Position numbers and translations under genes: made by a program. Shown one piece after another: positions 1 through 64,000 of a stretch of DNA of 64,000 nt. The DNA is taken from positions 7,836,001 through 7,900,000 of the forward strand of contig NZ_LT629758.1 of assembly GCF_900104725.1 (NCBI RefSeq). Direction: 5' to 3'. A model generated the notes under the pieces. It had not been told where the DNA came from. It saw nothing but the letters and a program-made list of their open reading frames with translations, and did no database searches. This stretch comes from Actinoplanes derwentensis (lineage in GTDB: Bacteria; Actinomycetota; Actinomycetes; Mycobacteriales; Micromonosporaceae). Numbering within the stretch: the stretch's first letter is position 1; every line of letters starts with the position of its first letter.

Positions 1-1373
1 ATCACATCGGGTGGCAGGTTGGGGTCGGCGCCCCAGACCTTCTCGTCTTCGACCAGCCAGGTGCTGCGTTCGCGCTCCTGCTCGCCCTGGCCACCGGCGC
101 CACCCATACCCGGCATCATGCCGCCGGGCAGGCCCGCGCCGTAGCCGGCCATCCCGCCGGCCATCCCGCCGGCCCCACCGGCACGGCCACTGCCGATGCC
201 ACTTGTGCCGAGACCCCCGCTGCTGCCCGTACCGAAGGAGCCGGCCCCGCTCCCGTACGAGCCGGTGCCATTCGTGCCGGAATATCCGGCACCGGAGCCG
301 CTTGAGCTGTACGGGTCGTAGGTGGACGCACCAGTCGAGACGGTGCTCGGATCCCAGGCCGGCAAGCTACTGTTTCCGCTGCTCCAGTTGGCGGGTGTGC
401 CCGAGTCGAAGGACCCCGCGTCCCAGCCGGTCGGGGTGCCGCCGCTGCTCCAGTTGGCGGGTGTGCCCGAGCCGAAGGAACCCGCGTCCCAGCCGGTCGG
501 GGCGCCGCCTCCGGTGAAACTGCTCGGGTCGAAGCCGGTTCCCGAATTCGTGCTGCTCGGGTCGAACGATCCCGGGCTGCCGCTGCCGCTGCCGTCCCAC
601 GGCGTGGGGCCGAACTCGGAGTCGTCGCCGAGACCGAAGCCGTCCGAGTCGCCGAGTTCATCCGCCGCTTTGTACTGTTTGTCGTTCCAGCCGGACGGGT
701 CGAACGACGGGTCATTCGAGTTCGGTTGGCTGACCGGATCCAGAGCCCCGGAGGCGGTGCGGATCTTCGTCTGCGTGTTTTTGTAGTCCTGCTGAAGCGC
801 GCTGAAGACCTTGCCCATGTCGTCGTTCAGCAGGGCGACGATCTCCGGCCGGGACGACACGGTGACCGTGCCGTCCGAGTTGTTGCCGGCACCGGCGGTT
901 ACCGCCTGCTGTGCATGAAAAACATCGATGGCATTGAGCGTCTTCTGTGCCGAGTCCAGCTTGTTGGCCGCGTCGACCAGCGCCGTCACCATCGAGTTCT
1001 TGCCGCCGTCTGGGTCTGTACTGCCCATCTTTCCAGGCCATCCGGTAATGGACTGGTAGAGCTTCTCCATGACCTTGGCGTGGGCCGTCATCCGCTCAAG
1101 GAAGGCGTCGGCGGCGGTGCCCTGCCACACCCGGTCGGGGCCGGCGATGCTTTTCGCGGACTTATCGAAGATCGTGTGGCTGCGCTGCAGGATGTCAGCG
1201 GCCTTCTGGAAGGCGACCGCGGCTTTGAACAGGGATTCCGGCTCACAGTAGCCGTCGACCTTCGCATCGCCTTCGGAGTGACCGCAGACTGCCGCCTTGA
1301 TCACCTTCCAGGCCGCATGGTCGTTGACTTCGCCGCCGTCATACCCTTCGGGCACATTGATGACGCTGACCAA
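1..1373 (-). CDS. ESX-associated WXG100-like protein with Gly/Ser-rich tail (3' end outside window)
   Basis: Partial: about 457 codons are visible and the gene runs off base 1. A TTG start at 1373 is chosen because AAGGAG (1381-1386) lies 7 bases upstream and no ATG fits. The first ~110 residues are helical with a W-Q-G turn at about residue 83 (VWQGTAADAF), the hallmark of WXG100 hairpins secreted by type VII systems. A Ser/Asp/Gly-rich tail follows, containing two copies of a 22-residue repeat, then a Gly/Met-rich stretch. The last visible residues (STWLVEDEKVWG, then PPDV) resemble the conserved end of actinobacterial ESX-cluster proteins. It is the last of four co-directional ESX genes. 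Secretion is inferred; no enzymatic domain is visible. Confidence 0.8.
   Translation of the reverse strand, partial: MVSVINVPEGYDGGEVNDHAAWKVIKAAVCGHSEGDAKVDGYCEPESLFKAAVAFQKAADILQRSHTIFDKSAKSIAGPDRVWQGTAADAFLERMTAHAKVMEKLYQSITGWPGKMGSTDPDGGKNSMVTALVDAANKLDSAQKTLNAIDVFHAQQAVTAGAGNNSDGTVTVSSRPEIVALLNDDMGKVFSALQQDYKNTQTKIRTASGALDPVSQPNSNDPSFDPSGWNDKQYKAADELGDSDGFGLGDDSEFGPTPWDGSGSGSPGSFDPSSTNSGTGFDPSSFTGGGAPTGWDAGSFGSGTPANWSSGGTPTGWDAGSFDSGTPANWSSGNSSLPAWDPSTVSTGASTYDPYSSSGSGAGYSGTNGTGSYGSGAGSFGTGSSGGLGTSGIGSGRAGGAGGMAGGMAGYGAGLPGGMMPGMGGAGGQGEQERERSTWLVEDEKVWGADPNLPPDV
378..509 (-). repeat. Two tandem 66-bp copies inside the ESX-associated gene
   Basis: Copies at 378-443 and 444-509, nearly identical and in frame. 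Each encodes a 22-residue unit containing PTGWDAGSF and SGTPANWSSG. The repeat lies in the low-complexity tail and probably arose by slippage or unequal crossing-over. Confidence 0.85.
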
Positions 1374-1403
1374 CGCTCTACTCCTTTCGTCCGGGGACCC
1401 GGC

Positions 1404-1928
1404 TCAGATCCTTTTCGTTCCGGCCGCAGTCTCGTCGAAGTCGCTGAGGGCGGCCCCCAACGCCTTCACGCCAGCCTCGGAGTTGAGTTGCTCGGCCGTC
1501 GAGTAGTCCTTGGCCAGTTGCTTCAGCGCGGCGACAAGCTCGGTCAGCGCGGGCGACATGTTCCGAAAGGCGTCGACGTAACTCAGAATCGAGCCGTGTT
1601 CGCTCTCGATCTTGAGTTTCAGCTCCTGGCTGGCCCGGAATCTGCCGGGGGCCACCTTGACCTTGTCGAGTTCCTGACGTACCTCGTCGACCTGTGACAC
1701 CAGGCTGTTGACCTGTTCCGCGAACCAGATCAGCGCACGGCTGTCCACGGAGATGCTCGCGTCACCGGAAGCTGCCGAGAATGTGGGGACAGAAGTGTCC
1801 GTCGCGGGTTTCGGGGCCACGTAGCTTCCCGGTGTGGGCTGACCGTCCCAGGACTTGGCGTCCGGCTCCTTGTCCTTGTCATAGATGTCGCGCCAGGTGT
1901 TCGGGTCATTGAAGTACATGTAGGACAT
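1404..1928 (-). CDS. ESX-cluster hypothetical protein, 174 aa
   Basis: Unrecognised family. It begins MSYMYFNDPNTWRDIYDKD, has a Pro/Ser/Thr-rich segment to about residue 55, then a helical region with charged heptads from about residue 60 to the end (FAEQVNSLVSQVDEVRQELD). That layout resembles ESX secretion-associated proteins with a coiled helical pair. There is no signal peptide or membrane segment. It starts 6 bases after the stop of the WXG100 gene at 1935-2228 and has no strong Shine-Dalgarno of its own, so translational coupling is likely. Its stop is 30 bases before the next gene. Role as ESX substrate or chaperone is inferred from position. Confidence 0.75.
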   Translation of the reverse strand: MSYMYFNDPNTWRDIYDKDKEPDAKSWDGQPTPGSYVAPKPATDTSVPTFSAASGDASISVDSRALIWFAEQVNSLVSQVDEVRQELDKVKVAPGRFRASQELKLKIESEHGSILSYVDAFRNMSPALTELVAALKQLAKDYSTAEQLNSEAGVKALGAALSDFDETAAGTKRI

Positions 1929-1934
1929 GACGGG

Positions 1935-2228
1935 TCACCGAGTCTGGAAGAGTCCGGAACCGTTGGTCTCCATGCGCTGGTAGTTCTCGGCGATCTGGGT
2001 CAGAGCGACCCGAGCATTCTGCAAGGCCTGCGGCATCGCTGCGGCCGATGCGTCCCACGCGGCCTTCGCGTGCGCGTACGCGGCCTTGGTGTCACTCTCC
2101 CAGCCGGCAAGATTTCTCTTGCTGTTCTCGTCGAGCGTGGCGAGCATGGCCCGGATCTGGTTGTCGATGACCTCGATCTGCTGCAGAACGGCGTCGGCGC
2201 GGCGCGGGTCGAAGGTGTACTCAGCCAT
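1935..2228 (-). CDS. WXG100 family protein (EsxA/EsxB-like), 97 aa
   Basis: Length (97 aa) and composition are typical of WXG100 proteins, which are secreted as helical hairpin dimers by type VII systems. The N-terminus is MAEYTFDPRRADAVLQQI. The turn reads GWES, so the usual W-x-G is W-E-S here. The second helix carries YAHAKAAWDASAAAM. ATG at 2228 is preceded by AGGAG with 8-base spacing; the longer upstream frame lacks a ribosome site. It is paired with the WXG100 gene at 2290-2607 and the two probably form a heterodimer, the usual arrangement of esxB/esxA pairs. Confidence 0.88.
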   Translation of the reverse strand: MAEYTFDPRRADAVLQQIEVIDNQIRAMLATLDENSKRNLAGWESDTKAAYAHAKAAWDASAAAMPQALQNARVALTQIAENYQRMETNGSGLFQTR

Positions 2229-2289
2229 GGTGCGGTCTCCTAGTGGGTACGTGCGGCGAAACAGCGGCAGGGGTAGGCGGGCCGGGCGA

Positions 2290-2607
2290 CTAGATGCCCA
2301 GGCCCTTGGTCGCGGCACCGGTCGCCAGCTGGGTTGCGACCTCGCTGGTGGCACCGTATTTGCTGCCGACCTCTTCCAGCCGGCCACGCATACCCTCGAG
2401 CTGGCGGATGACGTTCTGGAACTGCTGCCCCCAGTCCTGCAGCGACCGGTTGAACGCGGTTGCGGCGGCGCCGGTCCAGGAGACGCCGAGCGTGCTGATC
2501 TGGCTCTCCATCTCGGCGAGCTGCTTGCGCGAGGTGCCGATCGCGCTCACGAAGTCCTCGTGCGCGCGCTGCAGGTCCTCGACGCGTACGGAAATCGGTG
2601 TAGTCAA
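2290..2607 (-). CDS. WXG100 family protein, first gene of ESX pair, 105 aa
   Basis: TTG start at 2607, with GAGGAG 5 bases upstream; the longer open frame above it lacks a ribosome site. The turn is canonical (SWTGAAATAF, W-T-G near residue 42) and is flanked by two amphipathic helices, the classic WXG100 fold of small proteins exported by FtsK/SpoIIIE-type ESX machines. It is the first gene of the minus-strand ESX group ending off base 1. No Ecc structural genes or mycosin are in this window, so the secretion machine must be further left or elsewhere. The 350-bp gap to the plus-strand gene at 2957 should hold divergent promoters. Confidence 0.87.
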   Translation of the reverse strand: MTTPISVRVEDLQRAHEDFVSAIGTSRKQLAEMESQISTLGVSWTGAAATAFNRSLQDWGQQFQNVIRQLEGMRGRLEEVGSKYGATSEVATQLATGAATKGLGI

Positions 2608-2956
2608 GGTGACTCCTCGTTGGATGGGCGGTCGCCCTTTCGGCGGACGCAGACGATGAGAACAGAAAACGCGAATAGGTTTCAAGATGCCGGATGGGGG
2701 TACCACCGGGTAGCAAACCTGCAGTAAGTGGACGAGGTTGCGTAGTGGCTGCCCAGCCCGCTGGCGGAACCTGAAAAGGCATCGAAGATCACGTCGAGTG
2801 GATGCCTGCAGCAATCCGACCTCAATCGGACATCTGACAACATCGCGAAGGTCTGCACCAGACCGGAAGGTCTCTGCCCGGCGACTGGCATGGCCCCGTC
2901 TCGGCTCCCCGGCGTACTGCCCTACGATGCAGTTCGTCGACGTCCGGAGCGTGTCC

Positions 2957-4072
2957 ATGTACAACACTGGCGAGCCACACCGCCGCGGCGTGGTGCCGCC
3001 GGTATCGCCCTCCAATCCGTCCGGTCCGACGCCGCTCGCCGCCCAGCGCATCGGTCGCCTTCTCGCCATCGGTGCCCAGGCGGAACTGGAATCGGTGCAC
3101 ACCCTGCTGACCGGTGTACGGGTGCCGGAAGCCGCCCTGTGCGTGATGGTCCTGGGCCAGGACCTGATCGACGCCGGTGTGCTTGCCGCCCACTGCCGCA
3201 ACGCGGTCACCGACGGCTCCGTCGTGATCCTGGTTCAGCCGCGGAATCCGGGACAGCCGTCGGTACTCCTGGCCGACCAGTTGTCGCGCCTGCTCGACCG
3301 GGAAGTGTGGGCGGCCGACGGCCCGGTGACGATCATCCCGGGCGGTTCGCTCTACGTCGCCGACCCCGGCACCGACTGGTGGGCTCGGCCACCGCGGCAC
3401 CCTGCCAAGGCACGGGGACGCCGCTTCCCGGTTCCCCGCTGGCAGCAGGTCGCGGTCACCGCCGGTCCGGAGATCGTCGAGATCCCGGCCGGATGGTGGC
3501 TGCCCGGCCCGCCGGTGACCGGTTCCGACGACCTGCCGTTCGCCGTCCCGCAGAACGACCGGCTGTTCACCGTGTTGCTCGGCGACGGAGCACCGCTCGG
3601 CGAACAGACACTGAATCTGATCGCGACCCTCCCCGCCGATCTGCGCCAGCGGTTGCTGCTCGCCCCGTACGGCGCGAGTGCCGCCCGGGTCGCGGCCCTG
3701 GCGCAGCAGGTCGCCGAAACATACGGGCACCCGGTCTCGGCGGCGACCGGCACTCCTCTGGTGCACCCCGACGAGCGGGTACACGCCACTGTGCTGGCCG
3801 GTTCCGAGGCGTGGTGCCGGCTTGCCGAACGGCTGGTGTACTCGCCGCAGCAACCACCAGTGGTGACCGCATGGACGCCGCTGTCATCGGATCTACCGGC
3901 GGCCGGTCGGGCGACCTACCCTTTGGCCGACGGCTGGGAAACCGAGGTGACGGCCTTCGGGCTGTGGCTGCGGCCCCGGGACGTACCGGCCGGAATCGCC
4001 GCCGCGGTCCGGTCCGTGCCCCCGGACGAGCAGCACCTGCTGGTCCGGGCCGGGGCCTCCGGGGGTCCCTGA
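2957..4072 (+). CDS. N-terminal half of large ESX-linked multidomain protein (frame broken at 4061-4066)
   Basis: ATG at 2957, preceded by GGAG (2946-2949) with 7-base spacing. The 371-residue reading frame stops at TGA 4070-4072. It contains two or more similar alpha/beta modules (for example QLSRLLDREVWAADGPVTI, and LLLAPYGASAARVAALAQQ) of a kind found in large actinobacterial toxin-like proteins; I cannot name the family. Coding character continues without a break in the next frame from 4066, so this is almost certainly the first part of one protein of about 960 residues. One missing G in the GGGGG run at 4061-4065 would explain the split. It diverges from the ESX genes at 1-2607. Confidence 0.7.
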   Translation: MYNTGEPHRRGVVPPVSPSNPSGPTPLAAQRIGRLLAIGAQAELESVHTLLTGVRVPEAALCVMVLGQDLIDAGVLAAHCRNAVTDGSVVILVQPRNPGQPSVLLADQLSRLLDREVWAADGPVTIIPGGSLYVADPGTDWWARPPRHPAKARGRRFPVPRWQQVAVTAGPEIVEIPAGWWLPGPPVTGSDDLPFAVPQNDRLFTVLLGDGAPLGEQTLNLIATLPADLRQRLLLAPYGASAARVAALAQQVAETYGHPVSAATGTPLVHPDERVHATVLAGSEAWCRLAERLVYSPQQPPVVTAWTPLSSDLPAAGRATYPLADGWETEVTAFGLWLRPRDVPAGIAAAVRSVPPDEQHLLVRAGASGGP

Positions 4073-5838
4073 CGACCGCCCAGTTCTGGGCCGCCGCCCG
4101 GGAACTGTTGGACGGCCTACCGGCCGAGACCCGAGCCCGAGTCCGGCTGCAACTGCCGGCCGACACCGCCCCCGGCCAGGTGGCTCTGGCAGCCGAGGCG
4201 TTGCCCGCCGATATGCACGCCCACCAGGCTGGCTCCGACCCAGGCTGGTGCGCCATCGCCGACCTGTTCGGGCGCTCCGACTCGACGATGGCCATGACGC
4301 GGCCCCGCATCGCGGCCGGCGACGGCGTGCAGGTGGCTCGACCGATCGCGCCGGGAGTGTTCCGCTTCGACGCCGAGTCCAGGACGACCTCGCTGTTCGC
4401 CCCGGTGACCGAGCCGGCCATGCCGGACGCGGCGATGACCGTGACGCCGCGGACGGCCCCGGTCACCTTCGTGCCCCCGGGCGTCCCCGCCGCCGGGTCG
4501 GCATCCGTCGCACCGTCGCGGTCCGGTTCCGAGGCGAACTCCGGGCCCCGAGAGCTCCCGGGGCCCGCCGATCCATTCGCGGCTCCGGCCTCCCGCGGTG
4601 GGGCGGCGTCGACGGACAACCCGGCCGATGCGAAGGGCTCCGGAACACCGGCGCCTCGTCCCGGCCTAGACCCGGGGCACTCGATGGCCCTCTCGGCGTT
4701 CCGAAAAACCGAGAAGCCGCTGCCGGCTCCTCGGCCCGCCGTTCCCGAGCCGACTCGTCTCCACCCGGACATCGCACTCGCCCCAACCACCACACCAGCC
4801 CCTACCCTCGCGCCCACCGCGCCCTTCGGCGAACCCGAAACCTTCCCTGCCCCCGAGCCCTCCGACACGCTCACGCCAGTCCCGGCTCCCGAGCCCTCAT
4901 CGACCCCGATCGCCGCGCCCGGTCCTCGCGTGCCCACCGACGCGCCAGAGAACAGCCCAGCCGCAACCCCGGAGTCGCCGCCTGTTCCCGTTCCTCCGGC
5001 CCCGCCGATCGCCGAATCCGCTCCCGCAGCCGAAACCCCACCTGCCACGGCGCCGGTGACCGAAAACCGCCCGGCCGTCCCGTCCTCCCCTGGGGCACCG
5101 ATGCCGCTCCCGGACCGGCTGCGCTCGGCCGACCACCAGAGCCTTCCGGCCGAGCGGGAACGTCTGCGGGCCGCGCTGGCCTGGCGATTCGATTCACACG
5201 TGCGGGCGGTCACCCGGATGCTGGCCCGGCTGCCCGGTCTGCGGCCGACCGCCGACAAGGACGAGGCCCTGCTCACCGATCTGACAGCGGTACGGGCGGT
5301 CCTCACCGGCGACCGTTCGGTGGTTGATGAGGCGCTGCGCGGCTCCCGTCCCCCAGTGGACCCCGCGTTGATCTCCTGTCTGATGGCCGGTCTGCTACGC
5401 CTGCCGACCTGCCGCGCGCCGGTCTACCGCTATCAACCGGCCGCAGGAACCGATTACGTCACCGGTCAGGTGCTCGTCGAACCCTCGTTGCTGTCGGCGC
5501 GTGCATTCCCGCGGCAGACGCCCCCAGACCATCAGGAACTGGTCATCTGGTCGACCACCGGGCGTAGGGTCGAAGGGCTGGTCGACGCAGACCGGGCCGA
5601 CGAGGTGATCTTCGCGGCCGGTGCCCGGTTCGCGGTGCTGGCCACCGAGCCGGGCCGGGTCTACCTCAGCGAGACCACCTCGGGCACTCCCGGCGATCGG
5701 GAACGGCGCATCCTGCAACGTCTTCAGCAGTACGTCACCCGGCGCCCGGAGCCGACGCAAGCCGCCGAGCACGGTGCTCTGCTGCTCGGCCTCGACGCCG
5801 GAGGGATGCCCTATCCGGTTCCGGGCATCGAGGCCTGA
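4066..5838 (+). CDS. C-terminal half of the same protein: Pro-rich linker and ADP-ribosyltransferase-like domain
   Basis: Open from 4066 to TGA at 5836-5838, with no convincing start of its own, which supports it being the continuation of 2957-4072. In order it shows the end of an alpha/beta module, a long Pro/Ala/Thr-rich linker (about 4440-5100), a helical region, and a C-terminal domain whose pattern fits the R-S-E layout of ADP-ribosyltransferases: Arg in PVYRYQ (codon 5428-5430), Ser in LVEPSLLSAR (5494-5496) and Glu in ADEVIFAAGARFAVL (5602-5604). The E-x-E form of arginine-specific ARTs is not present. A T7SS-linked toxin or effector is a reasonable inference; fold and activity are unproven. 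Confidence 0.6.
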   Translation, partial: SLTTAQFWAAARELLDGLPAETRARVRLQLPADTAPGQVALAAEALPADMHAHQAGSDPGWCAIADLFGRSDSTMAMTRPRIAAGDGVQVARPIAPGVFRFDAESRTTSLFAPVTEPAMPDAAMTVTPRTAPVTFVPPGVPAAGSASVAPSRSGSEANSGPRELPGPADPFAAPASRGGAASTDNPADAKGSGTPAPRPGLDPGHSMALSAFRKTEKPLPAPRPAVPEPTRLHPDIALAPTTTPAPTLAPTAPFGEPETFPAPEPSDTLTPVPAPEPSSTPIAAPGPRVPTDAPENSPAATPESPPVPVPPAPPIAESAPAAETPPATAPVTENRPAVPSSPGAPMPLPDRLRSADHQSLPAERERLRAALAWRFDSHVRAVTRMLARLPGLRPTADKDEALLTDLTAVRAVLTGDRSVVDEALRGSRPPVDPALISCLMAGLLRLPTCRAPVYRYQPAAGTDYVTGQVLVEPSLLSARAFPRQTPPDHQELVIWSTTGRRVEGLVDADRADEVIFAAGARFAVLATEPGRVYLSETTSGTPGDRERRILQRLQQYVTRRPEPTQAAEHGALLLGLDAGGMPYPVPGIEA

Positions 5839-6056
5839 GCGGTGAGGACGGCCAGGTAGTTCGCCGGGAAGACGTGCTTGGTGAACTGTTTTCGGCTGTC
5901 ACCGAGCACCACCGCCCCGGGCACCGGCGTCGTTCTGGACAGGTCCCGGTACCCGCGGCCACCGGCTTCGGCCCGGCGGCCGCGTTTCGGTCCGGACCCG
6001 TGCCGACCTCGCGTGGATGCCACGGGGCTTCGGGTAGCCGTACCCCGGCGTGATCC

Positions 6057-7931
6057 TTAATAGGTCCACTTCTGGTGGGCGGCGCCGGTGCAATCCCAGA
6101 TCTGGGCAAGGGCACCGTCGGCGGTGCTCGCTTCGGTAACGTCCACGCATTTGTACGCCCACAGGCTGACCAGGTCGGACGAGGTGTTGTAATCCCACTG
6201 CTGGGCCACCGCGCCGGTGCAGGTGGCCAGGGACAGGGCGGAGCCGTTGTCGGTGCTGCCGATCTGGACGCATTTGCCGCGGACCCGGAGGGTGCCGTCG
6301 GCTGGATGAGTGAAGCGCTGACCGACAGCGTCGTTACAGGTCCAAAGCTGGATCCGGCCGCTGGTACCGGAAGCCTGCAGGCATGTCCCGGTGCCGATGC
6401 TCCGGAACGGGCTTCCGGACGCGGTGGGCGGCGCCTCCGTGGTCGTCGTGGCCGTGGCGGGCTTGGAGCTGGGCTTGGTACTGGGCTTGGTGCTGGGCTT
6501 CTTCGTCGCCCCGGACGAGGCGGCCGAGCCGGTCGGGCTGACTCCGGGGGCGGCGGTGGCGCTGGGGCGGAGGGGCCGGGACTTGGTGGTGGCCGGCCGT
6601 GGCGTGCCGGCGCTGTCTGCCACGCCGGGCGTCGAGGCTGTCCAGGCCGCTTGCGGCTGCTGCCGGTCCGGGTCATCGTTCATCAGGGGGTACGCGATGA
6701 AACCGGCCATCAGCAGCAGCGCCGCTGCCTGCAGTCCGGCAAGAACAGAGAGCCTGCGTGCGCGAGGACGCTCTGGCTGCGGAAGCTCCCTGGTGGCCGG
6801 CTCGGTCCCGCCGGGTGGGGGGCCTGCCGGGTCGATCGGCGCCACAACGGTCTGCGCGGCATCTGCGGGCGCGGGGCCTTCGAGCGCCACGACGACGTCC
6901 GTGGTCACGGGCGTCGAAGCGGTTACCGGGACCGGGACGGACAGCGCCGCGGGTGCGTCGGTGGTGGCGGGATTCGGGGTGGAGGTGCCGGAGAGAAGGG
7001 CCGCGAGGTCGACGGCGACCGCCGGTGAGCCGGGTTGGGTGCCGACCGGCCGCCGCAGGATGGCGAAGGTGGGTTCCGTGTAAGGAGGCACGTCGGCGGG
7101 CGGTGGGGAGCCGGGAACGGTTGCCGCCAGGAGCAGGCTTTGGGCAGTCTCGGCGTCGGCACGGCGAGCGGGATCGCGCTGGAGCAGAGCGGTGAGGGCG
7201 TGGCGGAGGACGCCCGCCCGTTCGGGCGGGTCCGGCAATTCGGTGGCCAGGGCGGCCAGCGTGGCCACCGGGGACGAACGGACATAAGGCGGACGGCCCT
7301 CGACTGCGGCGTAGAGGGTCGCACCGAGGGACCAGAGGTCGGCGGCGGGGCCGATCTCGCCGTCGAGAGCGCGTTCCGGGGCGATGTACTGCGGGGAGCC
7401 GAGGATTACGCCGGTACTGGTCATGGCGGCGTCACCGGCAGCGGTGGCCAGGCCGAAGTCGGTGAGTACCACCCGGCCGTCGTGGGCGAGCAGCACGTTG
7501 CCCGGTTTCACGTCACGGTGCAGCAAGCCGGCACGGTGAGCGGCCATGAGTGCGGCCAGCACGCCCAGGCCGACGCGGGCGACCTCGTCCGGTGCCATCG
7601 GGCCGTCGGCGCGAAGCGCGTCGAAGAGCGAGCGGGACGGGACTAGTTCCATGACGATCCACGGATTTCCGCCGTCGAAGATCACGTCGTGGAGGCGGAC
7701 CACGTTGGGGTGGTCGAGGGCTGCGATCGCGCGTGCCTCACGGATGGCACGTTGCCGAAGTGCCTGCAGCTCCGGCTCGATCAGCCCGGCCGGCGGAACG
7801 AGTTCCTTGATCGCCACGTCGCGGGCGAGCAACTCGTCATGGGCCGCCCAGACGCGGCCCATGCCGCCTTGGCCGAGTTGACCAACCAGGCGGTATCGTT
7901 CAGCGATCAGCTGGGGGCGACTGTCGGGCAC
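6057..7931 (-). CDS. Membrane Ser/Thr protein kinase with extracellular ricin B-type lectin domain
   Basis: A 624-residue Hanks-type kinase. Motifs in order: glycine loop GQGGMGRVW, catalytic Lys in VAIKEL, catalytic loop HRDVKPGN, DFG (LTDFGLA) and APE (IAPERAL), all within the first ~270 residues. A Pro/Thr-rich juxtamembrane region, one membrane helix (VLAGLQAAALLLMAGFIAYPL), a Ser/Thr/Lys-rich linker with KPSTKPSTKPSSKP repeats and a C-terminal beta-trefoil of ~125 residues with Q-x-W signatures (AQQWDY, HQKWTY) follow. The lectin domain should face outside and bind glycan, with phosphorylation inside. GTG 7931 is chosen because the kinase fold begins there; the upstream frame overlaps the nucleotidyltransferase gene. 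Confidence 0.9.
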   Translation of the reverse strand: MPDSRPQLIAERYRLVGQLGQGGMGRVWAAHDELLARDVAIKELVPPAGLIEPELQALRQRAIREARAIAALDHPNVVRLHDVIFDGGNPWIVMELVPSRSLFDALRADGPMAPDEVARVGLGVLAALMAAHRAGLLHRDVKPGNVLLAHDGRVVLTDFGLATAAGDAAMTSTGVILGSPQYIAPERALDGEIGPAADLWSLGATLYAAVEGRPPYVRSSPVATLAALATELPDPPERAGVLRHALTALLQRDPARRADAETAQSLLLAATVPGSPPPADVPPYTEPTFAILRRPVGTQPGSPAVAVDLAALLSGTSTPNPATTDAPAALSVPVPVTASTPVTTDVVVALEGPAPADAAQTVVAPIDPAGPPPGGTEPATRELPQPERPRARRLSVLAGLQAAALLLMAGFIAYPLMNDDPDRQQPQAAWTASTPGVADSAGTPRPATTKSRPLRPSATAAPGVSPTGSAASSGATKKPSTKPSTKPSSKPATATTTTEAPPTASGSPFRSIGTGTCLQASGTSGRIQLWTCNDAVGQRFTHPADGTLRVRGKCVQIGSTDNGSALSLATCTGAVAQQWDYNTSSDLVSLWAYKCVDVTEASTADGALAQIWDCTGAAHQKWTY

Positions 7932-8260
7932 TTCGGCATGATATCGGCGGCGCAGTTGCGTTGTTCGATCGGGCGACGCGTTCGGCCTGGCCTGCGGTGG
8001 TTCAGATCTGCGGGACCTGGTGTGTCGAACTGTTGGGTGACCTCGACGGTGTATCCGTCGGTGGCGAAGGCATCGACGACCGCGTGGACCGCGACGGCGA
8101 ATTCGTCTCGGCGTTCCCATGCGGTGAACAGGTCGACGTCTTCGCTGGGCCGAGCCAGGATTCCGTGGGCCTGTACGGCATAGCCGCCGGCCAGGGCGAA
8201 TCCGTATCGGCCGGCTACACGTAGCCCGATCTCGGCCAGTCGGAGATGGACGGGATCCAC
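7907..8260 (-). pseudogene. Truncated nucleotidyltransferase of the AbiEii/MNT type
   Basis: GTG start at 8260, directly after the stop of the gene at 8262-8615. The first ~75 residues look like the start of an AbiEii/AbiGii-type nucleotidyltransferase: GFALAGGYAVQAHGI (G-G motif), then PSEDVDLFT, the D-x-D metal-binding pair used for NTP transfer. Family members are usually about 200 residues or more. Here the similarity stops near residue 80, the remainder is Arg/Pro-rich, and the frame runs into the 5' end of the kinase gene and stops at 7907. A 3' deletion is likely, so the product is probably inactive. Confidence 0.6.
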
Positions 8261-8261
8261 C

Positions 8262-8615
8262 TCAGCCGGCCAGCCTTTCTGGAGGTGCCACCAGTTCGGG
8301 TAGACGGGCCTGCCACAGCAGTCTGAGCCGGGCGGGCAACCACAGGGTTGGCCACAGCCGCATTAGCGTGGCGCCATCGAGCCAGCGGCGAAGGTCGGCG
8401 TCGGTGGCGGCCTGGTTCAGCACCGTCTGGTACATCACTTGGAGATCACCCGGGTCGTTCAGGTCATAGGTGCTGTCCCCGGACCAGTCCAGCCACCGGT
8501 CCAGGGTAACCAGGCCGCTGGTCGGACCGCGCAGGTCTGCCAGGCTCTCGGCAACGGTGTAGCTGCGCTGGTCGACATACCGTGCCCCAGTCGGAGCACC
8601 GCTCATTCTCGCCAT
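8262..8615 (-). CDS. Partner protein of AbiEii-like nucleotidyltransferase, 117 aa
   Basis: ATG 8615 preceded by GGGAGG with 7-base spacing. The 117-residue soluble protein (MARMSGAPTGARYVDQRSY at the N-terminus; several Leu/Trp-rich helices such as LMRLWPTLWLPARLRLLWQ) is followed immediately (TGAG-GTG) by the nucleotidyltransferase fragment. Two-gene pairs of a small protein with an AbiEii-like enzyme are common in actinobacteria, and some members act as toxin-antitoxin or phage-defence pairs. I do not recognise a named family; the partner role is inferred from adjacency. If so, its enzyme partner is now truncated. Confidence 0.6.
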   Translation of the reverse strand: MARMSGAPTGARYVDQRSYTVAESLADLRGPTSGLVTLDRWLDWSGDSTYDLNDPGDLQVMYQTVLNQAATDADLRRWLDGATLMRLWPTLWLPARLRLLWQARLPELVAPPERLAG

Positions 8616-9010
8616 GACCACACCTCCCAGCTTCGATCCTACGCGGCGGGCAGGCCATTCCAGCGGAGCAACTCAGTCCTTGCGGCTACCGCGCTGCCGG
8701 GCTGCAACCGGGTTCCGTGCGCATCGGTCTTATATCACCCTGAGTAATGGTTATTAGGTCAGGATGCCAGCGACCGCTGGCATTCGAGTCGAGGAGTCGC
8801 AGCTCGCGTGGTGCCTCGTGGATCCCGTTCGTGGTGGGAGATTCTGGCGGCAGGACTGCCTCGCCGCTACCCTTGATTCTCATTATACGAGATGCCTGGA
8901 TTGACAGTATCCGATTCTTGACGAGTAGCACTAAATCGGGCACCATTTGGAGGTACTGAAGCCGTTGCTCGGAGATGTCGAAGTGGTCCTGAGCGCTTCT
9001 GATTGGGATG
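8616..9010. other. Non-coding stretch left of the attachment-site scar
   Basis: About 395 bases of lower GC than the surroundings. Only short open frames with atypical codon use occur, and I support no gene. A short inverted repeat (CTTCTGAT at 8996-9003 and ATCAGAAG at 9020-9027) spans into the tRNA remnant. Confidence 0.4.
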
Positions 9011-9057
9011 CTGACTACGGATCAGAAGGTTAGGGGTTCGAGTCCCTTCGGGCGCAC
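9011..9057 (+). other. 3' half of tRNA-Arg(ACG): candidate att site of an integrative element
   Basis: Shows a complete tRNA 3' half: anticodon loop CTACGGA (anticodon ACG), 3' anticodon stem, variable region, T-loop TTCGAGT in a 5-bp stem, and 3' acceptor strand CGGGCGC plus discriminator A. The matching 5' acceptor strand (GCGCCCG) and D-arm are absent upstream. A duplicated tRNA 3' end is the normal scar left at the distal end of elements that integrate into tRNA genes. By orientation the element would lie to the left. No integrase is visible next to it. Confidence 0.75.
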
Positions 9058-9065
9058 AAACGATC

Positions 9066-9101
9066 AAGGCTGTGACCAGCAGAAACAAAGGTCACGGCCT
9101 T
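9066..9101 (+). terminator. Terminator following the tRNA remnant
   Basis: Arms AAGGCTGTGACC and GGTCACGGCCTT (one G-U pair), followed by TCTTCTTTCC. It is the kind of hairpin expected just after a tRNA gene, so the tRNA 3' flank was kept with the 3' half. Confidence 0.7.
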
Positions 9102-9540
9102 CTTCTTTCCCATTTTCGGCTCCGATTTTCCCACGAAGTAGGACCGTGGTGATCGGATGGTGATCGCGTGTCGCAAACGTGTTCCGTCCATAGTGGAATG
9201 TGGGGTTGGGCAGGACTTTCCCCACGCGAACCGCGGCCCGACCCGTAGCCCGCACCGATCACTGTGCGTGACTTCTTCGGGATGTTTGTCATCCCGGTCG
9301 GCTGCCACCGGGCCGTGCATGCCGTGCCTGGCGCGAGCCGGTGGCCGGCACAGGGCGAGCCGTCTGCGGGTGCCGGGACAATGTCGCGTCGCCGTAGTCC
9401 GGTGTGTATCCGGTGGCGACGGCGGTCGCCGTGGATCCGTATGCGAGGGAGCTGGCGTCACCGCGGTGTGGTGATGGCTGCGGACGGTGGGCAGCCCGTC
9501 CGGCTGTGCCGCGAACATCCGTTTCACGAGGCTGCCCCGG
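9102..9540. other. Non-coding stretch with possible mobile-element debris
   Basis: No supported gene. Open frames on both strands lack ribosome sites and recognisable motifs. Position between an att-like scar and a broken transposase suggests decayed mobile DNA. Confidence 0.35.
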
Positions 9541-9746
9541 GCGGGCCTGCGCCGGATCCGGCGCCAGGTGGGTTGCCGCCGGATCGTGCTCGAGTACGTG
9601 GACCACTTCAACAATCGCCGCCCGTATCAAGGCCGTAACAGTTGCCACCGATCCACGACCAGGCCGTCGTCATCGCCATGGACGCTTCGGTGCGGCGCCG
9701 GCAACGCCTCGGCGGCGTGATCAACGAGTATCGCCGGGCAGCCTGA
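9541..9746 (+). pseudogene. C-terminal remnant of an integrase-core (rve) transposase, frameshifted
   Basis: One frame gives [19 protein letters not shown], matching the end of the catalytic core of IS3/IS481-type transposases (EYVDHYN..RPH). After about 9640 the similarity continues in another frame as [20 protein letters not shown] and [11 protein letters not shown], ending at TGA 9744-9746, a tail typical of actinobacterial rve proteins. The N-terminal DDE part is missing. This is therefore both 5'-truncated and frameshifted. Confidence 0.7.
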
Positions 9747-9991
9747 TGCGATCTTCAAGATGCCAGCTCACAGCCATGTGCGGGATTTTGGCACGGTACA
9801 CGCGCTTCAGCCGAGAGGATCCGTGTCGACACCAGCCCCGTAGTCTCGGTGATCAAAGATGACCGTGACCAGCGTGGATGAGGTTTCGGCACCCACAACC
9901 CGCACAGTCATGCTCCGTTCCGTGGGAGCCCGGAGGTGAGATTCCTTCGGGCGACCCGACCCTCGCGGCGTGGTGTCACGGAAGCGCATAT

Positions 9992-10463
9992 CTATTGATC
10001 CTGTTTGATGTTCAGGGTTCGAAGGAAGGCGAGCAGGGTATCCTCGACGGTTATCTCGCGACCAGAAAGGGAATGGCGAACCGCCTCCCGGTCAACCTCG
10101 AAACCGGCCTCGCGAGACCATTGTTCGATCAGAACGAGAATTTGCTCGACGGTCTGTTCCAGTGGGGGAATTCCGAATTCCTCAGCAACTGCGGGATGCA
10201 ATCTGGTGTGCCAGTATGTTCCAGCCGGGCTGTTGGCTTGAATGTCGGCCAGATCGCTGTCGAATACGAAAACCTCCATCGCTGGAGCGCCGGTGGCGTT
10301 CACCAGTTGTTGCAAGAGGTTGTCGGGATCCCCGTCGAGCCAGGCCACGCGCCAGTTGTTCGCGAATTCCACTTCGTCGAGCACCGGCACACCGCCCAGG
10401 GCCGGCGACGTAGCAAGTGATGTCGCCGAGCGCGCAACGAATATTGTTCCAGAGAAGCCCATC
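9992..10463 (-). CDS. Hypothetical protein, 156 aa (MGFSGTIFVARS family-like)
   Basis: ATG at 10463 (MGFSGTIFVARSATSLATS). The reading frame is compact with normal codon bias to the stop at 9992. Proteins beginning M-G-x-S-G-x-x-x-V-A-R-S are widespread uncharacterised small proteins in Streptomyces and relatives; no function is known to me. The middle is acidic (EVFVFDSDLADIQ) and the C-terminus helical. No signal peptide or membrane segment. The ribosome site is weak. Its 5' part overlaps the last 55 codons of the membrane-protein frame at 10300-10908, which suggests that neighbour has lost its own end. Confidence 0.7.
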
Positions 10464-10908
10464 GGATTATCAGCCACTTCGGTGTGCTCTCGAGCGGCCA
10501 GACTGTGCTCTGGTCGATGGGCCCGGTTCCTTCGGTACTGCCCAGGTGGTAGGCAATGAGGTAGCGGGCGGGGACCCAGAGCAGCCAGCACAGGATCGGC
10601 CAGGCCATGCCGTAGAGCAGGATGCGGGCCAGTGTCGCCTGGACGCCGGCCGGGACCTCGGTGGCCGGGGTCTGGTGGCGGCGGATCGCGGCGTGCAGGC
10701 TGGGTAGGGTGCGGGCGGCGCCGATCAGGTAGCGCCGCCGGGCGGCGGGATCGGCGTGGGCCATCGCCAGCAGGTCGCCGGCCCATTCGCCGCGTTGGCG
10801 TGCCCGGAAGTCGGCCGGGAGCAGCAGGCACAGCAGCGAGACGACGGTGTTGTCGACGGGACGCAGACCGGTGGTCGCGGTGGCGGGCGTCGATTCCATG
10901 GCGCTCAC
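10300..10908 (-). CDS. PadR-associated membrane protein, C-terminus probably truncated
   Basis: Translationally coupled to padR: the GTG (10908-10906) shares bases with the padR stop (GTGA), with an in-frame ATG at 10899 as alternative. It contains LLLPADFRARQRGEWAGDLLAMA (read in two parts), RRRYLIGAARTLPSLHAA and one clear membrane helix (LLYGMAWPILCWLLWVPARYL). This is the usual arrangement of a small membrane protein governed by a PadR repressor. From about 10470 the frame becomes Arg/His-rich and overlaps the gene at 9992-10463 in another frame, so the genuine C-terminus seems lost by deletion. Confidence 0.6.
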   Translation of the reverse strand: MSAMESTPATATTGLRPVDNTVVSLLCLLLPADFRARQRGEWAGDLLAMAHADPAARRRYLIGAARTLPSLHAAIRRHQTPATEVPAGVQATLARILLYGMAWPILCWLLWVPARYLIAYHLGSTEGTGPIDQSTVWPLESTPKWLIIRWASLEQYSLRARRHHLLRRRPWAVCRCSTKWNSRTTGAWPGSTGIPTTSCNNW

Positions 10909-11225
10909 CAGGCGAGCTTTTCGGTGGCGGGCCGAGACTTGCTCCGCCGGGCGGCTCTGGCCAGTGACTCCTGAGCCGCCGTGACGCCGGCCGGGGTGAG
11001 CTGGTAGTAGCGGCGTCGGGGGCGTCCTTCGGCGTGTACGTCGATGTCCTCGTCCCGGCTGCGCAGCCACCCGGCCGTCTCGAAGGCGACCAGGATCGGG
11101 TAGATCGTGCCCGGTTCGAGCCCGGCATGGTGGGCGAGGTCGAGGCCGTAGCGCTCGAGGGCGGGGTCCTTTAGCAGGGCCTGTAACACCAGAACCCGTG
11201 GCGTGGTCAACCGTAGAGCTGCCAT
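10905..11225 (-). CDS. PadR-family transcriptional repressor
   Basis: A 106-residue protein of the short PadR class: winged-helix core LTTPRVLVLQALLKDP, the conserved G-L-E-P-G-T-I-Y-P-I-L motif of the recognition helix, and the wing RRRYYQLTPAGVTAA. PadR proteins are dimeric repressors that commonly control a membrane or transport gene in the same operon, here 10300-10908. ATG at 11225; a dyad-rich, A+T-rich segment just upstream (11233-11262) is a likely autoregulatory operator. The C-terminal dimerisation helix is short, as in subfamily 2. Confidence 0.85.
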   Translation of the reverse strand: MAALRLTTPRVLVLQALLKDPALERYGLDLAHHAGLEPGTIYPILVAFETAGWLRSRDEDIDVHAEGRPRRRYYQLTPAGVTAAQESLARAARRSKSRPATEKLAW

Positions 11226-11232
11226 GTCCGTA

Positions 11233-11262
11233 CTCTATACAGCTAGTCCTAGTTCTATATAG
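11233..11262 (-). promoter_or_regulatory. Candidate PadR operator/promoter
   Basis: An unusually A+T-rich patch 8 bases upstream of padR, with the dyad CTAG-TC-CTAG (11243-11252) flanked by CTATA (11235-11239) and TATAG (11258-11262). PadR regulators often bind such dyads over their own promoter. Assignment is inference from position and symmetry. Confidence 0.45.
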
Positions 11263-11576
11263 GGGCTATTCGCGTCACCGGCGCGGTGGGACTGCCGTCG
11301 TCGGCGCACGCTCGGGCCGAACCGGCGCGCGATCCCCTGCGCGACAGGAACGTCACCGGCGGGCATCGGTCATCCGCGCACACGACAGTGGACAACACCG
11401 TCGACACTGCAGACCTCGGGCGGCAACTTCCGAGCCGGACTGCGTATTCACGAATGTGATCATCGCTGACCGGCTCAGCGACGGTCCGGACGTGGCGGAA
11501 CCGGAGAAGCCACGGCACAACCTGCTGGGCACTGTGCCCAGCGCTGATTACTCGAAGCGAAGGAACAGGAAATCTG
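11263..11576. other. Intergenic region
   Basis: Divergent spacer between padR and the lipoprotein gene. No gene is supported; GAAGGAACAGGAA at its right end supplies the ribosome site of the lipoprotein. Confidence 0.4.
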
Positions 11577-12005
11577 ATGCGTCTGCGTACCCACGCCTTC
11601 GTCGCGCTCACCAGCGCCACGGTGCTGGCCTTGACCGGTTGCAGCTCGTCGACCGGTGCGTCGACAGCGGCACCCGTGACCAATCAGGCGCCCGCCGCTA
11701 CGGGTGGGGCCCCTTCCTCCACCCCGACCAGCGACCCCGGCGACGGCGGTTGCCCGGCTCCGGCGGCCACTCTCGAAAAGCTGATGAAGCTGGACGCCGG
11801 TTTCCGGATCGACAAGTCCAGCATCAAGTGTTCCCAGGGCTGGGCCGTCGCCGGCATCATCGCTGCCGACAAGGCCCAGCAGGGCGACGGGCAGTTCCTG
11901 TTCAAGTTCTCCGACTCCACGGAGACATGGACGTCGAGGGGCGAGGGAAGTTCATTCGACTGTGCCACGTACGACATCCCGAAAAGCACCGGCTTCTGCA
12001 GCTGA
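11577..12005 (+). CDS. Small secreted lipoprotein, 142 aa
   Basis: Signal peptide MRLRTHAFVALTSATVLAL followed by lipobox LTGC (Cys at about residue 22), then a Ser/Thr/Pro/Ala-rich linker and a ~90-residue domain with four cysteines (GGCPAPAATLEKL, IKCSQGW, DCATYD, FCS). The pattern fits a lipid-anchored extracellular domain stabilised by two disulfides. AGGAA precedes the ATG. Substrate or function is unknown. It stands alone, with padR divergent and debris downstream. Confidence 0.8.
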   Translation: MRLRTHAFVALTSATVLALTGCSSSTGASTAAPVTNQAPAATGGAPSSTPTSDPGDGGCPAPAATLEKLMKLDAGFRIDKSSIKCSQGWAVAGIIAADKAQQGDGQFLFKFSDSTETWTSRGEGSSFDCATYDIPKSTGFCS

Positions 12006-12110
12006 GAGACATCCCAGGAACTCGACTGCCGAGCAACGGCTTCGACGAGGTGGGGTCGTAGTCCAGCAGAAGAATCGACGGACATCGCTGACCAGGGAGA
12101 GTAGGCCGCG

Positions 12111-12266
12111 GTGGGCGGGCAGCTCTACGGGCCGGACGGGCTGGGCGAGCTGCGCGGAAAACCGAAGCGGGTGGAACTGTCGAAAGCAACGCCCGACCCG
12201 GCGGTGGGCCGCGAACTGTGGGCGCGATCCGAGGCGTACACGGGCATGACGAACAAGATGTTCTGA
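12111..12266 (+). pseudogene. 3' remnant of a short-chain dehydrogenase
   Basis: A 51-codon frame (GTG 12111 to TGA 12266) giving LYGPDGLGELRGKPKRVEL, then LWARSEAYTGM. This matches the C-terminal end of retinol-dehydrogenase-like SDR proteins (GP.GFGELRGKP...LW..SEELTG). An in-frame TAG lies just upstream and no Rossmann or Y-x-x-x-K region is present, so only the tail survives. Confidence 0.55.
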
Positions 12267-12867
12267 CTATTTCCGTATACCGCTGGCTGGCCCGTAACTT
12301 TCGATGATCGGGTCGGCCGGGACGGGTTCGCTTCCTCCCGTCCTCCCGTTGTGCGGTTGAACGAGACCTGTCGGAACGCGGAGCCGCCACACTCGTCCGG
12401 TGGTCTCGCTACTCGATCGATTTTGCGATGGTCGTCCTCTTCCCGCGGGATCCGAGGTCACCTCACGAATGGCGGCTGCCGTACTGGGAAGGGTCTATTT
12501 TCGACTCAGTCCCGGTCCCGCGGGGCCGTGCGCTGACCGCTTGAGAGCGGCCGGCTCAATGTGTTTGGCGTTAAAAGCACTTTCATGCCACAGATTATGT
12601 TTGTAAGGGCCTGCCACGTTTCGCCGGACCGATCCGTTCGTCCTCGTCGGGGTCCTTGCCGTTCTTGCAGGTGTGCCCGTCACCTACACCTACTGAGCCA
12701 TCCCGGTCCAGTCGATCAGGTCATCGGTTGCGGGGTCACCGCGCAGATCGGGCCGACGCCAGGGGCAGGGTGATGCGAAGTCGGCCGAAGAGCGCCGCCG
12801 GGCTGCCACCCGGTGTTAGGTGGTGGGTAGCTGATGAGTCTGCTGTTCACCAAATGGGGATGACCTC
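12267..12867. other. 600-bp intergenic region without a supported gene
   Basis: Short frames only. One plus-strand frame ends as a hydrophobic tail (DPFVLVGVLAVLAGVPVTY, stop near 12700) and might be the last remnant of a membrane protein. The right end must contain the promoter of the histidine kinase gene. Confidence 0.35.
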
Positions 12868-15171
12868 GTGAAGAAGCTGCCGGACAGGATGGGCGGTGCA
12901 ATCGACAATTTTGTCGAGGCCCGGCCTGCTACGGGACACGCGTTGCTGGTGGGCACGGCGGTGGCAGCGGTCACCGCTTTGGCGGTGACCGACATCGTTT
13001 TCGGTGTCGACAACGCGGCGGTGGGTCTGCTTGCGGTCGGTCCGTGTCTGGCTGCGGTGGCGGCGGGTTCACGGGCGGTCGCTGGGGTCGGTGGATATGC
13101 GTTGCTGTGGTCGATCGGCCTGACGTGGGGTGCCGGCGAGACGATGATTTCGGCGCTCCACGTGCAGAGCGGTGTGGCGCTGGTCGGGGCCACGGTGCTC
13201 AGCGTGATCGTTGCTCATCGGCGTCAGGTGCTTCAGGCGGCTGCGGCGAAGGCTGAGGCGGGACGCCGGATGCTGGCCGCGGTGGTCGAGTGTTCCGACG
13301 ACGCGGTCATCGCGATGAACCTGGAGGCGACGATCGAGTCGTGGAACTCCGGGGCGCAACGGATGTTCGGCTACCGCGCGGACGAGGTGATCGGCACGAA
13401 CATCGCGATCATCACCCCCCGTGCGGGGATGACGAGCCTGCCGGCCCTGTTCGCCCGCATCCGACGCGGTGAGGTCACCGGTCACTATGAGACCCGGGCG
13501 GTGCGCCGCGACGGCACCCGGCTGGACGTGTCGGCGAGTTTCTGGCAGTTACGAGATGCCACCGGTGCGGTCTGCGGCGCGGCGGCGAGTTGCCGCGACA
13601 TCACCGAGAGCAAGCGTGCCGGGGAAGCCCAGCGGGTGCTCGCCGCCGTGGTGGACGGCTCCGACGACGCGATCGTGGCCAAGACGCTGGACGGCACGAT
13701 CACCGCATGGAACCCCGGCGCGCAGCGCATGTACGGCTACCGCCCGGACGAGGCGATCGGCCGCAACATCACCCTGATCACGCTGCCGGAAGAAAGCGCC
13801 GAACTCGTCGGCATCCTGGCCCGGCTGGCCGACGGGGAGCACATCGACCACTACGAAACCCGGCGGGTACGCAAGGACGGCACCGTACTCAACGTATCGG
13901 TGAGCATCTCCCCGATCTGCGACGACAACGGCACGGTCACCGGTGCCTCCGCGATCACCCGTGACATCACCGACCGGATGCGGGCGGAGGCCGAACGCCG
14001 CGACCTCGCGGAACGCTCACAGCACGCCCAGCGGCTGCAAAGCCTGGGACACCTCGCCGGCGGGATCGCCCACGACTTCAACAACCTGCTCGCGATCATC
14101 CTGAACTACAGCGCCTTCATCATCGACGTCAGCGACACCGGCGATGCCGTCCGCGCCGACGCGCAGAAGATCCGCACCGCCGCGGAACGGGGCACCGCGC
14201 TTACCCGTCAGCTGCTCGTCTTCGCCCGCGGCGAACCCGCCTCGACCCGGCGGTTTGACCTCAACACCGTCGTCGCCGACGCGCAGAACCTGCTGGAACG
14301 CACCATCGGCGCGGACATCACCCTGATCGCGAGGCCGGCATCGCACCCTGCAGTGATCAACGCGGACCGCGGTCAGATCGACCAAGCCTTGCTGAATCTG
14401 GTCCTCAACGCCCGCGACGCGATGCCCGACGGCGGCACCTTGATCATCGAGGTCGGCACCACCGACCTCGATGACACCGCGATCGACCTGCAACCAGCCC
14501 TGCCCTTGGGCTCGTACGCACGGGTGCTGGTCAGTGACACCGGTGTCGGGATGAGTCGTGAGGTGACCCGGCACATCCTCGAACCGTTCTTCACCACCAA
14601 ACCCAAGGGCCGGGGCACCGGTCTGGGCCTGGCTACTGTGTACGGCATCGTCACCCAGGCCGGCGGCGGGCTCAACATCTACTCCGAGGTCGGCATCGGC
14701 ACCACCATCCGCCTCTACCTGCCCCTCGCCGACAACCCCGCGACCTCCGCCGAGACTGCCGAGCCCGATCTGGCACCGGACGGCACCGGGCAGGTCATCA
14801 TGGTCGTCGATGACGAAGACGCCCTGCGCGCCGTGATCCAACGGGCCCTGAACGCCCACGGCTATGCGGCGCTGACCGCGAGCGGCGGCGCCGAAGCCCT
14901 GTCCTTGCTCGCCGACCACCACGTCGACCTGCTGCTCAGCGACATGATCATGCCGCACATGTCCGGACGCCAACTCGCCCAGCAAGCCCGCCAACGGTTC
15001 CCGGACCTGCCGGTGCTGTTCATGTCCGGCTACAGCGACGGGCAGCTCACCGACCAGCAACTGATCACCAACGCCGCCGAGTTGCTGCAGAAGCCCTTCG
15101 TCACCGCCGACCTGCTCCGCGCCGTCCACACCTGCCTCACCGGCCAACACCCGACGGCCGGCATCCGCTGA
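12868..15171 (+). CDS. Hybrid sensor histidine kinase with four TM helices, two PAS domains and a receiver
   Basis: 767 residues. The N-terminus has about four membrane helices (residues ~25-120). Two PAS domains with PAC follow (DAVIAMNLEATIESWNSGA and DAIVAKTLDGTITAWNPGA), then the phosphoacceptor helix GGIAHDFNNLLAIILNYSAF, an ATPase domain (N-box ALLNLVLNARDAMPDG; G1 DTGVGMS; G2 GRGTGLGLATVYGI) and a C-terminal receiver (VVDDED, phosphoacceptor Asp in LLLSDMIMP). The H-D-F-N-N-L phosphoacceptor box is of the NtrB-like type, often found in hybrid kinases. GTG start with a weak purine-rich site. No response regulator is adjacent, so output is probably distant. Confidence 0.9.
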   Translation: MKKLPDRMGGAIDNFVEARPATGHALLVGTAVAAVTALAVTDIVFGVDNAAVGLLAVGPCLAAVAAGSRAVAGVGGYALLWSIGLTWGAGETMISALHVQSGVALVGATVLSVIVAHRRQVLQAAAAKAEAGRRMLAAVVECSDDAVIAMNLEATIESWNSGAQRMFGYRADEVIGTNIAIITPRAGMTSLPALFARIRRGEVTGHYETRAVRRDGTRLDVSASFWQLRDATGAVCGAAASCRDITESKRAGEAQRVLAAVVDGSDDAIVAKTLDGTITAWNPGAQRMYGYRPDEAIGRNITLITLPEESAELVGILARLADGEHIDHYETRRVRKDGTVLNVSVSISPICDDNGTVTGASAITRDITDRMRAEAERRDLAERSQHAQRLQSLGHLAGGIAHDFNNLLAIILNYSAFIIDVSDTGDAVRADAQKIRTAAERGTALTRQLLVFARGEPASTRRFDLNTVVADAQNLLERTIGADITLIARPASHPAVINADRGQIDQALLNLVLNARDAMPDGGTLIIEVGTTDLDDTAIDLQPALPLGSYARVLVSDTGVGMSREVTRHILEPFFTTKPKGRGTGLGLATVYGIVTQAGGGLNIYSEVGIGTTIRLYLPLADNPATSAETAEPDLAPDGTGQVIMVVDDEDALRAVIQRALNAHGYAALTASGGAEALSLLADHHVDLLLSDMIMPHMSGRQLAQQARQRFPDLPVLFMSGYSDGQLTDQQLITNAAELLQKPFVTADLLRAVHTCLTGQHPTAGIR

Positions 15172-15377
15172 GCGGCCCGGCACCCACGCTCGGCCACCCC
15201 CACGGCGCCGGGATGGACCCCGGCATCGACTGCGCCGCGGCCGCCTGACCCACCTGGCGGGCACAGCGCCGCCGAACGACAGGCCAGAATCCAGCTACCG
15301 GCACCTCGCCAAGCTCGATATCTGCACCCAGCTCGGCCGGCGCGTCAGCAGCCCGTGGTCCCAGCGTCTGGCGTTCG

Positions 15378-16640
15378 TCAGTCTTGAACGGCTGACAGAA
15401 GCTGATTGGACCAGCGCAGTAGGTGCAGATAGGTCGGTCCGAGATCGGTCAGCGGCACCGGGGCCTCCGCCAAGGCCTCGATGTCGCCCGCTTCGTAAGC
15501 CTCGACAGCGTGCAATACCCGGTTGAGCGGGCTCTCGGCATCGCCGCGCAGAGCCGCCGCGACCTCGTCGGCCAGGGGCATCTGGTCGGCGAGGTCGGCT
15601 CGGGGCATGCCGAGCAGATCAGCGACGCCGGTGAGCAGGCCGAACAGGAAGGCCGTTTCCGGTACGACCGCAAACGTTGATGCCAGGCGGTGGCAGAACC
15701 GGCCACGGACCAGGGCCTGGGCCAGCTGGTCCTCGGAAGCGCCGGTGACCTCGGTGGTGATCATGAGGGCGGCCCACTGACGGATGCGGGCGATCCCGAG
15801 CAGGACCACGGCCTGCGGTACCGACGACAGGCGTTGCGGGAGGCCGGCTGCGGCGCTGTTGCTGGCGCGCAGTACGCGCATCGCCAGTGCCGGGTCGGTA
15901 CAGATGAGCTCGCAGACCCGCTCCATGTCCGCTTCGGCGGCGTACATCAGCGCCAGCAGCTCCAGCCGGCGCAGGTTCGACGTCGACAGGGTGGAGGTCG
16001 TCAAGACGTGCGGACGGCTCAACGCGTACCCCTGCCGCAGTTCGCACCGATGCCGATCGGCCAGGGCGAGGTGCTCATCGGTCTCGAGCCGCTCGGCGAC
16101 GAGCTGGATCTGCGGATACTGCCGGCAGACCGCGACGGTGTGCTCCAGCTGCGAGAGGTCGCCGTCGAGCATGTCGAGCTTCACGTACGACGCCATCCCG
16201 AACAGCTTGTCGTGGCCCAGGCCCCACACGAAGTCGTCCAGCGCGATGCGGTACCCGGCCTCGACCAGGGCGGTGACCCCGTCGAGCACCTTGTCGTCGA
16301 TCGTGATCGACTCCAGGACCTCCAGCACCACCTGCTCCGGCCCGAACGGCAGAGCCAGATCACCGACGAGAAATTCTCTGGTCATGTTGATGAAGCACAG
16401 CCGGTCGCGTACCACCTCGGGCAGGCCGAATTCGGTGAACGTAGTGACGATGACCTGACTGGTGGCGTACGTGCCTCGTTGGGAGGCCTCCACCTCATCC
16501 ATCCGGCCACGGAACAACAGCTCGTAGCCGACCACGACGCCCTGAACATCGAAGATCGGTTGCCGGGCGACGTGTACCAGTTGGGTGATCCCCGCAGCCG
16601 GATGGCACGGTGTTCCGGAACTGCCAGCTGTGCCCTGCAT
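15378..16640 (-). CDS. EAL-HDOD signalling protein with degenerate EAL motif
   Basis: 420 residues, ATG at 16640 with GGGAG 8 bases upstream. The N-terminal EAL-like domain (VARQPIFDVQGVVVGYELLFR) reads E-V-L (VVLEVLESI) at the signature and lacks the metal ligands of active c-di-GMP phosphodiesterases. The C-terminal HDOD domain (ELICTDPALAMRVLRASNSA and PQAVVLLGIARIRQWAALM) has no catalytic HD pair. This matches the YuxH class, thought to act as signal-binding or scaffold proteins. It converges toward the hybrid kinase gene at 12868-15171. Role in c-di-GMP signalling is by family; catalytic inactivity is read from the sequence. Confidence 0.88.
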   Translation of the reverse strand: MQGTAGSSGTPCHPAAGITQLVHVARQPIFDVQGVVVGYELLFRGRMDEVEASQRGTYATSQVIVTTFTEFGLPEVVRDRLCFINMTREFLVGDLALPFGPEQVVLEVLESITIDDKVLDGVTALVEAGYRIALDDFVWGLGHDKLFGMASYVKLDMLDGDLSQLEHTVAVCRQYPQIQLVAERLETDEHLALADRHRCELRQGYALSRPHVLTTSTLSTSNLRRLELLALMYAAEADMERVCELICTDPALAMRVLRASNSAAAGLPQRLSSVPQAVVLLGIARIRQWAALMITTEVTGASEDQLAQALVRGRFCHRLASTFAVVPETAFLFGLLTGVADLLGMPRADLADQMPLADEVAAALRGDAESPLNRVLHAVEAYEAGDIEALAEAPVPLTDLGPTYLHLLRWSNQLLSAVQD

Positions 16641-16842
16641 GTTTTAGTCTCCCGCCGATGCAAGGTGGCTCACGCGGCCAGCCCTCTCCTCATAGCTTGC
16701 CTGATCGCGACGATGTTCGTGGCACGTCGGACGAGCAGCTAAAACGATCCTCAGGGCAGACCGCTGGCCGAGGCGGCGCAGAACCTGCACCAGACATCCG
16801 CCGACCGGGTAGGCCCTGTCGATTTCGGGACCTCGGTAACGG

Positions 16843-17883
16843 CTACTGCACCCGCCCACCCGAACCCGAGTTCATCGGTGCTGTTGAGCCCGATGACCTC
16901 GGTTGTCGCTTCGCCGTACGACGACCGTGCTGGTCTTGGCCGTATCGCTCGACGAGCGCGTTGCCGATCGAGGCCAGGTGGTCTCGCACACCCGGAGGGC
17001 CGGTCACCTCGATCCATTCGACCAGTCCGGCAAGCTCGCCGGCGAGTATGTATTCGTCGTTGCCGCGGATCACGACCTCGATGCGGCCGTCGGTTCTGGA
17101 ACCTCCCACCTCGAGCCGACTGCCGAACCCCATCCGGAGCACGCCTATCCCGTGGGGCGCGCATACCGCCTGAGCCTCGAGGGGTGTTCGTTTGCGGTCG
17201 ACCTCGTCCGCGATTGCGCGCCAGCTCTCGGCAAGGTCGAAGTCCTCGGGCCGGTGCACGGGATCGCCGGTCGGGTCGACAGCGGACACGCGGTCGATCC
17301 GGAAGGTCCGCCGACCGGCCTCGGTGGTGGCGACGAGGTACCACGACGGGCCTTTGGCGACGATGCCCAGCGGATGGACGGTTCGCTCGGTTTCGGTACC
17401 TTCGCGGTCGACGTAGCCGAGCCGGACCTGGACGCCGCGGATCACCGCGTCCTGGAGGTCGTCGAGGAAGCGAGGCGGTCGGGGTTCGATCCGGCTCGAC
17501 CCCCATCGTTGCGGATCCATGACGAGCGACGACGCTGCCGCCTCGGCCTGCAACCGGAACGGCTCCGGCAGGGCATGGACGAGCTTGCGCAGCGCCGCTT
17601 TCACCGCCGGCGTCACGGACGAGGCAGGGCCGGCGACAAGGAACAGGGCGCGGGCCTCACCCGCGGTCAACCCGGACAGGTCGGTGCGGGCGCCGCCTAC
17701 GAGGCGCCAGCCACCGCCTCGGCCCTGCATGGAGTACACCGGGACGCCTGCCATGCCAAGGGCGTCGAGGTCGCGGCGGGCGGTGCGCTCGGAGATCTCC
17801 AACTCTCGGGCGACCTCCGCCGCGGTCACCTGCTCGCGATGTTGCAGCAGAAGGAGGATGGCCATCAACCGGTCGGCTCGCAC
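16843..17883 (-). CDS. WYL-domain HTH transcriptional regulator (YafY-like)
   Basis: 346 residues. GTG 17883 gives VRADRLMAILLLLQ, the standard start of this family; longer frames run through the divergent gene. An N-terminal winged HTH (VTAAEVARELEISERTARRD) is followed by GRGGGWRL, then a WYL domain (PLGIVAKGPSWYLVATTE, FRIDRVSAV) and a C-terminal WCX extension. WYL proteins sense small ligands, sometimes nucleic acids. It is divergent from the epoxide hydrolase at 17947, and a perfect palindrome lies between them (17903-17927), so it most likely controls that gene and itself. Confidence 0.9.
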   Translation of the reverse strand: MRADRLMAILLLLQHREQVTAAEVARELEISERTARRDLDALGMAGVPVYSMQGRGGGWRLVGGARTDLSGLTAGEARALFLVAGPASSVTPAVKAALRKLVHALPEPFRLQAEAAASSLVMDPQRWGSSRIEPRPPRFLDDLQDAVIRGVQVRLGYVDREGTETERTVHPLGIVAKGPSWYLVATTEAGRRTFRIDRVSAVDPTGDPVHRPEDFDLAESWRAIADEVDRKRTPLEAQAVCAPHGIGVLRMGFGSRLEVGGSRTDGRIEVVIRGNDEYILAGELAGLVEWIEVTGPPGVRDHLASIGNALVERYGQDQHGRRTAKRQPRSSGSTAPMNSGSGGRVQ

Positions 17884-17902
17884 TCCGACAACACTTCCGC
17901 AA

Positions 17903-17927
17903 AAACCGGTCAGGAGGTGACCGGTTT
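17903..17927. promoter_or_regulatory. Perfect palindromic operator between WYL regulator and epoxide hydrolase
   Basis: Arms AAACCGGTCA and TGACCGGTTT with a 5-base spacer (GGAGG), centred in the 63-bp divergent gap. Perfect 10-bp arms at such a site are strong evidence for a dimeric regulator binding here. The WYL regulator is the obvious candidate. Confidence 0.75.
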
Positions 17928-17946
17928 CGGTCGGCAAGATGCCGGC

Positions 17947-18885
17947 ATGACAATTGATTTTCCCGAGCCCACCCGCGTTTCGGTCAACGGTGTGGAACTC
18001 GAAGTCTTCGAAGCCGGCCGGCAGAACGCGGGGAACCCCATCGTGCTCTGCCACGGCTGGCCGGAGCACGCCTTCTCCTGGCGCCATCAAATGCCCGCCC
18101 TCGCGGCAGCGGGCTACCACGTCATCGTCCCGAACCAGCGGGGTTACGGCAACTCGTCCCGCCCGGCCGAAGTCACCGACTACGACATCGCACACCTGTC
18201 GGGCGACCTCGTCGCACTGCTCGATCACTACGGCTACGACGATGCCACCTTCGTCGGCCATGACTGGGGTGCAGCCGTCGTCTGGGGCCTGACCCTGCTG
18301 CACCCGAACCGGGTCAACAAAGTGATCAACCTGAGCCTGCCGTACCTTGAGCGTGGAGAAATGCCCTGGATCGAGGTCATGGAAGCCGTGCTCGGCCGCG
18401 ACTTCTACTTCGTCCACTTCAACCGGCAGCCGGGCGTCGCGGACGCCGTGTTCAAGGAGAACACGTTCCAGTTCCTTCGGAACCTGTACCGGAAGAACAT
18501 GCCCCTCGCAGAGCCCCAGCCGGGAAATGCGTTGATCAACCTCGCCAGAGCGAAAATTCCACTCGGTGAGCCCGTCATGAGTGACAGCGAACTGGCTGTC
18601 TTCGTCTCCGCCTTCGAATCGACAGGGTTCGCGGGCGGAATCAACTGGTACCGCAACCTGGACCGCAACTGGCTCCTGCTGGCGGACGTGGACCCGATCA
18701 TCCGGCAGCCCACCCTCATGATCTACGGCGACCGCGACACGGTCGCGAGGGCTGAAAGACTGCCGGAATTCGTGCCGAATGTGGACGTTGTCAGTCTGGA
18801 CTGCGGTCATTGGATCCAGCAGGAGAGGCCGGAGGAAACGACCGAGGCGATTCTGAAGTGGCTGGACCGGCGGGATGCCGCCTAG
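17947..18885 (+). CDS. Alpha/beta hydrolase, epoxide hydrolase type
   Basis: 312 residues. Motifs: oxyanion-hole HGWPE near residue 38, nucleophile elbow GHDWGA (Asp nucleophile, the mark of epoxide hydrolases and haloalkane dehalogenases rather than esterases), acid in YGDRDT and catalytic His in DCGHWIQQE. A cap domain lies between (LPYLERGEMPWIEVMEAVLG; LYRKNMP). Hydrolysis of an epoxide to a diol is the likely reaction; the substrate is unknown. No signal peptide. It is divergent from the WYL regulator over a palindromic operator. A purine-rich stretch within the operator may also serve as ribosome site. Confidence 0.9.
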   Translation: MTIDFPEPTRVSVNGVELEVFEAGRQNAGNPIVLCHGWPEHAFSWRHQMPALAAAGYHVIVPNQRGYGNSSRPAEVTDYDIAHLSGDLVALLDHYGYDDATFVGHDWGAAVVWGLTLLHPNRVNKVINLSLPYLERGEMPWIEVMEAVLGRDFYFVHFNRQPGVADAVFKENTFQFLRNLYRKNMPLAEPQPGNALINLARAKIPLGEPVMSDSELAVFVSAFESTGFAGGINWYRNLDRNWLLLADVDPIIRQPTLMIYGDRDTVARAERLPEFVPNVDVVSLDCGHWIQQERPEETTEAILKWLDRRDAA

Positions 18886-18905
18886 CGTTCCTGCAGGAGA
18901 TATTG

Positions 18906-19151
18906 ATGACGGCGTACAAGGGGCGTGCCCAGCGGTTGGAGCTGGAGGTGTACGCGAACGGCAAGTGCCGCGACGCCGGCGCGGAGTACTTCACGCTCGC
19001 AGCGAACGGTCGCTCGCGGGTGACCCTGGGCCCGCCGCACGACAAGGGACTGCGCCTGCGAATCCGGTCGTCGTACGTGCGGACCTCCTCGGGCGACACC
19101 CTGAACGCCACGACCATCGGCAGCTGGGCGTACGTGACCTTCACTTCCTAG
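18906..19151 (+). CDS. Small hypothetical beta-rich protein, 81 aa
   Basis: ATG 18906 with GGAG about 7 bases upstream, 20 bases after the hydrolase stop. The 81-residue product starts MTAYKGRAQRLELEVYANG and is predicted all-beta, ending IGSWAYVTFTS. I do not recognise the family. Composition is that of a compact beta domain, or the surviving C-terminal domain of a larger secreted protein. Probably co-transcribed with the epoxide hydrolase, and followed by a perfect-palindrome terminator. Confidence 0.55.
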   Translation: MTAYKGRAQRLELEVYANGKCRDAGAEYFTLAANGRSRVTLGPPHDKGLRLRIRSSYVRTSSGDTLNATTIGSWAYVTFTS

Positions 19152-19174
19152 CCCCAGGGCTGCGAGAGGGCTCG

Positions 19175-19210
19175 ACGGGCTGATGAGCGGGCGCCCGCTC
19201 ATCAGCCCGT
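19175..19210. terminator. 36-bp perfect palindrome, bidirectional terminator
   Basis: Two 18-base arms meet with no spacer: ACGGGCTGATGAGCGGGC at 19175-19192 and its exact complement at 19193-19210. It lies between convergent genes and overlaps the last three codons of the XRE gene ending at 19202. There is no T-run, as is common in high-GC actinobacteria. Confidence 0.75.
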
Positions 19211-20017
19211 GATGTCGCCCAGCCGACCGGAGGTGACCAGGTTGCTCAGGTCCTTGCCGTTGCGTGCGGTGAAGACGAGCATCCGCTGCCGCCGGTCGTG
19301 GCTGAAGATGACCTCGCAGTCGAAGTCCACCCGGCCCGCCGTCGGGTGCAGCAGTGACGTGGTCTCCTGACGGCAGAGGCGTACGTCGTGGTTGTCCCAC
19401 AGGCCGCGAAATTCGGTGCTTTCGGCCAGCAGCGTAGTGATGATCTGCTCGGCCTCGGTCGGATCGGGTTCGAGGTCCGCCGCGGCCCGGACGCTGGCGG
19501 CGAAGGTCGCGCTCTGGGCCGCGTGGATGTCTTCGGGATAGCTGCTGCGTTCCTCCGGCATCATGAACCACCGGAAGTAGCCGCTTCGGGCCAGACCCGT
19601 GTATTGCGTCTGGTCACCGAAGAATTCCAGGCAGAGCCGGTTCTGCAGCAGGGTGTGGGCCAGGTTCGAGATGACCATCGCGGGATTCCTGTCGAGCGCG
19701 TTCAGCACTCGGCGTAGGCCCGGATCGACCCGGTCGAGTTCCTCGGTCTGCTGGGGCGGGTTGTGGCCGATCAGGTGGAACAGGTGGTCGCGCTCGTCAA
19801 CGGTCAGGTCAAGTGCCCGAGAGAGCGCCGACGCCACCTCCGGTGATGGTCGAGGGCCGCGCCGCTGCTCGAGTCGGGTGTAGTAGTCGATCGAGATGTA
19901 GGCGCGCTCGGCGACCTCTTCACGCCGGAGACCACGGGTTCGGCGGGTTGTGCGGAGAGCTGGGGTGAGGGCCGCCCGGCGCTGTCGCAGGAAGTCTGCC
20001 AACTCGTCGCGGTTCAC
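19202..20017 (-). CDS. XRE-family regulator with MmyB-like ligand domain
   Basis: 271 residues. An N-terminal HTH of the XRE type (LADFLRQRRAALTP, TRGLRREEVAERAYISIDYY, TRLEQRRGPRPSPEV) is followed by the MmyB/MLTR-like C-terminal domain (DRNPAMVISNLAHTLLQNRL; YFRWFMMPEERSSYPEDI; HDVRLCRQETTSLLHPTAGRV). Such regulators typically sit divergent from a single enzyme gene and control it, with a lipid-like ligand in the C-terminal pocket of the characterised structure. Here the partner is the serine hydrolase at 20115. The 97-bp gap contains GGGA...TCCC symmetry (about 20042-20056) that could be its operator. Confidence 0.88.
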   Translation of the reverse strand: MNRDELADFLRQRRAALTPALRTTRRTRGLRREEVAERAYISIDYYTRLEQRRGPRPSPEVASALSRALDLTVDERDHLFHLIGHNPPQQTEELDRVDPGLRRVLNALDRNPAMVISNLAHTLLQNRLCLEFFGDQTQYTGLARSGYFRWFMMPEERSSYPEDIHAAQSATFAASVRAAADLEPDPTEAEQIITTLLAESTEFRGLWDNHDVRLCRQETTSLLHPTAGRVDFDCEVIFSHDRRQRMLVFTARNGKDLSNLVTSGRLGDITG

Positions 20018-20114
20018 TTCGTGATCTTAGGCATGAGCCAAGGGACTACCGATCCCTGGTACGTCCCCGCACCGGATGGCACCGTTCGGTGTCTTGCGAA
20101 TGAGGAGAGATCGA

Positions 20115-21377
20115 GTGGGGCTCAGAGTTCAGGTGCCGTCGGACATGGTCCGTGGTGATGTGGAGCATGGATACGGCCCGGTCGCCGATGCGTTCCGGCG
20201 CAACTTCGAGCAGGGGCGAGAGATCGGCGCTGCCTGTGTCGTCTATCGCGACGGCCGGAAGGTTGTCGATCTGTGGGGCGGTTACCGCGACGGTGTGACC
20301 CGCGATCCGTGGGAACACGACACGATGGTGCCGGTCTTCTCAACGAGCAAGGGTGTGTCGTCGATGGCGGTCGCCGTGCTGCACGCCCGCGGGCTGCTGG
20401 ATTACGACGAGAGGGTGGCCACCTACTGGCCCGAGTTCGCAGCCGCCGGCAAGGCCGAGGTCACGGTTCGTCAGCTGCTGTCGCACCAGGCGGGCCTACC
20501 GGTGATCGACCGCCCGCTCAACCTGACCGACCTGTCCGGCTCGGCGACCCTGGCCGCGGCCCTGGCCGAACAGCGGCCGGCGTGGACACCGGGTGAGCGG
20601 CACGGCTATCACGGGCAGACACTCGGCTGGTACGAGAGCGAACTCGTCAGCCGGATCGACCCGCAGGGCCGCCACCTGGGCCGATTCTTCGCCGAGGAGG
20701 TGGCCGCGCCCCTGGACCTCGAGTTCCACATCGGCCTGCCGGAACACGCCGATCGCAGGCGCATCGCCCGGATTCACGGCTTCCGGACCTGGGAGATGAT
20801 GCTGCACATCACCGCGATGCCACCAGCCTTCGCCTTGGCGTTCTCGAATCCGTGGAGCCTGACCGCCCGCGCGTTCCAGAACCCGCGGGTGCTCGGCGTC
20901 CCGGAGAACATCAACCGGCCCGACGTGCAGGCCGCGGAGATCCCGGCGGTCAACGGTATCGGCCAGGTGGGATCGATCGCGCGGCTCTACGGCGATGCCG
21001 CCGCCGGTGGCGCCGGGCTCGGGCTCACCGCGTCGACGCTCGACGCACTGAAGAGCCCAGCGGAAGCGCCGTCCCGGGGACTCGCCGATCAGGTGCTGCG
21101 CCTGCCCTCCCAGTACTCGCTGGGATATGTGAAGCCGTTCCCCGCCTTCCGGTTCGGATCCTCCTCCGGCACAGCGTTCGGGACGATGGGCCTGGGCGGC
21201 TCGTTCGGGTTCGCCGACCCGGACACGGGTATCGGCTTCGCCTACGCCATGAACCGGCTCGGCTTCCACCTATGGGACGACCCGCGCGAGGTGGCGCTGC
21301 GCGAAGCCCTGTTCGTCGACGTGCTCGGTGAGATGCCGCAGCGACCCGACGCCACGAGGGCGCGCCCTCGGCGTTGA
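20115..21377 (+). CDS. Serine hydrolase of the beta-lactamase (class C/EstB) family
   Basis: 420 residues from GTG 20115, chosen because AGGAG (20103-20107) is 7 bases upstream. The catalytic S-x-x-K is STSK in VPVFSTSKGVSSMAV (near residue 80). The Y-x-N position reads YHG (HGYHGQTLGWYE), as in esterase-type members such as EstB. A late G-G-S-F segment (MGLGGSFGFAD) replaces the K-T-G box. No signal peptide, so a cytoplasmic esterase or lactonase is more likely than a true beta-lactamase. Divergent from the XRE regulator, the probable controller. Confidence 0.88.
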   Translation: MGLRVQVPSDMVRGDVEHGYGPVADAFRRNFEQGREIGAACVVYRDGRKVVDLWGGYRDGVTRDPWEHDTMVPVFSTSKGVSSMAVAVLHARGLLDYDERVATYWPEFAAAGKAEVTVRQLLSHQAGLPVIDRPLNLTDLSGSATLAAALAEQRPAWTPGERHGYHGQTLGWYESELVSRIDPQGRHLGRFFAEEVAAPLDLEFHIGLPEHADRRRIARIHGFRTWEMMLHITAMPPAFALAFSNPWSLTARAFQNPRVLGVPENINRPDVQAAEIPAVNGIGQVGSIARLYGDAAAGGAGLGLTASTLDALKSPAEAPSRGLADQVLRLPSQYSLGYVKPFPAFRFGSSSGTAFGTMGLGGSFGFADPDTGIGFAYAMNRLGFHLWDDPREVALREALFVDVLGEMPQRPDATRARPRR

Positions 21378-21481
21378 GTGGCGTCTCATCGGTCACGACG
21401 CCGGTAGTGGTCGGTCACCAGTCCGGCTGCGTAACGGTCGCGGCAGCCGTCGGCTCTCAGCGACGAGATCTGCGGGCTTGC

Positions 21482-23500
21482 TCACGCGCCGACGTGGATG
21501 CCGGGGCGGCGGTCCTGCTCGGGCTCGTGCTCCCGGATGATCTCGCGGGCTACGGGTGCGGTGTCGCCGCGACCGAGCAGGAAGTACCGGAACATGTGCA
21601 CCACCGGGCTGCCTTCGGCCCAGGCGAAGTAGCAGTGCGGGCGTACCCCGGTGCTGTCGCGCAGCGCGAGCAGGATCGCGGCGATTGCGTTCGGTGCGGC
21701 GGGAGCTTCCGCACGTAGCACCCGGTGACCGTCGACCTCGACGCCGCGGATGGTCAGGGTGTCGCTGAACGCGGACGGATCGACGACGTCGATCTCCAGG
21801 AAAATCACGTCGGCGCTGCCGGGGACCGGGTTGTTACTGCGCTGTTCGCGTTCCTTACCGGCGTACTCGGCGGCGTCGCCGGCCTGCCGACGGTTGGCGA
21901 TCAGGTTGATCCGTTTGTCGTGGGCGAGGGTGTCGGTGATGAACCGGCGGGCGTTGTCGTCGAACTCGATGCGATCGGCGCGTAGTTCGGTGGTGCGTGA
22001 CACCCGGGAGATCAGCGACACGACGACGATGCCGGCGATGAACATCGCCGAGATGGTGATGCCGTCGGGCTTGTCGATGACGTTCTCGACCAGCGCATAA
22101 CTGAGAATGGCGGTGAGCAGCCCGAACCCGATACCGGCGAGGTGCTGTCGGGCGCGGAGGACGGTGATGGTGACCGCGAATGCTCCGGAGACCATCATGG
22201 CGAGGATGCCCGTGGCATACGCGCCGGCCTGCGCGTCGACGTCGGCGTCGAACGCGATGGTGATGGCGATGCTGATGATCGTGTAGACGATGACGACCGG
22301 CCGCACGGCGCGGCCCCACGCCGGGGCCATGCCGTAGCCGGGCAGGTAGCGGGGCACGATGTTCACCAGCCCAGCCATCGCCGACGCACCGGCGAACCAC
22401 AGGATCAGCACGGTACTGATGTCGTAGACGGTGCCGAAGCCCTCACCGAGCTGCTCGTGGGCCAGCCACGCCAGGGCGCGGCCGTTGGCGCCGCCGCCCT
22501 CGGCGAACTCGGCGGCGGGGATCAGCAGGGTGGTGACGAAGCTGCTCGCCAGCAGGTACACGCTCATGATCAGCGCGGCACCGGTGAGCAGTTTGCGGGT
22601 GTTGTGAATACGTGAGCGCAGCCGCTGCTCCTGGTCTGCGCCGCTGGCGGAGACCAGCGGCATCATGCTCACGCCGGTCTCGAATCCGGACAAGCCGAGT
22701 ACCAGCAAGGGGAAGGCGAGCAGGGCGGGCACGATCAGGTCACCGGCCCCGCCGCCGCCGGAGGTGAGTGCAGTGGTCCACGCCGACCAGGTACCGGGCG
22801 TGGTGACGATCTCGGAGACGCCGACGGCGATGATCACGGCGTTCAGGCCGAGGAAGATCGCGACCAGCGGGATGGCGACGCTGACGGCTTCGCTGAAGCC
22901 GAGCAGGAACACCCCACCCAGCAGAAGTAGCAGGACCACGGTGAGTGCGACGGCGTGACCGTGCAGGAATTGCGGGGCGTGGGGGTTCTCCAGTACGTGC
23001 AGGCTGGCATCTGCGGCGGAGAGGGTGATCGTGATGATCCAGGAGGTGGCGACGAAACCGAGTAGCACGAGGACGAAGATCTTGCCGCGCCAGAACGGCA
23101 GCAACCTCTCCAGCATGGCCACCGACCCGGCGCCGTGTGGGCTCGCCTCGGCTACGCGCCGGTACATCGGCAGCATTCCGAACAGGGTCAACGCCACGAT
23201 CAGCAGGGTGGCCAGCGGGGACACGGCACCGGCTGCGGCCGCCGCGATCGCCGGCACGTAGGCGAGGCTGGAGAAGTAGTCGACGCCGGTCAGGCACATC
23301 ACCTTCCACCAGGCGTGCTGTTCGGCGTGCGCCTCGCCGGCGGCCGGGCCTACCGGCTGCACCTGGTGCTTGAGCAACCATGTCGGCAGGGCTCCGTCAC
23401 GGTGTTCCCGCTGCGCTGGCGTATCCACGACCGCCGGGATCGCGTACGCGGGTTCTCTGGGCTCGGTGCTGGACGCCCCTATCTCGTCGCTGGTTTGCAT
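21482..23500 (-). CDS. APC-superfamily amino-acid permease with soluble C-terminal domain
   Basis: 672 residues. ATG 23500 is preceded by a weak purine-rich site; the longer frame runs into the promoter. After a ~70-residue cytoplasmic N-terminus come 12 predicted membrane segments starting at [19 protein letters not shown]. The helix with [15 protein letters not shown] is characteristic of the APC superfamily. From about residue 500 a ~170-residue cytoplasmic domain follows ([55 protein letters not shown]). Substrate is unknown. It is divergent from the DUF389 membrane gene at 23622, so the two may share regulation. Confidence 0.88.
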
Positions 23501-23621
23501 CGCTCGCTTCCCCGTACTGGTGGTGGCGTGGGTAACAGTCAGGTCGGCGAGTGGCGCCCGCCGTGGCCGGGGCGGTGCGGCCATAGACTTCCCGGATCGT
23601 GAAGATCGTAAGGGGCCGTCC

Positions 23622-24554
23622 ATGCTGCATGTCAGGGTCATTGCCCCGCCGTCGGTGAGCGTACGCGTGCAACAGCAGTTGACCGGTGATGAGGCGGTCA
23701 CCCACCTGATCGTGCTGCCCGGTGCGGCGAAGGCCCCGGCTGGTGACGTGGTGGAGTTCGATGTCGTCCGTGAGGGCGCCAGCAAGGTGCTCGACGGTCT
23801 CCGGGCTCTGGGAGTCGACCGTGACGGTGCCATCGTCGTGGAGAAGGTGGACGCCACGCTGTCCGCCGCCGCCGATCGAGCCGCGCGCCGTACGCCGGGG
23901 CTGGGTGTCGACGCGGTGGTGTGGCACGAGATCGAGCATCAGACGGGCGAGGAGACCGCTCTGTCGGCATCGTTCTTGACCTTCATGAGTGTCGCCACGG
24001 TCATCGCCGCCGTCGGGGTGCTGCTGGACCAGCCCATTCTCATCGTCGGGTCGATGGTTGTCGGTCCGGAGTTCGGGCCTCTCGCGGCTATGTGTGTCGG
24101 CCTCGTGCAGCGTAAGTTCACGCTGTTCCGCCGGTCCGTGCTCGCGTTGGCGGTCGGGTTCCCGGTCGGCATGCTCGTCACCGTGGGCGCGGTGTGGCTG
24201 CTGACCGCGGCCGGGCTGGTGGACAAGTCGATGCTGCTGGAGCCGCGCCCTCTGACCGATTTCATCTGGCGCCCCGACGCCCTGTCCTGGGTGATCGGGT
24301 TCCTCGGTGGTATCGCCGGCATCCTGTCACTGACGTCGGCCAAGGCCGGAACCCTCGTCGGGGTGCTGATCTCGGTGACCACGGTGCCTGCCGCCGCCAA
24401 CGCCGCCGTGGCTCTCGCCTATGGCGTACGCGAGGAGGCGTACGGATCAGCTCTGCAGTTGGCGATCAACCTCGCTGCGATCGTCGTCGCCGGTGTTCTC
24501 ACTCTCTTGGTGCAGCAGATCGCCTGGAAATGGCCGAGACGCACCGCGAGGTGA
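23622..24554 (+). CDS. DUF389 membrane protein
   Basis: 310 residues. A ~110-residue soluble N-terminal domain ([19 protein letters not shown]) precedes six predicted membrane helices with the DUF389 signature ([21 protein letters not shown], then [21 protein letters not shown] and [17 protein letters not shown]). Function of the family is not established; some members are described as stress-related inner-membrane proteins. The ATG is directly preceded by AAGGGGCCGTCC. Divergent from the APC permease with a 121-bp shared promoter region. Confidence 0.88.
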
Positions 24555-24680
24555 TTCGATCAGCCGCCTGCGTTGTCATGGTGCGGACATGCGGCCCTCG
24601 CCCGAGCGCCTGATCGCCTGGCCAGGCGACACCGCGACAACCGATCGCTCAGTGCAACAGCGTCAGTCGAGGCTGGATCG

Positions 24681-24812
24681 TCAGGCGCCGGCGGGAAGCC
24701 AGCTGGGCGTACCGTTCTCATCGACCACGACCAAGCCACCCGACCCGTCGTAGCGTGCGGCATACGCGTGCCTGACGGTCCGCAGCACCCGATTCTCGCC
24801 GACCTGCGTCAC
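24681..24812 (-). CDS. Possible small protein or gene remnant, 43 aa
   Basis: A GTG-initiated frame with good high-GC third positions: VTQVGENRVLRTVRHAYAAR, then YDGSGGLVVVDENGTPSWLPAG. No clear ribosome site. It could be a genuine small protein or the C-terminal piece of a lost gene. I do not recognise a family. Confidence 0.3.
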   Translation of the reverse strand: MTQVGENRVLRTVRHAYAARYDGSGGLVVVDENGTPSWLPAGA

Positions 24813-24977
24813 CCCGGCGCCGAGGTCCTGTCCCGCCGGCTGGAATCCGTGGGACCGGCCAGGTGACCGCGGTGGCGGTCCGGTCCTGGGTGCAAGTGGC
24901 AGGAATCCGGGATTCGCGAGGCCCGATGGGGCCATACGCTTGGTTCACCTGCCAAGGAGAACCAAGGAGCGACACCC

Positions 24978-25460
24978 ATGTTCGGTACGACCGCCGGCTG
25001 CCTTGTCCGTCGTGGACTTGTCTTTTCCGCACTGTGCGGGACTCGCACGCCGGGTGCGTGCAGCAGCCAGGGCGCGGTCGCCGGATCAGACGGGTCATCG
25101 ACGGCGTTCCCCACCGTGGCCTGAGCGGCCGGCGCCGGTGTCGGTGGCCCGCCGACCGGCGCAACCCCCACGACCGGGCAGCGGTACGGCCTCGGTGAAG
25201 CCACCGGAACGCCGTCCAGCCGCACGCTACCGGGTGACCGGCACGATCACGGTCCGGGTGATCACCCCCGAGTCCGGTGTGCAGAGCCAGTCTTCTTTAT
25301 TCGCCGCGCTGCCCACCTTCCTTGGCCAACAAGGACAACAGCAACCTGTTCGTCCAACACCGTCCAGAACGGCAAGATCACCGCGCTGAAGAGCCCGTGC
25401 CTGGCCCTGGCCGGGACCTCACGGACGGTGCTTTTCGCTGTCTGCGACGAACCCGCGTAA
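24978..25460 (+). other. Degenerate secreted-protein region
   Basis: A 48-codon frame (ATG 24978, with AAGGAG upstream; stop 25124) begins like an expressed gene but has no usable signal peptide. A second fragment in another frame (about 25330-25460) ends as ITALKSPCLALAGTSRTVL. Both resemble pieces of a small secreted protein broken by frameshifts. No intact gene is supported between 24978 and 25528. Confidence 0.35.
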
Positions 25461-25528
25461 CGCTTGCAAAGAACCCCCGTTCAAGATCAACACTATCGAT
25501 CTTGAACCACCCCTAAGGATATGAGGAC

Positions 25529-26257
25529 ATGAAAACAGCTTCGATGCGACTTGTCGTAGGTGCCGGCCTGCTTACCGTTCTCCTCACCGGATGCGCGTCC
25601 GTCACCGGAACCGCGGCCTCGAACGGCTCGGCTCCGGCGGCTGGGTCGGGATCGGCCGGGTCGGGGTCGGCGGGGTCGGGGTCGGCCGGGTCGGGATCAG
25701 CTGCGATCGCAACCAGTGCGATTCCGGCCGAAGCCTTACTCCAGCCAGCCGACTTGCGCGGCGCCACCGCCGAGCCGCTGGCGAACGGCGAACACGCACA
25801 CGTACGGCCGCTGCGCCCCTGTGGCACCAAGCCGTACCCGAGTGACAGCACCCGGACCGACGCGGTGGCGGTGCAATACACCGTTCCGGGCATTCCGCAG
25901 GGTGCCACCCCGTTCACGGTGGTGGAGTTCGTCGGCAGGCACAAGACCGGTGGGGCCGCCGCCCAGTTCACTGAGATCCGTGCGGCCCTGGCGAAGTGCC
26001 CAGGAGGGCTGGGCAAAGACCAATTTAAATGGACCGTCGTCGAATCCGACAGCGACTCGGTGCTCGTGAAGATCGAGCAGAAGTTCAGCTACGGCGACCA
26101 GGAACCCGCCGTGGTCGCCCAGTACGCGGCGCTGTCGATGGTGAACAACTCGGTGGTCATGGTCGCTGACCTGGGCTGGGAGAACACGGGCGGCTCGGAG
26201 GAACTGGTCCGCGAGTTTATCGTCAAGGCAGAGAAGCGAGCGGCCGCCATCAAATGA
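25529..26257 (+). CDS. Secreted lipoprotein with GSGSA repeats, 242 aa
   Basis: Signal peptide MKTASMRLVVGAGLLTVL and lipobox LTGC (Cys near residue 22). A flexible linker of GSGSA repeats, encoded by four 15-bp units, is followed by a ~170-residue extracellular domain (PAEALLQPADLRGATAEPL; ALAKCPGGLGKDQF; FSYGDQEPAVVAQYAALSM). It looks like the actinobacterial sensor-domain lipoproteins related to PknH-type extracellular domains, but that is a weak resemblance. Single-gene unit with its own strong terminator at 26258-26298. Confidence 0.82.
   Translation: MKTASMRLVVGAGLLTVLLTGCASVTGTAASNGSAPAAGSGSAGSGSAGSGSAGSGSAAIATSAIPAEALLQPADLRGATAEPLANGEHAHVRPLRPCGTKPYPSDSTRTDAVAVQYTVPGIPQGATPFTVVEFVGRHKTGGAAAQFTEIRAALAKCPGGLGKDQFKWTVVESDSDSVLVKIEQKFSYGDQEPAVVAQYAALSMVNNSVVMVADLGWENTGGSEELVREFIVKAEKRAAAIK
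25643..25702 (+). repeat. Four tandem 15-bp repeats encoding GSGSA linker units
   Basis: Copies at 25643, 25658, 25673 and 25688, consensus GGGTCGGGGTCGGCC. All are in frame, so copy-number change would alter linker length without breaking the lipoprotein. Confidence 0.85.
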
Positions 26258-26298
26258 CATTGCTGGGGTACGGGTCCGGAGCCCGTACCCCAGCAATG
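26258..26298 (+). terminator. Strong intrinsic terminator after the lipoprotein
   Basis: Perfect 17-bp arms (CATTGCTGGGGTACGGG and its complement) around a 7-base loop, immediately after the stop codon and followed by TCTTGTTGT. Confidence 0.88.
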
Positions 26299-26419
26299 TC
26301 TTGTTGTCTGGTTGAGCCCTTTTCGGCCTGATCTTGCAGGTCTCCGGGTAGGCCAGCAGATCGACCAGCAGATCGACCAAGACCCGATGCCCCGACCGGG
26401 AGCCTCGCCTGAGGGTCAG

Positions 26420-26455
26420 AAGGGCCTGAACCGCGGAAGCGCGGATCAGGCCCTT
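26420..26455. terminator. Second hairpin, probable terminator
   Basis: 16-base arms (AAGGGCCTGAACCGCG) with one mismatch and a 4-base loop, followed by CTTGC. It may back up the first terminator or belong to minus-strand transcription. Confidence 0.6.
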
Positions 26456-27018
26456 CTTGCTGTCGGGCCTTATCGGGCGATGGGTGTTCCGGGACGGACC
26501 GGGTGGCGGCGGGCGCAACCGGATCCTGGTCTGCCAATAGCTCCCGGATCCATCGCCGGCGGCTTCGAATGCCTTAGGTCTCACGCCTGGAAGCGACGGT
26601 AGCGCGGCCCACCACGAAGATCAACCGCGTTCAATGCGAATGATGTGCCTAAGTGATATTGACTCCGTCGTCGCCGACTTTCGCGGCAAGATGTCTGAAT
26701 GGGGCGTTCCGCATCCTTCCGACCCTGAATGCGCCTGTATCTGGCGCCCGGATAAATAGCGATTTGCGGCCCTCAAAGATGTTCCGCAGTGAGTCGAGCG
26801 GTTCCGGCTGGTTGTTCCAAAAACGCAGGCCACAGTGGATCCTTGCCAGTGTGTAGGCGCGCTGTTACTGTACGAAACATCTTCACCGGAAGAGCTCGTC
26901 TAATGTTTCTGTCTACGCGTGTTCATCGTCTAGTCGACTTCACATGCGCAGTGACAAAAGTCCGAAGACGCCGATAAGCCGCCCCGGGAATTCTTATGCA
27001 ATCAAGGCTTGTACGCTG
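26456..27018. other. Long lower-GC leader region upstream of the RiPP operon
   Basis: About 560 bases with GC clearly below the neighbours, so likely promoter/leader of the operon starting at 27019. One 41-codon frame (26634-26759), ending CACIWRPDK, has no ribosome site and mixed codon use. A second ATG (26944) is in frame with the MFS gene and would add 25 residues, but no Shine-Dalgarno precedes it. Confidence 0.45.
26634..26759 (+). CDS. Possible 41-aa peptide upstream of the RiPP operon (doubtful)
   Basis: ATG 26634 to TAG 26759. Acidic, Cys-containing C-terminus (HPSDPECACIWRPDK). No ribosome site and low GC at third codon positions compared with neighbours. It could be a remnant or a small regulatory/substrate peptide; listed because of its place next to a peptide-modifying cluster. 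Confidence 0.2.
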   Translation: MRMMCLSDIDSVVADFRGKMSEWGVPHPSDPECACIWRPDK

Positions 27019-28281
27019 ATGGCCACCACATCCGAAAACACATTATCGCCGCATCGCGCACGCGATTTCCGGCTTTATTGGATCGCCGGCGGAATCGACG
27101 CGCTGGGCTCCCATTCGTCCAGCATCGTCCTGCCTTTGGTGGCCATCGCCGTCACCGGTTCGCCCACCGCGGTCGGCGTGGTCGGCGCTCTGGCGGTGGC
27201 CGGCCGGCTCGTGGCGGCGCCGGTCACCGCGGTGCTGGCCGACCGGCTGCCCCGTCGGACCATGATGATCGCCGCGCTGTTGACGGCCGCCGCCGCCACG
27301 GGTGTCATCTCCGGCGCGCTGCTGACGGACACCCTGGTCATCGGCGTGCTGGCGGCGGCTGCCTTCGTCGAGGGCGCCGCGCAGTCCGGATACGAGTCCG
27401 CCGGCGCGGGCGCGATCCGCCGCCTGCTTCCGGCCGACGACCACCGCGCCCTGGCACGGATGGAAGCCCGCAACCATGCCGCCCAGATCCTCGGTCCGTT
27501 GCTCGGCGGAGCGCTTTTCCAGGTGGCGCGCTGGCTGCCGTTCCTCGCCGACTTCGTCTCGTACGTCATCGCGGCGGTCTGTGTGGCGGCCATCCGCACC
27601 GATCTCACCCCGCACCGGGAGGAACGCACCTCCTTCGTGGGCGACCTGCGCGCCGGCCTCCGGTTCGTGGCCGGCCAACCCTTCCTCCGGTTCGTCACCG
27701 TGTGGGCCGCCGGCATCAACTTCGCGTTCGCTGCCCTGATCTACGCCGTCATCCTCATCTCCGACCGCCGGGGCGCCTCGCCGGTGTCGATCGGTCTGGT
27801 GTTGACGGTCGCCAGCGTCGGCGGGTTGCTCGGGGCGCTCGCCACCCCGCGGGTGGTGCAGCGGCTCCGGCCCGCCGCCACCATCGTGGTCGCCTCCTGG
27901 GCGATGGTGGCGTTCGTCGCCGCTCTGGTGGTAGCCCAGCAGACCTGGAGCTACGGCCTGCTGATCGGCCTGGTGTTCCTGCTGAGCCCGCTGGCCGGCG
28001 TGATCCTGCAGGCCCGCGCCATCATGGTGACCCCCGACGACCTGCAGGGCCGGGTGGCCACGGTCATCGGCACCGTCGGCGAGGTGCCACAGATGTTCGC
28101 GCCCTTGCTGGCGGCGGTGCTCGTGGCCCATGTCTCACCGGCGGTGGTGGCGCTGAGCTGCGCGGCACTGCTCGCGGTGCTCGCCGGATACGCCACCGTC
28201 AATGTCGGGCTGCTGCGTACCGACGCCGCACCGGGTGATCCGGCCGACGCCGAACCGACGTCTGAGGAGGACCCGCGATGA
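27019..28281 (+). CDS. MFS exporter of the RiPP cluster
   Basis: 420 residues with 12 predicted membrane helices, beginning ATTSENTLSPHRARDFRLYW (family-typical R-D-F-R-L-x-W). The loop ADRLPRRTMM between helices 2 and 3 fits the MFS motif A region of the MFS_3/EntS-like efflux group. ATG 27019 is in the position expected for the family. Its stop overlaps the start of the S9 peptidase (ATGA at 28278-28281), so the two are translationally coupled. By context it should export the finished peptide or give self-protection; that is inference. Confidence 0.85.
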   Translation: MATTSENTLSPHRARDFRLYWIAGGIDALGSHSSSIVLPLVAIAVTGSPTAVGVVGALAVAGRLVAAPVTAVLADRLPRRTMMIAALLTAAAATGVISGALLTDTLVIGVLAAAAFVEGAAQSGYESAGAGAIRRLLPADDHRALARMEARNHAAQILGPLLGGALFQVARWLPFLADFVSYVIAAVCVAAIRTDLTPHREERTSFVGDLRAGLRFVAGQPFLRFVTVWAAGINFAFAALIYAVILISDRRGASPVSIGLVLTVASVGGLLGALATPRVVQRLRPAATIVVASWAMVAFVAALVVAQQTWSYGLLIGLVFLLSPLAGVILQARAIMVTPDDLQGRVATVIGTVGEVPQMFAPLLAAVLVAHVSPAVVALSCAALLAVLAGYATVNVGLLRTDAAPGDPADAEPTSEEDPR

Positions 28282-30071
28282 GCCGCACGTTCCGGCTCTA
28301 CTACCCGGTGCTGCCCACGATCGCCGAGCAGACCCCACACCGGGCGGTGTACGTGGGTGAAGCGGAGGACCGCTGTCAGATCTTCGCCTGGAACCGGCGT
28401 ACCGGGACGACTCGCCAGCTCACCGCCCGGCGCGCGGGCACCACCCGGGCGGCGCTCGACCCCGCCGGGGAGACCGTGTGGTGGTTCGACGACGACCTCG
28501 CTGGTACCGGCCGGTGGCAGCTGGTCGACTTCGCCGGATTCACCGGCCCCCGGCTGGCCCTGCCGGAGACGGCGTCCGGTCGGCCCGCCGGTCTCGCCAT
28601 GGCGGCTGACGGCACCGCGGTGATCGGGCTGACCGGCGAGCGGGGGCTGACCCTGCACGTGCGCCACCCGGACGGGAGCCATCGCGTCGCTCGGAGCCTG
28701 GACGACTACGCGTACGTCGTCGACGTGGACGCCGCCGGCCAGCTCATCGTCGTGGGCGCCGATCCGGCCGGCGCCGACGCGGTCACCGTCTACACCGCCG
28801 ACGGAGAACAGTCCGCGGTACTGGCGGGCGGCCAAGACCGCCGCGTGTGGGCGCTCGGGTTCGCCCCAGGCACGTCGCGGCTGCTGCTCGTGGTGGAGGC
28901 CGACGGCGACTATCGGCTGGCCACCTGGACGCCGGGGGACGGCTTGCGGCACCACGACGCGCACCGCTTCCCGACCGAGATCACGGCTTGCTGGTACCCC
29001 GACGGCGAACACGTCCTGGTACGCCAGGACCGGCACGCCGAGAGCCGGCTCTACCGGGTCAGCCTCGCCACTGCCGACCAGGCCCCGATCGCCGTGCCGA
29101 CCGGCAGCGTGCTGGACGCGGCCGTGTGGCCCGACGGCGACGTGGCGTACGTCTGGACCGACGCGGCCACCCCGCCACAGTTGTGCTCCACCGGCGGCAT
29201 GGCGCTGCCCGCCGAGGACGGCGCGGGCCCCCGCACCGGAGCCGCGCCGGCGGCCCGCCGCCGTGACATCTGGGTGCCGGGTCCCGGCGGCGACATCCAC
29301 GCGCTGGTGACGACGCCCGCCGACCGTACCGGCCCGGCGCCCGCGGTTTTTCTCGTGCACGGCGGACCCTCCGAGCATGCGCGTAACGCCTACGACCCGG
29401 TGGTGGACCTGCTGGTGCACACCGGCTGCGCCGTCGTCCGGGTCAACTACCGCGGGTCGAGTGGCTACGGCGCCGCCTGGCGCAGCGACTTCCCCGCCGG
29501 GGTGGGACATACCCAGCTGGAGGACCTGGCTGCCGTACGCCAACGATTGGTCGACGACGGGGTGGTGCTGGCCGATCGGACAGCGCTGTGGGGTCACTCC
29601 TGGGGCGGCTATCTCACGCTGTTGGCCGTCGGTGTTCAGCCGGACCTGTGGCGGCTCGGGATCGCGGTCACCCCGATCGCCGACTACATCGCGGCGTTCC
29701 ACGGGTCCAGCCCGGCCGTCCGTGCCCTCGACCGGAAGCTGTTCGGCGGCACCCCGGACGACGTACCCGAACGCTATCTCCGCGCGTCCCCGGTCACCTA
29801 TGTCGACCAGGTGCGGGCCCCGGTGTTCCTCGCCGTCGCGACCGACGACGTGCGTTGCCCGCCGGAGCCCGTCGAACAGTACGCGGCGCTGCTGACGCGG
29901 CGCAGTGTCCCGAACCGCCTGTTGCGCTTGCACGCCGGTCACGAGGACGTCGACGCCCGCAACCACGTCGCCCTCATGCAGGCGGTGCTGCCGTTCATGC
30001 AGCGGCACTTCGATGGTGTCCGGGATGAAGGTACGCCGATCGCGCTGGCCTTGGCGCGACCGGCGGGCTGA
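28278..30071 (+). CDS. S9-family prolyl-oligopeptidase-like peptidase of the RiPP cluster
   Basis: 597 residues with no signal peptide. An N-terminal beta-propeller (residues ~1-340, with repeated W/D/G blades) is followed by an alpha/beta-hydrolase domain starting DIWVPGPGGDIHALV. The triad is visible: Ser in WGHSWGGYL, Asp in VATDDVRCPPEP, His in LHAGHEDVD. The oxyanion loop is FLVHGGPSEH. Family members cut short peptides after entry through the propeller. Encoded between exporter and precursor, it is the natural candidate for leader removal or peptide trimming. The start overlaps the MFS stop by four bases. Confidence 0.88.
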   Translation: MSRTFRLYYPVLPTIAEQTPHRAVYVGEAEDRCQIFAWNRRTGTTRQLTARRAGTTRAALDPAGETVWWFDDDLAGTGRWQLVDFAGFTGPRLALPETASGRPAGLAMAADGTAVIGLTGERGLTLHVRHPDGSHRVARSLDDYAYVVDVDAAGQLIVVGADPAGADAVTVYTADGEQSAVLAGGQDRRVWALGFAPGTSRLLLVVEADGDYRLATWTPGDGLRHHDAHRFPTEITACWYPDGEHVLVRQDRHAESRLYRVSLATADQAPIAVPTGSVLDAAVWPDGDVAYVWTDAATPPQLCSTGGMALPAEDGAGPRTGAAPAARRRDIWVPGPGGDIHALVTTPADRTGPAPAVFLVHGGPSEHARNAYDPVVDLLVHTGCAVVRVNYRGSSGYGAAWRSDFPAGVGHTQLEDLAAVRQRLVDDGVVLADRTALWGHSWGGYLTLLAVGVQPDLWRLGIAVTPIADYIAAFHGSSPAVRALDRKLFGGTPDDVPERYLRASPVTYVDQVRAPVFLAVATDDVRCPPEPVEQYAALLTRRSVPNRLLRLHAGHEDVDARNHVALMQAVLPFMQRHFDGVRDEGTPIALALARPAG

Positions 30072-30115
30072 CCCCGGCCGGCCTGGCACTGCGAGACCCG
30101 GAGAGGAGGAACAGC

Positions 30116-30214
30116 ATGCGCAAGAGCGTCGTCGAGAACGACCCGATCAGCGGCAACCGGGAACAGCTCCGGTCGAAGCCGTCGGTCACGATCAGCGTTT
30201 CCATCAAGTTCTAG
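30116..30214 (+). CDS. Candidate RiPP precursor peptide, 32 aa
   Basis: ATG 30116 sits behind a very strong ribosome site (GAGAGGAGGAACAGC). The 32-residue product has a charged N-terminal leader-like part (MRKSVVENDPISG at residues 1-13) and a C-terminal 12 residues KPSVTISVSIKF, in which hydrophobic beta-branched residues (V, I, I) alternate with Ser/Thr. No Cys, so not a lanthipeptide or sactipeptide. It lies 45 bases after the peptidase gene and about 100 bases before a radical SAM maturase, with a hairpin between. Position, size and ribosome site support a modified-peptide substrate; no known precursor family is recognised. Confidence 0.75.
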   Translation: MRKSVVENDPISGNREQLRSKPSVTISVSIKF

Positions 30215-30221
30215 TCAGGAC

Positions 30222-30260
30222 ACGGCGTGCGGGGACCGGATCTCCCGCCCCGCACGCCGT
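30222..30260 (+). terminator. Attenuator-like hairpin between precursor and maturase genes
   Basis: Perfect 13-bp arms (ACGGCGTGCGGGG at 30222-30234, complement at 30248-30260) around a 13-base loop, 8 bases after the precursor stop. A partial terminator here would give much more precursor message than maturase message, a common RiPP arrangement. Confidence 0.75.
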
Positions 30261-30318
30261 CGCCCACCTTGGTCGCACCGACCCGGCCGCCCCGCGGCCG
30301 GCACAGCAGGAGGATGAC

Positions 30319-32241
30319 GTGCGGATCGTGCTGGTCAACATGCCGTGGGCGTCGATCGACGTCCCGTCCTTGGCGCTCGGAATCCTCACCACGAGCGCCC
30401 GCCGGCACTTCCCGGACGCCGAGGTGGAGGTGATCCACGCCAACCTCGACTACGTCGACTGGGTGGTGGACCGCACCGAGTTCTCGGTCAACGACTACCA
30501 CTACTACTCGCTGTTCACCTACTTCGCCGGCTGCGGCGACTGGGTGTTCTCCGCCGCGCTGCACGACGATCCGGAGTGGCGGGTCGCCGAGTTCATCGAG
30601 CGGGTCAGCGACCAGATGTCCGACCACGAACGGGATCTGACCGTCGGACTGCACCGGCTGGCCCCGGCCTTCATCAGCGAGCTGGCCGAGCGCATCGTCG
30701 CCGCCCGCCCGGACGTGGTGGGCTTCACCTCCACGTTTCAGCAGAACACCGCCGCACTGGCCGCCGCCCGGTACGTCAAGCGGCTGGACCCGTCGATCGC
30801 CACCATCTTCGGCGGCGCCAACTGCGACGGCGCCCAGGGCGCCGCGATGCACCGCAACTTCCCGGCGGTCGACTTCGTGGTGCGCGGCGAGGGCGAAGCC
30901 GCCTTCCCGCAGGTGTTGTCCGCGCTCGCTCGGCAGCCGGGAGACGACACCGATCCGTTCGCCGCCGTCGAGGGCCTGTGCTGGCGAGACGCCACCGGTC
31001 GGTCGGTGGCCAACCCGATGAGTAGCCGTCCGCTGCCGCCGGCCGGCATCGTCGCGCCGGACTACGCGGGCTACTTCGAGCGGCTGGCGTCCTCGCGGGC
31101 GCAGAGCTGGGTGGAGCCCAAACTGGTGGTCGAGGGCGCCCGCGGCTGCTGGTGGGGCGAGAAGCACCACTGCACCTTCTGCGGACTCAACGGCTCGTTC
31201 ATGCAGTTCCGCAGCAAGGAAGCCACCCAGTTCCACGACGAGATCGTCGCGCTCGCCGAGCGGCACCAGGTGCTCGACATGTTCGTCGTCGACAACATCA
31301 TGGACATGGGGTACGTCCAGACCCTGCTGCCGCGCCTGGCGGAGTCCGACTACGACCTGCGGTTGCAGTACGAGATCAAGTCCAACATGCGAGGTGCCCA
31401 GGTGCAGGCCCTTGCCGACGCGGGACTGGTCAGCGTGCAACCGGGCATCGAAAGCCTCAACGGCCGGGTCCTGAAGATCATGGACAAGGGCGTCACCGGC
31501 TGTCTCAACGTACGAATGCTGCGTGATGCTGAGACCAGCGGCATCACCGTGGCCTGGAACTATCTCTATGGCTTCCCCGGTGAGAGCGACGACGACTATC
31601 TCAGCGTGATCGCCCAGATGCCAGCGCTGCACCACCTCGCTCCGGCTGACGGCGCCTCACGGATCGCCATCGAACGGTTCAGTCCGTATTTCAACCGCCC
31701 CGAGCTGGGCTTCGCCGATCCGCGCCCGGCCGCGCAGTACCGGATGAACTACGACCTGCCCGAGTCGGAGCTGATGGACCTCGCGTACATCTTCGACGTG
31801 GCTCCGCAGGGCATCGGCGGACGCACCGAGACGCTACTGGCCGAAGCGGTGGCCGAGTGGCAGTACGAGTACGCCCGCAGCCGGCTCACCCACCACGACC
31901 TGGGCGACGAGATCGTGCTGATCAGCCGGCGACGACACTTCGACTGGCGGGTCCACCGGCTGACCACGCCGCTGGAGCTGGCACTGTTCCGGCTGCTCGA
32001 CCAACCGCACAGTCCGGCCGCGGCCGCCCGGCGACTCGACACCGCCCCGGAGACCGTCGACGCCCTGATGGATCAGTGGCGCCTGCTCGGCATCGTCTTC
32101 ACCGACGGCAGCCAGTTCGTGCACGTGGCGCCAGTCGCGATGAACCAGCATCTGCTGCGCATCGACCACCTGCACCCGGAGCGCAACGACGGCGAGCCGA
32201 CCGAACCCACCGGCCGATCCGATGCGCTGACCGCAGTCTGA
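30319..32241 (+). CDS. B12-type radical SAM RiPP maturase (C-methyltransferase-like)
   Basis: 640 residues from GTG 30319, with AGGAGG 5 bases upstream. The N-terminal cobalamin-binding-type domain (VLVNMPWASIDVPSLALGIL; IFGGANCDG; FVVRGEGEAAFPQVL) precedes the radical SAM core. The cluster motif is C-x7-C-x2-C (RGCWWGEKHHCTFCGLNGS, Cys codons 31147, 31171 and 31180), the spacing typical of ribosomal-peptide maturation radical SAM protein 1 (TIGR03975-type), annotated as RiPP C-methyltransferases. A ~180-residue C-terminal domain follows (LELALFRLLDQPHSPAAAA), possibly for peptide recognition. It most likely methylates unactivated carbons of the peptide encoded at 30116; the modification is inferred from family. 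Confidence 0.9.
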   Translation: MRIVLVNMPWASIDVPSLALGILTTSARRHFPDAEVEVIHANLDYVDWVVDRTEFSVNDYHYYSLFTYFAGCGDWVFSAALHDDPEWRVAEFIERVSDQMSDHERDLTVGLHRLAPAFISELAERIVAARPDVVGFTSTFQQNTAALAAARYVKRLDPSIATIFGGANCDGAQGAAMHRNFPAVDFVVRGEGEAAFPQVLSALARQPGDDTDPFAAVEGLCWRDATGRSVANPMSSRPLPPAGIVAPDYAGYFERLASSRAQSWVEPKLVVEGARGCWWGEKHHCTFCGLNGSFMQFRSKEATQFHDEIVALAERHQVLDMFVVDNIMDMGYVQTLLPRLAESDYDLRLQYEIKSNMRGAQVQALADAGLVSVQPGIESLNGRVLKIMDKGVTGCLNVRMLRDAETSGITVAWNYLYGFPGESDDDYLSVIAQMPALHHLAPADGASRIAIERFSPYFNRPELGFADPRPAAQYRMNYDLPESELMDLAYIFDVAPQGIGGRTETLLAEAVAEWQYEYARSRLTHHDLGDEIVLISRRRHFDWRVHRLTTPLELALFRLLDQPHSPAAAARRLDTAPETVDALMDQWRLLGIVFTDGSQFVHVAPVAMNQHLLRIDHLHPERNDGEPTEPTGRSDALTAV

Positions 32242-32254
32242 AGGAGCACCGAAA

Positions 32255-32902
32255 ATGACCGTCCACCACGCCGCCCCGATCTCCGTGCACCTGGCTCGCG
32301 ACGCCGACCCCGACGGCGGGCCGCGGATGGCGTTGGGCACCGTCGATCTCGTCGAATCGCCCGGTGAGGCGGCCGCGGCGTGGTTCCGTGCGGGAGTACG
32401 CCACGTGACGCTGTCGTCCGCCGTGGACCTGACCGACCCCGACCCGGCGACACTGGCCGGACTGCTGCTGGTACGGGAGGCCACCAGCCACGGCATCTCC
32501 GTCGACTGGCGGCTCGTGCTGCCCGGCGACGGCGCGGACTGGCGGGTCTACTCGCACCTGTATCCGCCGGCCGACCTGCGTACGGCGGCACCCGGCGAGG
32601 ACTTTGAACACCTGGCCGAGTGGCGGCGCACCTTCTACATCGACAAGTGCACGTACCGGCACGGACCTGGATTCGTCCAGGTCCGGGATCGGCGGACCGG
32701 CAAGCTGAACCTGCTCACCATCGACGATCCGGCCTACCTGGCGGTTCTCGACGCCACCCGCGACGGGGCACCGATGGCCGCGGTGGATCTCGACATCGCC
32801 CGGGACTTCGCCGCCGAGGGTTTGGTCGCCAAGATCGCCGACATCCTCGTGTGGTTGCCATACCGGCTACGCCGCTGGCCGCTGCCCTCCATGATCGTGT
32901 GA
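32255..32902 (+). CDS. Radical SAM companion protein (DUF5825-like), 215 aa
   Basis: ATG 32255 with AAGGAG 8 bases upstream and 13 bases after the maturase stop, so clearly in the same operon. The middle shows GVRHVTLSSAVDLTDPDP, then EWRRTFYIDKCTYRHGPGF and VRDRRTGKLNLLTIDDPAYL. I associate this pattern with DUF5825 proteins found beside RiPP radical SAM maturases. The FVQVRD and ITIDDP-like segments recall small winged modules that bind precursor leaders, but that is a guess. No catalytic motif, signal peptide or membrane segment is seen. Confidence 0.7.
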   Translation: MTVHHAAPISVHLARDADPDGGPRMALGTVDLVESPGEAAAAWFRAGVRHVTLSSAVDLTDPDPATLAGLLLVREATSHGISVDWRLVLPGDGADWRVYSHLYPPADLRTAAPGEDFEHLAEWRRTFYIDKCTYRHGPGFVQVRDRRTGKLNLLTIDDPAYLAVLDATRDGAPMAAVDLDIARDFAAEGLVAKIADILVWLPYRLRRWPLPSMIV

Positions 32903-32919
32903 CGACCGACCTCGGTCGT
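32900..32919 (+). terminator. Terminator at the end of the RiPP operon
   Basis: Arms GACGACCGA and TCGGTCGTC around a 2-base loop, overlapping the stop codon of the last operon gene. No T-run. Confidence 0.55.
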
Positions 32920-33014
32920 CGGTGAACCTTCGATCAGGAATGGAGAAGTAGGGCCACGGCATTCCCGTTGGCTTCATCGGGACACCGTCGGCGACGATGA
33001 AGGAGCGGACTCCA

Positions 33015-33470
33015 GTGAGCCCAACCTCGAAAGCCAGCAAGAATGGCCTCTCCGAGGTCGAGCGCGCCGCAGTCAAGGATCGCGCGGCAGAGGTGCGGTC
33101 GCAGGCGCGCCGGGCGAAGAGCGCTGACAGGTCGGCGGCCGACGAGAGTGACGTGCTGGCGAAGATCGCCGAGATGGCGCAACCGGACCGCGGAGTGGCC
33201 GAGCGCCTGCACGCGATCATCAAGGAAACCGTTCCGGAGCTGGCGCCGAAGCTGTGGTACAGCCAGCTGGCCTACGCCCTGGACGGGAAGGTGATCTGCT
33301 TCTTTCGCAGCGGCCAGACGGACAAGGAACGCTACTCGACGTTCGGCTTCTCGTCGGCGGCGAAACTCGACGAGGCCCGCGGCTTGTGGGCGACGTCGTT
33401 CGCGCTGTCGGAGCTGAGCGACGAGGGCGAGGCGATGATTCGGTCGTTGCTGACGAAGGCCGTGGGATGA
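33015..33470 (+). CDS. DUF1801 family protein (YdhG/Fra-like fold)
   Basis: 151 residues from GTG 33015. An in-frame ATG at 32997 is possible, but the AAGGAG motif lies inside that longer version and suits the GTG. The N-terminal ~50 residues are Lys/Arg/Ala-rich (RSQARRAKSADRSAADE). The DUF1801 core follows: HAIIKETVPELAPKLWYSQL, ICFFRSGQTDKERYSTFGF and ALSELSDEGEAMIRSLL. Related small proteins (YdhG, frataxin-like Fra) have been linked to intracellular iron handling. Stand-alone gene after the RiPP operon; no link to it is evident. Confidence 0.85.
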   Translation: MSPTSKASKNGLSEVERAAVKDRAAEVRSQARRAKSADRSAADESDVLAKIAEMAQPDRGVAERLHAIIKETVPELAPKLWYSQLAYALDGKVICFFRSGQTDKERYSTFGFSSAAKLDEARGLWATSFALSELSDEGEAMIRSLLTKAVG

Positions 33471-33491
33471 GGATGCTGCTGCCCGGCGTGA

Positions 33492-33932
33492 TCACGTTCG
33501 GCGCGGCTGATGTCCGACGGTGGTCCGGCGGGCGGCGACTCCGGTGACGACGAAACCGCCGAGCGCGTCGCCCACGGCCAGCGTCACGCCGAACACTCCA
33601 GCTGCGGAGATGCCAGCGATGAGCGTGACGGCCACCAGCGCGATGAAGACCGCGCCCAATCTCAGCCATGTCAGGCGGAGCGTGGCACGAGCGAGACCGC
33701 GTCCACCTCGCAACAGGGCGATCATCGCGAGAAGCGCGAGTACAGCCCCGACGGCGGCTGATGCCCCCATCACCATGAACGGGCCGGTCTGCTCGACTGT
33801 CAGGGCGCCGCTGCGGTACGACTGCCATGACGTCGCGCCGATCGCAGCGAGCACGCCGTCGGCCAGTGCGGCCACGATGCCCACAACGGCGAGCAGCGTG
33901 GTTCCGCTGTGTGCGGTGCGGGCCGCCATCAT
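33492..33932 (-). CDS. Four-TM membrane protein in ESX-like operon, 146 aa
   Basis: Four predicted membrane helices: TLLAVVGIVAALADGVLAAIG, FMVMGASAAVGAVLALLAMIA, LGAVFIALVAVTLIAGISAAG and the adjacent VFGVTLAVGDALGGFVVTGV. Family not recognised. The ATG overlaps the stop of the preceding WXG100-like gene (ATGA at 33929-33932), so it is the last gene of a four-gene minus-strand operon that starts at 35683. It may anchor or help export the upstream proteins; this is inference. Confidence 0.75.
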   Translation of the reverse strand: MMAARTAHSGTTLLAVVGIVAALADGVLAAIGATSWQSYRSGALTVEQTGPFMVMGASAAVGAVLALLAMIALLRGGRGLARATLRLTWLRLGAVFIALVAVTLIAGISAAGVFGVTLAVGDALGGFVVTGVAARRTTVGHQPRRT

Positions 33933-34642
33933 GCGGTACCCGCCGGCGGCCAGTGCTTCTGGAAGAAGGAGCTGTCGTCGAACTTCTGCCGCAACGTAGT
34001 GTTCGCCGACGTACAGCAGCCTTTCAAGGTTTCGCAGCCGACGATCAGCGACAGCGAGGCGGTCACCGCCGCGCCAGCTGCGATGAATGGTGCCGCGGGC
34101 ATACCGAGGATCGTGGCACTCGACGCGATCGCGCCGAGAATGCCGATCACGAGCGCGACAAGCGCCCCGGCCAGGCTGCTCCAGAACACCAGGATCCCGA
34201 GATGCACCTGGCCCAGCGCCGTCGCCAGGCCGTCCGTGATCGTCATCTTGATCTTCTCCAGCGCGGCCTTCTGCAACGGCAACATCTGCCGGTACGCGTC
34301 TGCCGCGTCACCGTCCCAGTTGTCATCGACGGTCAGCAGCCCGGCATCAGCGGCCTGGACCTGACCGCTGACCGGCACACCGACCCGGTCGCTCCAGGCT
34401 TGCGCCGCGTTCGACAAGGCTGACGGTGAACCCATGTTGGACAGAATGATCTGAAGGTTCTCCCAGATCCGCTCCATGAACGCGCAGAAGTCGTCCCAGC
34501 CCTGCCGGATCGAGGACTGCACCGGCTCGGGGATGAATCCCAGTTTGTTGTTGATCGAGTTCTGTAGTTCGACGGTCTTGCCGTCGATGCGGCTGATGGT
34601 CGAGTTGATGCGTTCCAGCAGTACGGCTTCGGTACTACTCAC
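33929..34642 (-). CDS. Long WXG100-like ESX substrate with hydrophobic C-terminus, 237 aa
   Basis: GTG 34642 overlaps the stop of the upstream gene by eight bases. An N-terminal helical region (SSTEAVLLERINSTISRIDG) is followed by NWDGDAADAYRQMLPLQK near residue 110, a W-x-G turn (W-D-G) of the ESX hairpin type. Two hydrophobic helices (LGILVFWSSLAGALVALVIG, then ATILGMPAAPFIAAGAAVTA) lie C-terminal. Large WXG100-type proteins with membrane-active tails are typical of T7SS substrates. A CCTSANTT cysteine pair near the end is unusual. Secretion is inferred. Confidence 0.75.
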   Translation of the reverse strand: MSSTEAVLLERINSTISRIDGKTVELQNSINNKLGFIPEPVQSSIRQGWDDFCAFMERIWENLQIILSNMGSPSALSNAAQAWSDRVGVPVSGQVQAADAGLLTVDDNWDGDAADAYRQMLPLQKAALEKIKMTITDGLATALGQVHLGILVFWSSLAGALVALVIGILGAIASSATILGMPAAPFIAAGAAVTASLSLIVGCETLKGCCTSANTTLRQKFDDSSFFQKHWPPAGTA

Positions 34643-34952
34643 GGGGATCCCACACTCCTTCGAGCTCTCGGGCCGCCAGATCATCGTTCGTCTCGTACAG
34701 ATAGGCGACCTTGTCCAGCTTCAGGCTCAGCCCGCTATAGACCTCGCTCGCCTCCTCCAACAGGGTCGCGGCCTTACGTTGAAGCTCGGCGTACGTATCC
34801 AGCAGCCCACTCGGCAACGCCGCCCACGACAGCTCGTTCGCGCTCAAGGTCAGCTGGCTCGCCTCCATCGCGGCTTGCCGAGTCACTGCGGAGACCTGCT
34901 CCCACGAGGCGGCATCACGACGAAGCGCCTCCAGCGCAGCTTGCAGAGTCAT
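34635..34952 (-). CDS. Small ESX secretion-associated protein (EspC-like), 105 aa
   Basis: ATG 34952 overlaps the stop of the YbaB-like gene (TGATGA). The 105 residues form two long helices: ALEALRRDAASWEQVSAVTR and LLDTYAELQRKAATLLEEA, linked by LTLSANELSWAAL, similar in size and layout to ESX-1 secretion-associated EspC/DUF2580 proteins. It has no signal peptide. The C-terminal segment (KLDKVAYLYETNDDLAARE) contains Y-x-x-x-D/E (YLYETND), the T7SS general export motif. It likely partners with the longer WXG100-like protein immediately downstream. Confidence 0.75.
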   Translation of the reverse strand: MTLQAALEALRRDAASWEQVSAVTRQAAMEASQLTLSANELSWAALPSGLLDTYAELQRKAATLLEEASEVYSGLSLKLDKVAYLYETNDDLAARELEGVWDPRE

Positions 34953-35683
34953 CAGCTCGCCAACCCGAATCGCCGGACGATCCCGAACGGATCCTGCATC
35001 GTCCACTGCGCCTCGCCGAGCGGGCTGTCCGCGATCAGCTTCTCCACCCCATGAAGAGCGACTTTCTCGTACGCCGCACGAAAGGCCGCCGCGATCTGCC
35101 GGTTCAGATTGGCATCGTGAGCGTCCCGAAGCCACCTCCGATCGAACCGCACGGCCACGACCTCACCGCCACCGGTCACCTCCACAGCCACCTCGTGATG
35201 CCGGCTGCGTCCGGTGTGGATCGCCTCCACCGTCTGTCGCAGCTTGCCGGATACCTCGTCGAGGCCCCGCTCGATCGACTCGACCACCTCCAGCAACGCC
35301 ATCAACGCGGCCTCCCGATCCCCATCGAGGAGCGATCCTGACGTGATCGATTCGATCTGTTGGTGCACGTCACGAGTGGTGGGGCCCTGTGTCACGGCGG
35401 GCTCGACGTACGCCGCTCCCCACGCGGTCAACCGACGAACCGCGGCTTCCCGGACCGCGTCGACCACAGCTGATCCCAGGCGCTCCTCGGAGACTCGTGA
35501 ACGCCAATCGCTCGCCACGATCACCGACGTGACCCGGCCGTCCTCATCCAGCGCCGTTGTCACCGACCCGGTCGAGTCCGTCCCGGGTCCGCCGGATGCG
35601 CTGGCCGCTAACCGGGCCCGGCGGAGCAACTCCTCACCGTCATCCCGCAGGCCGACCAACGCCGCCAATCGGTCGTCGAACAT
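34952..35683 (-). CDS. YbaB/EbfC-like protein, first gene of the ESX-like operon, 243 aa
   Basis: ATG 35683 (MFDDRLAALVGLRDDGEEL); the longer frame lacks support. It appears to contain two copies of a YbaB/EbfC-like fold: residues ~1-90 (TALDEDGRVTSVIVASDWRS) and ~110-225 (HHEVAVEVTGGGEVVAVRF, DRRWLRDAHDANLNRQIA). YbaB-like proteins are common as first genes of actinobacterial ESX-type operons, where their role is not established. It is tightly coupled to the following small helical gene. Confidence 0.75.
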   Translation of the reverse strand: MFDDRLAALVGLRDDGEELLRRARLAASASGGPGTDSTGSVTTALDEDGRVTSVIVASDWRSRVSEERLGSAVVDAVREAAVRRLTAWGAAYVEPAVTQGPTTRDVHQQIESITSGSLLDGDREAALMALLEVVESIERGLDEVSGKLRQTVEAIHTGRSRHHEVAVEVTGGGEVVAVRFDRRWLRDAHDANLNRQIAAAFRAAYEKVALHGVEKLIADSPLGEAQWTMQDPFGIVRRFGLAS

Positions 35684-35758
35684 CGGCCACCCCCGCTTCG
35701 GCGATCTACACCCGTCGAACTGTCGCAATTTTGGATACCCCGCACAACGGCACCGGGT

Positions 35759-36014
35759 TCAATCCTCGCGGTTGATCAGCTTCGCCTTGTTCTTCGGAGC
35801 GCTCTCGAGCGACAGGGCCGGCGCGGTGTTGCCCGCGGCATCCCGGAGGCGGAGTTCCACCTGGGCGGTCGGAGTGGCGATGACGCGCGGATCCCAGGAG
35901 AAGAGCGGTGTGGGTGAGGCCAAAATCCCATTGACCCATCATTCGGTACGGGTGATCGGCGACCCGGTAGTCCAGGGTGGCCGTGGAGCCGACCCAGCCC
36001 GCGCCATTGTCCAC
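35759..36014 (-). pseudogene. Remnant of a secreted Ig-like protein, frameshifted
   Basis: Two frames carry one protein: STATLDYRVADHPYRMMGQW, then after about 35905 VELRLRDAAGNTAPALSLES and APKNKAKL. The D-A-A-G-N-x-A and S-A-P-K-N-K-A pieces also occur in the intact Ig-like gene at 38556-39749, so this is a decayed relative. It lacks a signal peptide and both ends. Confidence 0.55.
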
Positions 36015-36137
36015 CCCGTTCCTTCAGCGCTGGAGAAATTGCTCCACTGGCCGTAGGCGGGAAAGTCGACCAGGGCGTCCCCTACCGCCTCCTTGCCCGG
36101 AGTCTCTGTCGACGGTGGCAGTGATGACATAGCTCAT
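36015..36137 (-). pseudogene. 5' fragment of a probable SRPBCC/START-like protein
   Basis: A good ribosome site (GGAG) precedes ATG 36137 (MSYVITATVDRDS). After a frame change near 36100 the sequence reads ALVDFPAYGQWSNFSSAEG, resembling the first helix-strand region of SRPBCC proteins (L-x-D-F-x-x-Y-x-x-W). The rest of the gene is missing and Ig-like debris follows. Confidence 0.4.
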
Positions 36138-36169
36138 GATTCGCTCCATTACCTCGGGCCGGGGTCGGC

Positions 36170-36757
36170 TTAACGGGCGGACAGTGGAGCGGGCAGTTTG
36201 GCTTTGAGTCCCTGGTCGATGAAACCGAGAATCCAGGTGAAGCTCTCGTCGATGTCGGCGGCGATCTGGAAGCTGCCGTCGGCTTCCAGGGTCGAGAATC
36301 CGTGCAGGATGCTGCGCAGCATCCGCAGGGCGTGGATCTCCTGGTCGGGTTCCAGGTGGTACCCGTGCAGCATGGCCGTCCAGGAGGCGAGCACCCGCTG
36401 GACGGCGGGGATGAGCGGGTCGTCGGGTCCGGTGACGCTGGCGAAGTTTCCGGCCGCGTAGCGTCCGGGGTGTTCCAGCACGTACGTGCGCATCGCGTGC
36501 GCACCGGCGGCGAGGGCTTCGCCGCCGGATCGGCCCTGCGTGGCGTCACGGATGGCGTCGGCTAGCTCGTTCATGGCCAGGACCGCGATCCGGTGGGACA
36601 GATCGGCCTGGTTGGTGACGTGTTTGTAGAGCGAGGGCGTCCGGACGCCGAGACGTTCGGCGAGCAGAGCCATGCTGAGCGCGGGGAAGCCGATCTCGTC
36701 GGCCAGCGCGGCGCCGGCTGCGGTGACCGAGGCCTGATCGAGTCCGACTCTAGGCAT
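36170..36757 (-). CDS. TetR-family transcriptional regulator (WHG-domain type)
   Basis: 195 residues. HTH in the first 50 residues ([40 protein letters not shown]) is canonical TetR. The C-terminal domain ([54 protein letters not shown]) fits the TetR_C_33/WHG group. Its ATG overlaps the end of the alpha/beta hydrolase gene by eight bases, so both are in one operon. A CATTAA-G-TTAATG dyad upstream of the operon (37616-37628) is the probable operator. Confidence 0.9.
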
Positions 36758-37586
36758 TGGTCAGCGTCCTGGCGAGGAAGGGCAGGGACAGCGCGAGGAC
36801 CTTGTCCGGGGTCTCGGCATGCGGGTAGTGGCCGGCACCGTCGATCATCGCCAGCTCTCCGAGCCCGCGGGGCAGATCGGCGATGATCTTCTCGGCTTCG
36901 GCGCGGGGGTCGGCCCAGTCGGGGTCGAGGGTGCCTTCAATGATCAGGACCGGGCACTTGACGTTGGGCAGCTGCGCGCCGGCGTCGCCCGGACTGGTCT
37001 TGCACATGGCCTGAAGTGTCTTCATCCGACCAGGCTCGCTCATCTTGGTCTCGATCCGCGCCAGTTCGTCGTCCCAGTCGAAGGGCTTGTTCGGGTACGC
37101 CAGGTCGAGGTACTTCTTCCAGCTCGACATGCTTCCCAGAGCCATGGTCATCCCGAGCTGCGTGCTGCCGGCGCGGTAACGCTTCACCCGGAACAGCGCG
37201 CCCAGGGACACCGACTGCTCGCGGGTGAACGGCGCCAGCTCGATGACTCCGGCGATGAGATCAGAAGCGGTGGCGGCCGCGATCGTGGCGGCGCCGCCGC
37301 TGATCGATTGCCCCATGATGACGGCCGGGCCGCCGAGATGACGCACCAGGGCGACCAGGTCGCCGGCGATGTCGGTACGGCTGTAGCCGTCCCACCCGAG
37401 GCTGGAGTCCCCACAGCCGCGAATGTCGAGGTTCGCCACCCGGTAGCCGGCCGCCACCAGGCCGGGAACGATGAAGCGGTAGGAGTGGCGGCTGTCACCC
37501 ATGCCGTGCGCGAGCACCACCAGCGGCCCCTCGCCAGTCACGTCATACGCAATCTTGTTGCCGGCGATGTCCAGGTACTCGGTCAT
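36750..37586 (-). CDS. Alpha/beta hydrolase (serine type), 278 aa
   Basis: ATG 37586 with GGAGG 5 bases upstream. Motifs: oxyanion loop [13 protein letters not shown], nucleophile elbow [10 protein letters not shown] (Ser), acid in [11 protein letters not shown] and His in [13 protein letters not shown]. These make it an esterase/lipase-like or C-C hydrolase-like enzyme; substrate unknown. No signal peptide. It is the first gene of an operon with the TetR regulator that follows, a usual layout for an inducible detoxifying or degradative enzyme under local repression. Confidence 0.9.
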
Positions 37587-37615
37587 GATGCCCTCCAGCG
37601 GCTAACGTTGTTACT

Positions 37616-37628
37616 CATTAAGTTAATG
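37616..37628. promoter_or_regulatory. Probable TetR operator upstream of the hydrolase-tetR operon
   Basis: Perfect dyad CATTAA-G-TTAATG, 30 bases upstream of the hydrolase start, in a distinctly A+T-rich patch (about 37600-37640) that should also hold the promoter. Binding by the TetR protein is inferred from position and symmetry. Confidence 0.55.
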
Positions 37629-37772
37629 CCATTAGCCAGAAGTGTCAACATCGTCTCTGCCCGGCCGGTGCCGGGCGTGCCGCGCGGCCGACGGTGTGAC
37701 ACGAAAACGGGAGACGAACCCGCCTCATGTCCTCATAGGATTTGCATATCAGCAGCTAGGGACGGGGATTCA

Positions 37773-38510
37773 ATGTTCAGCATCAGTCGTAAGAAGCTGG
37801 CCGCGATCGGTATCGCGGCGGCCGCCACGTCCGCCTTCTTCGCCTCGCCGGCGCAGGCCGCGTCGGCTGCCAAGGCCGAGGTGGCGGGCACCGTTGTCCG
37901 GTTCACCGCCGCTGCCGGTCAGGCCAACTCGCTGACCATCACGGTCTCCGGCCGGACGGTCACCCTGAACGACACGGTCGCCGTCAAGGCCGGCAAGGGC
38001 TGCAAGGCCGTCGCGGGGGACAAGACCAAGGTCAAGTGCACCACCGCCAAGAAGCCGACCCGAATCACCGTCGCGCTCGGTGACAAGAACGACTTCGTGC
38101 AGAGTCACGCCTCGGTTCCCCTGACCGCCAACGGCGGCTCCGGCGACGACACCGTCTTCGGCGGTTACGGCAAGGACACCCTGACCGGCGGGAACGGCGT
38201 CGACGACGTGCAGGGCGGTCCCGGCAACGACACCCTCCGTGGCGGACATGGCAACGACCATGTGGAAGGCGGCCCGGGCAAGGACAAGCTGTACGGCGAG
38301 GCCGGCAACGACGACCTGATCGGCGGCGACCTCGACGGCGAAGGGGCCGACAGCGGCGACACCATCTACGGTGGCGCGGGTAACGACTTCCTGCTCGGCG
38401 GTTACGGTAACGACACCCTCTACGGCAACGCCGGTAACGACAACCTGGTCGGTGGCTCGGGCAAGGACAAGCTGGTCGGCGGCCCCGGCAACGACACCAG
38501 CACCCAGTAA
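37773..38510 (+). CDS. Secreted calcium-binding protein with RTX repeats, 245 aa
   Basis: Sec signal peptide ([20 protein letters not shown], cleavage near SPAQAASA). A ~90-residue beta-rich N-terminal domain with a Cys pair (GKGCKAV, KVKCTT) follows. From about residue 115 there are roughly ten nonapeptide RTX repeats of the G-G-x-G-x-D-x-L/I type ([37 protein letters not shown]). These form calcium-loaded parallel beta-rolls outside the cell. No toxin or enzyme domain is present, so a structural or adhesive wall protein is likely. No type I secretion C-terminus. Confidence 0.88.
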
Positions 38511-38523
38511 CGACCGTCCGGGG

Positions 38524-38544
38524 CCGGCGCGGTGGTGGCGCCGG
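38524..38544. terminator. Hairpin between convergent genes
   Basis: Arms CCGGCGC and GCGCCGG with a 7-base loop between the RTX-repeat gene and the convergent Ig-like gene; may terminate both. Confidence 0.45.
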
Positions 38545-38555
38545 TCAGAACCGGA

Positions 38556-39749
38556 TCAGCGTCGGTAGGTCCGGGTTGGGCTGTATCTGACGTTGCCGGC
38601 TCGGTCGTACGCGCGGATTCGGACGGTGAACTTCGTGCCGTACTTCTTCGGGTTCACCGTGAACGCGTAACCGGCCGTGCTGTCTGTCTGTACGACCTTG
38701 CCGTTGATCAGCAACTGCACCTTGCTGACCCCGTACACATCGCTCGCCTTGGCCTTGATCTTGAACTTTGTCTTGACCTGGGCTTTGTTCTTCGGCGCGC
38801 TGGTGATCGATATCGTGGGCCTCTTGTGGTCCACGATCAGGGGCCGCGTGAGGGTGGCCTTGTTGCCGGCCGCGTCGTAGGCGTGCCATCCGAGCGTGTA
38901 CTTCCCGTCCGGCGCGTCCCGGCTGTCGATCGTGACCGTCCGGGAGTTCTCCTGGATGTAAGTGATGGAGCGTTTCGCTCCGAACAGCGAGGCTTCGAAC
39001 CCGCTAAACGGGCTGGCGTCCCGGTAACCACCGAGGGAGACCTTGAAGGCTCCGCGGATCGCACTGCCCGCGGTGGTGGTTCCGGTGATCACCGGCCGGT
39101 CGTTGTCGACCGTGACGGTCCTGGTCGAGGTCGACACGTTGCCGACCTCGTCCCACACCCGGATGGTCATCGGGGTTCTGCCGTTCGGGACCGTGATGTT
39201 CCAGCGCAGATCCAGGCGCTCGCCGCGGCGGGCATCTCTCGACGAGATCACCTGCCCGTTGACGATCAGCTCGGAGCCGATGGCGTAGACGTCGTCGGTC
39301 GCATCCACGGTGAGCTCGCCGCCTCGGCCGATGTAACCATCCCGCCGCGGGAAGACGACAGTCGGGGACGGGGGCTTGTTGTCTACCCGGACGTGCTCGC
39401 CGGCCGTCGTCGACGAGCCGGTCGCGGTGGTCGCCACGGTGTACAGCACCATCTGGCCGTCGAATCCGGCGGTGTCCCAGTCGATGAGCCAAGGCGCTTC
39501 GGTGTCCGTGCCGATCACCCGGCCGGCGGCGTAGACCGTCAGGCTGGTGACACCGGACAGGGACTCGTCCGGGAACGTCTCGAAGGTCACCGGCGTGACG
39601 CCACCGACCGGGTACTTGAAGACGCGGGCGAACACCCTCGGCGCCGCGTCGGCGGCTACGGCGGGCACCGCGGAGCCGAACGAGGCGGCCAGCACAGTCG
39701 CAGTGACGAACCCGGTCCACCGGAACGCGATTCCCAAGACATCCCCCAT
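38556..39749 (-). CDS. Secreted protein with Ig-like domains, 397 aa
   Basis: Signal peptide at residues ~1-33 (FVTATVLAASFGSAVPAVAA). Three to four Ig-like modules follow, each ending in D-x-A/V-G-N-x-x turns: VRVWDEVGNVS, WHAYDAAGNKATL, IRAYDRAGNVRYS. The C-terminal module repeats the pattern APKNKAQVKTKFKIKAKASD. It has no sortase motif or membrane anchor. Such proteins are usually surface or matrix components with roles in adhesion or carbohydrate binding; none is shown here. Convergent with the RTX-repeat gene. A decayed relative lies at 35759-36014, suggesting local duplication and loss. Confidence 0.85.
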   Translation of the reverse strand: MGDVLGIAFRWTGFVTATVLAASFGSAVPAVAADAAPRVFARVFKYPVGGVTPVTFETFPDESLSGVTSLTVYAAGRVIGTDTEAPWLIDWDTAGFDGQMVLYTVATTATGSSTTAGEHVRVDNKPPSPTVVFPRRDGYIGRGGELTVDATDDVYAIGSELIVNGQVISSRDARRGERLDLRWNITVPNGRTPMTIRVWDEVGNVSTSTRTVTVDNDRPVITGTTTAGSAIRGAFKVSLGGYRDASPFSGFEASLFGAKRSITYIQENSRTVTIDSRDAPDGKYTLGWHAYDAAGNKATLTRPLIVDHKRPTISITSAPKNKAQVKTKFKIKAKASDVYGVSKVQLLINGKVVQTDSTAGYAFTVNPKKYGTKFTVRIRAYDRAGNVRYSPTRTYRR

Positions 39750-39863
39750 GATCGCTTCGACGGCAGCCTATATCAGCTCGGCCGGGGCGGATGAGAGAGC
39801 GGTGTCCGGTACTCGTGGATACCATTCGGGGGTTGTTTGTCCCGCTGATGGTGCAGGAGTCGT

Positions 39864-41654
39864 GTGAGCTTCGAGGACGGGTCGGCGTTGCCTGCTGCGG
39901 ATCGACTGTCGGCGCTGGCGCGGACGGAGCTGACGGCGTCGCCGGATCCGGCGTTCGATCGGTTCGCGGGACTGGTGCGCACGGTGTTGCGGGTGCCGGT
40001 GGTGCTGGTCAGCCTGGTGGAAGCCGGGCGGCAGGTGTTTCCCGGAGCGTGTGGGCTGGGTGAGCCCTGGGGGCAACGGCGGCAGACTCCGTTGTCGCAT
40101 TCGTTCTGTCAGCATGTGGTGGTCAGCGCGGCGCCGTTGATCGTCGAGGACGCCCGTACCGATCCGCGGGTGGCCGGTAATCTGGCGATCACCGATCTGA
40201 ACGTCGTCGGGTACGCCGGGATGCCGTTGACGGACACGACGGGGCAGGTTCTCGGATCGTTGTGTGCGATCGACACCGCCCCGCGGCGGTGGACCGAGGA
40301 CGAGCTGGCTCTGCTGGCGGACTTCGCGGCGGCGTGTTCGGACATGCTGCGGCTGCGGATCGCCAACAGTCTGTTGCACCAGCGGGAGGAGCAGGCCACC
40401 GCGTTGCGGGCGTCGGCGATCGCGGCGTCCGAGCGGACCCGGCTGTTGTTGCGTGCCAGCGTCGAGCTGGCGGACACCGGTACCGCCGATGATGTGGTGA
40501 GCGTGGTGCGGCAGCTGGTCACCGGCACCCTGAACCCGTCCTACGTCGGGGTGTCGTTGCTCGATGACACCGGCCGGGTGTCGCTGCAGTCGGGATTGTC
40601 GCTGCCGTCGAGGGTCGCCGAGCGGTGGGATCTGTACGCGGGTACGACGGTCACCCCGTCGGCGGCGGCCGCTCGCAGTGGGGTGCCGGTGCTGCTACCC
40701 GACCTGGCGGCGGTCTACGAGGTGACGCCGGAGGCGGCGGTCACGTTCGAGGAGATGGGCTGGCAGTCCGCGGCGAGTGTGCCGCTGCCCGGGCCGGCGG
40801 GGCCGGTGGGCGCGCTGACGTTCGTCTGGGACAAGCCGTACACCCTCGACGCGGCCGAGCAGGCGGTCCTGGCGGCGCTGGCCGGTTACGTGGCGCAGGC
40901 GTTGCGGCGTGCCGACTACCTGTTCTCGCGGGAGAACGTGGCGATGGTGTTGCAGAAGGCGTTGTTGCCGGATCTGCCGGATGCGGCTCCGTTCGAGTTG
41001 GCCGCCCGGTACGAGCCGGCGGCCCGTGGGGAGCATGTCGGCGGCGACTGGTACGACGCGGTCCGCCTGCACGATCAGCATCTGGCACTGGTCGTCGGGG
41101 ACGTCAGCGGGCACGACATGCGTGCCGCGGCCCGGATGGGCCGGCTGCGCAGCAAACTGCGCCTGTTGCTGGTCGACCGGCGTGAGTCCCCATCGGCTCT
41201 GCTGCACCGGCTGGACACCGCCAGCCAGGCGCTGGGAGATCGCATCACCGCCACCGCCGTGCTGGCGTACCTGAACACCGACCCCAGCGGGCACGGTCAT
41301 CAGCTGCACTGGTCCAACGCCGGGCACCCCAGCCCGCTGCTGATCACCGGGGCCGGCGCGAGCGTGCTGGACGGCCGTGATCCGCTGCTCGGCCTGCGCA
41401 GCACCGCCGCCCGGACCAGTCACACCCGGCACCTGCCACCGGGTTCCACCGTCCTGTTCTACACCGACGGGCTGATCGAGACCCGCCGTGATGCGCTCGA
41501 CGAGCGGGAGCGACGCCTGCACGAATCGGCGGCGGCTTACGCGCGGGCGCCTCTGACCGAGTTGCTCGATCACCTGTACACGGCGTTCGCCGGCGATGAT
41601 CACGAAGACGATGTCGCGATGATCGCGGTCCGCACGCCTGACTCCCGCGATTGA
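39864..41654 (+). CDS. GAF-domain PP2C (SpoIIE-type) phosphatase
   Basis: 596 residues from GTG 39864. GAF domains at residues ~30-165 (VLVSLVEAGRQVFPGACGL) and ~200-355 (PSYVGVSLLDDTGRVSLQSG) are sensory. The C-terminal SpoIIE domain has the metal-binding Asp in EHVGGDWYDAV and DVSGHDMRAAARM and the end motif DDHEDDVAMIAV. It should dephosphorylate the STAS antagonist encoded next (41767), freeing it to bind the anti-sigma ATPase (42212), the standard partner switch. The signal may be redox or light via GAF, but cofactor ligands are not evident. Confidence 0.9.
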   Translation: MSFEDGSALPAADRLSALARTELTASPDPAFDRFAGLVRTVLRVPVVLVSLVEAGRQVFPGACGLGEPWGQRRQTPLSHSFCQHVVVSAAPLIVEDARTDPRVAGNLAITDLNVVGYAGMPLTDTTGQVLGSLCAIDTAPRRWTEDELALLADFAAACSDMLRLRIANSLLHQREEQATALRASAIAASERTRLLLRASVELADTGTADDVVSVVRQLVTGTLNPSYVGVSLLDDTGRVSLQSGLSLPSRVAERWDLYAGTTVTPSAAAARSGVPVLLPDLAAVYEVTPEAAVTFEEMGWQSAASVPLPGPAGPVGALTFVWDKPYTLDAAEQAVLAALAGYVAQALRRADYLFSRENVAMVLQKALLPDLPDAAPFELAARYEPAARGEHVGGDWYDAVRLHDQHLALVVGDVSGHDMRAAARMGRLRSKLRLLLVDRRESPSALLHRLDTASQALGDRITATAVLAYLNTDPSGHGHQLHWSNAGHPSPLLITGAGASVLDGRDPLLGLRSTAARTSHTRHLPPGSTVLFYTDGLIETRRDALDERERRLHESAAAYARAPLTELLDHLYTAFAGDDHEDDVAMIAVRTPDSRD

Positions 41655-41766
41655 TGCCTCCCGTCCTGGTAGGCAAGTATCCATATTTCGGGCGAGTAGG
41701 GTGGTCTGATCCAAGCGTCGCGGCGCCGACAGGCCGAGCGCACTATGGCGACGCAAGGACATCCAC

Positions 41767-42105
41767 GTGGTTGAACTTCCGTTATGGTCAGCAGCCGTCA
41801 CCATCCATCAGGGCACCCGGACCGTGGCGTTGACCGGGGAACTCGACCTGGCCGCCGCCGATCAGCTGCTGCACCTGCTCCGCACCGAGCTCGACACCGC
41901 CGGCACCGCCGTGGTCGTCGTCGACCTGGCCGCTGTCTCGTTCCTGGATTCGGCCGCGCTTGCCGCTTTTGTCGGCGCCTACAACCACGCCGATGCGGCC
42001 GGCCTCCGATTTCAGCTGGTCAACCCGGTTCCGTCGGTACGGCGGGTGCTTGACATCAGCGGTGTCTACGAGGTTCTTGTGCCGTCTCTCGCCGGCGACG
42101 ACTGA
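41767..42105 (+). CDS. STAS-domain anti-sigma-factor antagonist (RsbV/SpoIIAA-like)
   Basis: 112 residues from GTG 41767. The STAS signature is clear: TRTVALTGELDLAAADQL, then VVVVDLAAVSFLDSAALAAF with the phosphorylatable Ser in D-S-A-A-L. Dephospho-antagonist binds the anti-sigma ATPase and releases sigma. It lies between its putative phosphatase (39864-41654) and kinase/anti-sigma (42212-42604), so the full three-protein module is present. No sigma factor is adjacent; the target is presumably elsewhere. Confidence 0.92.
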   Translation: MVELPLWSAAVTIHQGTRTVALTGELDLAAADQLLHLLRTELDTAGTAVVVVDLAAVSFLDSAALAAFVGAYNHADAAGLRFQLVNPVPSVRRVLDISGVYEVLVPSLAGDD

Positions 42106-42211
42106 TCAGGACCGGAGATTTCGATCAGCTCGCCCGGTCGTCACCGCACGTCGTTTCGACGTCGCGTGGTGGGGCACCAGGAACGTCGGCGGCGAACAAA
42201 GGGGCATCCGG

Positions 42212-42604
42212 GTGACAGCCAAGACTCTGTGCATGCTGTTCAAGCAGGGTGAGCCTGCCGCGCCGATGCGTTCGACCGCGCGCGCCGCGCTGACACCCTG
42301 GCACTCGGCGGACCAGATCGACGACGTCCTCGTGGTGGTCTCCGAGCTGGTGCAGAACGTCTCCCAGCACACCGAGGGTGGCGGGACCCTCGTCTTGAAC
42401 TGGGACGACCACAGCATCACCGTCGAGGTCAGCGACGACGACCGCCGGATGCCGCTCCAGCGGCCTCCGGACGACCAGCGCCTCGGCGGCCGGGGCCTGC
42501 TTCTGGTGGACGGCATCTGCTCCAGTTGGGGTGCCACCGCCCACGACCACGGCAAGACCGTGTGGGCACGGGTAACGCCAGCACGGATGCCCGTGCTGGC
42601 GTGA
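42212..42604 (+). CDS. Anti-sigma regulatory ATPase (RsbW-like HATPase_c_2)
   Basis: 130 residues from GTG 42212 (VTAKTLCMLFKQGEPAAP). The GHKL fold carries the N-box VVSELVQNVSQHTEGG and G-box LGGRGLLLVDGICSSWG. Members bind sigma factors and phosphorylate STAS partners on Ser/Thr. The context with a STAS protein and SpoIIE phosphatase supports this assignment. The N-box reads E-L-x-x-N-x-x-x-H, as usual. A ~100-bp gap separates it from the STAS gene, so it may have its own promoter. Confidence 0.9.
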   Translation: MTAKTLCMLFKQGEPAAPMRSTARAALTPWHSADQIDDVLVVVSELVQNVSQHTEGGGTLVLNWDDHSITVEVSDDDRRMPLQRPPDDQRLGGRGLLLVDGICSSWGATAHDHGKTVWARVTPARMPVLA

Positions 42605-42619
42605 CGGTGCGGAGGCTGA

Positions 42620-43513
42620 TTACCAGAGGCGCCAGGAGTAGTTGGCGTTGCGGGCCACCACGATCGGGCTCTCGCCCTTGGTCTGGGTGATCCAGCCGCT
42701 CTTCTCCGCGCGCTTGTTCCAGTAGCGCGACTTGTACTTGCCCGACGCCTTCTTGTAGATGGCGGTGTGGGTCAGGCCCTGTCCCTGATGGAAGACCACC
42801 TTGTGGCCCGCGGCGAGGTAGCCGGCCGCGCTGCCGCTGGTGGAGACCGAGCTCTTCCAGGGCACGATCTTGTCGCCCTCGGAGCCGATCAGGGTCCAGT
42901 CGGTGCCCTGGGTGGACTGCGGGTTCTTGTTCAGCCACTTCAGGAACGAAGAACCGGGGCGCATGTCCTTGGCCTGCTGGGTGTTGTAGCTACGTGCCCA
43001 GTTGGTACCGGTGTGCGGGGTGCCGATGGTGACGACGTCCTCGATGTAGAGCGCCGGCGGCCAGTTCTTCGTCTTCTTCTGCACGCCGGTGATCGCGGCC
43101 CGGATGATCAGCCCGCCCATCGAGTGGCCGACGGCGTCGACTGAACGGCCGTTCTTGGTGTAGCGGTTGTAGATGTCCCAGGCCAGCTTGCGGCCGAGCT
43201 CCTTGATGCTGACGCCGTTCTCGTAGCTGCCGATGCGGCTGTTGCAGTTCTTGTCGCCCTTGTAAAAGGCGACCGTGTTCTGTTCAGCGGTGGCACCCCG
43301 GGCTCGGTACGCCTTGATGGCGGTGTCCCACTGCTTGCAGTCGGCTTTCGGGTGACCGGTCGCGGAGATCTGGATGCCGTGCACCCAGTAGATCGGTTCG
43401 CCCAGGCCGTCGTTGCGCTTGGGCGGGGCGGCCAGGGCGGGCGAGGCCGGCGCCAGGATGAGACCGGACGCCGCCACCAGGGCCGCCAGGAGAGCGGCAA
43501 GACTCTTGCGCAT
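42620..43513 (-). CDS. Secreted triacylglycerol lipase/esterase
   Basis: 297 residues. Signal peptide (LAALLAALVAASGLILAPAS, cleavage at PALAAPP). Lipase motifs: YWVHGIQIS oxyanion region and nucleophile elbow AVGHSMGGLI (G-H-S-x-G). The acid is probably in IGSEGDKIVPW and the His in GQGLTHTAIYK. Two cysteines (ADCKQW, KNCNSR) may form a disulfide. It resembles secreted streptomycete lipases of the alpha/beta-hydrolase PGAP1-like group. AGAGG precedes the ATG at 43513. Divergent from the SARP gene, with an inverted repeat in the gap. Confidence 0.88.
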   Translation of the reverse strand: MRKSLAALLAALVAASGLILAPASPALAAPPKRNDGLGEPIYWVHGIQISATGHPKADCKQWDTAIKAYRARGATAEQNTVAFYKGDKNCNSRIGSYENGVSIKELGRKLAWDIYNRYTKNGRSVDAVGHSMGGLIIRAAITGVQKKTKNWPPALYIEDVVTIGTPHTGTNWARSYNTQQAKDMRPGSSFLKWLNKNPQSTQGTDWTLIGSEGDKIVPWKSSVSTSGSAAGYLAAGHKVVFHQGQGLTHTAIYKKASGKYKSRYWNKRAEKSGWITQTKGESPIVVARNANYSWRLW

Positions 43514-43526
43514 GTGAAACCTCTCG

Positions 43527-43548
43527 GATGCGTGTTCCTCGACGCATC
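43527..43548. promoter_or_regulatory. Inverted repeat in lipase/SARP divergent promoter
   Basis: Arms GATGCGT (43527-43533) and ACGCATC (43542-43548) separated by 8 bases. It lies about 14 bases upstream of the lipase start, so it could be an operator acting on one or both genes. Regulator unknown. Confidence 0.4.
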
Positions 43549-43597
43549 GAAGAATGAGGTAGTGATGTTGGCGGAATGTTAGAGGAAGATCAGCGAG

Positions 43598-46333
43598 GTG
43601 ACGGGGGAGACGGTGGTGCGTGAGTTCCGGCTGCTCGGACCGGTGGAGGTGTGGGCGGACGGCCGCCGCCTCGACGGTGGTCCCCCGCAGCAGCGGCTCG
43701 TGCTCGCCGTCCTGCTCGCCGCCGCGGGCCGGGTGGTGCCCGCCGAAACCCTGATCGCCCGGCTCTGGGACGACGAGCCGCCCGCGGCCGCCCGCCGGGC
43801 CGTGTACGTGCACATCGCGCGGATCCGCCGGGTGCTGCGCGAGGCAGGTGCCGACGGCGCGCTGGTGGGGGCCTCCGGTGGTTACCGGCTGGACGTGGAC
43901 GCCGGCGAGGTCGACCTGCTGCGCTACCAGCGGCTCACCGGGCAGGCCCGGGACCGGGACGATCCGCGCGAACCGCTGGCGGAGGCACTGGCCTGCTGGC
44001 GCGGCACGCCACTGGCCGGTGTCCCGGGCCGGTGGGCGGAGGACACCCGCAAGACCTGGTCGCGCCTGCACCTGGACACCACGATCGCGTGGTCCCGGGT
44101 AGCTGATCCGTCGCCGGCCATCGACCTGCTGACTCCGCTCGTCGAGGAGCATCCACTGGTCGAGCCGCTGGCTGCCGCGCTGATGCGGGTGCTGCACCGG
44201 GCGGGCCGGACGGCGGAGGCTCTGGACTGCTTCACGCGTACGCGAAAGAAGTTGGTCGAGGAATTGGGTCTGGATCCGGGCAGTGAGCTGGCCGCGACAC
44301 ATCAGATGTTGTTGTCGGTTCCCACGCCGGCTCCGGCGGTACGGGAGCGGCCCACCCAGCTGCCGCCCGACATCTCGGCATTCGTCGGGCGGAACGCGGA
44401 GATGGACGCGCTCGGGGCCGCCGCCGATCAGTCACTGATCGTCATCTCCGGCACGGCCGGGGTGGGCAAGACGACGCTTGCGGTGCATTGGGCGTCGACC
44501 GTGGCCGACCGCTTCCCGGACGGGATTCTGCACGTCAACCTGCGCGGCTTCGACCCGAGCGGCACCACGAAGACGCCGGCGGAGGCGATCCGCGGTTTTC
44601 TGGAGGCGTTCGACGTGCCGCCCCAGAGCGTGCCGGTGACGCTGCCCGCGCAGACGGGGCTCTACCGGCGGCTCGTGGCGGGGCGGCGCGTGCTGGTGAT
44701 GCTGGACAACGCGCGCGACGCCGAGCAGGTGCGGCCGTTGCTGCCCAACTCCCCAGGGTGTCTGGCCGTCGTCACCAGCCGTCACCTGCTGCCCGCGCTG
44801 GTGGTCACCGACGGTGCCTATCCGCTCTCCCTCGACCTGCTCAGCGCCACCGAGTCGCGGCAGTTGCTGACCGCCCGCCTCGGCGCGGAGCGCGTGGACG
44901 CCGAACCTCGGTCGGTGGACGAGATCATCGATCGCTGCGCGGGGTTGCCGCTGGCCATGACCCTGATCGCCACCCGTGCCGCGGTGCACCGGCGCTTCGA
45001 ACTGGCCGATCTGGTCGGGCAGCTGCGTGCGGCGGGCGACCGGCTGGACGCGCTGTCGAGTGTGGACCGCAGCATCGACGTACGCACGGTGTTCTCCTGG
45101 TCCTACGACGGGCTGAGCGAGGGCGCGGCCGAACTGTTCCGCCTGCTCGGGCTGCACTGCGGCCCGGACATCACCGCCCCCGCCGCGGCCGCCCTGCTCG
45201 GCAGCGACACGCGCCGGGCGAACGTGCTGCTCGCCGAACTCGCCGACGCGCACCTGATCGTCGAGCACATCCGGGGCCGGTTCGGCATGCATGACCTGCT
45301 GCGTGCCTACGCCGCCGAGCGTTTCGACGACGACCCGGCCGGACCGCTACGGCGGGTGCTCGACTACTACCTGCACAGCGCGTATGCCGCGGACGGGTTG
45401 CTCTATCCGCACCGTGACGAGGTGGCGCTGGACCCGCCGCGCGCCGGTGTCACGCCGCAGGTCTTCGACACCGACCGGCAGGCGGCCGCATGGCTCGACG
45501 GGGAGCGTCCCGTGCTGCTCGCGGCGATCACGCAGGCCGCGTCGGGCTATGAGGCGCAGGCGTTCCGGCTGGCCCTGGCCCTGGTCACGTTCCTCGACCG
45601 GCGTGGGCACTGGGACGAGATGATCGCCGCGCTGAGCCTGGCCCTGGATGCTGCCCGCCGTCTCGGCGACGCGGTCGGTGAGGGGCACTCGCTGCGGGTG
45701 CTCGGCTGGGCGTACGCCCACTCCGGCCAGTACGAGAAGTCGGCCGGCCTGACCCGAGACGCCCTCGCGGTCTTCGAGAAACTGGACGACCGGGTCGGGC
45801 AGGCCCGCGCTCACCGCGACCTCGCCCAGGCGTTCTGGCGGAAGGGCGATCACGCCGGCACGCTGCATCACCTGAGCCAGGTTCTGCGGCTGTCGGCGAC
45901 GGCGGGGCTGCGGGCCGGGCCGGCCTTCGCGCTCTACGTGCAGGCCTGCGTGCGGTTCCTCTCCGGTGACCAGCCGCAGGCTGTCGCGCTGTGCCGGGCG
46001 TCCGTCGCGGAGTACCGCGCGCTCGGCGACCGGATCGGCGAGGCGGTCGCCTGGGAGGGCCGGGGCATGGCTCACGCCGGGGTCGGCCACCACCGGTCGG
46101 CGCTGATCTGCTTCCGTCGCGCCCTGTCCCTGCGCCGTGGCGCGAACGATCGCCTGCTCATGGCCGACAGTCTGCTGCTGATCGGCGACACGCACGCCGC
46201 GGCGCAACGGCCGGGCGACGCGCGTGCGGCCTGGCTGGCCGCCCACAAGATCTTCAGCGAGCTGGGCCATCCCGACGCCGAGCGGGTCGAGGCGAGACTG
46301 GGACAGGTGCGGTCTCTCCGATCAACGCTGTGA
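43598..46333 (+). CDS. SARP-family regulator with NB-ARC and TPR domains (AfsR-like)
   Basis: 911 residues from GTG 43598. Domains in order: OmpR-type winged HTH (residues ~1-95, EFRLLGPVEVWADGRRLDGG), bacterial transcriptional activation domain (~100-245), NB-ARC ATPase with P-loop GTAGVGKTTLAVHW (near 285-300) and Walker B VLVMLDNA, winged-helix relay and C-terminal TPRs (~620-900). This is the AfsR/large SARP architecture; such activators often govern secondary metabolism. No biosynthetic cluster is next to it. The adjacent divergent lipase could be a target. The 3' end overlaps the convergent RheA-like gene by 12 bases. Confidence 0.92.
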   Translation: MTGETVVREFRLLGPVEVWADGRRLDGGPPQQRLVLAVLLAAAGRVVPAETLIARLWDDEPPAAARRAVYVHIARIRRVLREAGADGALVGASGGYRLDVDAGEVDLLRYQRLTGQARDRDDPREPLAEALACWRGTPLAGVPGRWAEDTRKTWSRLHLDTTIAWSRVADPSPAIDLLTPLVEEHPLVEPLAAALMRVLHRAGRTAEALDCFTRTRKKLVEELGLDPGSELAATHQMLLSVPTPAPAVRERPTQLPPDISAFVGRNAEMDALGAAADQSLIVISGTAGVGKTTLAVHWASTVADRFPDGILHVNLRGFDPSGTTKTPAEAIRGFLEAFDVPPQSVPVTLPAQTGLYRRLVAGRRVLVMLDNARDAEQVRPLLPNSPGCLAVVTSRHLLPALVVTDGAYPLSLDLLSATESRQLLTARLGAERVDAEPRSVDEIIDRCAGLPLAMTLIATRAAVHRRFELADLVGQLRAAGDRLDALSSVDRSIDVRTVFSWSYDGLSEGAAELFRLLGLHCGPDITAPAAAALLGSDTRRANVLLAELADAHLIVEHIRGRFGMHDLLRAYAAERFDDDPAGPLRRVLDYYLHSAYAADGLLYPHRDEVALDPPRAGVTPQVFDTDRQAAAWLDGERPVLLAAITQAASGYEAQAFRLALALVTFLDRRGHWDEMIAALSLALDAARRLGDAVGEGHSLRVLGWAYAHSGQYEKSAGLTRDALAVFEKLDDRVGQARAHRDLAQAFWRKGDHAGTLHHLSQVLRLSATAGLRAGPAFALYVQACVRFLSGDQPQAVALCRASVAEYRALGDRIGEAVAWEGRGMAHAGVGHHRSALICFRRALSLRRGANDRLLMADSLLLIGDTHAAAQRPGDARAAWLAAHKIFSELGHPDAERVEARLGQVRSLRSTL

Positions 46334-46984
46334 TCTGTTGGGCTGTCGAATCTGGTCGGTGTGGGCGGTGACGGTGTCGATCTGCTCGCTCAGGCCGGGG
46401 TGATCCTGCAGGTGCGATCGGGCCGCGGCGAGCAGAGCGGGTAACGCGGATGCGTCTCGGTCACCGAGGGCGCCGTGCAGCCGGGCGAGTGTTTCACCGG
46501 CCGCGGCGTCCAGGTCGGTGAGCGCGGTGATCTGACCGGCCAGTCTGCGCAGGTCGGCGGTGTTGTCGTTGGCCCATCTGGTGACGGCACGGTGCCCGGC
46601 GCGGCGGTCGCGTTCGGCCTGCACGCGTTCGTCACGGGTCGCCCCGGGCTGATCCGTGGAATCGGCGGTGCTGCGCAGATAGCGGCGTTCGGCGGCTTGG
46701 CGGCTCGCGACGCCCAACGCCGTGGCGAGAGCCTGCCAGGAGACTCCGGCGGCCCGGGCCGCGGCGATCAGGATCGGTTCCAGGGTGGCGAGTTCGGTCT
46801 GCGTCTGACGCAACAGGACGAGGGCATCGAGCAGGCCGGCAGGGCTCACCGTCGTCTCGTCGGCAGTGCTCTGTGCGATCTCGGCGGCCGTGGCGGTCAG
46901 CACTGCCACGGCCGCGCCGAGATCCATCGGGTCGAGGCTGGGCGCTGGTGCGGAACCTGAGCTGCCACCTGGTGACTCGGTCAT
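46322..46984 (-). CDS. rheA: RheA-like repressor of the divergent hsp20 gene
   Basis: 220 residues from ATG 46984 (AAGG 6 bases upstream); a 28-residue longer frame lacks a ribosome site. The middle contains a short HTH-like segment (VSWQALATALGVASRQAAER) after a helical N-terminal half. In Streptomyces albus, RheA (repressor of hsp eighteen, 231 aa) is encoded divergently next to hsp18, acts as a thermosensor and binds TGTCATC-N5-GATGACA. Here the gene is divergent from hsp20 and the same operator is present (47026-47044). Length, place and operator together support the assignment. Confidence 0.8.
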   Translation of the reverse strand: MTESPGGSSGSAPAPSLDPMDLGAAVAVLTATAAEIAQSTADETTVSPAGLLDALVLLRQTQTELATLEPILIAAARAAGVSWQALATALGVASRQAAERRYLRSTADSTDQPGATRDERVQAERDRRAGHRAVTRWANDNTADLRRLAGQITALTDLDAAAGETLARLHGALGDRDASALPALLAAARSHLQDHPGLSEQIDTVTAHTDQIRQPNRSQR

Positions 46985-47025
46985 CCTCATCCTTCTTCGC
47001 GTCATCTTTTTGTTGACGTCTTGCT

Positions 47026-47044
47026 TGTCATCGTCGCGATGACG
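47026..47044. promoter_or_regulatory. RheA operator between rheA-like gene and hsp20
   Basis: TGTCATC-GTCGC-GATGACG: identical to the published RheA site TGTCATC-N5-GATGACA except for the last base. It is located between the two divergent genes, where a single site can repress both hsp20 and rheA at normal temperature. Confidence 0.8.
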
Positions 47045-47102
47045 TGTTAGAAAAAAGGTATCGCGCATTGACCATCAAGTCGAGATTGCAGGAGGTGGGA
47101 TC

Positions 47103-47549
47103 ATGTTGATGCGCAGCGAACCCTTCACCGAGGCCAGCCGGCTCGCCCAGCAGCTGTTCGGTGCTTCGAGCGCGGGGACCTGGTCACGGCCGACCGGGAT
47201 GCCCGTCGACGCGATCCGCAACGGCGACGAGTTCGTGATCGCGTTCGACCTGCCCGGTGTGGACGCCGACGCGATCGACATCGACATCGAGCGCAACGTG
47301 CTCACCGTGCGAGCCGAGCGCCGCCCCATCGACCTGGGCGAGCAGGCCGTCACGCAGTTGACCGAACGTCCGCTCGGCGTGTTCTCCCGCCAGCTGTTCC
47401 TCGGCGACGCCCTCGACACCGACCGCATCGACGCCGCGTACGACAACGGTGTCCTGGTGCTGCGGATCCCGATCGCCGAGAAGGCCAAGCCTCGCAAGGT
47501 CAACGTGGTGGGGCGGCAGCAGAGCGAACAGAAGGTGATCTCGAGCTGA
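47103..47549 (+). CDS. hsp20: Hsp20 small heat-shock protein (Hsp18 type)
   Basis: 148 residues, ATG 47103 with CAGGAGG 7 bases upstream. An alpha-crystallin domain spans residues ~38-140: DEFVIAFDLPGVDADAIDID, RNVLTVRAERR, and the C-terminal beta-strand DNGVLVLRIPIAEKAKPRK with the A-x-x-x-x-G-V-L signature. ATP-independent holdase chaperone, forming oligomers and preventing aggregation on heat shock. Heat regulation is expected from the RheA-like repressor and its operator directly upstream. Confidence 0.93.
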   Translation: MLMRSEPFTEASRLAQQLFGASSAGTWSRPTGMPVDAIRNGDEFVIAFDLPGVDADAIDIDIERNVLTVRAERRPIDLGEQAVTQLTERPLGVFSRQLFLGDALDTDRIDAAYDNGVLVLRIPIAEKAKPRKVNVVGRQQSEQKVISS

Positions 47550-47605
47550 CCTGAGATTCCTCAGCTCTGCTCTCGGACGAGTCGGATAGGGCGGGTGGTG
47601 ACGGC

Positions 47606-47908
47606 ATGAACAGCACTTTCGCGATCCAGGCCAAGACTGCGCTGTCTCCGGAATGGGACCACGGCTTCGACGAGGCGTTCACCGACCTCATCGCCAGTGA
47701 CCCCGATCTGGTCCAGGGGGAGTTCGACGCTCTGATCGGCGCGAACTTCACCGAGCCGCCCGAACCCCCGGTACCACCCGCCCAGCCCACCGGCGACGGC
47801 CGGCCGCAACCACCGCGACCCCGGCCTGAGGACGCGAAGGACGCGCCGGCCGGTACGACGGACCCGGCCCCCACCGAACCCGTCACGCCACAGCGATCAC
47901 CGCCCTGA
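47606..47908 (+). CDS. Small acidic/proline-rich protein, 100 aa
   Basis: ATG 47606, 57 bases after hsp20, with only a weak purine-rich site. The first half is acidic and helical (SPEWDHGFDEAFTDLIASDP; LVQGEFDALIGANF), the second half Pro/Thr/Pro-rich (EPPVPPAQPTGDGRPQPPRP). I do not recognise the family, though short proteins with a D-E-A-F-x-D-L-I-A-S-D core seem frequent in these bacteria. It is probably co-transcribed with hsp20 and ends at a strong terminator. Confidence 0.65.
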   Translation: MNSTFAIQAKTALSPEWDHGFDEAFTDLIASDPDLVQGEFDALIGANFTEPPEPPVPPAQPTGDGRPQPPRPRPEDAKDAPAGTTDPAPTEPVTPQRSPP

Positions 47909-47920
47909 CACCCGTCCCCT

Positions 47921-47956
47921 GAAATCCGCCACCCGGTTCTTCGGGTGGCGGATTTC
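47921..47956 (+). terminator. Strong terminator after the hsp20 transcript
   Basis: Perfect 15-bp arms (GAAATCCGCCACCCG and complement) with a 6-base loop, 13 bases after the stop codon. Confidence 0.85.
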
Positions 47957-48020
47957 GCGGTTCCGGTCCGGTTGCCCCATCTGGCAGCCGCGTCGTGCGG
48001 CTTCGGATCGACCGGAAACG

Positions 48021-48515
48021 TCAGGTGGCCGGAGTGACCGTGCCCGGGCCGGCGACGGCGACGATGCCGACCGGTTCGCCGTCGAGCACCAGGAGCGCCC
48101 GGGTCGGCGGCTGCGTGCCACCGGGTTCAGCGGCCCACCCGCTGATCGCCTGCTGCGCGTCGGCGGACAGTTCGGTCCGCCCGTCGGAGCTGGTGATCGT
48201 CACCGCCCCCTTCGGTCCGTCGACTGTGGTGCAGATCGCCTTGCCGGCGTACTCGACGTACCACGAGTCGAAGTCGCACGGCATCGCGAGATCGCCGAAC
48301 CAGCCGTCCTTCTCGCCGGTAGCCGCCGGTGTGGTCAGTTCATCGTCGATGAGATAGGCCTTCACCGTGGCGGGGCCGGCGGGCGGTTCAACGGCTTTCG
48401 CCGGCCGGCCGAGCCACAGCACGGACGCGGTGATCAAGGCGGCGACCACTGCGGTGCTCTGGACCAGGGTGGACTTGAGCCGGGATCCGGCCGGGGCGTC
48501 AGCGGGAGTACTCAT
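48021..48515 (-). CDS. Membrane-anchored hypothetical protein, 164 aa
   Basis: ATG 48515. A short cytoplasmic N-terminus is followed by one membrane segment or uncleaved signal (STAVVAALITASVLWLG) and a ~120-residue extracellular domain with a Cys pair (MPCDFDSWYVEYAGKAICTT). The C-terminal part (PTRALLVLDGEPVGIVAVAG) is a short beta-hairpin. I do not recognise the family. It stands alone, converging on the hsp20 unit. Confidence 0.7.
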   Translation of the reverse strand: MSTPADAPAGSRLKSTLVQSTAVVAALITASVLWLGRPAKAVEPPAGPATVKAYLIDDELTTPAATGEKDGWFGDLAMPCDFDSWYVEYAGKAICTTVDGPKGAVTITSSDGRTELSADAQQAISGWAAEPGGTQPPTRALLVLDGEPVGIVAVAGPGTVTPAT

Positions 48516-48757
48516 CGGGTCGTCTGTCCTATCGCCTGGTTCGGGTGCCTTGATGACAGGAATGACGCTACGGATGCCGGGACACCTGGACATCCGACCG
48601 CGGTGCCCATCGATCGTGGTACTGCGGTACCACCTGTCCGGCGGCGAACCTTGTTGCGGTCCAATGCTCCGATCGTTCGAGTCAGTTGCATCTCGGTCAA
48701 TCATTACGTAACTAGAGTGCACTGGACTTAATTGTTGGCGGGCTCGAAAGTAGACGC

Positions 48758-49240
48758 ATGTCCAACGAACTACTCGAACAGGTCACGGCCGTGGTTCGCC
48801 GAGCCGGCGAAGCGCTGCTCGACGGGTACGCCGAGTCAGCGCGGCCAGCGAACAAAGCGGAGATGGCGACGGTCGGTAGACAGCTGGAGAAGACGGATGT
48901 CGACGCGGCGATCGTCACGATGACCCAGCCCCGCACCCGGAACCGTCGCCTCGGTGACGCCGCGACGAACCTGCTGGACACGGTCCTGTTCATCCGTTCC
49001 ACGGTGCCCAGCACGTTCCCGCTGCTCGACCTCGCCGGCGGTCACGTCGACGCCTACTGGCAGTACGAGTGCGACCTCATCGGGGTGGCCGCCGGCGTTC
49101 TGCTCGTCACCGAGGCGGGTGGCGTGGTGACCGACCTGACCGGTGAGCCCTGGCGGCCCGGCCACACCGACATCCTCGCCGCGGCTCCCGGACTCCACCG
49201 GGAACTGCTGGCGGTCCTGCAAGCGGAAGGCGCTCACTGA
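48758..49240 (+). pseudogene. Inositol-monophosphatase-like protein with internal deletion
   Basis: 160 residues versus about 260 for the family. The N-terminus (ELLEQVTAVVRRAGEALLDG) and C-terminal half (LDLAGGHVDAYWQYECDLIG, then VLLVTEAGGVVTDLTGEPW) match IMPase-like enzymes. The metal-binding G-E-E and D-P-x-D-G-T motifs that should lie between are absent; the join is near residue 38. An in-frame internal deletion is the simplest reading. The protein may fold partly but should not be active. The stop is one base before the next gene. Confidence 0.7.
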
Positions 49241-49241
49241 C

Positions 49242-49859
49242 ATGGAACTCACCATCCTCGCCGCCTCCGGCGCGACCGGCCTCGAACTGACCCGCCAGGC
49301 GCTGGAACGTGGCCACACGGTCACCGCGATCGCGCGCACCCCCGGCCGCATCACCGTCGCGGATTCGTCCCGGCTGATCCGGGTGGCGGCCGACGTCCGC
49401 GATCCGGACTCCATCGCCGCCGCTCTGGCCGGGCAGAAGATCGTGCTCTCCGGACTCGGCATCGCTAGTGGCGACAAACCGGGCGCGCTCACCGACGGAG
49501 CCCGCGCCGTCGTCGCCGCCCAGCCGGAACGTGCCATCTGGCTCGGCGCCTTCGGTACCGGACCGTCCGCTCAAGCGGCCGGTGCCGCCACCCGCACGCT
49601 GCTGAAACTGATGGGCGCCGAGCTGGTCGACAAGGTCACCGCGGACGCGGCCATCCTGGACGCGGGTGGGACGGTGTTCCACGCGGGCCCGCTGTCGAAC
49701 GGGCCGCTCAGCCCGACCCGGCGCACGGTCGGCCTTGCCACCCCGCCGCAACGCTTCTTCCCGGCACGTGTCAGCCGGGCGACCGTGGCAGCCGCGATGC
49801 TCGACGAAGCCGAAGACCCGGCGTACCCGGGCGGGGTCGGTCTTCCGCTGGAACGTTAG
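49242..49859 (+). CDS. NAD(P)-binding SDR-like (NmrA/TMR type) oxidoreductase
   Basis: 205 residues. The Rossmann motif is at the start (TILAASGATGLELTRQALERG; G-A-T-G near residue 10), followed by VTAIARTPGR and VVAAQPERAIWLGAFGTG. Atypical SDR proteins of this size act as flavin/NAD(P)-dependent reductases or redox sensors. The typical Y-x-x-x-K pair is absent, as in NmrA-like members. It is immediately downstream of the IMPase remnant (TGA-C-ATG), so co-transcribed. Two 19-bp direct repeats follow the stop. Confidence 0.82.
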   Translation: MELTILAASGATGLELTRQALERGHTVTAIARTPGRITVADSSRLIRVAADVRDPDSIAAALAGQKIVLSGLGIASGDKPGALTDGARAVVAAQPERAIWLGAFGTGPSAQAAGAATRTLLKLMGAELVDKVTADAAILDAGGTVFHAGPLSNGPLSPTRRTVGLATPPQRFFPARVSRATVAAAMLDEAEDPAYPGGVGLPLER

Positions 49860-49897
49860 GCGACCAAACGAAACGTGGGCGACCAAACGAAACGTGG
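49860..49897 (+). repeat. Two 19-bp direct repeats upstream of the XRE gene
   Basis: GCGACCAAACGAAACGTGG occurs twice head-to-tail at 49860-49878 and 49879-49897, starting on the last base of the SDR stop codon. Placed ~80 bases upstream of an MmyB-type regulator start, they could be operator half-sites. Confidence 0.8.
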
Positions 49898-49975
49898 GCG
49901 GAGCGCTTCGGCTCTGAGAAGGGTGTGCTGGCAGCCCACCACTCGCTGCCTGGATCGGGCCTAGCCTGGAACGTT

Positions 49976-50866
49976 GTGGACAACCGTGACGAGGTGAAAG
50001 CCTTTCTCAGCTCCCGCCGGGCCCGGATCAGCCCCGAGCAGGCCGGTCTGAGCAGCTACAGCCGTAACCGGCGGGTGCCCGGGCTGCGGCGCAGTGAAGT
50101 CGCCGACCTGGCCGGAGTCAGCGTCGAGTATTACGCCCAACTGGAACGCGGGAACCTCGCCGGCGCGTCCGACAGTGTGCTGGACGCACTTGCCCGCGCC
50201 TTACGTCTCGACGAGGCCGAACAGCAGCACCTGGCCGACCTGGCCCGGGCCGCGGGGCCCGGTGGGCGCGCGCGCCGTAAACCGTCGGCGCGGCAGGTGC
50301 GGCCGAGTGTGACCCGCGTGCTGGATCTGATGACCGGTATCCCGGCGTTCGTCGGCAACGGGCGCGGTGATGTCCTCGCCGCTAACGCCCTGGCCCGAGC
50401 GCTTTACGCGCCGATGTTCGGGAACTCCACCGGCACTGCCAACCATGCCCGTTTCGGGTTTCTGGACCCGGGCGCGCGGACCTTCTGGCGCGATTGGGAT
50501 CGCATCGCCTCCGACACCGTGGCGATGATGCGCACCGAGGCCGGTCGTGACCCGTACGACAAGGCGCTGACCGACCTCGTCGGCGAGTTGTGCACCCGCA
50601 GCGAGGACTTTCGCATCCGGTGGGCCGCCCATGACGTCCGGCTGCACCGGACCGGTGTCAAGCAGTTCCGTCATCCGGTCGTCGGCGACCTCGACCTGAA
50701 CTTCGAATCCCTGCAACTCACCGAGGACCCCGGCCTGACGATGACGCTGCTCAGCGCCCCGGCCGGGTCAGCCGGTGACGACGCCCTGCGGCTGCTGGCC
50801 AGTTGGGCGGCCACCGGGGGTGGGCTGCCGGTACACCCTGCAGCAGTGACTCCTCCGCCCCTGTGA
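49976..50866 (+). CDS. XRE-family regulator with MmyB-like ligand domain (second copy)
   Basis: 296 residues from GTG 49976; the longer frame has no ribosome site. N-terminal HTH (VKAFLSSRRARISPEQAGLS; GLRRSEVADLAGVSVEYYAQ; LERGNLAGASDSVLDALARA) and C-terminal MmyB domain (MTGIPAFVGNGRGDVLAANA; RTFWRDWDRIASDTVAMMRT; HDVRLHRTGVKQFRHPVVGD). This class usually controls a nearby oxidoreductase; here an aldo/keto reductase follows 67 bases downstream on the same strand and an SDR precedes it. The two tandem 19-bp repeats upstream are candidate binding sites. Confidence 0.9.
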   Translation: MDNRDEVKAFLSSRRARISPEQAGLSSYSRNRRVPGLRRSEVADLAGVSVEYYAQLERGNLAGASDSVLDALARALRLDEAEQQHLADLARAAGPGGRARRKPSARQVRPSVTRVLDLMTGIPAFVGNGRGDVLAANALARALYAPMFGNSTGTANHARFGFLDPGARTFWRDWDRIASDTVAMMRTEAGRDPYDKALTDLVGELCTRSEDFRIRWAAHDVRLHRTGVKQFRHPVVGDLDLNFESLQLTEDPGLTMTLLSAPAGSAGDDALRLLASWAATGGGLPVHPAAVTPPPL

Positions 50867-50933
50867 ACAGGCGTTTCCTGGAACACGGCACCGGCCGGTG
50901 CCGTGCTTTTGCGGAAAATCAGGAGCGGTGACG

Positions 50934-51925
<992 letters not shown>

Positions 51926-52579
51926 CTATGCGGTCCGGTCCGACGGTGGCAGCGGGGCGACGGCGCGGAGTTCGGTCGTCAGCCTCGCGGCCAGGTTCAG
52001 GGCGGACTCCCCCGGTGGGGGCGGGGTGGGTTCGAAGAACGTCACCTTCAGCCGGGGACGCCGGGGGAACCGGGTGATGTCCACGGTTCCGGAGACCGCC
52101 GCGCAGACGATCCGGGCTTCCGGTACGGATTGAGCCAGGCGCCCGACACCGCTGCGGGCCCGCAGCTGCTTGCCCTGGGAACGGCTGCCCTCCGGGAAGA
52201 TCCCCAGGCAGCCGCCGTCGGCGAGGCACTGCACCGCGGCGTCCAGGGCGTTCGTGTCGGCCTCGCCGCGGCGTACCGGAATCTGCCCCATGCCGTTGAG
52301 GACCCTGCGGAGCAGCGGGTTCTTCCAGAGCGACGCCTTGGCGAGGGCCTGGATCTGCCGGCGGCGCCGGGCGGCGAACGCGATGACCACCGGGTCCCAC
52401 GCGCTGTCGTGGTTGGCCGGGACGAGCGTCGCGCCGTGCGTCGGCAGGTTGTCCAGGCCCACCACCTCGAGACGGCCCCACCAGCGGACTATCGGCCCGG
52501 ACACGGCCATGACCGCTCGGTAGACCGGCGAGATCCGGCCGGCGTCGTTCGGCGCTGCGGTAGAACGGTTGGGCTCCAT
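51926..52579 (-). CDS. 1-acyl-glycerol-3-phosphate acyltransferase family protein (PlsC-like)
   Basis: 217 residues. Acyltransferase motifs: N-H-x4-D as NHDSAWDP near residue 57 (block I), GQIPVRRGEAD (block II) and GIFPEGSRSQGKQ (block III). It should transfer acyl chains to a phospholipid precursor at the membrane. A hydrophobic N-terminal helix (VYRAVMAVSGPIVRWWG) suits membrane association. The ATG at 52579 is about 65 bases from the divergent LRR gene. The exact substrate cannot be told from the sequence. Confidence 0.9.
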   Translation of the reverse strand: MEPNRSTAAPNDAGRISPVYRAVMAVSGPIVRWWGRLEVVGLDNLPTHGATLVPANHDSAWDPVVIAFAARRRRQIQALAKASLWKNPLLRRVLNGMGQIPVRRGEADTNALDAAVQCLADGGCLGIFPEGSRSQGKQLRARSGVGRLAQSVPEARIVCAAVSGTVDITRFPRRPRLKVTFFEPTPPPPGESALNLAARLTTELRAVAPLPPSDRTA

Positions 52580-52644
52580 GACTCACTCTCACGTACGGGC
52601 GGCGGGCTCGGCATTGTCATACGTCGTTGTTACCGTGCCGTGCT

Positions 52645-53616
52645 ATGGACAACGACGACCATCTTCCCTCGTTCGCCGGGCTACCCACCCTGGAGTACTA
52701 CGCCGGCCTGGACACCCCCGACCCCGCCGCGGTGGCATGGCGCCTCAGCTGGGGTGGTCTCTGGACCGATGGGTGCCCGTGTTCCACCTGCGCGGCCGAC
52801 CGTCGCCGCCGCCCGGAGATCGCCGGGCTGACCTGCGGCATGGATCTGGACGGCTTCGTCGAGCAGTGGGGAGACCGCGTCACCGCCCTGATCATCTCGG
52901 ACGGTGACGACGACGCCCCCGACATCGAGCGGATCGCCGCGGCGATCGCCCGGATGCCGCGGCTGCGGGCCCTGTTCGTCGGTGACGTCATCGACCAGGA
53001 GGCCCAGATCTCCTGGGTCCACCAAGGCGATGTGACACCGCTGCTGGCTGCCGCGCCTTGGCTGGAACACCTGCAGGTGCGCGGCTCCGATGGCCTGGAA
53101 CTCAGCGCGGTCCGACACGAGAACCTGCGCCGTCTGACCTTCGAGGGCGGCGGCCTGCCCGGTCCGGTGGCCCGCGCGATCGGCGCCAGCGACCTGCCCG
53201 CCCTGAAACACCTGGAACTGTGGCTCGGCACGGAGAACTACGGCGGCAGCGCCACCATCGTCGACGACCTCGCCGGAGTGCTGGCCGGTGAGCGGCTTCC
53301 CGCGCTGCGCTACCTGGGACTGCGTAACGCCGAGCTGGCCGACGAGGTCGCCGCCGCGGTGGCGTTCGCCCCGGTGGTGGCCGGTCTGGAGGAACTCGAC
53401 CTGTCGCTCGGCGCCCTCTCCGACTCCGGTGCGGCGGCGCTGCTCGCCGGGCAACCCTTGAGTCATCTGCGCCGGCTCGACCTGTCGCATCACTTTCTCG
53501 CCGACGACACGGCGGCCTGGATCGACGAGGAACTGCCCGGTGTCGACGTCGACACCTCCGATTCCCAGCTCGAACTCGACGGTGGTTCGGACCGCTACAT
53601 CAGCGTCAGTGAGTGA
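52645..53616 (+). CDS. STM4015-like leucine-rich-repeat protein, 323 aa
   Basis: ATG 52645 (MDNDDHLPSFAGLPTLEYYA). From residue ~85 there are LRR-like units: MPRLRALFVGDV, APWLEHLQVRGSDGLEL, HENLRRLTFEGGGL, LPALKHLELWLG, LPALRYLGLRNAEL, VAGLEELDLSLGAL and LSHLRRLDLSHHFL. Size and opening match the STM4015 family of uncharacterised LRR proteins, often next to STM4014 and related genes; none of those are seen here. The four-Cys-like TDGCPCSTCAAD near residue 45 may bind metal. No signal peptide. Protein-protein recognition is likely; no target is known. Confidence 0.85.
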   Translation: MDNDDHLPSFAGLPTLEYYAGLDTPDPAAVAWRLSWGGLWTDGCPCSTCAADRRRRPEIAGLTCGMDLDGFVEQWGDRVTALIISDGDDDAPDIERIAAAIARMPRLRALFVGDVIDQEAQISWVHQGDVTPLLAAAPWLEHLQVRGSDGLELSAVRHENLRRLTFEGGGLPGPVARAIGASDLPALKHLELWLGTENYGGSATIVDDLAGVLAGERLPALRYLGLRNAELADEVAAAVAFAPVVAGLEELDLSLGALSDSGAAALLAGQPLSHLRRLDLSHHFLADDTAAWIDEELPGVDVDTSDSQLELDGGSDRYISVSE

Positions 53617-53640
53617 AGCGCGGGCCCTCATCCCTCCCGA

Positions 53641-54012
53641 GCCACCGTTCTGGACGGGGCGTGGTGGCCCCGATCGGCGAACGTGGTCACCGAACTTCCC
53701 GAGTTGGTGTCAGCCCTCAGTGGACTTCGAGGTGAGGTCACGCATGTGCTGCTCAACGCGGCCGAATGGGATCTTCCGCATGACCAGCGGGCGGCCATCG
53801 ACAACAAACCGGTGCGGCTCGGCTGGCACACGGCCCAGCCGGCCGGGCTGCTCACCATCCTCACCGAGTTCGGCGGCGACCGCTTCGACCTGCTGGTCAT
53901 CCCGCCGGACGCGAGCCCGGCGTCGGCCGACACCGCGCTGACCGCAGCCGCGGACGGCACCGACCGGCGCCACACACCCGAGTTGCTGGCCGGGATCGAG
54001 CACCAGAACTGA
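53641..54012 (+). CDS. DUF5994 family protein, N-terminus lost or non-canonical start
   Basis: The coding frame reads ATVLDGAWWPRSANVVTELP, then VTHVLLNAAEWDLPH and VRLGWHTAQPAGLLTILTEF, the body of DUF5994 proteins (G-A-W-W-P-R-S, then V-R-L-G-W). It opens just after the stop of the LRR gene, in the same frame, and contains no ATG before residue ~15; GTG 53683 would remove the conserved G-A-W-W-P-R-S. The usual first ~20 residues are missing, so the gene is probably 5'-truncated. Function of the family is unknown. Confidence 0.6.
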   Translation, partial: ATVLDGAWWPRSANVVTELPELVSALSGLRGEVTHVLLNAAEWDLPHDQRAAIDNKPVRLGWHTAQPAGLLTILTEFGGDRFDLLVIPPDASPASADTALTAAADGTDRRHTPELLAGIEHQN

Positions 54013-54066
54013 TCGGCTGATTGCCGAGTCCTCGGCTCTGGGCCTCGCCGAGTGTTTCGGCGGGGT

Positions 54067-55041
54067 TCAGCGGGCCCGATCGAGACGGTCGGCGGCGGCG
54101 TCGGCGTCGACGCTGAGGTCGGGGTGGCCGGCCGGTTCCGGTACGCACAGCCAGAGCGCCTGCGGCATGACCTCGACGGTCAGCCGGTCACTGGTCTCGA
54201 TGAGGTCGCCGTCGAGCTGACGGGGCTGCGGCCGGCTGCTGATCACCTCGATCCGGCTGCCGCGGAAGACCTCCAGCGCGGGGATCCGTTCGCTGCGCCG
54301 GATCAGCCCCCACCCCAGGGCCACCCAGGTCCGCAGCGTGTTCGGCGTCAGGATCGCGATGTCCAGGACACCGTCGTCCGGCTGCGCGTCACTCAGCAGC
54401 CGCAACCCGCCCTGCAGCCGGCCCACGTTGGCGACGAGCACCGTACGGGCCCGCCGGCGCATCGGTTCGCCGCCGTCGATGCGGATGGTGACCCGCATCG
54501 GCCGGTCCTTCAGATGCTTCACCGCGCCGAGCACGTACGCGGGCCACCCGATGTGCTTCTTCGCGGTGTCCGAGGTGGCGTCGAGCATGCGCGCGTCGAA
54601 ACCCATGCCCGCCATCACCACGAAATGCCGGCCGTCGAGAGTGCCGACGTCCAGGCGCCGCAGTCCGCCTTCCAGCGCGACCGCGAGGCCGGTGGCCAGA
54701 TCGGTGGACAGGCCGAGGTTCGCCGCGAGCAGGTTGCCGGTGCCGGCCGGCAGGACGGCCATCGACACCTCGGTGCCGGCCAGCGCCGACACCGCGGACA
54801 TCACCGTTCCGTCACCACCGCAGACGAAGACCACCTCGGCACCCGACTCGACGGCTGCGCGGGTCTGGCCGAGTCCGGGGTCGTCCTCGGTCGTCTCGAA
54901 CCACTCCGGTACGGGCCAGCCGGCCTTCGACAGCGTGTCCTCGACGGTCTGCCGCAGCCCGTCGAGGTCGTCGATCTTCGCGGGGTTGACGACGACCGCC
55001 GATCGGGGTGCCGGGTTGGTATGGCCGGTGATTACCGTCAT
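54067..55041 (-). CDS. Diacylglycerol/lipid kinase family protein
   Basis: 324 residues from ATG 55041 (MTVITGHTNPAPRSAVVVNP); an upstream ATG at 55065 would add eight residues and neither has a clear ribosome site. The catalytic G-G-D-G-T is in VVFVCGGDGTVMSAVSALAG, and the second conserved stretch is AVLPAGTGNLLAANLGL. GMGFDARMLDATSD and LDGDLIETSDRL complete the LCB5/DagK pattern. ATP-dependent phosphorylation of diacylglycerol or a related lipid is expected. Confidence 0.9.
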   Translation of the reverse strand: MTVITGHTNPAPRSAVVVNPAKIDDLDGLRQTVEDTLSKAGWPVPEWFETTEDDPGLGQTRAAVESGAEVVFVCGGDGTVMSAVSALAGTEVSMAVLPAGTGNLLAANLGLSTDLATGLAVALEGGLRRLDVGTLDGRHFVVMAGMGFDARMLDATSDTAKKHIGWPAYVLGAVKHLKDRPMRVTIRIDGGEPMRRRARTVLVANVGRLQGGLRLLSDAQPDDGVLDIAILTPNTLRTWVALGWGLIRRSERIPALEVFRGSRIEVISSRPQPRQLDGDLIETSDRLTVEVMPQALWLCVPEPAGHPDLSVDADAAADRLDRAR

Positions 55042-55170
55042 CGTGGTGGCTCGCTTTCTTGGCATCGCGACGAACGGGCACACCGGGTCGCGGGAGTCCG
55101 GACGGCCACGGTGCGCTTGCAGTACCCCACCGCCCAAGCGGCAAACGGCACCGCCCGACCGGCAACGGCA

Positions 55171-55287
55171 CTGTTGGAGGTGACCCGGCTGCTCGCCGGT
55201 CCGGACGTGGTCGACCCGATCGCGGTCGTGGTCATCACCATGTTCGACGTCGACGACTATGTGGACACCGCGTTGCAGTCCGGGGCC
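55171..55287 (+). pseudogene. Fragment of a LuxR-type response regulator receiver domain
   Basis: About 39 codons: LLEVTRLLAGPDVVDPIAVV, then VITMFDVDDYVDTALQSGA. This matches the part of NarL/FixJ receivers around the switch Thr (V-V-x-T-x-F-D-x-D-x-Y-V). Here Met replaces the second Thr/Leu. The phosphoacceptor Asp, the rest of the receiver and the HTH are gone. Confidence 0.6.
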
Positions 55288-55483
55288 AGGACGGGCCGAC
55301 GACGATCGGGCATCCCGGCCGGACGGGCGGGCAGCCGTCCTGGACGCCCTGCGAGGTTTCGCCCCGTGCGGGATGCTGCTGGTGAGCCTTCCCTGGGGGG
55401 ATTGTCACGCACCTGTCTGCTGCTGGTCCTCGGCACCCGGCCCGGCGTTGAACAACGAAGCACCGACGCCGAGTCTTGACCGT

Positions 55484-56077
55484 TGCGACGATCCGGGTGC
55501 GGCTACCCGGACGATCGCCGCCAACGGGTCGTTCTCGTTCACCGACACCACGTCGGCCGGTGGCACGGTGACCTATCGGGCCGCCTACGCCGGGGACGAC
55601 AGGCACGCCGCGGTCACCGGGACCAAGGCGGTCGCGGTCTCCCGGACGGCCACGACTCTGTCGCTGACCAACAACGGCAGGACTTACGCGTACGGCAAGG
55701 CGGTCACGTTCACGGCGCGGCTCGGTGCCACGTACAAGAACCGGACCGTCGAGATCTGGGCCGACCCGAACGGTGCCGACCAGGGGAAGCGGCTGCTCAA
55801 GCGGGCCGTGGTGAGCAAGACCGGAAACGTGGCGGCGAGCCTGCGGCTGACCCGTGACACCAGGGTGTCCGCGGTCTTCACCGGTGACGCGCGAACCGCG
55901 CCGAAAACCGTGACGGCGATCGTCGGCACCAAGGTCAAGATGTCGATGAAGCTGTCGAAGTACTACAAGACCGGCAAGATCGGCAGTACGACGTACCGCT
56001 ACTACCGGGTGAAGACCAAGGCGAAGTTCACCGTCACGACGTGGACCCCGTACCAGTACCTGTCCTTCACCAAGTGA
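55484..56077 (+). pseudogene. 5'-truncated secreted Ig-like/beta-sandwich protein
   Basis: The reading frame from about 55484 is well conserved to TGA 56077: AANGSFSFTDTTSAGGTVTY, YAGDDRHAAVTGTKAVAVSR (one Ig-like repeat), then a second module KNRTVEIWADPNGADQGKRL and TAIVGTKVKMSMKLSKYYKT. Upstream of 55484 the frame becomes unrelated, and there is no signal peptide or ribosome site. It is the C-terminal half of an exported protein whose 5' part has been lost and replaced by regulator debris. Confidence 0.6.
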
Positions 56078-56208
56078 TCAGCCGGGGCGGGCCGGCTCAT
56101 CGGCCCGTCGCGCCGCCGAGTTGCAGGCGGTAGGTCTCGCGGACGAAGTCCAGGTGCAGATTCCGGTGACGTCCGGGGACGATCGCACCTGCTCGGCGTA
56201 GACGGGGC

Positions 56209-56919
56209 GTGTGGACGTTCGCGGTTCTGCTGCGCCCGGACGGTACCGGCGACTCCCGGCACGTCCACGAACGGCTCGCCGTCGGTGACCAGGTCCGGGT
56301 CGCCGGGCCGAAAGCGATGTTCCCGCTGGAGGACGCCGAGCATCACCTGTTGCTGGCCGGTGGCATCGGCGTGATCCCGGTCCTGACCATGGCCGAGCAT
56401 CTGGCCGCGCAGGGCAAACCCTTCTCGCTGGTGTACGTCGGAGGAGGGCGCGAGCGCATGCCGTTCCTCGACGGGGTGGCCGCTCTGGGCGAGAGCGCCC
56501 GGGTGGTCGACCGTGCACAGTCGACGGATCTCACCCTGGCGAAGGTGGTGGAGCGGGCCCCGGCCTCGGCCCTGGTCTACGCCTGCTGGCCGTCGCAGAT
56601 GATGGACGAACTGGGTGAACTGGTCACGGGCGGGCGTCTCCGGACGGAGTCGTTCGTGTCGGTGTCCGGCACTCCCGCCGAAACCGAGGGTGGGGCCTTC
56701 GAGGTCCAGTTCGGCGTCGGCGGCCCGGTTCGTCAGGTTCCGGCCGACACCCCGATGCTCGACGTGCTGCTGAAAGCCGGCGCGGACATCGATGCCATCG
56801 GTGTCCCGGCCATCGCGGCCCGCGCACCCCGTTACCTCAAGGCGGGTGGCACCGCGGTGTTGGTCGGGATGCCGGCCATCGCCGGGCGTCGCCGGTTTCT
56901 TGTCGGCGGCGCCCGTTGA
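56209..56919 (+). pseudogene. Chimeric remnant of a ferredoxin-reductase-type oxidoreductase
   Basis: From GTG 56209 the frame matches the later part of phthalate dioxygenase reductase-like enzymes: DSRHVHERLAVGDQVRVAGP, LLLAGGIGVIPVLTMAEHLA (NAD-binding G-G-I-G), then VYVGGGRERMPFLDG. The flavin-binding N-terminus is missing. The 2Fe-2S domain starts (VPADTPMLDVLLKAGADID) but its four cysteines are absent; the end (APRYLKAGGTAVLVGMPAI) looks like a medium-chain dehydrogenase. A deletion joining two genes is the likely origin. The product may be expressed but cannot carry electrons. Confidence 0.6.
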
Positions 56920-57115
56920 TCTTGTGGGGCCTTTTACACGGGTACTACCCCCGAGTGCACATCTTTGTGACGTAGGTCACAAGAAGTGGGGTGGAGATGA
57001 TTATCGATGGTTCCTTACTCTCGACTCAGGATCGATCCTCAATTGCAACGCCGGCGAATCTTCGCCTGGACTGGTGATTGCCTCTTCAGGAACTTTAAAT
57101 CGGGGAAGGTTCCAT

Positions 57116-57562
57116 ATGGACTTGGGCAAGCGTGTTCGTTTGCTTTTCGCCCGTTTGGTAGCCCTAGCAGCGCTGACGTTCGGCGGCATCGCCGTTCTTG
57201 CTCAGCCTGTCTCGGCGGCCGACGTCGGCGATGGCTATCTGTCCTGCAACTCCGGCGAGATCTGTTTCAAGAAGAACTGGGACAGTGCCCAGTATCGATA
57301 CATAAAGCACTTCTGGTACGGCCAGCAGCACGGTGGATACAACTGGGGAGGCGAGAGCGGCTACTCCGGTGGTGCGATATCGTACGACGTCTCCATGGTG
57401 TGGAACCGTGACACCTCGTGCACCGTGTACATGACCGACGGTTACGACAACTGGTGGTCGTACGCTCGCTCCTCCAGCGGCTACGGATGGGTCGGTTACC
57501 TCTACAACGACTCCAACTGGGCCCACACGCGCTGCAGCACCACGCGGCCGTTCGGTACCTGA
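57116..57562 (+). CDS. Secreted small protein, peptidase inhibitor I36-like, 148 aa
   Basis: ATG 57116 with GGGGAAGG 6 bases upstream. Signal peptide (FARLVALAALTFGGIAVLAQ, cleavage near PVSAADV). The mature ~112 residues have three cysteines (LSCNSGEICF, SCTVYM, TRCST) and aromatic/Gly repeats (KHFWYGQQHGGYNWGGESGY; YDNWWSYARSSSGYGWVGY). The G-x-I-C-F start and C-terminal beta hairpins match the actinobacterial peptidase-inhibitor I36 family (SMI-like metalloprotease inhibitors). Its 5' leader is A+T-rich, suggesting its own promoter at about 56930-57110. Confidence 0.8.
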   Translation: MDLGKRVRLLFARLVALAALTFGGIAVLAQPVSAADVGDGYLSCNSGEICFKKNWDSAQYRYIKHFWYGQQHGGYNWGGESGYSGGAISYDVSMVWNRDTSCTVYMTDGYDNWWSYARSSSGYGWVGYLYNDSNWAHTRCSTTRPFGT

Positions 57563-57568
57563 CAAGTA

Positions 57569-57604
57569 AGCGTGGGGGCGGACTTTCGGGCCCGCCTCCA
57601 CGCT
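57569..57604 (+). terminator. Terminator after the I36-like gene
   Basis: Arms AGCGTGGGGGCGG and CCGCCTCCACGCT with one mismatch around a 10-base loop, 6 bases after the stop codon. Confidence 0.75.
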
Positions 57605-57635
57605 CCATCCCCCTCCCACAGACCACAGAGGACCC

Positions 57636-58589
57636 ATGCGGAACCATCGAGTCGTGGTCGCGGCGCTCGTCGCGGCCCTCACGGTCACCGGCGTGACTGG
57701 TTGTGAGTCCGAGTCCGGCGCGGAGCCCGGCTCCGGGTCCGGCGATGGCAAGAAATCGTCGGCTGACGGCAATTCCGGTCAGGCGTTGACATTTGACCTC
57801 TTTCTCGGTGACAAGATGGACTTCGTCGATTACGCCGTTCGGGCGATGACCGCGAAATGCATGTCCGGCGCCGGATTCCCGCAGCTCCAGCAGGCCGGCA
57901 ACAAGCAGTACAACGGCTTCAGCGCAATGTTGATCATTGATCGGGCGAAATTCCGCGGTTTCGCGAACGAAGAAGAGGCGCGAACCGTCGGATTCGGGCA
58001 GGGGCAGGACGCCGAGCCGGCCCCGGTGGTGAGCAGCGACCCCAGTTTCGACAAGGCGCTCAAAGAATGTGATCAGAAGTCCGACGCCGCTCTCAGCAAG
58101 GACAGCCGGGCCGTTCTGGACGCTTACGGGGACCTGGGCAATCAGCTTTCCGGCGGCCTGGCGGTCTGGATCCGCAAGTCGGTCCCGGCCGCGATGGAGA
58201 CGCAGCTGGACTGCCTCGGCAAGTCCGGCTTCACGGTCAAGGACCGGGCGCTGTACCTGCGCCAGCCCTACAACGTGCAGCAGTTCGGGGTGCCGGCCGG
58301 GAAGCTGGACGGGACGCCGTACGACTGGGCGCCGACGAAGAAGCGTGGCACCGTCGAGGTCGGCCCGGCTAAGCCGGCGCTGAAATACCTCCCGAGCGGC
58401 AAGGAGTCCGAGCTGGCCGTCGCCTGGTTCCGCTGTGACCAGGAGTCCGGCCGGGTGGAGAAGCTGCTGGAGGGCGCTCACCAGGTCGAAGCCGAGGTGG
58501 TGGCGACGAACCAGGACAAACTGGCCGAGCTCAACCCGAAGATCGAGGCCATCGCGAAGAAGGCGGCCCAACTCGTGGGCAAGGCATGA
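57636..58589 (+). CDS. Lipoprotein at the head of an exporter operon, 317 aa
   Basis: ATG 57636 with GAGG upstream. Signal peptide (NHRVVVAALVAALTVTGVTG) and lipobox V-T-G-C (Cys at residue 23), then a Gly/Ser linker and a ~270-residue helical domain (LFLGDKMDFVDYAVRAMTAK; FDKALKECDQKSDAALS; KLAELNPKIEAIAKKAAQLV). Two Cys pairs may form disulfides. The stop overlaps the start of the adaptor gene (ATGA), placing it first in a four-gene operon with adaptor, ATPase and permease. It may be the substrate-binding or outer partner of that MacB-like exporter; family unknown. Confidence 0.82.
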   Translation: MRNHRVVVAALVAALTVTGVTGCESESGAEPGSGSGDGKKSSADGNSGQALTFDLFLGDKMDFVDYAVRAMTAKCMSGAGFPQLQQAGNKQYNGFSAMLIIDRAKFRGFANEEEARTVGFGQGQDAEPAPVVSSDPSFDKALKECDQKSDAALSKDSRAVLDAYGDLGNQLSGGLAVWIRKSVPAAMETQLDCLGKSGFTVKDRALYLRQPYNVQQFGVPAGKLDGTPYDWAPTKKRGTVEVGPAKPALKYLPSGKESELAVAWFRCDQESGRVEKLLEGAHQVEAEVVATNQDKLAELNPKIEAIAKKAAQLVGKA

Positions 58590-59899
58590 TCGAGGCGGAT
58601 CCCGACGGCCTCGGGCCGACCGTGGTGATCGAGCCGGCGGCACTCGCGGACGTCCGGTCGCGAGACCGGCGTCGGGTGCTGATCGCCGGTGCCACGGTCG
58701 CCACCATGGTGCTGCTAGCCGGCGCCGCGGTGCTGTTGGGTCCGCGTCTCCAATCGCCGGAGCAGCAGGCCGCCGAGGCCGCGCCGCCACCGGCCTCGCT
58801 GGTGACCGCCGAAGCCGAGACCCGGGTGCTCGTCGAACCGATCGTGCTCCGTGGCTCGGTGGTGCCCGGCGCCAGCGTCAAGCTGCTGCCGCCGTCCTCG
58901 CTGACCGGCGCGGACTCGGTGGTGACCGCGGTGAACGTGCGCAAGGGCGACCGCATCGCCGAGGGCGTCCAGATCCTGGAGTGCAAGGGCGCTCCGGTGG
59001 TCGCGCTGGAGCTGCCGTTCCCGTTCTACCGGGACATCATCGGCGGGAGCACCGGGCCGGACGTGCTGGCGCTCCAGCAGGCGATGCGGCGACTCGGCTA
59101 CGCCGCGCCCCGGAACTCCAAGATGGACGCGGCGACGCAGCGGGCCCTGGTCAAGTGGTGGCGTGCCCTCGGGTACGAGGCGCCGAAGATGAGCGACACC
59201 AGCGGTGCCGGTTCCGCGGACCCGGACGACCCGGCCACCGGGACCGAGGACCCGGCCGTCGCGGAGAAGACGGAGCCGACCGCTGAACAGAAGCGGCAGG
59301 CCGCCGAGGCCGCACTGGCAGCCGGCGCCTATCTGCCCCGGGCGGCTGTCATCCGGATCACAGAGAGCGGCCGGGTCAGCAAGGTGAACGTGAAGCGCGC
59401 GGACATCCTGACCGGGCAGACCAAGCCGTTGCTGGAGTTGAACGGCGCGGCGTCGACGTTGCAGGCCACCGTCACCAAGGAGCAGGTCGGCCTGGTCACG
59501 GTCGGTCAGCCGGCGTCGGTGCTGGACGAACTCTCCGGCAAGAAGGTGAAGGCCGAGGTGTCGAAGATCGGCAGCACGGTGGTCACCGACGAGGCGAGCG
59601 GCACGACCGGATTCGTCGTCCGGTTCGCCTTCACCGGAGCCGCGATCACCGCGGAGGGCCGGAGTCTGCGGGTCGACTTCTCCTCGGGAGCCGACGACAC
59701 CCCGAGGCTCGCCGTGCCGGTGACCGCCGTCTACTCCCGGGCGGACGGCACGACCTTCGTGAAGGTGAGTACCGACGGCCGGACGGAAACCGAGGTGACG
59801 GTGGAGACCGGGCAGACCGGCGGAGGCTGGACGGCCATCGAACCGTCCCGGGCCGGCGCGATCACCGAGGGCACTCCCGTCGTGGTCGGCCGCTCCTGA
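58586..59899 (+). CDS. Membrane-fusion (HlyD/MacA-like) adaptor with peptidoglycan-binding domain
   Basis: 437 residues. One N-terminal membrane helix (RVLIAGATVATMVLLAGAAV). A peptidoglycan-binding 1 domain follows (STGPDVLALQQAMRRLGYAA, MDAATQRALVKWW) near residues 150-195, inserted in an adaptor scaffold. The beta-barrel and lipoyl-like part is C-terminal (AAVIRITESGRVSKVNVKRA; SGTTGFVVRFAFTGAAITAE; AVPVTAVYSRADGTTFVKVS). Actinobacterial exporters often couple MacA-like adaptors to peptidoglycan-binding modules. TGATG overlaps the next gene, an ABC ATPase. Confidence 0.85.
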   Translation: MIEADPDGLGPTVVIEPAALADVRSRDRRRVLIAGATVATMVLLAGAAVLLGPRLQSPEQQAAEAAPPPASLVTAEAETRVLVEPIVLRGSVVPGASVKLLPPSSLTGADSVVTAVNVRKGDRIAEGVQILECKGAPVVALELPFPFYRDIIGGSTGPDVLALQQAMRRLGYAAPRNSKMDAATQRALVKWWRALGYEAPKMSDTSGAGSADPDDPATGTEDPAVAEKTEPTAEQKRQAAEAALAAGAYLPRAAVIRITESGRVSKVNVKRADILTGQTKPLLELNGAASTLQATVTKEQVGLVTVGQPASVLDELSGKKVKAEVSKIGSTVVTDEASGTTGFVVRFAFTGAAITAEGRSLRVDFSSGADDTPRLAVPVTAVYSRADGTTFVKVSTDGRTETEVTVETGQTGGGWTAIEPSRAGAITEGTPVVVGRS

Positions 59900-60561
59900 T
59901 GCTGGAGTTGACCGGCGTGGCCCGCACCTACGCCGACGGCGCCCCGGTCTATGCCCTGCGTAGTGTGGACCTGTTCATCAGCGCGGGCGAATATGTCGCG
60001 GTCACCGGGCCGTCCGGCTCGGGCAAGTCGACTCTGCTGAACATTCTCGGACTGCTGGATCAGCCGACCACCGGGAACTACCGGGTCGCCGGGGTCGAGA
60101 CGACCGCGCTCGGTGAGGTGACCCGGGGTGCTCTGCGCGGCCAGTTGTTCGGGTTCGTCTTCCAGGCCTTCCACCTGCTCGCCGGACGTTCCGCGCTGGA
60201 GAACGTCGAGTTGGGCATGCTGTACGGCCCGTGGTCCGCGGCCGAACGCCGGTCCCGGTCAGTGGCCACCCTGGACCGGATGGGGCTCGGCCCCCGAGCC
60301 GGTGCGGACCCCCGCAAGCTCTCCGGCGGCGAACGGCAACGGGTGGCCGTGGCCCGGGCCATCGCCGGCAGTCCCCGCGTGCTGTTCTGCGACGAGCCGA
60401 CCGGGAACCTGGACAGCGCCAACACCGAGAACGTGCTGAGCCTTCTCGCGGACCTGCACGCCGACGGGCTCACCGTCGTGGTGGTCACCCATGACGTCGA
60501 GGTGGCGGCGCGCGCCGAACGGCAACTCGTGGTCAAGGACGGTCTGGTGCACGAGGGATGA
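59899..60561 (+). CDS. MacB/LolD-type ABC transporter ATPase
   Basis: 220 residues. Walker A GPSGSGKSTLLNILG, Q-loop GFVFQAFHLLAGRS, signature KLSGGERQRVAVARAI, Walker B RVLFCDEPTGNLDSANT, and H-loop VVVTHDVEVAARA. The E-P-T-G-N-L-D sequence is characteristic of the LolD/MacB/FtsE group, which uses FtsX-like permeases for mechanotransmission rather than direct transport. Overlaps both neighbours by a few bases, so all three are one translational unit. Confidence 0.95.
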   Translation: MLELTGVARTYADGAPVYALRSVDLFISAGEYVAVTGPSGSGKSTLLNILGLLDQPTTGNYRVAGVETTALGEVTRGALRGQLFGFVFQAFHLLAGRSALENVELGMLYGPWSAAERRSRSVATLDRMGLGPRAGADPRKLSGGERQRVAVARAIAGSPRVLFCDEPTGNLDSANTENVLSLLADLHADGLTVVVVTHDVEVAARAERQLVVKDGLVHEG

Positions 60562-61772
60562 GCCACCAGAAGAGTTATCTCCGCGAACTCGGGATCGCCC
60601 GCCCGCGACTGCGGATCCGGGACTGGTTCACCGAGACGGTGCTCTCGCTGCTGCGTAACCCGGGCCGGTCGGTGATGACGGCGACCGGCACCGTACTGGG
60701 CGCGGCCGCGTTCGTCGCCACCCTCGGCATCTCGTCGACGATCTCCTGGCAGGTGAGCGATTCGTTCGACGTGCGCCGGGCCACCGAGGTCCGAGTGGTC
60801 CCCGGCTCGCCGAGCGTGGGTACCGGCTGGCTCGACGCCAAGCGCCTCGGCACACTGCGCGGGCTCAACGGGGTGACCGCCGCCGGCCGCCGGATCCTGC
60901 TGCCGGAGATGCCGTTCACCCGCCGGGTCGGTGATCCGCCGGTGGCCGCGAAAGTCATCGGAGCGGACCCTGGGGCGATCGCCGTGATGGGCCCGCGGCT
61001 GGTGGTCGGGCGGCTGCCGGACGACTTCCACGAGCGGAGTTCGCAGCGGGTGATCCTGCTGGCCAAGACCGTCGCCGACCAGATCCACATCGACGGCATC
61101 GGCATGGCGGTCTTCCTCGACGGCCGGCCGTACACCGTCATCGGCATCTTCGACGACGTCGAGCGCCGGCCGGAGGCGCTGCTCGCCGGGATCGTCCCGG
61201 CCGGGCTGGGGGAAGGCCTGGTCCGTGAGGGGCAGAACATCGAACGGGACGTGGTGATCAGCACGGCACCGGGCGCCGCCCAGCTCATCGGAGGCCAGGC
61301 ACCGTACGCGTTACGCCCGGAGTCGGCCGCGGACCTGCGCTCGATCGCTCCGCCGGATCCCCGGACCCTGCGGCGTGAGGTGGAGGGGAACGTGACCCGT
61401 TCCAGTCTGATCCTGAGCGGGATCGCGCTGGCCATCGGCGCGGCGTCGATCGCGAACGCGGCCACCGCGTCGATCGTGGCGCGGACTCCGGAGATCGGGT
61501 TGCGCCGGGCGATCGGGGGCCGCCGCCTGCACATCTTCGCCCAGCTGCTGGGCGAGACCACCGCGCTCGGCACGCTCGGCGGGGTGCTGGGCGTACTGCT
61601 CGGTGTGGTGGTGACGGCCGGTGTGGCGCTCGCCAACCGGTGGACCCCGGTGCTGGACCTGCGCTATGTCGCGGTGGCTGTCGCGGTCACCGCCGGGGTG
61701 GGCCTGCTCGCCGGTCTGTGGCCGGCCATCAAGGCGGCCCGGATCCAGCCTGTCGCGGCTCTTCAGCGATAG
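60558..61772 (+). CDS. MacB/FtsX-type ABC transporter permease
   Basis: 404 residues. One N-terminal membrane helix (VMTATGTVLGAAAFVATLGI), a ~230-residue extracytoplasmic MacB_PCD domain (residues ~60-285), and three C-terminal helices (LILSGIALAIGAASIANAAT; TALGTLGGVLGVLLGVVVTA; AVAVAVTAGVGLLAGLWPAI). The loop ARTPEIGLRRAIGGRRLHIF is the FtsX/MacB coupling-helix signature. It ends IKAARIQPVAALQR, also typical. Starts 4 bases inside the ATPase gene. With the adaptor it should form a MacAB-like system; substrate unknown. Confidence 0.93.
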   Translation: MSHQKSYLRELGIARPRLRIRDWFTETVLSLLRNPGRSVMTATGTVLGAAAFVATLGISSTISWQVSDSFDVRRATEVRVVPGSPSVGTGWLDAKRLGTLRGLNGVTAAGRRILLPEMPFTRRVGDPPVAAKVIGADPGAIAVMGPRLVVGRLPDDFHERSSQRVILLAKTVADQIHIDGIGMAVFLDGRPYTVIGIFDDVERRPEALLAGIVPAGLGEGLVREGQNIERDVVISTAPGAAQLIGGQAPYALRPESAADLRSIAPPDPRTLRREVEGNVTRSSLILSGIALAIGAASIANAATASIVARTPEIGLRRAIGGRRLHIFAQLLGETTALGTLGGVLGVLLGVVVTAGVALANRWTPVLDLRYVAVAVAVTAGVGLLAGLWPAIKAARIQPVAALQR

Positions 61773-61818
61773 CGGATCGGGTGGCGGTGGAAAGTTTTTT
61801 CACCGCGATGAACTCTTT

Positions 61819-61832
61819 TGGGAGCGCTCCCG
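61819..61832. promoter_or_regulatory. CebR-like operator upstream of the triple-repeat gene
   Basis: TGGGAGCGCTCCCG: differs only in the last base from the published CebR/CelR operator TGGGAGCGCTCCCA. The central 12 bases are a perfect palindrome. It is 53 bases upstream of the ATG at 61885, a position suited to repression by a LacI-family regulator responding to cello-oligosaccharides. No such regulator lies in this window. Confidence 0.7.
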
Positions 61833-61884
61833 TATTGCCAGGCGCAGGCAAATGGTGAAGGCATACGGGAAGGCGCAGGGGTCA

Positions 61885-63036
61885 ATGTACAACAGGTCCC
61901 GTTTCAATAAATCTCGCTCCAACACGCGCCGCTGGCAGGCGGGTGCCGTGGCTGGGGTCGCGGTCGCCATCGTCGGCGTCGGTCTCGGTGTGGCGTCGGC
62001 CGCGGAGGCCGTCCCGACGGTCAACTGCCCGGGCGTGCGGATCAACGTGGCGGTACCGGCCCAGGCGCAGGCCGAGGTGCAGAGCAACCTCCAGCTGCTC
62101 AACACGCAGATCAACGAGGCCAACACCCGACTGAAGAACACCGTCGGCCAGGGTGGCCCCGCCTTCATCCAGAACGCCATCCTCGGCCCGCTGGCAGACA
62201 AGCGCTTCGCGACCATCAACCGGATGGAGACTGCGATCGGCCGCAACGCCGCCAAGCCGGACCTGAACGCCGAGGGCCTCAAGACCTGCTCGCTGAACCA
62301 GGGTGGTGGCGCCTCCGCCGCACAGCCGACAGCAGTGCCGACCGCCGCTGCCGGTGGCGCGACCGGTGGTAACGCCGCCGCCGGCGTCGGTGTCATCAGC
62401 TGCCCGCAGGTGGCCGTGAACGTGGCCGTGCCGGAGTCGGCCGCCGACGAGGTGCGCCGCAACCTGGAGCTGCTCAACACGCAGATCAGCGAGTCCAACA
62501 CTCGGCTGAAGAACACCGTCGGCCAGGGTGGCGCAGCCTTCGTGCAGAACGCGATCCTCGGCCCGCTGGCGAGCAAGCGGTTCGCGACGATCAACCGGAT
62601 CGAGACCGCGATCGGCCGCCGCGCCGCCAAGCCGAACCTGAACGCCGAAGGCCTGCAGACCTGCAAGGTGATCACCAGCGGTACCGCTCAGGCGCAGGGC
62701 ACCCAGATCAACGTCGCGAACGCCGCCGCTCTCGCGGCTTCGGCCGGCAAGATCAGCTGCCCGGCGGTCAAGGTCAACGTGGCGATCCCGGCTCAGGCCG
62801 CCGCCGAGGTGCAGCGCAACCTGGAACTGCTCAACACCCAGATCGCCGAGTCCCAGAAGCGCCTGGAGACCTCAGTCGGCCAGGGTGGCGCCGCCTTCGT
62901 GCAGAACGCGATCCTCGGCCCGCTGGCGAGCAAGCGGTTCGCCACGATCAACCGGATCGAGACCGCGATCGGCCGCAACGCCGCCAAGCCGAACCTGAAC
63001 GCTGAGGGCCTGCAGACCTGCACGGTCGTCAAGTAA
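61885..63036 (+). CDS. Secreted protein of three tandem ~100-residue repeats, 383 aa
   Basis: ATG 61885 (MYNRSRFNKSRSNTRRW), with another in-frame ATG at 61852; GGGG lies just upstream of the chosen start. Membrane/signal segment AVAGVAVAIVGVGLGVASAA. Three closely similar modules follow at residues ~48-135, ~170-260 and ~285-383. Each starts with CP.V.VNVA.P, carries LLNTQI and NTVGQGG.AF.QNAILGPLA, and ends with KP.LNAEGLQTC. The single Cys near each end could form a disulfide per module. Ala/Gly-rich linkers join them. No known family is recognised. A CebR-like box upstream suggests carbon-source control. Confidence 0.85.
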   Translation: MYNRSRFNKSRSNTRRWQAGAVAGVAVAIVGVGLGVASAAEAVPTVNCPGVRINVAVPAQAQAEVQSNLQLLNTQINEANTRLKNTVGQGGPAFIQNAILGPLADKRFATINRMETAIGRNAAKPDLNAEGLKTCSLNQGGGASAAQPTAVPTAAAGGATGGNAAAGVGVISCPQVAVNVAVPESAADEVRRNLELLNTQISESNTRLKNTVGQGGAAFVQNAILGPLASKRFATINRIETAIGRRAAKPNLNAEGLQTCKVITSGTAQAQGTQINVANAAALAASAGKISCPAVKVNVAIPAQAAAEVQRNLELLNTQIAESQKRLETSVGQGGAAFVQNAILGPLASKRFATINRIETAIGRNAAKPNLNAEGLQTCTVVK

Positions 63037-63050
63037 CAGTCGTCGGCAAA

Positions 63051-63093
63051 GAATCTCCGGGCGCCCCCGCCGCAGCGGGACGCCCGGAGATTC
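63051..63093 (+). terminator. Terminator after the triple-repeat gene
   Basis: Arms GAATCTCCGGGCG and CGCCCGGAGATTC flank a C/G-rich loop; followed by TGCTTTT. Placed 15 bases after the stop codon. Confidence 0.85.
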
Positions 63094-63118
63094 TGCTTTT
63101 CACCACACGTGCCGAGGC

Positions 63119-63571
63119 TCAGCCCCGGCCGATGCCGCCGACCTGCGAGATGACGTTCGACGCGTTGACGCCGCCGCTGTTGCTGCTGTTGCCGGTGCCG
63201 ATCAGCGTGTTGCCGACATTGCTCAGGATGAACTGGTTGAGCACCGAGATGTTGTAGACGTACTGGTTCGTCGTGCTGCTCTGGTGGCCGGGACGGTTCT
63301 GGATCGGCTGCCGGCCGAAACCGGGCTGCCGCCGGTCCTGGCCGAACGAGGGCCGCCGGTCCTGGCCGAACGATGGCTGCCGATCCTGGTGGAACGAGGG
63401 TCGCCGGTCGTGGCCGTAGGACGGCTGCCGATCCTGGTACGACGAGGAGCCGCCGTTGCAGCAGGGCCGTCCGTGGTCGCTGGGGGTCGCGGCCGACACG
63501 GGGCCGGCGAGGGCGAGGCTCGCGCCGGTGGCGAGCATCAGGCCTGCGGTGTAAACGGTGACACGACGCAT
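63119..63571 (-). CDS. Secreted low-complexity protein with QDRRPSF repeats, 150 aa
   Basis: ATG 63571 preceded by AGGA. Signal peptide (VTVYTAGLMLATGASLALAG, cleavage near PVSAATP). Then a CC pair (RPCCNGG) and about six copies of an eight-residue unit of the Q-D-R-x-P-S-F/Y-x type between residues ~45 and ~92. The C-terminal ~50 residues are N/S/G/V-rich (YVYNISVLNQFILSNVGNTL; GTGNSSNSGGVNASNVISQV), like chaplin- or curli-type amyloid strands though not a member of either family as far as I can see. Probably a cell-surface or aerial-structure protein. Confidence 0.75.
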   Translation of the reverse strand: MRRVTVYTAGLMLATGASLALAGPVSAATPSDHGRPCCNGGSSSYQDRQPSYGHDRRPSFHQDRQPSFGQDRRPSFGQDRRQPGFGRQPIQNRPGHQSSTTNQYVYNISVLNQFILSNVGNTLIGTGNSSNSGGVNASNVISQVGGIGRG

Positions 63572-63724
63572 GATGATCCTTACGGGTGAAAAATCATGGA
63601 TTGGGTCCGGTTTGCCCGACGATGCTGAGCTTTCATAGGTGGAAAACGAGGCATCAAACCGGTGGTTTACGGTGAATCCATGAAATGTCGCCTTTCGAGG
63701 GACCTTTGACGACCAGCCGTAACG

Positions 63725-63761
63725 ACGACGGGGGCAGGCCACTGTGGCCTGCCCCCGTCGT
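63725..63761 (-). terminator. Terminator of the partial gene at the right edge
   Basis: 18-base perfect arms (left ACGACGGGGGCAGGCCAC) with a single-base loop, 11 bases beyond the stop codon of the minus-strand gene at 63773. Confidence 0.8.
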
Positions 63762-63772
63762 ACCGGAGAAGA

Positions 63773-64000
63773 TCAGTTGACCTCCGCCAGGTAGGCAGTC
63801 GCCTTCTCCGGATCGACGAACCAGTTGAGGAAGTCGTTCGGATCCACGAAACCGGCCGCGAACCGGCGGGCGATCCGCTCGTTCTGCGACGCGGCGCCGA
63901 GGATCTGCTGCACGTGCGGCGGCAACGGCTGCACCATGGCGTTGGTCCAGCCGGTGACGGCCTGACCGTGCGCGGTCCAGAAGCCTTCGAACGTGTCGGT
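63773..64000 (-). CDS. 3' end of a probable FAD-dependent oxidoreductase (5' part outside window)
   Basis: The last 75 residues are visible: FEGFWTAHGQAVTGWTNAMV, LPPHVQQILGAASQNERIAR, RFAAGFVDPNDFLNWFVDPE, then stop TGA at 63773-63775. This C-terminal pattern (Q-P-L-P-P-H-V, F-x-x-G-F-x-D-P-N-D-F) occurs in actinobacterial FAD-dependent oxidoreductases of the styrene-monooxygenase or halogenase-like group, as best I recall. No cofactor motif is in view, so the assignment is tentative. Confidence 0.45.
   Translation of the reverse strand, partial: TDTFEGFWTAHGQAVTGWTNAMVQPLPPHVQQILGAASQNERIARRFAAGFVDPNDFLNWFVDPEKATAYLAEVN

Follow-up and report, generated by a model that had tools for sequence, protein, structure and literature searches.

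A putative clavusporin-type RiPP operon with a tail-less precursor in Actinoplanes derwentensis

The window, a stretch of 64,000 nucleotides from Actinoplanes derwentensis, carries the genes for an exporter, an S9 peptidase, a 32-residue peptide, a B12-radical SAM enzyme, and a DUF5825 protein in one tight operon (27019-32902), all on the plus strand (Table 1). The intergenic gaps in gene order were -4, 44, 104, and 13 nt, in agreement with the original prediction of a five-gene operon with coupled or short gaps. An in-frame ATG upstream at 26944 is also possible as the start of the exporter. The operon had further been described as closed by a terminator. An RNA hairpin was indeed found at 32900-32921 (-14.9 kcal/mol), but it is weak (z -1.85, with 10 of 200 shuffles equally good) and has no T-run, and the terminator scanner made no call for it.

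Table 1. Genes and RNA hairpins of the operon, in window positions.
Feature	Position	Strand	Basis
MFS exporter, 420 aa	27019..28281	+	PF07690 104.4 bits; PF05977 69.8 bits
S9-family serine peptidase, 597 aa	28278..30071	+	PF00326 118.5 bits
Precursor peptide, 32 aa, MRKSVVENDPISGNREQLRSKPSVTISVSIKF	30116..30214	+	leader motif and alignment
GC-rich hairpin, 13-bp stem, right behind the precursor stop codon	30222..30260	+	folding
B12-binding radical SAM RiPP C-methyltransferase, 640 aa, GTG start at 30319	30319..32241	+	TIGR03975
DUF5825 partner protein, 215 aa	32255..32902	+	PF19142 219.7 bits, cut-off 25
Hairpin behind the last gene, without T-run; weak candidate terminator	32900..32921	+	folding, z -1.85

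The maturase belongs to TIGR03975, with a score of 599.5 bits against the NCBI curated cut-off of 281.85 over the whole protein (residues 3-604 against profile positions 1-605), and its B12-binding (PF02310) and Radical_SAM (PF04055) domains also exceeded their cut-offs. Both profile comparisons proposed earlier thus gave matches, that of the DUF5825 partner with 219.7 bits (cut-off 25). The predicted C-x7-C-x2-C cluster was present as CWWGEKHHCTFC, and its cysteine triad was kept in 80/80 of the best related genome loci (L001-L080), which served as the conservation sample. Compared with the sequences of solved structures at E 0.001, the maturase matched only TokK (7kdx; E 7.4e-11, residues 117-422), a B12-radical SAM methyltransferase whose substrate is not a RiPP precursor, and the likeness is that of a weak sequence match; a search of solved-structure sequences with the DUF5825 protein gave nothing credible (best E 0.27). 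The maturase is the only TIGR03975 match above cut-off in the A. derwentensis genome, and the DUF5825 gene is the only copy there. DUF5825 is uncommon across the class surveyed, since only 16 of 394 genomes, the own genome counted, carry a match at E 0.001.

The gene order was largely conserved. Of the 80 related loci, 67 had all five genes in this order, or 66 of the 73 loci with enough flank, and the DUF5825 gene adjoined the maturase gene in 79 of the 80, the sole exception (L025) being a locus that stops at a contig end. Conversely, of 30 regions retrieved from the window's family, 29 had a radical SAM gene next to DUF5825.

Alignment of the S9 peptidase placed its catalytic triad at S441-D524-H555. 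Among solved structures, the enzyme comes closest in sequence to acylaminoacyl peptidases (2qzp, E 4e-30) and not to prolyl oligopeptidases, which counts against a clavusporin-type system; the further matches included 7c72, named a prolyl oligopeptidase (E 2.2e-19), and the prolyl endopeptidase 2bkl (E 1.2e-7). The nucleophile motif GxSWG[GA] was found in 72 of the 73 loci of the sample with an S9 match, and the remaining one (L047) is a truncated frame. In the window the motif reads GHSWGG, with His preceding the catalytic Ser, a position held by Thr or Ser in 15/15 subtype relatives, and this deviation likewise counts against it. The best tblastn segments of the MFS exporter were 62-68% identical in 13 Micromonospora-type loci, against 38% in S. 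clavuligerus.

By its precursor sequence, the window falls into a Micromonospora-like subtype, in which the core runs up to a C-terminal Phe and the acidic C-terminal tail, present in most Streptomyces peptides, is missing. In a tree of the radical SAM enzymes, built by a quick method that left 17 of 70 forks open, the window lay outside the Streptomyces clade containing pSCL4. The subtype did not form one clade on this tree: the Actinokineospora and Saccharothrix loci (L019, L042) stood apart from 14 Micromonospora-type rows.

The precursor ORF is preceded by an AGGAGG-type ribosome site, as anticipated, and its translation bore out a peptide without Cys whose C-terminal end is KPSVTISVSIKF. 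The leader comprises approximately residues 1-20, followed by the core up to the C terminus. We weighed whether the 32-codon frame might be a chance reading frame, with the true substrate lying elsewhere. In its favor, small ORFs are frequent in the GC-rich DNA of the window, with 122 ORFs of at least 25 aa overlapping positions 24000-36000. Variation in the DNA also speaks in favor of this alternative, as the 13 distinct leader DNAs of the subtype (19 codons) had 5, 3, and 6 variable sites at codon positions 1, 2, and 3, so that position 3 is hardly more variable than position 1; purifying selection at the DNA level was accordingly dropped as proof of coding. Against it, the leader motif stood just upstream of the maturase gene in 75 of the 78 testable loci of the best 80 and occurred nowhere else in the same loci (0 occurrences in 2,593,088 bases, both strands), with a pattern that was composed after inspecting these very peptides, and 12 distinct subtype peptides could be aligned with 15 invariant columns. 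Because of the placement of the leader motif, the comparison indicates that the 32-residue peptide is real and more than chance; together with the invariant columns, this led us to reject the chance frame, which we regard as hardly credible. The original prediction had staked its claim on the short gene being conserved among homologous clusters, and the gene proved to be so. In one protein search, such precursors, seven matches to a Streptomyces relative, were unnamed or had names starting with “hypothetical protein”. The Val/Ile-polar alternation in the window peptide is strict, with a run length of 10, and alternating runs of at least 7 were found in 58 of 83 distinct precursors, against 3.5 expected after shuffling.

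Two further alternatives accept the peptide and concern its fate. The radical SAM/DUF5825 pair might cross-link or otherwise remodel it without methylation, like the B12-radical SAM enzymes PbsB/BipD, which act on ribosomal precursors in biphenomycin-type pathways. In the available text of PMC12257519 and PMC12707348, such enzymes of RiPP clusters can make C-C links without methylation, and clusters with YHxYxY precursors also hold a radical SAM/DUF5825 pair (PMC12257519). The same text, however, ties the pair to C-methylation and crosslinking to a different B12-radical SAM enzyme. Moreover, a search with the MNIO profile (PF05114), which matched in 2 of 14 control genomes, gave no match in the whole A. 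derwentensis genome, and the C-terminal Phe is the lone aromatic residue of the peptide, which has no FxF/YxY motif and none of the FHAFRF/YHxYxY type. With no MNIO in the genome and an unsuitable peptide, biphenomycin-like crosslinking was rejected as very improbable. Alternatively, C-methylation might proceed as proposed while the S9 peptidase and the exporter serve other ends, such as self-protection or product breakdown, and a general protease removes the leader. By tblastn, both S9 and MFS were missing from three Streptomyces loci (L005, L053, L071) that have a precursor and sufficient flank, and Pro at the leader-core junction was absent in 15/15 other members of the subtype, all of which retain the S9 gene; Pro as a general cleavage mark therefore fails in this subtype. 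Nevertheless, the S9 and MFS genes lie ahead of the precursor in fixed order in 67 of the 80 loci, and MpcP, an S9 prolyl-oligopeptidase-family protease (POP), is described as involved in clavusporin leader removal in the accessible part of PMC12951456. We consider this second alternative unlikely, though clearly less so than crosslinking. The dedicated S9 protease had been called unusual; the gene is present as claimed, but with MpcP known, much of the surprise is gone. Cleavage in the window's subtype may differ from that of the Streptomyces peptides, because the subtype is without the acidic tail and its 15 other members are without the junction Pro.

The gap between precursor and maturase (30215-30318) has a folding energy of -58.1 kcal/mol (z -3.69). 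Its 13-bp stem at 30222-30260 was absent from the original prediction. A stem of at least 10 bp within 70 nt after the precursor stop was present in 78 of 99 loci, whereas the same criterion picked out 95 of 1980 sequences after dinucleotide shuffling and 21 of 1288 tiles of coding DNA; the feature is weaker in the window's own subtype, where only 5 of 16 loci had such a stem (the window, L003, L004, L019, and L042). The hairpin offers a testable regulatory element.

Taken together, we favor, with a probability of about 0.86, a clavusporin-type RiPP operon encoding a precursor, C-methylation by the radical SAM enzyme with DUF5825, leader removal by the S9 peptidase, and MFS export, a reading in line with the original prediction and well supported by conservation. 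C-methylation itself is documented for the homologous pair in the available text of PMC12257519, whereas for the window the chemistry is inferred. In the proposed pathway, the leader K-x-V-V-x-N-D-P-I of the 32-residue precursor would present the core to the B12-radical SAM enzyme. Together with its DUF5825 partner, this enzyme would methylate unactivated carbons of the core, and the most plausible sites lie on the Val/Ile face of the alternating strand S-V-T-I-S-V-S-I-K-F. The S9 peptidase would then cut off the leader, possibly after Pro22 in the window peptide, and the MFS protein would export a very hydrophobic, amphipathic, surfactant-like peptide, for which a surface-active or developmental role may be supposed. 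The product is very probably a small, C-methylated, water-repelling peptide. More speculatively, the window may belong to a distinct follower-less clavusporin branch, with a Phe-ending C-methylated beta-strand peptide, an S9 peptidase without a Pro site in the other members, and its own physiological role; the post-precursor hairpin might in turn set the excess of precursor over enzyme across the wider kind; we hold this only tentatively.

The original prediction was mistaken in holding that the combination is matched by no described product, since the clavusporins, peptide surfactants bearing C-methylations by the title of their paper, are C-methylated by a homologous B12-radical SAM/DUF5825 pair (available text of PMC12257519) and have MpcP (that of PMC12951456). 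The window shares with these Mpc proteins the radical SAM/DUF5825 pairing and an S9/POP-family peptidase, encoded beside the precursor. The operon opens no new kind of system; what it adds to the clavusporin-type operons is a Micromonospora-like branch whose precursor is simpler, having no tail to remove, so that peptide, methylase, and partner are testable as a minimal set of three genes. Precursors of this type can also be sought precisely by means of their common leader motif. The closest operons are those of the 13 Micromonospora-type loci (L001-L004, L114-L120, L123, L124), with the same five genes and leader, a follower-less core, and radical SAM enzymes 71-77% identical to the window's, but without the K-P that the window core has ahead of the strand. 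On Streptomyces clavuligerus pSCL4, the five genes follow one another as in the window, and the precursor there, MQKDVIHNDPLAGDEENRKPSVGITITVPFRNAEDADED, is similar and has the same leader motif; the best tblastn segments of pSCL4 were 62% (radical SAM), 44% (S9, an alpha/beta hydrolase at this position), 38% (MFS), and 38% (DUF5825) identical to the window. Judging by the name, S. clavuligerus is probably the clavusporin producer, and the pSCL4 peptide may correspond to the clavusporin precursor. In contrast to the pSCL4 system, the window precursor has R2, “ISGNREQ”, a core-final Phe, and no acidic C-terminal tail, and the system looks like a Micromonospora-type relative of the clavusporins rather than a new kind.

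The five genes claimed by the original prediction were recovered at the same places and all in the same orientation, with intergenic gaps of -4, 44, 104, and 13 nt in order along the operon. Across the whole genome, DUF5825 occurred once and TIGR03975 exceeded its cut-off once, with another match elsewhere scoring 74 bits, and a whole-genome search found no MNIO. In the neighborhood, the gene for a TetR-type regulator adjoins that of a 563-aa protein carrying RTX calcium-binding repeats.

Features of the operon and its surroundings in window coordinates
Feature	Coordinates	Strand	Profile match
Terminator-like stem (20 bp, 5-nt loop)	26256-26300		
MFS exporter	27019-28281	+	PF07690, 104.4 bits
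S9 peptidase	28278-30071	+	PF00326, 118.5 bits
Precursor peptide	30116-30214	+	none in NCBIfam (E 1) or Pfam (E 0.01)
GC-rich hairpin (13 bp), directly 3' of precursor stop codon	30222-30260		
B12-radical SAM maturase (GTG start)	30319-32241	+	TIGR03975, 599.5 bits (cut-off 281.85)
DUF5825 partner	32255-32902	+	PF19142, 219.7 bits (cut-off 25)
TetR-type regulator	36170-36757		
RTX-repeat protein	36819-38510		PF00353

Of 551 genome loci encoding a maturase relative, the best 80 were used to examine conservation of the short gene. Among 78 testable loci, 75 had the leader motif K-x-[VILF]-[VILF]-x2-[DN]-P-[LI], defined only after the peptides had been inspected, no more than 460 nt ahead of the maturase (misses: L023, L027, and L073; L050 and L069 were left out because the locus start was too near the maturase gene), and no match was found elsewhere in the same loci (2,593,088 bases, both strands). 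All five genes occurred in order in 67 of these best 80 loci. Among the 73 loci whose flanks exceeded 3.5 kb on the upstream and 0.7 kb on the downstream side, the count was 66 (exceptions: L005, L023, L027, L053, L061, L071, and L073). DUF5825 was found in 79 of the 80, the exception (L025) ending at a contig end, and the maturase Cys triad in all 80. Taken together, these data show that the short gene is conserved, and the refutation that the original prediction had named for itself, a lack of such conservation, therefore failed. One locus (L020) carries two differing tandem precursors, 405 and 216 nt upstream of a single maturase.

In the window core, S-V-T-I-S-V-S-I-K-F, hydrophobic residues alternate with polar ones over 10 positions; when residues 19-32 were shuffled, 1 in 300 permutations did as well. 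Of 83 distinct precursors, 58 had an alternating run of at least 7, and the expected number is 3.5. In an alternating strand, Val/Ile/Phe would lie on one face and Ser/Thr/Lys on the other, and methylation would fall on the former; all chemistry proposed for the window operon is extrapolated from homologues.

A stem of at least 10 bp occurred within the first 70 nt past the precursor stop in 78 of 99 loci, and it started 5-7 nt past the stop in 50 of the 78. Among dinucleotide shuffles the count was 95 of 1980, and among coding tiles 21 of 1288. The stem was kept while its sequence varied widely in 24 loci, which were chosen for strong stems and are not a sample. Within the window's subtype, just 5 of 16 loci had such a stem. 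The hairpin is likely a partial terminator or 3'-end protector giving an excess of precursor over enzyme, and it may set the ratio between the two. What was claimed as the terminator closing the operon is just a hairpin that lacks a T-run (z -1.85), and the terminator scanner did not call it. The sole terminator-like call in 26000-34000 (shuffle expectation 2.4) overlaps the stop of an ORF ending at 26257.

Among the 300 genomes covered from the window's family, 34, the window's own included, had DUF5825 matches at E 1e-10 or better, at 50 places in all. Regions were fetched for 30 of the 49 places other than the window's, and the maturase adjoined DUF5825 in 29; at L136 (genome G114), only a DUF5825 remnant with an internal stop was present and no maturase was found, the operon having apparently decayed. 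Three precursor sets stood out. The first is mostly from Streptomyces (e.g., MQKDIIHNDPLAGDEENRKPGIGITVTVPFRNAEDGDED). The second, the window's subtype, comprises 15 loci in addition to the window and reads MRK-x-[VI]2-x-NDPI-x-GNR-[DE]-Q-x-R, followed by V/I alternating with polar residues and a terminal Phe. The third, of 12 loci (L121, L122, L125-L127, L130, L132-L134, and L140-L142), has [MV]KRR...DPI...ER-x-RG (also KRR-x-[VI]-x-x-DPI...ER-x-RG), mostly followed by AVIVKML; radical SAM, DUF5825, and S9 genes were present and no MFS relative was found in these 12. In nine of the 30 regions (L128, L129, L131, L135-L139, and L143), a peptide of the three sets was unseen or differently formed. 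Short Lys-containing ORFs ahead of more distant maturase/DUF5825 pairs in L131 (4582), L137 (4550), and L143 (4291; all in maturase orientation) are candidate unrelated precursors. Near 4402, L135, from the window's own genus, encodes a peptide of 27 aa, MQKSVVLNDPQSERSVASVEVSVTVKF, whose ribosome site is strong and whose gene precedes that of a 52% identical maturase; S9 and MFS relatives were absent from the 8.1 kb fetched, and the locus is possibly an even smaller version of the operon.

Sorting 98 precursors by pattern left a residual set of 71, mostly from Streptomyces, of which 62 combined a Pro at the leader/core junction with an acidic tail. Neither feature occurred in any of the 15 window-subtype precursors other than the window's, which has the Pro (K21-P22) and no tail. 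In a maturase tree of 73 rows, built by a quick method with SH-aLRT as its only support, the window clustered with 13 Micromonospora-type rows (support 89), outside a 36-row Streptomyces clade (support 100) that includes S. clavuligerus pSCL4. On this kinship, the window's organism would belong to the Micromonosporaceae. The maturase rows of similar-looking Actinokineospora and Saccharothrix peptides were placed elsewhere.

The S9 catalytic triad was assigned as S441-D524-H555 by alignment with 2qzp, and the closest solved relatives are acylaminoacyl peptidases rather than prolyl oligopeptidases. In the window motif GHSWGG, His precedes the Ser, a position held by Thr or Ser in all 15 subtype relatives. 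Clavusporins are C-methylated by a homologous B12-radical SAM/DUF5825 pair (PMC12257519), and MpcP, a POP, is reported to take part in removing their leader (PMC12951456). The comparison operon on S. clavuligerus pSCL4 has the same order as the window (MFS, S9, peptide, radical SAM, DUF5825), with its S9 counterpart annotated as an alpha/beta fold hydrolase and its peptide not listed in the gene table, a table that is deliberately incomplete. On this comparison, the window operon was placed in the clavusporin kind. We know of no product of the window operon. Clavusporins are reportedly hydrophobic peptides that reduce surface tension and help Streptomyces development. The clavusporin operon is also said to be widespread among actinomycetes, and the window's subtype may therefore already be described in the clavusporin paper.
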